This document shows, piece after piece, positions 1 through 26,433 of a stretch of 26,433 bases of DNA. Numbering within the stretch: position 1 is the stretch's first letter; each line of letters begins with the position of its first letter. Made by a program: the position numbers and the translations under genes. This stretch comes from a virus. Location: the IMG/VR virus record IMGVR_UViG_3300042559_000212, positions 1 through 26,433 of that record. One strand, written 5' to 3'. The notes beneath the pieces were generated by a model that worked only from the letters and a program-made list of their open reading frames with translations, was not told the DNA's origin and made no database searches.

Positions 1-339
1 CTGCTTATCCTTCCCTATCTTAACTTCTATCTTTACAGATCTCCCATAAATAGTGGCTGAGATATCTGCAGATCCTGGAGTACCTGTGCCCTTAGTCCAC
101 TGCCCTGCAGTCTTAGTGCCATCGGTTCTATAGCTTTGCCTAAATACACCCATTGTATTAATCCTTTCAGCTTGATGCTTAGAGAAGTTAAGAAAGTCAG
201 TGATGCATCTAGTCAAGCCATTAGCTGTAGCATCTGAGTACTTAGTGAAGGGGATGATGTGTCCTGGTGCTGATGGGTACCGGTAGCTCATGTACTTCTC
301 TTCAAGCTCATGTAGTCTTTGTTTGTTTTGTTTGTTCAT
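1..339 (-). CDS. PD-(D/E)XK (VRR-NUC-like) nuclease, cut by the window edge
   Basis: The first 113 residues of a protein whose 3' end lies outside the window. Seen: a charged N-terminus (MNKQNKQRLHELEEKY), then a segment ending with GSADIS and, about 13 residues later, IEVKIGKDKQ. The D of SADIS plus the E-x-K of IEVK fit the catalytic core of the PD-(D/E)XK fold as found in VRR-NUC and Holliday-junction-resolvase-like phage nucleases. In such families the chain usually goes on with a helix after KDKQ, which is missing here because the window stops. The start ATG lies inside the preceding 44-codon gene in another frame, so the two overlap by 32 bases. It is the last visible gene of the replication operon, so a role in processing phage DNA or recombination intermediates is inferred. 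Confidence 0.75.
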   Translation of the reverse strand, partial: MNKQNKQRLHELEEKYMSYRYPSAPGHIIPFTKYSDATANGLTRCITDFLNFSKHQAERINTMGVFRQSYRTDGTKTAGQWTKGTGTPGSADISATIYGRSVKIEVKIGKDKQ

Positions 340-442
340 TTTCCCATTGTTTTTTGAATTTAATCCACGCAGCTAGTTTCCTTTGCTCTTTGTATTTTTC
401 TCTATTTATCTTATCTCTTTTTCTTTTCTCTTCTATAGTCAT
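308..442 (-). CDS. 44-residue basic helical protein, unknown function
   Basis: Too short for ordinary ORF cutoffs. The start overlaps the stop of the primase-helicase gene as ATGA, and the end overlaps the start of the nuclease gene; both are typical of translationally coupled phage genes. The product is strongly charged (starts MTIEEKRKRDKINREKYKEQ) with many K, R, E and Q and no hydrophobic segment, so it is probably one long soluble helix, possibly nucleic-acid binding. I recognise no family. Support comes from position and overlap, not homology. Confidence 0.6.
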   Translation of the reverse strand: MTIEEKRKRDKINREKYKEQRKLAAWIKFKKQWENEQTKQTKTT

Positions 443-2763
443 AGCTTAGTTATTTTGAACCATCTACCTACTGCACTTCTACCCTTGTCAAAGTGATACC
501 CCTTAAACTTACAGTACTCATTAACCATCTTAAGATACCTCTGAGCATTCAAATCATGCCACCCTCCTGTATATGTTTGGAAGTCCTGAATAGATACATT
601 GTTATAGTGAAGCGTGTCCATTGTGATATTACCCTCTATAGCGTAATCATAAAACTCCTTATTAGTAGAAGAGATAAACCTTTTATCATCTGCATTGATA
701 GCTTTTGTTTTAACAAGGCCCATTGATAAGAATTTCTGCAGGTTACTGATCATGTAGTTATCAAAGATTAACCAATCAACTACAGTCCAGCTGTCAAACA
801 ATAACCTACCATACTCATCTAATGGATTACGCTGAGCATTAAAGTACTGATTGAATTCTATCTCATGCCTTCTCCTATCATGACTACCACCTGCACCACT
901 TATCACATAGTTGGTAGTTATCACAATCTTAGGTGAACGTTCAAATGGGATAAAGATCTCATCCTTATTCTTTCTGTTTACTGTTATCCCTTCTGAAATC
1001 AGTGAGAATAACTGCTCAAAGTCAAAATTCTTTTTCACATCATCAAAGGCCAGGATCTGACTATCTAAGTTTACCCTCTGATAAACAAAATCACTCTTCT
1101 GAGGGTTGAATGCTTTACCATCTATCTTAACTATATTTCTAATTTTACCAATGGCTGTTAGTACTAAGCTCTTACCACTTCCACCATTAGGATTATCATC
1201 TATCTCCTGATCATTAAAAATAATTGCCTTTTGATCTGTTTTATCTTTGTAGGTATGCAGTAGATATCCTAGGGTAGTCTCTAAGGCATTAACCCTTTGC
1301 TCATCATCTGCAGATACTTTGCTTACAAAGCTCTTAAAATCATTTTCAATAGTCTTAGTTGGCTTGTAATCTCTATCAATGATCTGCCTATCCCAAATGT
1401 AGCCATCTATATCAATGTAGGGCACAATATCTATCTTATCTTTTGTAATCTTTACCACTCCATTACGATAAGGTATGAAGCTCACATCTTTAGTATCCTG
1501 CAGCATCATTAATCCTATTGGCTCTAGCATAGATAAGTGGCCATCTGTAAATAGGTACGGTGACTTACTGCAGTAGTTCCAAACTTCCACTTGCTTCTGC
1601 TTCATAAGATAAGCTAAAACAAAATCTTTCACCTGGTCCACTGAGGATAGATTAACTTTGTTTTCAATTACCCTTACAAATGTAGGTTTCTCTGATCGTT
1701 CAGGATAATACTTATTAAAGCCATACTTGTATAAGAAGTCACGATACTTCATAGGATCTACTGACACCCCTTTCTTATCACTAAAAGTCCAAAACACATC
1801 CTCACTATTAGCCACATCTTTTTTGACATCTTCTACTACATCAGGCTTAATATCTAATTGTTTAGAGATATCACTAGGGGAGATGCCCTCTTTTAATTTA
1901 GACTTTACCTTTATAATGGTTTCTTTATCCTCAAAGTACTTAGTTCCTCTATCACTTCTTTTGTAAGCAGATCCTACACAGGTATTAATTTCGATTTGTG
2001 TAAAGGTCTTATCACTGTATTGGTGGAGGTAAAGCTTAGCAGTATTTTCACTAATGCCATACTCACAAAAACAGGATGCTACCTTAAACACCCAATTATT
2101 CCTACCATTAGATAAATCACCATGATTAAACTTCATGATATTCTCAATTATATTACTTTCATTAGTCATTGGTAGCACTGGCACCTTATCAAATGAGCTA
2201 TGCCCTTTCTCCTCTTCTATAAGATTAAAGACCTCAGCATCTAAATTGATATAAGCTTCAGGATCAAATGACTCAAAGCAAACCCTACTAACATTGCAGC
2301 TAGAAGTATCAAAGTAATCACTATCAATAAACTCCTCAAAGGCCTTAAACCTTCTCTTATGCGTGAATTTATCAGATGGTGGTATCTTAATCACGCACTT
2401 TAATCCTTTGCCTGATGGTGATACAAATATCATAAAGACATTGATACAAGCCATTAGCCGAGCTTTCTCAGCTTCCATTACCTCATCACTAGGATAATCA
2501 TCAAAGTCTAAGATACAAAGACCTGAATGCTCAATAAGGCCATTATCATTACGTTCATTAAAGGTGCCATTAAACATAATAGCTCTAAGGCTGTTTTTTA
2601 GGCTGCTGTAGGCAGGATTATCATCCTCCATAGCTCTAAGAGCAGTGATCTTATCAATAAGCTCAGGGTAGCCTTCTTTTATTCTATTATAAACATCTAC
2701 TACGTCTTGAGTGTATGGAGTTTCTTTAGAATTGAATAAGGACTTGAATACAGATATCTTCAT
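439..2763 (-). CDS. Primase-helicase: VirE_N/BT4734-like primase domain plus D5-like SF3 helicase
   Basis: A 774-residue replication protein. Residues about 45-180 carry the BT4734/VirE_N-type primase-like domain: LCILDFDDY at 82-90 supplies the acidic residues, and FVSPSGKGLKCVIKI at 113-127 is the typical second motif. Residues about 220-270 resemble the helical PriCT-like linker. Residues about 510-640 form a superfamily 3 helicase of the phage/poxvirus D5 type: Walker A GGSGKS (526-531), Walker B ILAFDDV (570-576), sensor-1 asparagine in KIVITTNY (612-619) and an arginine cluster DRRRHE (629-634) suitable as arginine finger. The expected role is primer synthesis and unwinding at the phage fork. 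The gene starts directly downstream of the iteron region and has its own candidate promoter there. The leader has no Shine-Dalgarno site (CTAACTAACCATG). Confidence 0.9.
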   Translation of the reverse strand: MKISVFKSLFNSKETPYTQDVVDVYNRIKEGYPELIDKITALRAMEDDNPAYSSLKNSLRAIMFNGTFNERNDNGLIEHSGLCILDFDDYPSDEVMEAEKARLMACINVFMIFVSPSGKGLKCVIKIPPSDKFTHKRRFKAFEEFIDSDYFDTSSCNVSRVCFESFDPEAYINLDAEVFNLIEEEKGHSSFDKVPVLPMTNESNIIENIMKFNHGDLSNGRNNWVFKVASCFCEYGISENTAKLYLHQYSDKTFTQIEINTCVGSAYKRSDRGTKYFEDKETIIKVKSKLKEGISPSDISKQLDIKPDVVEDVKKDVANSEDVFWTFSDKKGVSVDPMKYRDFLYKYGFNKYYPERSEKPTFVRVIENKVNLSSVDQVKDFVLAYLMKQKQVEVWNYCSKSPYLFTDGHLSMLEPIGLMMLQDTKDVSFIPYRNGVVKITKDKIDIVPYIDIDGYIWDRQIIDRDYKPTKTIENDFKSFVSKVSADDEQRVNALETTLGYLLHTYKDKTDQKAIIFNDQEIDDNPNGGSGKSLVLTAIGKIRNIVKIDGKAFNPQKSDFVYQRVNLDSQILAFDDVKKNFDFEQLFSLISEGITVNRKNKDEIFIPFERSPKIVITTNYVISGAGGSHDRRRHEIEFNQYFNAQRNPLDEYGRLLFDSWTVVDWLIFDNYMISNLQKFLSMGLVKTKAINADDKRFISSTNKEFYDYAIEGNITMDTLHYNNVSIQDFQTYTGGWHDLNAQRYLKMVNEYCKFKGYHFDKGRSAVGRWFKITKL

Positions 2764-2781
2764 GGTTAGTTAGTTGGGGTG

Positions 2782-2810
2782 TAAATATAATCATTATTTC
2801 TATATGACAA
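2782..2810 (-). promoter_or_regulatory. Candidate promoter of the primase-helicase gene
   Basis: On the minus strand TTG (2810-2808) is followed after 18 bases by TATATTTA (2789-2782). This is one base away from the Bacteroidota -7 box TAnnTTTG with a -33 TTG at permitted spacing. Transcription would start about 10-15 bases before the ATG at 2763. The -33 element lies inside a degenerate copy of the iteron (TGACAACT, 2805-2812), so an iteron-binding protein could also control this promoter. The last base of the -7 box is off consensus. Confidence 0.45.
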
Positions 2811-2982
2811 CTCTATGACGCAAAATGACGCAAATTTTAAGCCCTTGTCATAGCTAATAAGTATACTGCTATTGACTTTCAGCGTTTTTATGACGCAATG
2901 ACGCAAAATAAAATAAAAAAAATTATTTAGAAAATGCAAAAAGTTACAGCAGACGCTAATAAGAGAAGTTGTCATTGCGTCA
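2805..2982. repeat. Iteron cluster TGACGCAA with AT-rich flank: candidate replication origin
   Basis: The octamer TGACGCAA occurs five times in 167 bases: plus-strand copies at 2816-2823, 2826-2833, 2891-2898 and 2899-2906, and one inverted copy at 2975-2982. Related octamers are TGACAACT at 2805-2812 and, inverted, at 2967-2974, plus an inverted TGACAAGG near 2843-2850. The first pair is spaced 10 bases, the second pair 8 bases (tandem). A long A/T-only run follows the second pair (about 2905-2935), as in a DNA-unwinding element. The stretch lies between a DnaA-domain-IV-like gene and the primase-helicase gene. Repeats, spacing and neighbours are directly visible; the origin function is inferred. 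It could instead be an operator array. Confidence 0.65.
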
Positions 2983-2986
2983 TTGG

Positions 2987-3349
2987 TTAATAATAATTGC
3001 ATCTAATTTGCTCTTTAAGTTTCTCTAATTTCTCCAGGCTAACACACTCTAAAACCCTCTGCTTTAATGGCTTATAGTATTGAGGTAGCACAAACTTCTC
3101 CCTTAATTCTAAGGTATGCATCATATAAGCACTGTCTTTATACTTTGAGTAAGTGTCATGCTTTGCTATCCCATTTATGACAGTTGCGTGTGTTTGGTTA
3201 AACAGCCTACCAATTTGTGATAAGGTCATACCATCCCTTTTGAGCACTTTATACAGGTAGTATCTCTTGTATAGCACATGCATATACCTGCTTTTTTGTT
3301 TTAGATCGTGCTTATCTATGATAGCCTGGACCTCTTCTAGTCTGGTCAT
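2987..3349 (-). CDS. DnaA domain IV-like HTH DNA-binding protein
   Basis: A 120-residue protein. Residues about 38-66 (GMTLSQIGRLFNQTHATVI and on to GIAKH) match the C-terminal DNA-binding domain of DnaA, which reads DNA boxes through a helix-turn-helix with a conserved H-(S/A)-T-V motif; here it is THATV. There is no AAA+ ATPase domain, so this is a stand-alone DNA-binding module, a form common in Bacteroidota phages. The rest is helical and basic (N-terminal KSRYMHVLYKRYYLYKVLKR). It lies immediately next to the TGACGCAA iterons, which makes it the best candidate for their binding protein, either as origin initiator or as regulator. It overlaps the upstream gene by 4 bases (ATGA). Confidence 0.72.
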   Translation of the reverse strand: MTRLEEVQAIIDKHDLKQKSRYMHVLYKRYYLYKVLKRDGMTLSQIGRLFNQTHATVINGIAKHDTYSKYKDSAYMMHTLELREKFVLPQYYKPLKQRVLECVSLEKLEKLKEQIRCNYY

Positions 3350-3588
3350 GTTAGTAGTTTAGGATTAACTGATTTGAACAGCTCGCTTTGACTGTCTACC
3401 AATCCCACTGCATTGATATAGTCTATCTCTACCTTTGCACTGGCTATGATAGTAGCACTCAGCTGAGCTATTGCTTTAGCCTTTTCTACTTCCTGATTTA
3501 CTTTCTCATTACTCATGTCCTCATCAGCTAATCTTTCAAGTGCCATAAAGATGTGATCACGTAGATCACTTAGTTTGTTGTTTGCCAT
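3346..3588 (-). CDS. Conserved small phage protein, unknown function
   Basis: An 80-residue, mainly helical acidic protein. The pattern KLSDLRDHIFMALERLAD followed by EKAKAIAQLSATIIASAKVE is that of a family widespread in phages of several phyla, usually located near replication and recombination genes; its function is not known to me. No membrane segment, cysteines or nucleotide motif can be seen. Its start overlaps the end of the HNH gene by 23 bases, and its end overlaps the DnaA-like gene by 4 bases, so it sits inside a translationally coupled chain. Confidence 0.7.
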   Translation of the reverse strand: MANNKLSDLRDHIFMALERLADEDMSNEKVNQEVEKAKAIAQLSATIIASAKVEIDYINAVGLVDSQSELFKSVNPKLLT

Positions 3589-4174
3589 TTGTTTTACGTT
3601 TTAGTTTACATGTTAGTTTCATTACTTCCTGTAGCTCAGCAGGATATCTTTGTATTGTATTACGAGCCATATTTTCCTTTCTACTTATTACTTGTAGGTT
3701 GCTTAGTTCACAGTTCAAATAGTTACCATCTAAAAATATGACTACAGATCCTGGAGGTATCTCACCATTTGCCTGAGTCCATACGTGCCTCTGCAGTAAT
3801 TCCCATTGGCAATCTTTAATTTTGATATATTGATAAGGCCTTCCCTGTGTATCTAATCTTATATTGATAGTTCCTACAGGCTTAGTATTGTGAGGCTTAT
3901 TGCCCTTCTTAAACATGGTGGGTGCTACCTTCTCATATATCTCTGCATTTAACTGCTTACCTTTATTGTGTGGAGTGTGCCCTGGCTTAAACTGATTAGC
4001 TACAGATGGCTCTATAATCCTACCACTTTCAGGTGTAAGCATATACTCAGCTGATTTCTTTACCTTAGCACCCCATGCAGTATTGTATACCTTGCTTATG
4101 GTTACCCCTAGAAGCTCAGCTATGTACTTACTGCTGTGATTTGGATAGAGTTCTATAATCTGCTGTTTTATCAT
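3566..4174 (-). CDS. HNH endonuclease (HNH_3 type) with NUMOD-like repeats
   Basis: A 202-residue protein. Residues 1-45 look like an HTH that reads short target DNA (HSSKYIAELLGVTISKVYN). Residues 62-72 (FKPGHTPHNKG) and 88-96 (FKKGNKPHN) are two copies of an F-x-x-G-x-x-P-x-N motif seen in NUMOD regions of phage HNH proteins. The HNH core covers about 124-170: WELLQRHVW with H130, PPGSVVIFLDGN, then NCELSNL with N154 and N159. The second histidine expected before the DGN motif is replaced by F (VIFLDGN), as in a known Bacteroidota phage subgroup, so activity is likely but not certain. It may be a freestanding homing endonuclease or a nickase used in replication. Nothing suggests an intron. 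It is coupled by ATGA to the 48-residue gene before it. Confidence 0.8.
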   Translation of the reverse strand: MIKQQIIELYPNHSSKYIAELLGVTISKVYNTAWGAKVKKSAEYMLTPESGRIIEPSVANQFKPGHTPHNKGKQLNAEIYEKVAPTMFKKGNKPHNTKPVGTINIRLDTQGRPYQYIKIKDCQWELLQRHVWTQANGEIPPGSVVIFLDGNYLNCELSNLQVISRKENMARNTIQRYPAELQEVMKLTCKLKRKTNGKQQTK

Positions 4175-4317
4175 ACTGTCTCAACTTTAAGTATTAATCT
4201 AGGCCACATGGCCATTAGTTGTAAAGCGTGCTCTTTGTCTAAGGCTTCTAAGATCCTGGTGCCTATCATCTTTTTTCCACTTTCAAAATAGTTGTAGGTT
4301 ACTTTATATCTTTTCAT
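4171..4317 (-). CDS. 48-residue hypothetical protein
   Basis: A short gene below usual length limits. Both ends use ATGA overlaps: its ATG overlaps the stop of the HTH gene at 4314-4317, and its stop overlaps the ATG of the HNH gene at 4171-4174. This places it firmly in the coupled operon. The product begins MKRYKVTYNYFESGKKMIGT and continues with a helix rich in leucine and methionine (ALQLMAMWPRLILKVETV). A beta-strand pair followed by a helix is likely. No family is recognised. Its length and its place beside HTH and HNH genes recall small phage regulators, but that is only inference. Confidence 0.65.
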   Translation of the reverse strand: MKRYKVTYNYFESGKKMIGTRILEALDKEHALQLMAMWPRLILKVETV

Positions 4318-4499
4318 TTTATGTAGTATTTGTTATTATCCTTTTCTAATTTATAACCTATCTCTTCATACATCTTTAAGTACCGGTAAACTGATCTAGT
4401 GCTGATGCCTAAGTATCTAGACATTGAGTTAATAGGCCTAGGCTTAACTTGTAAAAACTGCATAAGCTTTATTATTCTCATTACCCTATGCTGGTTCAT
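4314..4499 (-). CDS. Small winged-helix/HTH transcription regulator
   Basis: A 61-residue protein that is almost entirely one HTH_11/DeoR-like domain: RIIKLMQFLQVKPRPINSMS (first helices), YLGISTRSVYRYLKMYEEIG (recognition helix), then a beta-wing (YKLEKDNNKYYIK). Such single-domain proteins are common in Bacteroidota phage early operons and probably bind DNA as dimers. It could tune early transcription, for example at the 5.2 kb promoter; this is inferred from position. ATGA overlaps on both sides show translational coupling. Confidence 0.75.
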   Translation of the reverse strand: MNQHRVMRIIKLMQFLQVKPRPINSMSRYLGISTRSVYRYLKMYEEIGYKLEKDNNKYYIK

Positions 4500-4666
4500 T
4501 TCTCTTGTTTTATTTCGTTAAAATCTTGTTCTGATAAATAGTCTAGGTAAAGCTCCAGGTTGAAGCTTCCACCTTTATCACCATCACAGCTTTGATCTCT
4601 CCACCATTGCATCTTTCGCTTAAGGCTAAAAGTGGTAGGTATAAATGTGTTTTCGTTAGTTTCCAT
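4496..4666 (-). CDS. 56-residue hypothetical protein
   Basis: I chose the ATG at 4666 (METNENTFIP) because it follows the upstream stop at 4669-4671 directly, within an A/T-rich leader. An alternative ATG at 4678 would add MYLN and overlap the upstream gene by 10 bases. The product is acidic at its C-terminus and contains a WWRDQSCDGDKGG segment. No membrane segment or known motif can be seen. It ends in an ATGA overlap with the HTH gene. Function unknown. Confidence 0.6.
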   Translation of the reverse strand: METNENTFIPTTFSLKRKMQWWRDQSCDGDKGGSFNLELYLDYLSEQDFNEIKQEK

Positions 4667-4668
4667 AT

Positions 4669-4920
4669 TTAGATACATTCAGGGTTATTGTAAGCCCACT
4701 CTTCTACAAGTTGGGTTGTCTCTTCTAGCTCTCTGCTAGTCAAGGGTGTGAAGATGATGTAATTTTTGCCTCTTTGATAGCTATCTACCAGCAAAGCTTC
4801 ATAGATACCCTCCTCAACAAAGTAGCATCTGTACTCAGCAGTGTAAATTATACCTCCATCTTCAGAGGCCCACCATACATTGATGTAGCCTTTTTTCAAG
4901 TAGTCTATCTCGTAACTCAT
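4669..4920 (-). CDS. 83-residue acidic hypothetical protein
   Basis: The product is soluble and acidic, with alternating beta-type segments (YINVWWASEDGGIIYTAEYR) and a helical C-terminus (TSRELEETTQLVEEWAYN). No family is recognised. The start overlaps the stop of the 26-codon gene before it as ATGA. Its place in the early operon and its small acidic form would fit a host-takeover or DNA-mimic type protein, but nothing in the sequence proves this. Confidence 0.6.
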   Translation of the reverse strand: MSYEIDYLKKGYINVWWASEDGGIIYTAEYRCYFVEEGIYEALLVDSYQRGKNYIIFTPLTSRELEETTQLVEEWAYNNPECI

Positions 4921-4997
4921 AGTGCACAGGATAAATACATTCCTACTAAAAAGAGTGTTAAGGCTGCTAAGCCCTGGATAAAATCAATAGTTCTCAT
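4917..4997 (-). CDS. 26-residue single-span membrane peptide
   Basis: A very short frame (MRTIDFIQGLAALTLFLVGM, ending YLSCAL) with one hydrophobic stretch from about residue 5 to 26. It starts inside the last codons of the upstream 58-residue gene and its stop overlaps the next ATG as ATGA, the same coupling used by its neighbours. That layout is the main support. If real, it would be a small inner membrane peptide. Chance cannot be excluded at this length. Confidence 0.4.
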   Translation of the reverse strand: MRTIDFIQGLAALTLFLVGMYLSCAL

Positions 4998-5160
4998 CTA
5001 AGCCTAATTTTTCGATTAATACTAAAAGTGTTGCATACTTAGTTTGTAGTCTCTGAGCTGCAGGATCTGTATGTCCGAATGCTCCGACCATCTCATTGTA
5101 CTCATCTCTCAACTCTATTGAATAGAGGAGGATAGTAGCTTTCATTTGTTCTGTTGTCAT
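4984..5160 (-). CDS. 58-residue helical protein, first gene of the left (replication) operon
   Basis: The first gene after the gene-free stretch. The product begins MTTEQMKATILLYSIELRDE and is probably two helices (second: TDPAAQRLQTKYATLLVLIE). It is slightly acidic and has no known motif. The start has an A-rich, Shine-Dalgarno-less leader (AACTAACCAATG) very like that of the primase-helicase gene (CTAACTAACCATG). A good promoter lies 36 bases upstream. First genes of phage early operons are often host-takeover factors; no function is claimed here. Confidence 0.65.
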   Translation of the reverse strand: MTTEQMKATILLYSIELRDEYNEMVGAFGHTDPAAQRLQTKYATLLVLIEKLGLDENY

Positions 5161-5195
5161 TGGTTAGTTTTAATTGGTTAGTAAATAATTATTTT

Positions 5196-5228
5196 CAAAT
5201 ATACGAACAAACATTTAATTGTATACAA
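5196..5228 (-). promoter_or_regulatory. Promoter of the left (replication) operon
   Basis: On the minus strand TTG (5228-5226) precedes TATATTTG (5203-5196) by 22 bases. TATATTTG is an exact TAnnTTTG Bacteroidota -7 box, and the spacing is within the 17-23 range accepted for Flavobacterium promoters. A second TTTG lies only 8 bases upstream of the box. The predicted start leaves a leader of about 30 bases before the ATG at 5160. No other gene start lies nearby, so this promoter should drive the genes from 5160 down to at least 2987. Confidence 0.65.
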
Positions 5229-5500
5229 CTTTATCGTTATCAATAATCATTCTAAATAAGGAATATGAACATATAAGCCTATCATGTATAGAAAATGCAA
5301 TAATTTGGACATGAGAAAATCAGGTTAGTAGCCTATGTTTTTTGAATTTATTTCAAGGAATAACCTTAAATATACTTTACAAAAAGTAGGTAATATGTTA
5401 GCTATATTATACATTATGCCACCATTACAGCTATTATGTTGGTTATAACCGTCACAAATCTTGGTAGAATTGCTCACTAAACCTACTGAGTTTATTGTGC

Positions 5501-5544
5501 AAAAAAATAACCCCCTACCAAACTAACCAAAGATATAGGGGGCT
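5501..5544 (-). terminator. Rho-independent terminator of the late/lysis operon
   Basis: Read on the minus strand, AGCCCCCTA (5544-5536) pairs with TAGGGGGTT (5517-5509), a 9-base stem with one G-T pair and an 18-base loop, followed by A and seven T (5508-5501). It lies about 32 bases downstream of the exonuclease stop codon, so it ends the long leftward transcript before the replication operon begins. The long loop is unusual, but stem and T-run are clear. Confidence 0.8.
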
Positions 5545-5575
5545 ATGAGTCTCTAATACGAGACCTGGTGCAAAC

Positions 5576-6352
5576 TTACGAAATATTTTTCTTTATTATC
5601 CTATACTTTACCCAATCTTCATAAGTTTTATTATTCACTTTAAAATATTTGTTACAAGGGTTACATATTAACCAATGGTGAATTGTACCTGCTGAGGTAG
5701 TGACTTTCTTATTATAACGTATGTTAGTAGTACCACATTGAGGGCAATCAAATTTGTCTCCTCCTGTTAATACAGCATAATTAACCTTTGATTGTGTGTA
5801 TGAATTAAGCTTATCAAAGACACTTTCTAGTACTGTCACATCCATCTTACAATAAGCCACCATCTTAGCCATTGCATCAGGTGATTTTTTAAATACGATG
5901 TCTTTCCACAAATCAAGGCCACCTGTGTCCATCTTAGCACCTACACCTAAAAATTTAGCTATGTAGTCAAGTTTATTAGAGTTAAAGTTAAAATATCTCT
6001 TAGCCTCTTTAAGAGTATCAATTGTATTATGTATTGGAGGCATTCCTAAATTGTGAAATAAGCACCTAGTTCTAATCCATTTCATATCAAACCTATCGCC
6101 ATTGTGAGCTACAATTTCATTAGCTTGAGCCATTACCTTTAAGAATTTCTTTAGCATTGCTTTATCTGACTGCTTACTATCCCATTCTAAGCTATGTACT
6201 TCGTCTTCACCTTCCCATTTATAGCATATGCATATAATGGCTCTTTCGTGAATTATGTCACCGGGGTTAATGGTCAAGTTATAACCACTTCGCCAAAATA
6301 TTCCAACATTAAAACTTGTTTCAATGTCAAAAAACAATCTTTTTCTTATCAT
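5576..6352 (-). CDS. DnaQ-like 3'-5' exonuclease (DEDDy) with C-terminal zinc ribbon
   Basis: A 258-residue exonuclease of the RNase H-like fold. The motifs are in order: ExoI LFFDIETS with D9 and E11, ExoII IVAHNGDRFD with D86/D89, ExoIII YCKMD with Y167 and D171, giving the DEDDy set used by B-family polymerase proofreading and related stand-alone enzymes. Residues 203-233 add CPQC and CNPC, a four-cysteine zinc ribbon likely to touch DNA. No polymerase domain follows, and none is visible in the window, so it acts alone or with a host polymerase. It is the last gene of the late transcript, after the lysis cassette, and its ATG shares one base with the spanin stop. An exonuclease in this place is unusual. 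Confidence 0.88.
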   Translation of the reverse strand: MIRKRLFFDIETSFNVGIFWRSGYNLTINPGDIIHERAIICICYKWEGEDEVHSLEWDSKQSDKAMLKKFLKVMAQANEIVAHNGDRFDMKWIRTRCLFHNLGMPPIHNTIDTLKEAKRYFNFNSNKLDYIAKFLGVGAKMDTGGLDLWKDIVFKKSPDAMAKMVAYCKMDVTVLESVFDKLNSYTQSKVNYAVLTGGDKFDCPQCGTTNIRYNKKVTTSAGTIHHWLICNPCNKYFKVNNKTYEDWVKYRIIKKNIS

Positions 6353-6804
6353 TAAAAGGGGAGATAAAGTTTAAGGAGTAGTCTAGTGATAAATGACAGG
6401 AGTACTCCTATAATGAAGCCCCATACTAGAAGCATCCAATTAGTTTTGGACTTAGTTATCTGCACAGCTTTACGCTGCTCTTTAGCTTCTCTATAGATAT
6501 ACTTGTATTTGAGCACATCCTGTTTAAGCACCTTAGTTTTATATCTGTACTCTATCCTGGTCTGATACCTGGTCTTAGGCATCTCTAGGATCTGTATAAT
6601 AGTATCTTTAGTGGTTATGAATTTTTCGTATCTAATCGTATCATTACGTATCACTGCAAAGCTATCTATGGTATTAATCTTAATTGTATCATTTGCTATA
6701 CTTAAGCCAAACTTAACAGCCTTTTTATAGTGGTATTGTGCTTTCTTAGCGTCTGAACAGCTAAATAGTAGGGATAGTATTAAAAGTGGTAGTAAGTGTC
6801 TCAT
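6352..6804 (-). CDS. Predicted unimolecular spanin (outer membrane lipoprotein with C-terminal membrane anchor)
   Basis: A 150-residue protein with two membrane anchors. The N-terminus is a lipoprotein signal (MRHLLPLLILSLLFSC) with cleavage before C16 and serine at +2, which allows sorting to the outer membrane. A long charged periplasmic part (about 20-120) rich in beta and coiled pattern follows, then one hydrophobic segment at about 123-147 (NWMLLVWGFIIGVLLSFI) in the inner membrane. This lipobox-plus-C-terminal-anchor topology defines u-spanins, which link and fuse the two membranes in the last step of lysis. It lies directly after holin and amidase, overlapping the amidase stop by 4 bases. 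I know of no sequence family that would confirm it; the call is by topology and context. Confidence 0.75.
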   Translation of the reverse strand: MRHLLPLLILSLLFSCSDAKKAQYHYKKAVKFGLSIANDTIKINTIDSFAVIRNDTIRYEKFITTKDTIIQILEMPKTRYQTRIEYRYKTKVLKQDVLKYKYIYREAKEQRKAVQITKSKTNWMLLVWGFIIGVLLSFITRLLLKLYLPF

Positions 6805-7448
6805 AAGCTCTCTAACATTGTTATCATTCTAGGGCAGGGATAGATATCACTCTTATCCTTTCGCACTGAATTGTGGGTAAATATACCACTTTCTCCTTTC
6901 AAAGCACGTTTATCAATATCAAAGATGGTAGCAAAGTAAGTTCTAGGGATATTATATTGGTCACAAAGGTACACTAGCAGCTTCCGAGTAGACTCTATTT
7001 GTGCATCTGTATACTTCTGCCAATAGATATAGCCTTTGTACTTTTTATCTAAGATAGTTACCTCAGTGTAGTCTACTTTACCCCCTACATAATTATAGTA
7101 GTATCCGTTCTTTTTAGTCAATGGGCCATAGTTGCAGATCTCAATGCCTACAGATATCTTATCTAAGCTCTTGTATGGTACTCCTGACTCTGTGAATATC
7201 TCTTGCTTTAGGCCCAGGTGATAAGCCCAATTTTTGGAGCTAAAGCATTGCACTATAGTACCTCTTGCACCAATGATAAAAGCAGTGGCTACTTTGCCTA
7301 CTTGATTGTTAAAAAATTTAGCTACATTAACAGCATCAGGTCCTCCTGCAGTATGGTGCAAATAGATCTGTTTCTTATCAGTAAGCTCATCAACAAATTG
7401 GTCTTTAGATAGACGGTGTTGAACTATCTTTGTTATATCTAACTCCAT
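6801..7448 (-). CDS. Endolysin: N-acetylmuramoyl-L-alanine amidase (Amidase_2)
   Basis: A 215-residue peptidoglycan amidase that cleaves between N-acetylmuramic acid and L-alanine. Seen: YLHHTAGG at 29-36 with the zinc histidine (H31/H32), the NWAYHLG segment at 73-79, GIEICNYG at 101-108 with the conserved acidic residue, and FTHNSVRKDKSDIYPCPR at 190-207, which carries the second zinc histidine H192 and the K/D/C end of the active site. There is no signal peptide or cell wall domain, so release depends on the holin encoded just before it. The start overlaps the holin end by 44 bases; no better in-frame ATG precedes the catalytic H31. Confidence 0.93.
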   Translation of the reverse strand: MELDITKIVQHRLSKDQFVDELTDKKQIYLHHTAGGPDAVNVAKFFNNQVGKVATAFIIGARGTIVQCFSSKNWAYHLGLKQEIFTESGVPYKSLDKISVGIEICNYGPLTKKNGYYYNYVGGKVDYTEVTILDKKYKGYIYWQKYTDAQIESTRKLLVYLCDQYNIPRTYFATIFDIDKRALKGESGIFTHNSVRKDKSDIYPCPRMITMLESL

Positions 7449-7896
7449 CTATGTCTTGTTTAATTTCTTTAGAACGCTGTAGTAAATTCTTAAATGCTGA
7501 CCATATATCTATGCCTTTTACAGCCTTGTAATTTTCGGATATTGATATCACCTCTATACTACAAAGTACTAGAGATAGAATTTTGGTGAGCATTAAAGGC
7601 ACACTAAAAAATGTTAAAATAATATCATTAAGAATAAACTTATCTATCAGGTAGAAGCCAATAACAGCCACCTCATATAAAAACAATTTAGATACTATAG
7701 CTGAAAGCTTGCGAGATGTAATGGGTAACCCTAGTTTTTTAGACTTCCATATCCCTGTTAGCGTATCTACAAAAATAGCAAACCCAATTAAGAATAATAT
7801 ACCTGAGATAGGTAAAAAGAAAGAACCTACCACTGCTAATATTTGTATGATTGATTTTTGTATTGATGATATAAGAATAGCTAACTGTATTTTCAT
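7405..7896 (-). CDS. Holin (Phage_holin_4 / toxin secretion lysis holin family)
   Basis: A 163-residue membrane protein with hydrophobic segments at about 15-45, 68-88 and 92-118. The sequence FVDTLTGIWKSKKLGLPITS between the first two is the D-x-x-x-G-I signature loop of the Phage_holin_4 family, followed by a conserved serine/lysine stretch (SRKLSAIVSK). The C-terminus is soluble and charged. The gene stands immediately before the amidase, as in a typical lysis cassette, and its ATG shares a base with the upstream stop (TAATG). It forms the membrane lesion that lets the amidase out. Members of this family have also been seen with toxin secretion; the context here supports lysis. Confidence 0.88.
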   Translation of the reverse strand: MKIQLAILISSIQKSIIQILAVVGSFFLPISGILFLIGFAIFVDTLTGIWKSKKLGLPITSRKLSAIVSKLFLYEVAVIGFYLIDKFILNDIILTFFSVPLMLTKILSLVLCSIEVISISENYKAVKGIDIWSAFKNLLQRSKEIKQDIDGVRYNKDSSTPSI

Positions 7897-8462
7897 TAGA
7901 GTATTAAGATAGAGTTATTGTATCCATTCTCTCTGAATGTACCACAGTTGCCTAGGCAAGTTGTTTGATATTGGTTAATGCAGCTGCAGTTATTAAACAT
8001 TGGCCGTAGATCAGTATCCTGATTAGTGGTAGAGATAAACTGAGGGAATAGGTTTCTATTAACTAGCAGCCATCTGATTAATCTTTGCTCAAAGAAGCTA
8101 GCTTTCTGTGCATAATGCTCCATCCCAAAGGCTACCTCGTTTCTAGATACACTAGCTGAGTAGTCTCCTGACTGAGTTTGAAGTCCTTTATTTTTAAGTT
8201 GGTAAGTCAAACCAAAGACAGCATCTTCAGCAGATCTCCAAGCTATCACAGGCTGTATGAACTCAACTAAATTTATCTCATCAGGATTAAGTGCTGTGTT
8301 ATTATACTGAGTTAATAAATAGTTGTAAAAAGTAGTGCCTAAGATAGGCTGTACTCTTAGTGCTGCCTGAGTAGCTATGTATGGTGTAACATCTGTAACA
8401 TCCACATTGGCTGTAATAGGTGTGTTAACTTTTAGATAAGTTTCAGTTATGAAGTATAGCAT
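7896..8462 (-). CDS. Head-tail connector/adaptor candidate (DUF6712-like)
   Basis: A 188-residue structural protein next to the portal gene. The start MLYFITETYLKVNTPITANV and the helical segment with AALRVQPILGTTFYNYLL resemble a family common in Bacteroidota phages that lies after the portal and is assumed to be a neck adaptor (I recall it as DUF6712). Residues 159-173 contain four cysteines in the pattern C-x-C-x7-C-x3-C, unusual for a virion protein and possibly a metal site or disulfides. Its ATG shares a base with the portal stop, so synthesis is coupled. Adaptor role is inferred from place and length. Confidence 0.65.
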   Translation of the reverse strand: MLYFITETYLKVNTPITANVDVTDVTPYIATQAALRVQPILGTTFYNYLLTQYNNTALNPDEINLVEFIQPVIAWRSAEDAVFGLTYQLKNKGLQTQSGDYSASVSRNEVAFGMEHYAQKASFFEQRLIRWLLVNRNLFPQFISTTNQDTDLRPMFNNCSCINQYQTTCLGNCGTFRENGYNNSILIL

Positions 8463-9760
8463 TATACAGTAGGTGTTATAGGGGTTGTTTCAATCGCAGG
8501 TAAATCAGCTAGAGCTCTTATCTCATTAGGTGTCATGTTATCTAGTATCTTCTGAGCAACAGTAGGGTGCATAGCACTGATTAGGTTGTTTATTCTCGAA
8601 GCATCACCCTCTAGCTCTACTATACTTTCATCTATAACCTGGAAGTTATTAATAGTGAACTCTGCAGGTATCTTAGAGATTGTTAGTAACTCGTTGAAAA
8701 TATGCTGAACACAGCTCCTAAGCTCCATTACTACATTCTTTTCAAAGATTACATAAGCCTGCTTAATATCTGCACCACCACCTAATGATCCTGTAGTACG
8801 TACACCCATTAAAATAGGATCTATTGTGTGAGCAAAACAAATCTGCTCAGTGTTAAGTTGTGAAGCTTCTTGAAATAGGCTATCATTACCATTAGTAGGC
8901 ATTGCTTCTATCTTAGGTAACTGCTCAGCAGAATTAGCAAAGAACGCTACAGCTTTACCTGCATTAGCTGCTCCTTTCATTCTGTCTATAGTCTCTTTAA
9001 TCATATGCTTCTCCTCCTCACTTTGTGGTCGCTTGGGAAACATCATAGCAAATGAAGGAAATACTGAGTTTTGGATGTTACTCTTAGCAAAGTAGCTTAG
9101 CTCACCTGATAAGAAAGCAAAGTTAAGACAGCTAGTATATTGTGGTAGTGAGTAGTGATCTTGGCCTATAGATTTAATCTCGTAGCAGTATAGTTGCTCA
9201 TAGTCAGTATTGGCTATGTGGTATGGCTTTATCTCTTGGATGCCTATCCTACGTGACCAATCATCACAAATAAAATACATTTTCTTATCAGCACTTACTC
9301 TTACTTTCTCAGGGGATACATTTTCTATCCTAGTAATCTTTTTGCCTTGACTATAACAAATCTTAAAATACACCCTATTATGGATGATGAGCTGCTTAGT
9401 GGTAGCCTTAACAATATGCTTTAAGTTAATCTTACGTTCAAAAGTGTATAGCTCTAATTTTTCAACAGTAGTTAATAGATCAGTCTTAAGAGCAAAGCCA
9501 CCACCGATAACTGCATTAGTTTTGAAGTCCACAATGGCACCATGCAAAGGTGATGAGTAGTACATCTGATTGAGTAGACTAGGGTAGAGATTATCAGCCC
9601 CAAAATTTATCCACATATTAGCACTATACCTAGGATCTACATAAGGTAGTGTAAGATTGCCAGGGCCAACAGGCATAAATGGGGTGCTAAAAGATTGGTA
9701 GCCTTCTACCACTTCAGGGCCTTTACTTGCTGTCTTAAAAAAATTGCTATACCATGCCAT
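8462..9760 (-). CDS. Portal protein
   Basis: A 432-residue portal, close to the normal PBSX/SPP1-like length. Seen: an N-terminal arm, then DNLYPSLLNQMYYSSPLHGAI, and VDFKTNAVIGGGFAL, the classic portal start; the wing region contains ENVSPEKVRVSADKKMYF; the stem and crown follow with KETIDRMKGAANAGKAVAFF and QICFAHTIDPILMG. The dodecameric ring sits at one head vertex, binds terminase during packaging and the tail later. The gene lies after the capsid and tail tube genes in transcription, against the common order terminase-portal-protease-capsid. Translation is coupled to the connector gene. Confidence 0.9.
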   Translation of the reverse strand: MAWYSNFFKTASKGPEVVEGYQSFSTPFMPVGPGNLTLPYVDPRYSANMWINFGADNLYPSLLNQMYYSSPLHGAIVDFKTNAVIGGGFALKTDLLTTVEKLELYTFERKINLKHIVKATTKQLIIHNRVYFKICYSQGKKITRIENVSPEKVRVSADKKMYFICDDWSRRIGIQEIKPYHIANTDYEQLYCYEIKSIGQDHYSLPQYTSCLNFAFLSGELSYFAKSNIQNSVFPSFAMMFPKRPQSEEEKHMIKETIDRMKGAANAGKAVAFFANSAEQLPKIEAMPTNGNDSLFQEASQLNTEQICFAHTIDPILMGVRTTGSLGGGADIKQAYVIFEKNVVMELRSCVQHIFNELLTISKIPAEFTINNFQVIDESIVELEGDASRINNLISAMHPTVAQKILDNMTPNEIRALADLPAIETTPITPTV

Positions 9761-9762
9761 AA

Positions 9763-10113
9763 TTAATCGTATATTGAAGTTCCTACAGGCCCACTTACCA
9801 CCATTCTACCCTCTTCTATCACCACTCCTGTGGATTGTGCAATAGTTAATGGTAGTACATAGGGTGTTGAGCTCTGATAAACTTGGTAAATAAATTGCCC
9901 TTGCTTTAAGATGATATCTACAGGCTCATTAAGTACAAAAAGATTGTACCTTTCAGGCCATAAGCTAGTATCAGCAGTAGTAAATAACTGAGGCACACTA
10001 GCAGTATTCATCTCATTAGTAAAAGCGAATAGATAATGAGGGGTGGGTACAGTTGTGACCTCTGTTAAGGTTAGCACTACCTGGTTAATCACTCCCTGTT
10101 CAATGTATATCAT
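9763..10113 (-). CDS. Small virion-associated protein of Bacteroidota phages
   Basis: I place the start at 10113 (MIYIEQGVINQVVLTLTEVT), not at the longer ATG at 10164, because the longer form would begin inside the terminator stem and T-run at 10151-10177 and because a near copy of the phage leader motif (TAATATAGTTATG) abuts the 10113 ATG. The product has 116 residues, all beta-type, with a YLFAFTNE segment and an SLWPERYNLF segment that I recall from small structural genes of Flavobacterium phages. Possible roles are head decoration or tail completion; I cannot choose between them. Confidence 0.65.
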   Translation of the reverse strand: MIYIEQGVINQVVLTLTEVTTVPTPHYLFAFTNEMNTASVPQLFTTADTSLWPERYNLFVLNEPVDIILKQGQFIYQVYQSSTPYVLPLTIAQSTGVVIEEGRMVVSGPVGTSIYD

Positions 10114-10123
10114 AACTATATTA
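10114..10123 (-). promoter_or_regulatory. Leader motif copy (one mismatch)
   Basis: TAATATAGTT directly abuts the ATG of the 116-residue gene. It is the same element as TAATATAGGT at four other gene starts, with one base changed (GGT to GTT). An AAACA-rich patch lies about 25 bases upstream. Confidence 0.5.
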
Positions 10124-10150
10124 TATGATGTTAGGCAAATGTTTAGAAAT

Positions 10151-10177
10151 AAAAAAAGCCCCACAATATGCAGGGCT
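10151..10177 (-). terminator. Internal terminator after the tail tube gene
   Basis: On the minus strand AGCCC (10177-10173) pairs with GGGCT (10161-10157) around an 11-base loop, followed by a run of T (10157-10151). It lies about 20 bases after the stop of the tail tube gene. It would reduce transcription into portal and lysis genes, so capsid and tube mRNA would be more abundant. The stem is short, so partial read-through is likely. Confidence 0.65.
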
Positions 10178-10197
10178 AATTTTAGAGAGGCAGTAGA

Positions 10198-10749
10198 TTA
10201 AACTAAGCCATAAATTGCGTAATTACCTGGTACAGCTAAATCAACTTCTAGGGCTAAAGACTCATTCTCAGCTACCAAAGTAACAGTGTACTTAGAACCA
10301 TCGGCACGAGCAACACCAGAACCTTCACCAGTAGCAGTAAGCTGCAAGTATGGGAAGTACCAATATCTACCATTAGCATCTAATACTACACCTGCAATAT
10401 ACTGTTGACCTGAAGCAAGTATCTTAAGTGCATTAGACTTAGCAGCTTCACGACGGTGAAATACTAGGTTAATAGTTTGAGTAACAAAAGTTGAACCATT
10501 GATAAGATCAGCAGCTTGCTCTTCTGTATAGTTTGATGTATTCCTGCGAATGAAATAACTTTCAAATTGTAAAGGAGGTATAGTTACAGGATCAAATGTG
10601 ATAGCTGTTACTTTGTAATCAGGATAAGTAGTTGAAGTTGCAACAGAAGCAATACTATCTTGAGGGATAAACCATACCTGATAAATTCCCCCTGAATTAT
10701 TGGCGCAAGATTTTTGGATTCCCTCCAAAGCGGTGCATAAATTGGGCAT
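10198..10749 (-). CDS. Major tail tube protein candidate
   Basis: A 183-residue protein. The beginning (MPNLCTALEGIQKSCANNSG) and the beta-rich body with YQVWFIPQDS, then NLVFHRREAAKSNALKILAS and YWYFPYLQLTATGEG match a family that forms the tail tube in Bacteroidota siphophages. The last part (TVTLVAENESLALEV) is the usual closing beta region. It follows the major capsid gene and has its own terminator after it, in keeping with high expression. Its distance from the tape measure gene is unusual, because tube and tape genes normally lie close together with the chaperones between them. Confidence 0.72.
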   Translation of the reverse strand: MPNLCTALEGIQKSCANNSGGIYQVWFIPQDSIASVATSTTYPDYKVTAITFDPVTIPPLQFESYFIRRNTSNYTEEQAADLINGSTFVTQTINLVFHRREAAKSNALKILASGQQYIAGVVLDANGRYWYFPYLQLTATGEGSGVARADGSKYTVTLVAENESLALEVDLAVPGNYAIYGLV

Positions 10750-10766
10750 ATGTTTAAGTTTTATAT

Positions 10767-10784
10767 AAAGGGGGTTGCCCCCCT
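10767..10784 (-). promoter_or_regulatory. GC-rich hairpin with GNRA-type loop between capsid and tube genes
   Basis: On the minus strand GGGGG (10783-10779), loop GCAA, CCCCC (10774-10770), extended by an A-T pair on each end. This perfect 5-6-base stem closed by a GNRA tetraloop lies in the 49-base gap after the capsid stop. TTT follows, then ATATAAAA, so the T-run is too weak for a strong terminator. A role as mRNA end stabiliser or partial attenuator between the two genes is inferred. Confidence 0.55.
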
Positions 10785-10798
10785 CTATGAATTAATAA

Positions 10799-11722
10799 TT
10801 AAGATCCGAAAACGATTTCTGTAGGATTAACATAGTTAAAGCCAATTTTCATATTTGCTCTTGTTCGGATGTAAGGCTCAGCAACTGTATCTGCCAAGTT
10901 CACTGCACGTAGATCTGATGGATCAGATTCAGAATCAAACAAATAGACTAGATTATCCTTTAAAGTAATTACCAAATGGTCATTAGACATACCTGGACAA
11001 AGTACAATCTTAATACCTAAGTAAGTAAGAGCTAGATCTTGAGTGATATATGCATTAGTGTTACCTGAAGCCACTCCTAATCGGTAGATGTTTACTAATT
11101 GAGTTGGTAAGTAGATGCGTAAATCTGCAGTACGTGATGCAATGTTAGCAGGTACTAAAGCAAATGCAGCTTCTAAGTCAGTTAATAACTGAGCAAAAGT
11201 AGGTGTAGGTGTCATAGCGTAAGGAATAACAGCTATATCTCCTGCAAGTTGTACTTCGTAACCATCACACAAAGATAGTGGGTTAGCAGGAAGTAAAGAG
11301 CTATCACCTTGCCATCTCAATGATTCAATAGATCCATTAATAGAGTTAGCCATCTCACTCCAGTAGAAGTTCATAAAGTTAGCTACAGAGAAATCACCAT
11401 TAGAACCTTGTGCCATTTGTAACGAAACGAAAGACTGCTCCAGATCAAATTGACAGATCTGCGCAAGTGCTGATAGGGCACACACCGACATCAATTTAGC
11501 TGTCAATTCATCCTGTGGTGGAGTGAAAGCACATGTAGATGGTTGTAAAATGTCACCAAAAGTTACAGTACCAATTTTAACCTCATACTTTACACCTGGC
11601 AAAGTACGAAAGTTATCTACGATATCTGATGATCCTAGGTAAGCCTGAGAGTAAAAGCTCTCTGCATTGGGTGTAAGTGTAGCACCTGCACCATTGTTTA
11701 AATCAAATCTTAATTTTCTCAT
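10799..11722 (-). CDS. Major capsid protein
   Basis: A 307-residue protein right after the protease/scaffold gene, the usual place of the HK97-fold capsid protein. It begins MRKLRFDLNNGAGATLTPNA and shows alternating helix and beta regions, including a long central helix region with QDELTAKLMSVCALSALAQ and a C-terminal NMKIGFNYVNPTEIVFGS that fits the P/A-domain end. It matches capsid proteins of Bacteroidota phages in pattern. The leader is exceptionally A-rich with repeated ACAAA before ATG, as in strongly translated Bacteroidota genes. A TAAATTTA box in the end of the upstream gene could be a weak promoter. Whether subunits are cross-linked cannot be told. Confidence 0.85.
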   Translation of the reverse strand: MRKLRFDLNNGAGATLTPNAESFYSQAYLGSSDIVDNFRTLPGVKYEVKIGTVTFGDILQPSTCAFTPPQDELTAKLMSVCALSALAQICQFDLEQSFVSLQMAQGSNGDFSVANFMNFYWSEMANSINGSIESLRWQGDSSLLPANPLSLCDGYEVQLAGDIAVIPYAMTPTPTFAQLLTDLEAAFALVPANIASRTADLRIYLPTQLVNIYRLGVASGNTNAYITQDLALTYLGIKIVLCPGMSNDHLVITLKDNLVYLFDSESDPSDLRAVNLADTVAEPYIRTRANMKIGFNYVNPTEIVFGS

Positions 11723-11733
11723 TTTGTTTGTTT

Positions 11734-12696
11734 TTATTTGTTTGTGTTAAATTTATTAAAGTTACTTAATCTTTGCTGCACGCTTAATGCTACAGCCTCC
11801 TCAACTACCTCTTCTTCACCATCAACAGCCATAGCATCTTCTAGTTGTGCTTTTAGGTCTGCTATCATAGCTACTAAATTATTTACTTCTGCATCTAGTG
11901 CAGGCTTAACTATTGCTAGTATTGCCTCAGCATCTAAAACAGGATCTACAGCCATAGTCTCTTCTACTACTTCCTCCTCTTCTACTACTGTATCTTCTAG
12001 GGCTACCTCTTCAGTGGTCTCCTCTACTTTAACATCACGTATCTCAGTAATCTCTCCATCTTTTACGATATAGATTTTACCCTCAATAGTGTGCTCTCCA
12101 TCAGGTAATTTGTTCATATTTATTTTGGTTTTTAATTGTGTTACCTCTTTTAATTTCATACCTAAGTATCCCTCAATGCTGAAGCCTACCTGGTCATTAT
12201 CTACCAAATGGTTATAGTACTCAACATCAGTTACCTGAGCTGTTACCATTAAGGTGCCTGTAGGTACCTCTATACCAAATGAAGAGTAAGCTTTATCTTT
12301 AGTAGGGTTGTCTACAATCCAAGCTTCAAGTACATAGGCAGGCACAGTCTCAGTAGTATCATGCTCTAAATTAAACAGGTCCTTATTAGACATGTCTTTC
12401 ATAAACTTAGAATGAATCTTCTCTATCTCTTCTTTAGTAAACTTAACATAGTACTCTTTCCCATCCTCATCATCTTTACGATAGATCTCCATAGGTATAA
12501 GAGCAGGTGCTACAATACGATACTTTACATTATCCTTAAATATCATTTGCTTAGCCTGAGAATTGAAAGCCATACCCATTACTTTGATAGCAGGAGTGCT
12601 AGTAAAAGCTATTTGTTCTATCCCTAAGTCCTCCCCATTTTCAGAGTATTCAGGATCTATAGTAATTTTGTAAATAGGTAAATTATCTTTTGCCAT
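11734..12696 (-). CDS. Prohead protease (XkdF-like) fused to scaffold domain
   Basis: A 320-residue two-part protein. Residues about 1-195 resemble the XkdF-like serine protease: LFNLEHDTTETVPAYVLEAW with the expected histidine in LEHD, PTGTLMVTAQVTDVEYYNHL, and VGFSIEGYLG with the nucleophile serine candidate of GFS. Residues about 215-300 are very acidic, full of E, V and A with coiled-coil character (DLKAQLEDAM), typical of an internal scaffold that is cleaved out of the prohead. It precedes the capsid gene. The start abuts a leader motif copy and faces the plus-strand chaperone promoter; the two genes share only about 40 bases of control DNA. Confidence 0.85.
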   Translation of the reverse strand: MAKDNLPIYKITIDPEYSENGEDLGIEQIAFTSTPAIKVMGMAFNSQAKQMIFKDNVKYRIVAPALIPMEIYRKDDEDGKEYYVKFTKEEIEKIHSKFMKDMSNKDLFNLEHDTTETVPAYVLEAWIVDNPTKDKAYSSFGIEVPTGTLMVTAQVTDVEYYNHLVDNDQVGFSIEGYLGMKLKEVTQLKTKINMNKLPDGEHTIEGKIYIVKDGEITEIRDVKVEETTEEVALEDTVVEEEEVVEETMAVDPVLDAEAILAIVKPALDAEVNNLVAMIADLKAQLEDAMAVDGEEEVVEEAVALSVQQRLSNFNKFNTNK

Positions 12697-12723
12697 ACCT
12701 ATATTATATTATTTGTATATTTG
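12690..12723 (+). promoter_or_regulatory. Plus-strand promoter of the chaperone genes
   Basis: TTTG at 12689-12692 and TATATTTG at 12716-12723 form a Bacteroidota promoter; the -7 box is exact and the gap is 23 bases, the upper end of the accepted range. The ATG at 12738 follows only 14 bases after the box, so the leader would be very short and A-rich. The -33 element overlaps the start of the leftward protease gene. Confidence 0.6.
12697..12706 (-). promoter_or_regulatory. Leader motif copy
   Basis: TAATATAGGT directly abuts the ATG of the protease/scaffold gene. The same ten bases stand at the same zero distance before the genes starting at 15911 and 22970, and with one change before 25225 and 10113. 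ACAAAT patches lie just upstream. Confidence 0.6.
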
Positions 12724-12737
12724 TAAAAAAAACAATT

Positions 12738-13283
12738 ATGATAACTATTTTAGGAAAAGAAATTCCAAACCACCTTGACGAGCTGACTATAGAGCAGTTT
12801 GAAGTAATAACCGAGCTTAGCAATAACAAGGAGCTTGACGCTGTAGATAAGCACTTACAAATCTTTGCTAGCTTAGGCTTAGCTGAAAGTGAGTTTTATG
12901 ATGTAGATGTGGCTGACTTCATTGAGTACACCAATGCATTTAATACTATCCCTGAGGTAGACTACCCTACCATCTCACAAATTGAGTTAGCAGGATACAG
13001 CTACACAGCTGAGCTTAAGATGACAGTAAGAGATACAAAGCTTATTGAGAAGATAGCCATAGCTAAACCTAAAGGATATATTAGTGATGTGCTAGCAGTT
13101 TTCTTTAAGAGGGATGATCTTACACCTGCTGAGCATTATGCTGAGGCTCACTTAAAATTGAAAGCAAAATTAATTAAAGATCTTAAGGCTAACATAGCTA
13201 TTCCTTACTTATTGTTTATCACGAATAAATTAATCAAACAAGTAGATAAAGCAGAAGATGTACCTACCGAAGAAGTGGAGTAA
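12738..13283 (+). CDS. Tail assembly chaperone-like protein 1 (opposite strand)
   Basis: I start at 12738 (MITILGKEIPNHLDELTIEQ) because the longer frame from 12690 would begin upstream of the promoter box and inside the leftward gene. The product has 181 residues: a short N-terminal beta part, an LTIEQFEVITEL motif, then helices and an acidic end (AEDVPTEEVE). Together with the next gene, which begins inside its last 26 bases, it resembles the G and GT pair of tail assembly chaperones that coat the tape measure protein during tail assembly. It is one of only two plus-strand genes in 26 kb. Family assignment rests on pattern and place. Confidence 0.65.
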   Translation: MITILGKEIPNHLDELTIEQFEVITELSNNKELDAVDKHLQIFASLGLAESEFYDVDVADFIEYTNAFNTIPEVDYPTISQIELAGYSYTAELKMTVRDTKLIEKIAIAKPKGYISDVLAVFFKRDDLTPAEHYAEAHLKLKAKLIKDLKANIAIPYLLFITNKLIKQVDKAEDVPTEEVE

Positions 13284-13992
13284 TATCTCAGTTGAGCAGT
13301 TTATTGAAATTAGCCAAATAGACAAAGAGCAGGGAGCTAATAGCTACAATAGTGAATTGATATCTATAGTCACTGATATGACCTATGATGAGGTAGATGA
13401 GCTAGACCTAGATGAGATGGTCCAGATGGTAAATGATATGAAGTGGTCAAACACTCAACCATCTAAACAATATAAGTCAGAGCTCCTAGGTATGAGGATA
13501 AAGCCCTTGTCTAAGCTGTGCCTCTTTGAGTACATAGACCTGGACTATTATTTCAATGATAACTACCATACTAACATAGATAAGATATGTGCTATCCTAT
13601 ACAGGCAGTCTAAGGTAAATGAATGGGGTGAGGTAGTACTGGAGACTTATGACTATGATATACACATAAGAGCTGAGAAGTTTCTAGATCTACCAATTAC
13701 TGAAGTCTATGGTATAGTGGCTGAGTTCCTAAAGTTTAGGGAGAATTTTTTAGATGTGTATAAGAATTTATTTGGCGAAGCTGAAGAGGAGCTAACAGCA
13801 GATGATAAGGCAGCCATGGAGCCTGAAGAGATAAAAGAGGTAGAGGCTGAGGTAAAGAATAATAAGTGGAGCTGGGAGAGAATGATCTACGGCCTTACTG
13901 ATGGGGATATAACTAAGAGTGAAGCTGTAGGAGCTCTACCACTTACCTATGTATTTAATATGTTAGGGATGAAAAAAGAGCTAGACATTTAA
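13258..13992 (+). CDS. Tail assembly chaperone-like protein 2 (opposite strand)
   Basis: A 244-residue, mostly helical acidic protein. Its start MYLPKKWSNISVEQFIEISQ aligns with the LDELTIEQFEVITEL segment of the gene before it (I/L-T/S-x-E-Q-F-x-x-I), so the two are probable paralogues. The C-terminus NNKWSWERMIYGLTDGDITK is typical of chaperones that bind tape measure proteins. It overlaps gene 1 by 26 bases in the +1 frame. An ATG with AGAAG upstream allows independent initiation, but a frameshift product is possible. The gene ends tail to tail with the leftward gene at 13981, with 12 bases shared. Confidence 0.62.
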   Translation: MYLPKKWSNISVEQFIEISQIDKEQGANSYNSELISIVTDMTYDEVDELDLDEMVQMVNDMKWSNTQPSKQYKSELLGMRIKPLSKLCLFEYIDLDYYFNDNYHTNIDKICAILYRQSKVNEWGEVVLETYDYDIHIRAEKFLDLPITEVYGIVAEFLKFRENFLDVYKNLFGEAEEELTADDKAAMEPEEIKEVEAEVKNNKWSWERMIYGLTDGDITKSEAVGALPLTYVFNMLGMKKELDI

Positions 13993-14451
13993 CGGATACC
14001 CCTCAATGAAATCAGCAGGAGGATCTAATGCATAGAAAGTGTATACTAGTTTTTGATTTTCTTTGACAACAGGCACCCATTGGTTCATAGGATAATTTTT
14101 ACTAAGCCAATCAAAGTACTGTTGATATATTTCAGCAGTGATACCTGAGCTCTCCATTTCCTGAGTAAATTTATCTACAAATTCTCTAGGAGCTATCTGC
14201 CCATTATTAGGACCATAAGCATTAGAAGTTTGTGGTACTCCATTATTCAAAAAGATAAAGTAATACATTGCTATTATCTCTATCTCTAATCTTTCCATGT
14301 TTACTATCTGAGCATTAATTCTAATGCTATCTACTAGGGTACTTCCTGTAGGATTAGAGATATCATCTCTTACTATCCTTTTAAGAATAGTAGCCATCTT
14401 TCTCCTAGTAGGATAAAGCACATTGAATATACCATTTTTAGCGTATGCCAT
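13981..14451 (-). CDS. Tail/neck completion candidate (HK97 gp10-like pattern)
   Basis: A 156-residue protein. The segment MYYFIFLNNGVPQTSNAY followed by GQIAPREFVDKFTQEMES resembles the N-G-V/R and P-R-x-F-V features of HK97 gp10-like tail completion proteins, though weakly. The N-terminus (MAYAKNGIFNVLYPTRRKMA) is basic and helical. It lies after the tail fibre and a 49-residue gene, and converges with the plus-strand chaperones. Function in joining tail and head, or in fixing tail length, is inferred. Confidence 0.45.
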   Translation of the reverse strand: MAYAKNGIFNVLYPTRRKMATILKRIVRDDISNPTGSTLVDSIRINAQIVNMERLEIEIIAMYYFIFLNNGVPQTSNAYGPNNGQIAPREFVDKFTQEMESSGITAEIYQQYFDWLSKNYPMNQWVPVVKENQKLVYTFYALDPPADFIEGYPLNV

Positions 14452-14587
14452 CTCTTAAATCTTTATAAATCTCTACTGTATCATCTACTAAGATAATACC
14501 CTTATCAGTTTCTACGTGAAGTTGTGTATCACTAATAATCTCAACAGGTCCAGTAATAGTGTAATCAGTTCCGTTAATATTAAACAT
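14438..14587 (-). CDS. 49-residue beta-rich hypothetical protein
   Basis: A short gene (MFNINGTDYTITGPVEIISD and on) that overlaps the end of the tail fibre gene by 8 bases and the start of the next gene by 14 bases. The product is a likely small beta structure with alternating hydrophobic residues (TQLHVETDKGIILVDDTVEI) and no cysteine or membrane part. The tight overlaps support it. It could be a minor tail component or fibre chaperone; nothing decides this. Confidence 0.55.
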   Translation of the reverse strand: MFNINGTDYTITGPVEIISDTQLHVETDKGIILVDDTVEIYKDLRDGIR

Positions 14588-15650
14588 AAGCAAAAACTTT
14601 GAATAAATCTACATTAGCTACATCAGCTATATTCTGACATTGCATAGTAAATAGAATATATTGGTTACTTGTTCGATTGAATGTGGTAGTTTGAATAGCT
14701 CCGACAGTATACTCTGATTGTGTAGAACCTACCATTGTTCTAAGACTTGTGCCATCATAGCTATAGTTACGTTCGCAATATCCTAAATAAGCAGTACCTC
14801 CACCATTCATAGTGTATATATTACTAATCAATGTAGCACCTGTTAAGCTATTAGTAGTGTTAGAGTATATCCTGCCATACATTTGCCCCAAGTTACCTGA
14901 TTGCCTATGCATTCTAAACACTAACTGCAAAATGTTATTAAGGCTAAAAGTATTCGCAGGTATTAATAAAGAGTGACAAATAGTGACAGTGTTAAGAGTG
15001 GTAGGAGTTCCTAGTATACCACTATACCCTAATAACTTAGGCCCGATGGTCACGTTACCACTACCTACTAATGAGTTACCATTAACTGTCTTTATGTTGG
15101 TACCACTTACTAGCGTAGGTTGGTAGGTAGTAGTATCCACACTTCCATCTGCTTTCAAAAATTGTGTAGATGTACCGCTAGTTTTCTTTATAGTAGTAGC
15201 TTCTAAATCACCTACAATAGTAACAGCATTACCGCTGCCGCTTGTCTTGTTAACATATATACCCTCACCTGCACCACCTTTAGTGATTGTGATTGCCTTA
15301 CCGCTTCCACTAGTGTGATTAACGGTTAATGTATCAGAACTTCCACCTGTAGCAAACGTACCTTGAGTAGCTGTTAAATCATGACTACCTAAGTTGACAT
15401 CTGCTGTTGCACCTGTGTATGGTACTTTGTTATCTAATGCACCTTGCAAATCAGTCTGAGCTGATAGCGTTCCTGTGATACCTCCCCAAGTTGCACTACC
15501 ACCACTAGCAGCTGCTATAATTTGAGCGCCTGTGATTGTGTTATTAAATTCCACCCCACCAATAATAGAAGTGCAATCTAGTAAATCAGTTGGCTGTAAG
15601 TCGCCTATATGTGCTGGAGCTGTTGCTCTCCATTTACCCCACCATCCCAT
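14580..15650 (-). CDS. Tail fibre / receptor-binding protein
   Basis: A 356-residue fibre-type protein. Residues about 55-90 have the collar-like pattern ITGTLSAQTDLQGALDNKV and PYTGATADVNLGSHDLTAT, standard in phage fibres. Residues 110-123 (NHTSGSGKAITI) and 134-145 (NKTSGSGNAVTI) form an internal repeat, glycine and threonine rich, likely a trimeric beta shaft. FLKADGSVDTTTYQP and VNGNSLVGSGNVTI at about 164-202 are further fibre modules. The C-terminal part (about 207-356) is different, beta-rich with aromatic residues and three cysteines, and is the probable receptor-binding head. Low-complexity coding and a distinct tip are consistent with frequent domain exchange. Confidence 0.8.
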   Translation of the reverse strand: MGWWGKWRATAPAHIGDLQPTDLLDCTSIIGGVEFNNTITGAQIIAAASGGSATWGGITGTLSAQTDLQGALDNKVPYTGATADVNLGSHDLTATQGTFATGGSSDTLTVNHTSGSGKAITITKGGAGEGIYVNKTSGSGNAVTIVGDLEATTIKKTSGTSTQFLKADGSVDTTTYQPTLVSGTNIKTVNGNSLVGSGNVTIGPKLLGYSGILGTPTTLNTVTICHSLLIPANTFSLNNILQLVFRMHRQSGNLGQMYGRIYSNTTNSLTGATLISNIYTMNGGGTAYLGYCERNYSYDGTSLRTMVGSTQSEYTVGAIQTTTFNRTSNQYILFTMQCQNIADVANVDLFKVFAYV

Positions 15651-15653
15651 ATC

Positions 15654-15911
15654 TTAGCTTGTTGCGTTTTCCCATGCCTCAATAACATTGAGTGAATTTC
15701 TACTACCTCTTAATGCTACTACTATATCCTCCATGTAGTTATTAGATCTACGAGCATCACCTCCTGCTGCTTCTAAGATATCAAACATTAAACACTTAGA
15801 TCTATTAGGATTGACACCGTAGTATTCAGCTATGCCTAGAAGTAAGCTAGTATTATCATATCCTGTTACCCCTAAGTTATCTGCTATTTGTTGTAGTGTA
15901 TTATTTGCCAT
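15654..15911 (-). CDS. 85-residue hypothetical protein in the tail block
   Basis: A compact helical protein (MANNTLQQIADNLGVTGYDN, then LLLGIAEYYGVNP and RRSNNYMEDIVVALRGS). No known motif is seen. The start directly abuts a leader motif copy (TAATATAGGT), so expression from its own leader is likely. It lies between the tail terminator candidate and the fibre gene, so a virion or fibre assembly role is plausible, but not shown. Confidence 0.55.
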   Translation of the reverse strand: MANNTLQQIADNLGVTGYDNTSLLLGIAEYYGVNPNRSKCLMFDILEAAGGDARRSNNYMEDIVVALRGSRNSLNVIEAWENATS

Positions 15912-15921
15912 ACCTATATTA
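15912..15921 (-). promoter_or_regulatory. Leader motif copy
   Basis: TAATATAGGT abuts the ATG of the 85-residue gene. AAACAAAT stands about 20 bases upstream on the minus strand, as also seen before the genes at 22970 and 25225. Confidence 0.6.
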
Positions 15922-15940
15922 GTTTAGTAAAGTGATTTGT

Positions 15941-16375
15941 TTAGATCGGCACAGCGCAGTCAGTCCAATCATTGACAGTAAGAGTGATAGTCATCTGATA
16001 GCCTGCAGCGTAATCTAGCAAGTCATTGTTGAGGGGTGTAAAAGTAGGCACACCTACCACATCAAAGTCATAGTCAGTGCTATCAGTAAAGTATACATTG
16101 AGATCACTAAGGATCTGTTGAGTATCACTAAGAATAGTTATGATGTTAGCTCTATCCTTTTGTATGATGTCATAGCAGTAGATATCGAAGGTAAACTCAG
16201 TAGTGTTCTCAGTTGGGATAACTCCACTAGGCACGATATACACCAGGGGATACTTCTCATCCTGAGTAGCAAAGTTATAGAGCTGCTCTTTGAAGTCAGT
16301 ACCTACCTTAAATACTTGCTTATGGGCTGTGTAAAATGCTATTATTTTATTGGTTATTGCTTGTAAGGAATTCAT
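15941..16375 (-). CDS. Tail terminator/completion candidate
   Basis: A 144-residue protein: an N-terminal helix (MNSLQAITNKIIAFYTAHKQ), then a beta sheet with YPLVYIVPSGVIPTENTTEF and TFDIYCYDI, and a closing strand YQMTITLTVNDW. This fold order (helix, sheet, helix, sheet) is that of tail terminator proteins such as gpU-like ones. It overlaps the tape measure stop by 4 bases (ATGA), so it is made in step with the tape measure. The assignment is structural inference without a diagnostic motif. Confidence 0.5.
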   Translation of the reverse strand: MNSLQAITNKIIAFYTAHKQVFKVGTDFKEQLYNFATQDEKYPLVYIVPSGVIPTENTTEFTFDIYCYDIIQKDRANIITILSDTQQILSDLNVYFTDSTDYDFDVVGVPTFTPLNNDLLDYAAGYQMTITLTVNDWTDCAVPI

Positions 16376-18609
16376 AGCTCTGAGTTTTTATTTATCATGT
16401 TAATTTTCTTTTGCACGTTTGTTATCTGAGTTTCACTAACCACAGCTGTAACCATCATATTACCACTACCACCTGAACTATCACCTCCTGCACTCATAGC
16501 ATTAGCATTGTTTGATGAGCCAAAGAGCTGAGCTGCTTGAGGTATCATAGTGGCTGTATTGCTACCAGTATCTCCACCTCCAGTGTCACCTCCTCCTGCT
16601 GTTACAGGGGTAGATGGTGATGTGAGTAACTGCTTAGCCTTAGCTATGTTTGTCGCTATCTGAATAACACCTGAAGCAAATTGTGCTATACCTGCACCTC
16701 CTGCTGTTACACCATTCAATGGGTTAGTATTAGCAGCTGCTACCAATGCAGAGATAGCTTTAGCAGTATCAATACCTATTTGAATAAGAGCAGAGGCCTT
16801 GTTAAATTTCTCAAGTTTCTTTTGGTCCTTAATGAGCATCCCTCCTAAGTTGGTGAGCCCATCTACTGTATCCTTAGCAAACCCTAACTTAGCATCTCTT
16901 ACTTTTCTATTATTTTCTACCTCAGCATTAGCAGCAGCAATGTTAGCATTATCAATATCAATATCATACTTATTCTTTAGGGCTAGCAAAGTCTCAGCAT
17001 TACCATTAGCAAGCTGTTGCTCTTTTAGATACTGAGCCTCAATGGCCATTATTTTACGTTGATCATCAGTTAGGCCTAAATTGTTTAATGAGTCTAGCAA
17101 AGCCTGCTGATCTGCTATCTTCTTATCTGCTCTAGCCTTAGTAGTAGCTTCATCTGCTATTCTCAACTGCTCTTGAAATTCTGCAAATTGTGCAGAGTCT
17201 GCTCCATACTTTTCTTTAGCTGCATTAACAGAAGCCTGATAAGCTACCTGTTGCTGTGCTGCTATCTTAGCCTCACCCTCAACCATGTTAGCTATCTTTA
17301 ATGCATTGAGTGCCTGGAAGGCTTCGTTTTCTTTTTGCTTTGCAGCTGCTAGTGCAGCCTCAGTCATTTTATCCTTCTCTTGAGTTTCTGCTAAATCAAA
17401 GGCTGCTTTTAAGTCTTTCTTTTCTTTGTCAGTCTTAGTAGCATCTTTAAGCAAATCAGCTCGTAATCTATCATACTTTTCAGTAAGTGCCTCTGCTTCT
17501 CTTTTTGCATTATCTTTTATAGCAGCTATTCTTAAATCTTCAATTTGTCTTTCAGCATTTAATCTGTTTGTATCATATTCTTTTTGGTCTGCTTTTCTTT
17601 TATCATTAATAGCCTTATAGACAGCCCTAGCATTCTCAGCTACCTTCTTTGCATTATCAGTGACCTTATCTTCATTATCAGCTACCTTCTTTGCATTGGC
17701 TGCGTACATCTCCTCTCTTGTATTATAGCCATCTTCTATAATATCATTTTCTGCTTTAATCTTGTCTATTAATTCCTGCTTTGCCTTGTCAGCATCTTCG
17801 CCTACCATATGGGCCATTGACTCTAAGGTATCCTCAGCGTTTTTCAATCTTACCTCGGCTTCAGCAGATTGCTCTTGAGATTTTTGTACTTCTAATATAG
17901 ATGTATCTTTACCTGCTATCCTTGCCATAGCTATCTCATGGTCATAGTACTTACCTATCTTTTCAGTTCTTAACTTACTAGCCTCTGTGCTTTTCTCAGC
18001 AGCAGCTTTTACAGCCTCAGCATTCTCATCAGCAGCATAAGAGGTAAGTCCCATCATATCAGTGAGAGCTTTGAAGCCATCTATAAGAGCATAGATAGGA
18101 GCCATCAAAGCATCGATAACTACTTCTAAAACTCCGAAATACTTAAGCACCAATACTACAGCTGCTACTATTCCGACAATAACTAAAGCTAGATAAAAGT
18201 AAGGGTTTGTAAGTAACTGTAATCCTATCTTAAGCATCTGAGCTCCCATTTTTCCTGCAGCAGAAGTAAGAGCTCCTAAGCCAGAAGTAAGATCTGATAG
18301 TTTTAATTTGCTAAGAGTACCTGTAAAAGCAGTTACCTGAGTAGCTGCCTTCTTAAAGTCTAAGTTCATTAGACTATCCTTAATGCCACTTACTTGATTT
18401 CCTACCTGTTGAATTGTAGATCCTGTGCTAAAGTTCTTAATAGTCTTATTAGTATCTTTAAGCTTCTGATTAAGCTCACCTGCCCTGGAGGATAATCTTT
18501 CTATCTCAGCAGGATCCGTAGCAGTTACCAAATCACTCTTGATCTGCTTAAGCTCAGCCTTCATCTCACCCAGGCCTGCTAATTTTATAGGGATTATTAC
18601 CTCGTTCAT
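16372..18609 (-). CDS. Tape measure protein
   Basis: A 745-residue tail length protein. It begins MNEVIIPIKLAGLGEMKAEL, continues with heptad-like coiled coil (20-60), one strong hydrophobic segment at about 137-157 (FYLALVIVGIVAAVVLVLKY) that could act in membrane penetration during DNA entry, then about 400 residues of charged coiled coil rich in A, K, E and D, a second amphipathic region with AGGAGIAQFASGVIQIATNI, and a glycine-rich low-complexity end. A 14-residue internal repeat (NAKKVADN / NAKKVAEN) lies at about 305-325. At about 1.5 angstrom per residue the tail would be near 110 nm, indicating a siphovirus. No lysozyme or peptidase domain is visible. Confidence 0.92.
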   Translation of the reverse strand: MNEVIIPIKLAGLGEMKAELKQIKSDLVTATDPAEIERLSSRAGELNQKLKDTNKTIKNFSTGSTIQQVGNQVSGIKDSLMNLDFKKAATQVTAFTGTLSKLKLSDLTSGLGALTSAAGKMGAQMLKIGLQLLTNPYFYLALVIVGIVAAVVLVLKYFGVLEVVIDALMAPIYALIDGFKALTDMMGLTSYAADENAEAVKAAAEKSTEASKLRTEKIGKYYDHEIAMARIAGKDTSILEVQKSQEQSAEAEVRLKNAEDTLESMAHMVGEDADKAKQELIDKIKAENDIIEDGYNTREEMYAANAKKVADNEDKVTDNAKKVAENARAVYKAINDKRKADQKEYDTNRLNAERQIEDLRIAAIKDNAKREAEALTEKYDRLRADLLKDATKTDKEKKDLKAAFDLAETQEKDKMTEAALAAAKQKENEAFQALNALKIANMVEGEAKIAAQQQVAYQASVNAAKEKYGADSAQFAEFQEQLRIADEATTKARADKKIADQQALLDSLNNLGLTDDQRKIMAIEAQYLKEQQLANGNAETLLALKNKYDIDIDNANIAAANAEVENNRKVRDAKLGFAKDTVDGLTNLGGMLIKDQKKLEKFNKASALIQIGIDTAKAISALVAAANTNPLNGVTAGGAGIAQFASGVIQIATNIAKAKQLLTSPSTPVTAGGGDTGGGDTGSNTATMIPQAAQLFGSSNNANAMSAGGDSSGGSGNMMVTAVVSETQITNVQKKINMINKNSEL
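17636..17697. repeat. Direct repeat of 20 bases inside the tape measure gene
   Basis: The 20-mer TCAGCTACCTTCTTTGCATT occurs at 17636-17655 and 17678-17697, 42 bases (14 codons) apart. It encodes the repeated NAKKVA(D/E)N motif. The in-frame spacing suggests that tape measure length changes by duplication or loss of coiled-coil units. Confidence 0.75.
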
Positions 18610-18610
18610 C

Positions 18611-21487
18611 TTATCCGTAGTATTTAATTTCGATTGTTGTATTTAATAAGTAACCATCTATGTATCCTGTACCTATTTGTGAGGTAAATATTTCTATATA
18701 ATTTCCTACACCTATGTAGCTAACTGATATTATTCCATCATAAAATACATTATTGATTAGCACAGTTATCCTAGGAACTATTATATCACCTATATTGTAT
18801 CCATCTAAATATCCTTTATACGCACCCACTGCTCCTCGTGTCCAAGTAATACCACCTAGCGTATCATTAAGCACCTCAGGTATAGGATCACCTAATCCTG
18901 CCTGTGTTAAGTTAGCAGTGTATACTAATGGAGTGATGCCTACAGGTACTCCATTAAATGTGCTAGCTCTTAGGTTGTCTCCTACTAAATCATTCTCACT
19001 CACTATGTATCCATCACCTACTACCACTGATCTAGTGCCTCCCACTATTACGTTACCTCTTCCCATTACCTGAGCAGTAGCCTGATTGCTAAATACATTA
19101 GAGGTAATCATTTGAGTAGTATTGATACCACCCATAGCTAACATCTGCATAGGCCCTGTTGCTGCCGGAGGGGTAGGTATCACTGGACCACCTGGTCCCA
19201 TGAAAGGTAAAAAGTTAATCTCGTTATCTATGCTGATGAGTTCTACCCTTGTAAGCTTGCGAGCATTGGCATCGTAGTCTATTACCTTATTGATATTCCA
19301 CCATGAGTTATCTATCCTTATCTTATCATTTAACTTAAGAGCTTGGATATCATTCTCCTTTAAATCAAAGTTGGCTATGAGCATCTTACCATTGTTAATC
19401 TGCCCCATTGTACGCCTCCAGTATCTGTTGTATAGATTGTTGTCAGTTAGGTTGCTAGGTTGGTAGTAGTAGAAGTCGCAGATAGCGAAGTTAATATCAA
19501 AGCTTGGTGTAAGTGGATCGTCAAAGTGACCTACCAAAGGATAGCTAGTTAAGTTACTTTGCCCTACAGATCCATAGTCTAAAATAGAGTAAGGCCCACA
19601 GGTTGCTAATGCTACACCTGTAAGTGTCTTATCGTATAGTATCCTTATGTTTGTCTCAGGTGCTGCACCTGCTATCATAGGTACGAATGCTCCGAACAAA
19701 GTTTTGATAACAGGAGTAGGGCTAAATAGTATAGCCTTAGTTTCTACCTCTTTAACATACTCATTATCGAAGATAACCTCAGCTTGACCATAGATATCAT
19801 TAGTGGCATTGGTGTAGGTTGTATTAGGCCCATCTTTATCAGCTGCATAAGTAAGTATCACTTTCTTAGCTGTAATCTCAGGTAAAAAAGATAGCTCCTG
19901 CTCCTGGTCTTTAGCAAGCTTATCAGTCCAATCTACCTCCACACCACTATCATAAAAGTCATCTCTATTTTGCAGTAGTAGTTTGTTTGGCTGTACGTTA
20001 TCTACCTGAGCATATAGGTTGTACATGTTAAAGATGCCCTTAATAAAATCTGACTGCTTAATCTTCTTAGGCACGTAATCATTAACATCTATAGTACCAC
20101 CTATTGCATAGATTGTGCTACTAGGTACAATGCTTAGTTGTATGTTTGTTATCACAGCCTGTATAATTATCTGACCAGCAGCTGGAGGAACGCCTGATGG
20201 TAATAATTTTTTCCATGATCTATATGTAGTTACACCTGCAATAACGAGATTAACTTGATTTACATTTATCCCTAAAGTACCTAATGATAATTGATTAAGT
20301 GTTGTATAGCCAAGTGGTATAGTAGTTACTATTGTTTGAGTAAGTATATTAGTTGTACCATTAATTATAGATAGTGGAGCCTGCACAGCATTATTTACTG
20401 ATGTACTATTAGCAGGAGGGGTAGTATTAGTATATAGGTTGCTAAAGATAATAGGCTGCCCTGCTGCACTAACTCCTAAACTTGGTTTGTAAAATATTGG
20501 AGCAGCTACACCTGATGCATTACTAGCAAAACATGTTACCCCTGAAGTATTAACTATATTAAGCTGATAGCTCATAGTTATCTGATAGTCATACTGCTGT
20601 GAGTTAGCTGAGCTTATATTGAATGGTGTAGTGTATACACCTGTGATAGGGTTAAATATATTCTGAGGATCTTCTAGCTCAGTAAAGTTATCAATATTAA
20701 TCTTAGTGGCAGGCGTAGTATTTGTTGCTATATAAGCTATATTAGAAATACCAAAACCATTGTTAGCCCCATTGATTGTAGTAGGCACTGTTTTTTCTGC
20801 TTTAACCAAATAGTCATTATAGTCAAAGTTATCTACCCCTCCATTGTAAGGAATGAAGAGCTTATCAAATCTATCGTATGCAATGGTAGGCCAATCATAA
20901 GTAAAGCCAGCATCTTCAAAGATCCTATCAAAGTATACCTTAGCAAATATAGCAGGCTTAAACTCTTGAGTGTTATAGATGTAGGCTGAGTTAGCAGGGA
21001 GAAAATACTTGAAGCCATTTACCACCGTATTAGCAAATCTATTTTTTACATTGAATGCATCATAGGTATGGTTGAAATCTGAGAAGTCTATATCAGTTAG
21101 TTCCTTGTTAGCTATAGCTGTAAATAAATCTGCTTTACTATCCTTAATCAATACCTCATACTCTACATGCTCCTCATAGCCATCAGTCATCTGAGCCTTT
21201 TTAACTGAAGTAAGCTGAACAGATACATCCTCCATAATAGGGATACCATCCTGTATAACTGATCCTGTAGTAAGAGCATTGATGTTAAACGTGCCCTCAA
21301 TTATATTCACATCATAGTAGTGGTTGAGTAGGTTGTTGTTATTCTTGCTACCAGTAAGAGTGATAGTCTTAGAGTAGTTACCTTGTCTCTTAGATACATC
21401 TCTAATATCTCCTACCTGAAAATTCAAAGGGAAGGCTGTACCCTCCTTAACATCTAAGTAGCCTGTTGCTAATTGTATCCTTACCAT
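18611..21487 (-). CDS. Large tail tip/baseplate protein
   Basis: A 958-residue protein directly before the tape measure gene in transcription, one base apart. The N-terminus MVRIQLATGYLDVKEGTAFP followed by FQVGDIRDVSKRQGNYSKTI and LTGSKNNNNLLNHYYDV is a signature start of a tail protein family in Bacteroidota phages and prophages. The middle is beta-rich with long T/N/I stretches. Residues about 800-860 (RGNVIVGGTRSVVVGDGY, NLRASTFNGVPVG) resemble fibre-like beta modules, so the protein may combine a tip hub and host contact. It probably corresponds to distal tail or Tal-like proteins, but no enzyme motif is visible. Confidence 0.7.
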   Translation of the reverse strand: MVRIQLATGYLDVKEGTAFPLNFQVGDIRDVSKRQGNYSKTITLTGSKNNNNLLNHYYDVNIIEGTFNINALTTGSVIQDGIPIMEDVSVQLTSVKKAQMTDGYEEHVEYEVLIKDSKADLFTAIANKELTDIDFSDFNHTYDAFNVKNRFANTVVNGFKYFLPANSAYIYNTQEFKPAIFAKVYFDRIFEDAGFTYDWPTIAYDRFDKLFIPYNGGVDNFDYNDYLVKAEKTVPTTINGANNGFGISNIAYIATNTTPATKINIDNFTELEDPQNIFNPITGVYTTPFNISSANSQQYDYQITMSYQLNIVNTSGVTCFASNASGVAAPIFYKPSLGVSAAGQPIIFSNLYTNTTPPANSTSVNNAVQAPLSIINGTTNILTQTIVTTIPLGYTTLNQLSLGTLGINVNQVNLVIAGVTTYRSWKKLLPSGVPPAAGQIIIQAVITNIQLSIVPSSTIYAIGGTIDVNDYVPKKIKQSDFIKGIFNMYNLYAQVDNVQPNKLLLQNRDDFYDSGVEVDWTDKLAKDQEQELSFLPEITAKKVILTYAADKDGPNTTYTNATNDIYGQAEVIFDNEYVKEVETKAILFSPTPVIKTLFGAFVPMIAGAAPETNIRILYDKTLTGVALATCGPYSILDYGSVGQSNLTSYPLVGHFDDPLTPSFDINFAICDFYYYQPSNLTDNNLYNRYWRRTMGQINNGKMLIANFDLKENDIQALKLNDKIRIDNSWWNINKVIDYDANARKLTRVELISIDNEINFLPFMGPGGPVIPTPPAATGPMQMLAMGGINTTQMITSNVFSNQATAQVMGRGNVIVGGTRSVVVGDGYIVSENDLVGDNLRASTFNGVPVGITPLVYTANLTQAGLGDPIPEVLNDTLGGITWTRGAVGAYKGYLDGYNIGDIIVPRITVLINNVFYDGIISVSYIGVGNYIEIFTSQIGTGYIDGYLLNTTIEIKYYG

Positions 21488-21488
21488 C

Positions 21489-22970
21489 TTAAGAGTTTAC
21501 TATATTGTTATTAGCTAGCTTAACTACTATGCTCTGCTTTATCAAATTCTTATTGCGTTGCTTAAACTCTTCAAAGGTAGAAGTGACTATAGTGCAGCTC
21601 ACATACTCCTCACTTTCAGGTAGCTCACAATCTGCATCATAGTTGCTTATCTTAATGTAGGTGTTAGGTGAGCTTAAAAGTTCTGTGAAGTATAGAGCCA
21701 TATCTTGGTTCATCCAATCAGTATTGAGTGCTATGGTAGTATCAGTAGAGATATAAGTGTTAGTCATACCTGTCTCAGTGGTTTCGTATAACCATCTATC
21801 TATACCTGCAGTCTCAACGTATCCTGGGATATCTTTGTTGAACTGTTCACGTGTTATGTTGCCTGTAGTGTATGCCCTTCCTGTGAAAGCAAAGCTTCCC
21901 CATGAGCCCATGCGATCTAAGAATAAGATAGAGTGCTCTACTGTTCTTACCCTTCTATCTAAGTTTATCTTGTATTTCCTTGAGCCAGGAACACCAGAAT
22001 TTCTAGCATAATTTACTGTGTACCATTCAGTGGTAGGCTTAATCATTGGTAGAGCTCCTGAGATAACAGATAGTAAGCCATAGTTATTAGGGCCTGCACT
22101 TATGCCACTAACATGCTCTGCAGCTGTAACAGTCTTTTCAAATATATCACCGTCACTGGTCTGAAAAATAAATGTATCAGGAGGAGTAGGTGAGCTATTG
22201 GCTACAGCATTAAGCCATAAATCCTGTGAGAGTGTAGCATAGAAATTAGAAGATGGTAGGTTGGTAAGCAGTCTATCCTGAAAGCTGTTAAGCATAAAAT
22301 CATTATAGTCATAAGCAGGCCACTCTACCCATCTGATAGCTCCGTTAAATACAAAGTTCTTAATGGCTGTGATGATATTTCTAGTGATTGTCTTTCTACC
22401 ATCTGCATAAGTGATAGCTCCTCCTGTAGTTGAATTAGTTACAGATCCCCATGGTGAGCTCACTACTATGTACAAAGGGTTAGCTACTAGCACAGTGAAG
22501 AGCCCTTCTAAGTTTGGGTTAGCTGTAGGACCAGGTATGTTTTGGGTTATGTTAATTTGGTCTCCTACCACAAATGTGTTAGCTACGTTTATTCTTACCT
22601 TGCCTACATAGGGAGCTGTTACCCATTGAGTAAGTGCTAATGAATAAGTGGTAGTAGTAAGATACTCTTCCCCTACCTTTACATCATACTGATAGTGGCT
22701 GTTGTTTGCATCATATACTGAGGTGTTAGTCAAGTTAAGGTCATAGCTCACCTGAGCCTGTAAGAGCTTCGATAGATCTACCTCACCATAACCTGTGCCA
22801 TAGGTAGGCATTACCCTGTACTCTGCTATCTTGTTAGCTGTACCACTTTCATAGATATCAAAGATATACTTAAAACCTTGTAGGTTGTTGTTTGAGCTAT
22901 CATAGATAAATTTGATAGGATTGTATGCAGGCATCAGAGGTTGTGCCCTTGCTATGTTAATTATTGCCAT
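21489..22970 (-). CDS. Tail tip (distal tail-like) structural protein
   Basis: A 493-residue beta-rich protein. The beginning MAIINIARAQPLMPAYNPIK and FIYDSSNNNLQGFKYIFDIY suggests a fibronectin- or Dit-like beta domain; further on come RWVEWPAYDYNDFMLNSF and RKYKINLDRRVRTVEHSILF. The C-terminus has CELPESEEYVSCTIVTSTFE with two cysteines. It is placed one base before the 958-residue tail gene, so both are likely parts of the tail tip complex. The start abuts a leader motif copy, which makes it the first gene of the tail expression unit. Confidence 0.65.
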   Translation of the reverse strand: MAIINIARAQPLMPAYNPIKFIYDSSNNNLQGFKYIFDIYESGTANKIAEYRVMPTYGTGYGEVDLSKLLQAQVSYDLNLTNTSVYDANNSHYQYDVKVGEEYLTTTTYSLALTQWVTAPYVGKVRINVANTFVVGDQINITQNIPGPTANPNLEGLFTVLVANPLYIVVSSPWGSVTNSTTGGAITYADGRKTITRNIITAIKNFVFNGAIRWVEWPAYDYNDFMLNSFQDRLLTNLPSSNFYATLSQDLWLNAVANSSPTPPDTFIFQTSDGDIFEKTVTAAEHVSGISAGPNNYGLLSVISGALPMIKPTTEWYTVNYARNSGVPGSRKYKINLDRRVRTVEHSILFLDRMGSWGSFAFTGRAYTTGNITREQFNKDIPGYVETAGIDRWLYETTETGMTNTYISTDTTIALNTDWMNQDMALYFTELLSSPNTYIKISNYDADCELPESEEYVSCTIVTSTFEEFKQRNKNLIKQSIVVKLANNNIVNS

Positions 22971-22980
22971 ACCTATATTA
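22971..22980 (-). promoter_or_regulatory. Leader motif copy
   Basis: TAATATAGGT abuts the ATG of the 493-residue tail gene. AACAAATAACCAATT stands just upstream on the minus strand. The 20-base gap to the previous stop leaves little room for anything else. Confidence 0.6.
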
Positions 22981-22990
22981 TTTTAATTGG

Positions 22991-23158
22991 TTATTTGTTT
23001 TTAAACTCAGCCATGGCCACAGCATAAGCTTGATCTAGTAGCTGAAGGTGCAGCTGCATCCTATCAGGTCTATTGAATACTATCCTCACTTGCTTACCTG
23101 TCTTATGGAATATGAAGGCTTGCACCACTTGTATCTTATGTAGTATATCAGAATGCAT
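22991..23158 (-). CDS. 55-residue hypothetical protein after the large terminase
   Basis: A short frame whose ATG lies inside the last codons of the large terminase (overlap 11 bases). The product begins MHSDILHKIQVVQAFIFHKT and continues with GKQVRIVFNRPDRMQLHLQL, a mixed helix and strand pattern, basic. No known family. Its overlap and its codon pattern, like its neighbours, support it as a real gene. It may be a small packaging or head-tail accessory; this is not proven. Confidence 0.55.
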   Translation of the reverse strand: MHSDILHKIQVVQAFIFHKTGKQVRIVFNRPDRMQLHLQLLDQAYAVAMAEFKNK

Positions 23159-24296
23159 AGTACGAGTCATCGGTGTAATACTCCTGCCTTATGTGAGTAG
23201 TGGCGTATCTTATTGCATCCATTGCATCATCAAATAGTTTGACAGGCTCATCAGTTATGAAGTCACCTATCTTCTTCCATTTATAATTCTCATACTCTCT
23301 TCTTATGGCCTTATCATCCTGGCAAAATACACCAAAGGTCTTAAGGTTATCAATACCTTTCTTTACCACCTTGTTAGCATTCTGTACGTCATAGCCTGCT
23401 ATATTCATCTCCTGTATTATTTCAGGTCTAGAGTAATCTGCTAAGATGGTAACGGTTTGTTCTATGTTCAGGGTTGCTAGCTTCTCTATGAGCATTGTGG
23501 TAGTCAGGTAGCTCTCATATATCACAGGCTCTATGTAGATATCATTGTCACAGTAGTACACCCTCATCAATGCTGTGGGGTGATTGTATCCAAAGTCTAA
23601 GCCATATACGTACTTAACAAACTTAGCAGGCCTATGAGCTACAAAGGACCATTGAGAATAGATGTTACTCTTACTGATAGCCTTCTCACCTAGGGCATAG
23701 ATCTGATACAGTGCCTCATCTGTTCTCTTGAGATCCTCTATCTGAGCTTTGATGCTTTCAGGTAGGAAGGGATTGTCTTTGTAGGTGCTCTTTATCTTTA
23801 TGCTTTCCTCAGCAGGTAGCTCATATAACCATGATGCACTATCAGATGGGTTGTAGTCAAAGATTAGCTTATCCTCCGTTCTCATATTCAGCTGAGTGAA
23901 GTCATCGAAGTAGAGCTCATTGGCTTCATTGCACCAGGCTATGTCTCTTTTACGTCCCCTTATCTTTTGCTCATCATCTACTGAGAAAAACTCTACCATA
24001 GATCCATTGGCAAAGGTATAGATGTGCTCACTCTTATTATGCATCTCTTGCTTATACAGCCCTATGTCTTTTAGTATCTCTATGAAGTCACGAAGTACTG
24101 TAGCACGTAGGGCAGGGAAGGTTTTACGGATAACTGACACCACCTTATTGTTATTCTGCAGGCAGTAGATTATCATCAGCTGACAAAGGCTGTAAGTCTT
24201 AGATGAACGGGAGCCTCCCTCATTAATTATGAAGCGTTTGTCTCCTGCTATGGCCTCATAGTTCTTTTCAAAGATGACTGTGCTTTTTATCTCCAT
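23148..24296 (-). CDS. Terminase large subunit (PBSX/Terminase_3 type)
   Basis: The 382-residue packaging motor with ATPase and nuclease domains. Seen: Walker A GGSRSSKT (27-34), Walker B with catalytic acid in IAWCNEA (119-125), coupling motif region DYNPSD (147-152), linker, then the RNase H-like nuclease with D234 in YGLDFGYNHPTAL, D287 in ILADYSRPE and a final acidic group in FDDAMDAIRYA (355-365). It cuts and pumps DNA through the portal. It follows the small subunit after a 58-base gap. No leader motif abuts its ATG, although a similar AATATAG stands about 35 bases upstream. Confidence 0.95.
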   Translation of the reverse strand: MEIKSTVIFEKNYEAIAGDKRFIINEGGSRSSKTYSLCQLMIIYCLQNNNKVVSVIRKTFPALRATVLRDFIEILKDIGLYKQEMHNKSEHIYTFANGSMVEFFSVDDEQKIRGRKRDIAWCNEANELYFDDFTQLNMRTEDKLIFDYNPSDSASWLYELPAEESIKIKSTYKDNPFLPESIKAQIEDLKRTDEALYQIYALGEKAISKSNIYSQWSFVAHRPAKFVKYVYGLDFGYNHPTALMRVYYCDNDIYIEPVIYESYLTTTMLIEKLATLNIEQTVTILADYSRPEIIQEMNIAGYDVQNANKVVKKGIDNLKTFGVFCQDDKAIRREYENYKWKKIGDFITDEPVKLFDDAMDAIRYATTHIRQEYYTDDSYYAF

Positions 24297-24354
24297 AGCA
24301 AAGCTAGTACCTAGTTAGATACTATATTGTTATTATTATTATTATACTATACTA
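24297..24354. repeat. AT-rich spacer with TTA triplet run between terminase genes
   Basis: The gap between the two terminase genes contains five TTA/TAT units (24330-24345) and ACT-triplets (24346-24358). Such slippage-prone triplets may vary between isolates. A TAGCTTTG box fits the -7 consensus but lies 2-3 bases before the ATG and lacks a -33 partner. I see no terminator. Confidence 0.5.
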
Positions 24355-24768
24355 CTACTTAACTATAGTAACAGTAATAGCACTTATCTTCTCATCACCA
24401 CTGGTTACATCTGTGTGCTCTTTCAGTGCATTGAGACGTTGAGTTATGGAGGGGTTGAATTGTCCTACCATACCCCCAGTGATTTGATCGTTACGGATCT
24501 CTTTCTTTATGTGCGTACAGATTGTCCTATATTCAGAATATCGACCATCAGTGTTATCAAAATAATGGTGAACATCACTGTAGTTATTATAGCAAAATAT
24601 CTCAAAGCCCTCATTAGTCAAAGGTACTCTTAAAGGCTCAGGAACCATCTCTGCAGTCTTTTGTGATAGCACCCATTTTATTCTAGGGTTATCTGCACAA
24701 TGAGCTTTATAAGCCTCAAATATCTCCATTAACTTCTCAGGACTTTCTATCAATTTAGGCTTAGGCAT
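24355..24768 (-). CDS. Terminase small subunit
   Basis: A 137-residue DNA recognition subunit. The pattern MPKPKLIESPEKLMEIFEAY, then KTAEMVPEPLRVPLTNEGFE and FCYNNYSDVHHYFDN fits a small terminase family found next to PBSX-like large subunits in Bacteroidota phages; the helical first part is the likely DNA-binding HTH and the C-terminal strand (ISAITVTIVK) the ring interface. It directly precedes the large subunit in transcription. Its ATG overlaps the stop of the 44-residue basic gene (TAATG), so its translation is coupled. Confidence 0.82.
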   Translation of the reverse strand: MPKPKLIESPEKLMEIFEAYKAHCADNPRIKWVLSQKTAEMVPEPLRVPLTNEGFEIFCYNNYSDVHHYFDNTDGRYSEYRTICTHIKKEIRNDQITGGMVGQFNPSITQRLNALKEHTDVTSGDEKISAITVTIVK

Positions 24769-24902
24769 TATCCCTGCTGTTTATATTGTTTAACATAATT
24801 CTTAGATGCTTTCAGCTTAGAGTTCTTAGTCTTAGCATGTACACCTGGTCTCTTAACCTTAGGCTTAGATAGTGTCGAAGTAGAGCTAATCTGCTTTTTC
24901 AT
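24768..24902 (-). CDS. 44-residue strongly basic conserved protein
   Basis: A tiny gene between the 63-residue gene and the small terminase, overlapping both (17 bases and TAATG). The product is very basic: MKKQISSTSTLSKPKVKRPG, then VHAKTKNSKLKASKNYVKQY. The K-P-x-V-K-R-P-G-V-H-A-K-T-K-x-S-K core is one I recall from small genes near the terminase in many Bacteroidota phages. It is likely disordered and binds DNA or RNA; functions in packaging or condensing phage DNA are guesses. Confidence 0.7.
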   Translation of the reverse strand: MKKQISSTSTLSKPKVKRPGVHAKTKNSKLKASKNYVKQYKQQG

Positions 24903-25077
24903 TTTCTACACCTTTATACTTTGCCTTAGGAGTGCTCTCTTCAAACAAGTAACCCAAACCTATAGAGGTATAGTACTTATGCTCTTGAGCCATCTCTTCA
25001 GTTACTTCAATCGTGTTTTCATAGTTGCCATTGTAGGTAGTGATATACTGACCTAAGTATTCATTCTTTGTTTTCAT
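24886..25077 (-). CDS. 63-residue acidic hypothetical protein
   Basis: The product begins MKTKNEYLGQYITTYNGNYE and has an acidic helix (VTEEMAQEHKYYTSIGLGYL) and a charged tail. The first half resembles a small beta hairpin domain seen in phage genes next to the basic 44-residue gene. No membrane segment. It overlaps the upstream membrane gene by 17 bases and the basic gene by 17 bases. Function unknown. Confidence 0.55.
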   Translation of the reverse strand: MKTKNEYLGQYITTYNGNYENTIEVTEEMAQEHKYYTSIGLGYLFEESTPKAKYKGVENEKAD

Positions 25078-25225
25078 ACTGTACTAAAATTAAAAATGTA
25101 TAATAAAATGCTATCCATAACCCTGCAGCTCTTGAAGCCCAAACAAAGTCTAATGTAAACAATGCAAGGCCACAGCTCAGAGCTAACAATAGGCTAAAGA
25201 TACTAATTAATTGGCTCCACTTCAT
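25061..25225 (-). CDS. 54-residue two-span membrane protein
   Basis: A short gene with two hydrophobic segments (about 6-24, ISIFSLLLALSCGLALF, and 36-50, LWIAFYYTFLILV) and charged ends. It overlaps the end of the sigma-like gene by 23 bases and the next gene by 17. Its ATG is directly preceded by a copy of the leader motif (CAATATAGGT), a strong sign that the frame is translated. It could be a membrane regulator or antiholin-like peptide, but it is far from the lysis cassette. Confidence 0.65.
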   Translation of the reverse strand: MKWSQLISIFSLLLALSCGLALFTLDFVWASRAAGLWIAFYYTFLILVQYENKE

Positions 25226-25736
25226 ACCTATATTGTAATTTGTTTATGTTTTGTTTTAATTCTTTGATCAGGTAGTAAGCAGAAGTGTGAGTAATACCGA
25301 AATAGATAGCCATTGCTCTACTAGTAATATATCCTTTATCTATGTAAGCTTCAAATACTATTAGCTGTATCTTATCTGTTATCTCATTACGATAGATCTC
25401 TATCAAACCTTTGTTAAAAGAGTAGGCTCTATCCTCCCTAAGCTTATGCACCAGGTCATCATCATCTGCAGGCTCAGTGTTTGGGTGCTCAATGGCTGTT
25501 ATCTTATCATCCCTGTGGCTCTTTGATGTGGACCATAGGATCTGATACTTAATTGTATTGAGTAGATAACCCTTTACCTTATCAGGATCACCATCTATAT
25601 TAACCACATGAAGATATGAGTTATTGATAACAGTATCAGCGTCGATATAGCTCCCCATCTTAGATAGGAAGTATGAAGTGTATGCCCTCACCTCAGCATA
25701 GTTGCTGCTAATGTACTTGTCTAAGGCTCTTTTCAT
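25203..25736 (-). CDS. Sigma-70-like transcription factor candidate
   Basis: I start at 25736 (MKRALDKYISSNYAEVRAYT), not at 25868, because the longer frame would cover the 71-residue gene almost entirely. The 177-residue product has a helical first half with IDADTVINNSYLHVVNIDGD and KVKGYLLNTIKYQILWSTSK, which resembles region 2 of ECF-type sigma factors, and a C-terminal HTH (about 137-164: TSRAMAIYFGITHTSAYYLI) like region 4. An acidic linker DDDD separates them. If so, it could turn host RNA polymerase toward phage promoters, for instance those of the late genes. It may also be a plain DNA-binding regulator. Confidence 0.55.
   Translation of the reverse strand: MKRALDKYISSNYAEVRAYTSYFLSKMGSYIDADTVINNSYLHVVNIDGDPDKVKGYLLNTIKYQILWSTSKSHRDDKITAIEHPNTEPADDDDLVHKLREDRAYSFNKGLIEIYRNEITDKIQLIVFEAYIDKGYITSRAMAIYFGITHTSAYYLIKELKQNINKLQYRYEVEPIN
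25226..25235 (-). promoter_or_regulatory. Leader motif copy
   Basis: CAATATAGGT abuts the ATG of the 54-residue membrane gene, differing from the other copies only in its first base. It lies inside the coding end of the sigma-like gene, and AAACAAATTA precedes it. Confidence 0.6.
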
Positions 25737-25923
25737 ACCATTGCATAAAGTCCTTGGACCATATCCTCCTCCTAACTGATGCACAAAAGCATTCTCTAGG
25801 CTGTCTACCTTCGTATTTCTCTTTAATCTTAAATAATTTGATGCAAGAGTACTTAGTATACCTTTCACTATCAGGTAACTTTGCTATTGTATCTACGAGT
25901 TCTATCTCAGCTTCTGTAAACAT
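25708..25923 (-). CDS. 71-residue conserved phage protein
   Basis: The product begins MFTEAEIELVDTIAKLPDSE, followed by YTKYSCIKLFKIKEKYEGRQ and PRECFCASVRRRIWSKDFMQ. Helical, with two cysteines in the CFC pattern and a basic RRR cluster; it looks like a well-folded small protein of Bacteroidota phages, and I do not know its function. It overlaps the sigma-like gene by 29 bases after the start correction there, and its start overlaps the upstream membrane gene by 22 bases. Confidence 0.6.
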   Translation of the reverse strand: MFTEAEIELVDTIAKLPDSERYTKYSCIKLFKIKEKYEGRQPRECFCASVRRRIWSKDFMQWYEKSLRQVH

Positions 25924-26150
25924 TCATCTAGTATATAAGCAATTAGTGCAGCCTGACAAGCCAGGATAAAATCAAAGGTACAAAATATAGTAAGCCAAAA
26001 AGCCACACATTTAATACAGCTCAAAGCAGAGTGTATATGTATGGCTATTGGGTACCTAGTGTTATACTTAAATAAGTAGTTAAAAGTTGCTTGCAGTGGC
26101 TCAAAAGTAACAAACCACCACGCTAATGGTATAAGGGCTAGTAATATCAT
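25902..26150 (-). CDS. 82-residue membrane protein
   Basis: Three hydrophobic segments: the N-terminal LLALIPLAWWFVTF (2-15), about 36-60 around the C-I-K-C pair, and AFWLTIFCTFDFILA (49-65), then CQAALIAYILDECLQKLR. The C-x-x-C-x-x-F-W motif resembles small phage membrane proteins of the DUF1360 type and related Bacteroidota families. It follows a promoter that lies inside the end of the SSB-like gene. Function unknown. Confidence 0.6.
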   Translation of the reverse strand: MILLALIPLAWWFVTFEPLQATFNYLFKYNTRYPIAIHIHSALSCIKCVAFWLTIFCTFDFILACQAALIAYILDECLQKLR

Positions 26151-26154
26151 GGCC

Positions 26155-26185
26155 CAAATATAATCAAATTATTTAGAATGGCAAA
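26155..26185 (-). promoter_or_regulatory. Consensus Bacteroidota promoter inside the end of the SSB-like gene
   Basis: On the minus strand TTTG (26185-26182), 19 bases, TATATTTG (26162-26155): an exact -33/-7 pair. The -33 element uses the codons for the last residues (DDLP) of the SSB-like protein. The following ATG is only 5 bases after the -7 box, so transcripts starting there would be leaderless or nearly so for the membrane gene; they would continue toward the terminase. Confidence 0.7.
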
Positions 26186-26415
26186 TCATCATCTGAGTCA
26201 TCTGGCATTAGTGGTATCTCTGTATGCACTGGCTTAACGTATGGCTCTTGAAATGTAGTACTAAAGTACTTTATACCTGTCTTACTTTCTTTAAGCCATA
26301 GAGCTACCTCCATATCTTTACCGTTTACATTTACCTTACCCTTGTAGTCAGGATGAGTTTCGCTTGTCTTCTTATCATTTTTGAAGATAGCACCTGTGTT
26401 GTTTTTAGTTTCCAT
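26173..26415 (-). CDS. SSB-like (OB-fold/DUF736-like) protein with acidic C-terminal tip
   Basis: An 80-residue protein. Residues 1-60 show METKNNTGAIFKNDKKTSET and GKVNVNGKDMEVALWLKESK, then GIKYFSTTFQEPY, the strand pattern of a short OB-like family common in phages (DUF736-like). The C-terminus ends SDDDLPF, almost the same as the D-D-D-(I/L)-P-F tip by which bacterial SSB recruits replication proteins. So it probably binds single-stranded DNA and docks partners. The upstream sequence (AACAATG repeated) is cut close to the window end, so its operon partners are not visible. Confidence 0.65.
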   Translation of the reverse strand: METKNNTGAIFKNDKKTSETHPDYKGKVNVNGKDMEVALWLKESKTGIKYFSTTFQEPYVKPVHTEIPLMPDDSDDDLPF

Positions 26416-26433
26416 TGTTAATCATTGTTAAAA

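Follow-up and report, generated by a model that had tools for sequence, protein, structure and literature searches.

A candidate replication origin in a Bacteroidota phage whose iterons covary with a primase-helicase and not with the neighbouring DnaA-like protein

Introduction

The alpha protein of P4 is a single polypeptide that unites a primase and a helicase with a winged-helix domain binding the origin, and it acts on repeats there, as summarized in PMC4234260 after Ziegelin and Lanka 1995 and Yeo et al. 2002. In SaPI Rep and SCCmec Cch2 a C-terminal domain reads short direct repeats located beside the gene; these proteins and the SaPI5 primase-helicase, to which a primase is fused, are self-loading initiator helicases (PMC7581432). 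PLE satellites of Vibrio cholerae replicate only with a cognate origin and RepA, as proven by origin swaps, and their iterons covary with the DNA-binding domain of RepA and are exchanged with it as a module (PMC8263062).

The phage locus described here resembles each of these systems in part. It shares with P4 a primase-helicase as proposed initiator, with a predicted winged helix, and repeats at the putative origin. The P4 primase is however of the TOPRIM type, whereas an AEP fold is found here, which places the protein outside the P4 alpha family; the exchanged allele series and the DnaA-like neighbour seen here are likewise not described for P4 in the source cited. An initiator helicase is shared with SaPI and SCCmec, but the origins of those staphylococcal satellites and cassette elements lie downstream of the gene, while the array studied here lies upstream in phages of Bacteroidota. 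Covariation and modular exchange of iterons and initiator are shared with PLE, where the initiator is in contrast of the RepA_N type with an N-terminal reading domain and no fused primase-helicase, and the iterons are three semi-palindromic units of about 30 bp. Finally, a neighbouring 120-aa protein has a fold like domain IV of bacterial DnaA, but unlike in the DnaA/oriC system it has no AAA+ domain, the adjoining gap holds no DnaA-box cluster and the repeats do not track the protein. The array would be a variant of the known initiator-helicase/iteron way of working, to which a natural allele series is added.

Results

The phage and its replication genes

The window, meaning the whole stretch of DNA analysed, is the IMG/VR virus record IMGVR_UViG_3300042559_000212 (26,433 nucleotides). 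Related contigs with end repeats had unit lengths of 27.9–32.2 kb, so that the window represents nearly a whole genome, that of a phage of Bacteroidota of roughly 28 kb. In two over-long contigs, one of 37,405 b (L038/L039) and one of 36,833 b (L118), the first bases recurred at 27,851 and 30,469, meaning that these genomes are about 28–30 kb and either circularly permuted or assembled through their ends. Where relatives lie in named genomes, the record labels are Flavobacterium, Polaribacter, Pedobacter and further Bacteroidota, with one relative in an Aliivibrio MAG. A literature search returned no published description of replication in this phage group, and no isolate of the group turned up in the collections that were searched. 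The window carries an SSB-like gene at 26173–26415 and a DNA-polymerase-type exonuclease gene at 5576–6352. An HNH endonuclease gene (3566–4174, minus strand; PF13392, phrog_1891) lies in the replication region, two genes upstream of the DnaA-like gene.

The iteron array

The array occupies a 223-bp gap (2764–2986), bounded on one side by the start of the primase-helicase gene and on the other by the stop codon of the 120-aa gene. Its features are as follows.

2782–2789, minus strand: −7 box TATATTTA of the primase-helicase promoter, from sequence and a recovered shared motif
2804–2811, plus strand: degenerate iteron ATGACAAC resembling type B, placed over the presumed −33 box of that promoter
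2816–2823, plus strand: iteron TGACGCAA, exact match
2826–2833, plus strand: iteron TGACGCAA, exact match
2844–2851, minus strand: degenerate iteron, inverted single copy after the spacer (CTTGTCAT on the plus strand)
2853–2860, minus strand: TTATTAGC element abutting the inverted iteron, pattern chosen by eye
2891–2898, plus strand: iteron TGACGCAA, exact match, outer copy of a tandem pair (8-bp pitch)
2899–2906, plus strand: iteron TGACGCAA, exact match, inner copy of the pair, abutting the A/T run
2905–2929, no strand: A/T-only run of 25 bp, candidate DNA unwinding element, from sequence and stability
2955–2962, minus strand: second TTATTAGC element, pattern chosen by eye
2968–2975, minus strand: degenerate iteron, inverted (GTTGTCAT on the plus strand)
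2975–2982, minus strand: iteron TGACGCAA, inverted, exact match

The initial annotation had described five exact octamers, four direct and one inverted, together with about three degenerate copies, one of them on the −33 box of the primase-helicase promoter, and an A/T-only run in the middle. All of this was borne out. A scan of the whole 26,433-b window returned exactly five copies of TGACGCAA, all inside the gap (2816–2982), where 0.18 were expected by chance in the whole window and at most 2 occurred across 100 shuffles. No exact copy was found elsewhere in the window, and one-mismatch copies there were near chance level. The three degenerate copies are of the TTGTCAT type, the one at 2804–2811 coinciding with the presumed −33 position, and the 30-mer starting at 2905 was the third least stable place in the window. 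The −7 box, which we take to be of the Bacteroidota type TAnnTTTG, was found in most alleles.

The layout recurred with other sequences in related loci, whose iteron classes are defined below. Classes A, B and E have in common an A/T run, directly after it a tandem pair with 8-bp pitch, then a 30–40-bp spacer, a single inverted copy that is degenerate in some alleles, more direct copies and finally the initiator promoter. The tandem pair beside the A/T run recurs in types B and E with other sequences, and the position of the inverted copy at 2844–2851 is common to other alleles. The A/T run and tandem pair shared by different alleles gave a Gibbs information of 20.8, versus 15–16 in shuffled sequences. 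A spacer consensus, TTGATTTATAGCC, was clear in classes E and G only. Rfam searches returned no matches.

Iteron classes among related loci

Related loci were gathered with two primase-helicases, that of the window and one of type D, and with three DnaA-like proteins, the 120-aa protein and two further forms. The 73 distinct loci in which covariation was evaluated comprised at least seven iteron classes, counted with A and B merged and E2 separate.

Class A (the window): TTGCGTCAT
Class B: main iteron CTTGTCAT
Class C: TCGTAGTGAT
Class D: GTGCAAAGT
Classes E and E2: ATCGTCACG
Classes F and G: singletons, F being locus L090 and G locus L119

E2 has the E core in common, with fewer copies and a primase-helicase only about 59% identical to that of E. 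The entropy of iteron class over the 73 loci was 2.00 bits, of which 0.00 was left once the primase-helicase cluster was given (70–95% identity) and 0.3–0.6 bits once the DnaA-like cluster was given (0.32–0.49 at cut-offs of 70–95%). Iteron class changed 14 times on the DnaA-like tree but 6 times on that of the primase-helicase, the fewest changes that seven classes allow. DnaA-like proteins 96–100% identical were found beside A, C and D iterons, and proteins only 25–31% identical occurred in some phages with the same iterons. L007, L011 and other loci encode a DnaA-like protein 96–98% identical to that of the window and are devoid of TGACGCAA, the kind of outcome (the gene present, such repeats absent) that the initial annotation had given as refuting its reading; in L011 (type C) that protein is 96% identical, the primase-helicase is 63% identical and the iterons are of type C. 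As the array adjoins both genes, simple linkage cannot account for this asymmetry; breakpoints recurred where the DnaA-like gene meets the array, and none was observed where the array meets the initiator gene. The iteron sequence follows the primase-helicase and is dissociated from the DnaA-like protein, contrary to the initial annotation, in which the latter was the iteron reader.

Four more distant primase-helicases (L209, L210, L212 and L213) had iterons of their own and no DnaA-like gene was found in their loci, meaning that this gene is not needed for such an array. Three of these, L209, L210 and L213, are in MAGs labelled Flavobacterium, Polaribacter and uncultured Bacteroidetes and have the iteron AAGTGTTGC in common, with initiators only 43–45% identical. 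A primase-helicase 50% identical to that of the window was encoded in the bacterial genome of Pedobacter sp. L105 (L207) with neither repeats nor a DnaA-like gene upstream, and is possibly part of a prophage or decayed element. The closest full-length primase-helicase in INPHARED was 38% identical, with no repeats upstream.

The DnaA-like neighbour

2987–3349, minus strand: gene for the 120-aa DnaA-domain-IV-like protein, a conserved neighbour of the cassette, from Pfam, synteny and fold

The likeness of this protein to DnaA domain IV, as proposed initially, was upheld. It matched Pfam Bac_DnaA_C with E 7.8e-6 and 26.3 bits, under the gathering cut-off of 31.5, while its relatives L080 and L119 exceeded the cut-off (35.2 and 36.0 bits). 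The best matches of its structural model were the DnaA domain IV structures 8btg and 3pvp, with probabilities of 0.98–0.99 but E values of only 0.2–0.3. H54 of the HATV signature and R29 are conserved, and the match was to domain IV only, with no AAA+ ATPase domain in the 120 residues. The gene is adjacent in 135 of the 169 primase-helicase loci, nearly all others being cut by contig ends, and is kept beside every allele in this phage group. A search of INPHARED with the protein matched no phage. From this synteny the DnaA-like protein appears to be a conserved partner of the cassette in this phage group.

Joint action, in which the initiator reads the iterons while the DnaA-like protein binds a host factor or the conserved element of TTATTAGC type, is in our judgement rather unlikely, although synteny is kept with all alleles of the group. 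Other alleles carry TTATAGCC, TTATAGGC or TTATAAGC in place of TTATTAGC, and a TTATTAGC/TTATAGCC-type element was found in 10 of 15 lineages, abutting the inverted iteron in 9 of these 10; the 0.5 expected understates chance because the pattern was picked by eye in that very set of lineages. TTAT is likewise the start of DnaA boxes. However, L210 carries the element with no DnaA-like gene in the locus, and the element is absent from type D and some type B origins. Words common to A, C and D origins, evaluated as a possible target of the DnaA-like protein, were not in excess. Tentatively, the DnaA-like protein may be a universal partner, an allele-independent factor compatible with whichever origin-initiator cassette has been swapped in. 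It might, for instance, recruit or block replication factors of the host, or control the promoter region that the alleles share. Keeping one such coupling protein would allow the phages to swap origin specificity.

The primase-helicase as proposed initiator

439–2763, minus strand: primase-helicase gene, 774 aa, proposed initiator (PF08800, PF08708, phrog_28855, invariant motifs)
2200–2763, minus strand: AEP primase-polymerase domain, residues 1–188 (fold match 6zp9, Z 8.1)
1783–1929, minus strand: predicted small HTH, residues 279–327, second possible DNA-binding module (fold matches 7bca and 2r0q, Z 5.7–5.8)
829–1323, minus strand: SF3 helicase motor, residues 481–645 (invariant motifs)
442–693, minus strand: predicted C-terminal winged helix, residues 691–774, candidate iteron-reading domain (model, fold matches, divergence)

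A fused primase was evident from the PF08800 and PF08708 (PriCT-1) matches and the AEP fold. The residues of SF3 motifs A, B and C (NGGSGKS, LAFDD and TTN) were unchanged in 21 sequences, type D included, the invariant residues being N526, G527, S529, G530 and K531 (Walker A), D574 and D575 (Walker B) and T616, T617 and N618 (sensor). The full-length model (mean pLDDT 58) was poor except in the end domains; the winged helix was modelled at pLDDT 75–91 with topology H-E-H-H-E-E and had winged-helix matches at modest scores (Z 5–6). The P4 origin-binding domain was absent from the structure match lists of the primase-helicase domains, which excludes nothing, and a sequence search of the PDB with the primase-helicase returned no matches. 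The gene falls in phrog_28855 (E 1e-165), which is listed as of unknown function.

Given an origin, the primase-helicase is very probably the iteron reader, as judged from the covariation. The winged helix was the most divergent part of the initiator between iteron classes: its identity was 0.28–0.51 between BT4734-type classes (0.78 for the A–B pair) and 0.81–0.94 within classes, while that of the SF3 motor was 0.75–0.89 between these classes and 0.98 from A to B. Between A and C the winged helix is 35% identical and the motor 89% on average, with 50-residue blocks reaching 98%; since the motor is nearly alike while the iterons are unrelated, it is unlikely to be the reader. Residues 190–480, the predicted HTH included, also diverge between classes, and the assignment to the winged helix therefore leans also on the precedent of P4 alpha and SaPI Rep/Cch2. 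On divergence, predicted structure and precedent together, we favour, with some reserve, reading through the C-terminal winged helix. Reading through the internal HTH or the 328–480 region instead is unlikely: the HTH fold resembles those of repeat-binding HTHs and its sequence diverges between classes (0.37–0.64), but the stretch is unrelated in type D (identity 0.14–0.25) despite iterons and a similar layout there, the winged-helix-like tail can still be aligned in type D, and the reading domain is C-terminal in SaPI Rep/Cch2 (PMC7581432) and in P4 alpha (PMC4234260).

L069 and L070 have near-identical C-termini, one with type A and the other with type B iterons, and no residue of the C-terminus was found to distinguish A from B iterons. 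Either one reader tolerates both or the determinant lies elsewhere. Based on the GTCAT core and layout in common, types A and B were treated as one tolerant specificity.

Exchange of the origin-initiator cassette

Exchange was visible in L007 (type D), which is 95% identical to the window over 1–442 and about 89% identical over 2987–13323 and 21811–26433; the comparison covers the L007 locus, and an unlinked covarying gene may sit in 13324–21810, which lies outside it. In L007 the segment corresponding to 443–2986, that is, the origin and the primase-helicase gene from stop codon to stop codon, is replaced, the initiator being 26% identical to that of the window and the iterons different. Origin and initiator gene are exchanged between phages as one cassette. 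The type D primase-helicases (L141 and L007) matched PF09250 (Prim-Pol), versus PF08800 (BT4734-like_N) in the other types tested, with a related SF3 motor; judged from this domain content, type D is a domain exchange on top of the cassette exchange.

Discussion

The array had been proposed as a candidate phage replication origin with the DnaA-like protein as its reader, and of these two claims the first is supported. Based on position, iterons, A/T run and an architecture conserved in relatives, the array is likely to be a replication origin. GC skew is not decisive for its location. With most genes on one strand the skew was near-monotonic, and after detrending the distance of the minimum from the array was 0.2–4.5 kb in genomes of types A, B and D and 6–16 kb in those of E and G. 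An array that is mainly an operator of the primase-helicase promoter, with the true origin elsewhere, would fit the degenerate copy at the presumed −33 position and the −7 box of most alleles; this reading is nevertheless improbable, as an array of eight sites that spans 180 bp, extends to where the preceding gene stops and includes an A/T run and a conserved order is more than an operator requires, and the allele is exchanged along with a replication initiator. The stand-alone DnaA-domain-IV-like protein is very improbable as reader of the iterons and starter of replication, for although its gene is adjacent in most loci and it has the domain IV fold with H54 and R29 conserved, it occurs near-identical beside unrelated iterons and strongly diverged beside the same ones, four loci have iterons and no such gene, DnaA boxes are not in excess (the box TTATNCACA was absent within one mismatch from 2764–2986 and showed no excess in the window), and the covariation contradicts it.

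Taken as a whole, the reading of the locus as the origin of a Bacteroidota phage, read by a 774-aa AEP-primase/SF3-helicase initiator and exchanged with it as one cassette, is in our judgement fairly likely. The initiator would bind the tandem pair beside the A/T run as well as the inverted copies, and bound initiator would assemble and open the A/T run. It may then load its own helicase and subsequently prime. Initiator bound to the copies over the −33 box could in addition repress its own promoter.

Within one phage group, at least seven iteron classes form a natural series, each paired with an initiator of its own and several in almost identical backbones, which makes the recognition code of primase-helicase initiators directly testable. 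The 'unknown function' family phrog_28855 becomes a candidate origin-reading initiator, and a route is offered to finding origins in uncultured Bacteroidota phages. The exchange also raises the question of what selects for it; in PLE satellites the selector of origin swaps appears to be an iteron-targeting nuclease in ICP1 (PMC8263062).

A further observation concerns the region between promoter and start codon of the primase-helicase gene. The window, of type A, has no long leader there. In L007 (type D), L101, L107, L114 (type E) and L119 the leader is long and contains T-runs and hairpins resembling terminators, for instance GAGAG...CCCCTGCC...GGCAGGGG...CTCTC in L007; it had no Rfam match, and the primase-helicase leader in these five loci looks as if it were attenuated.
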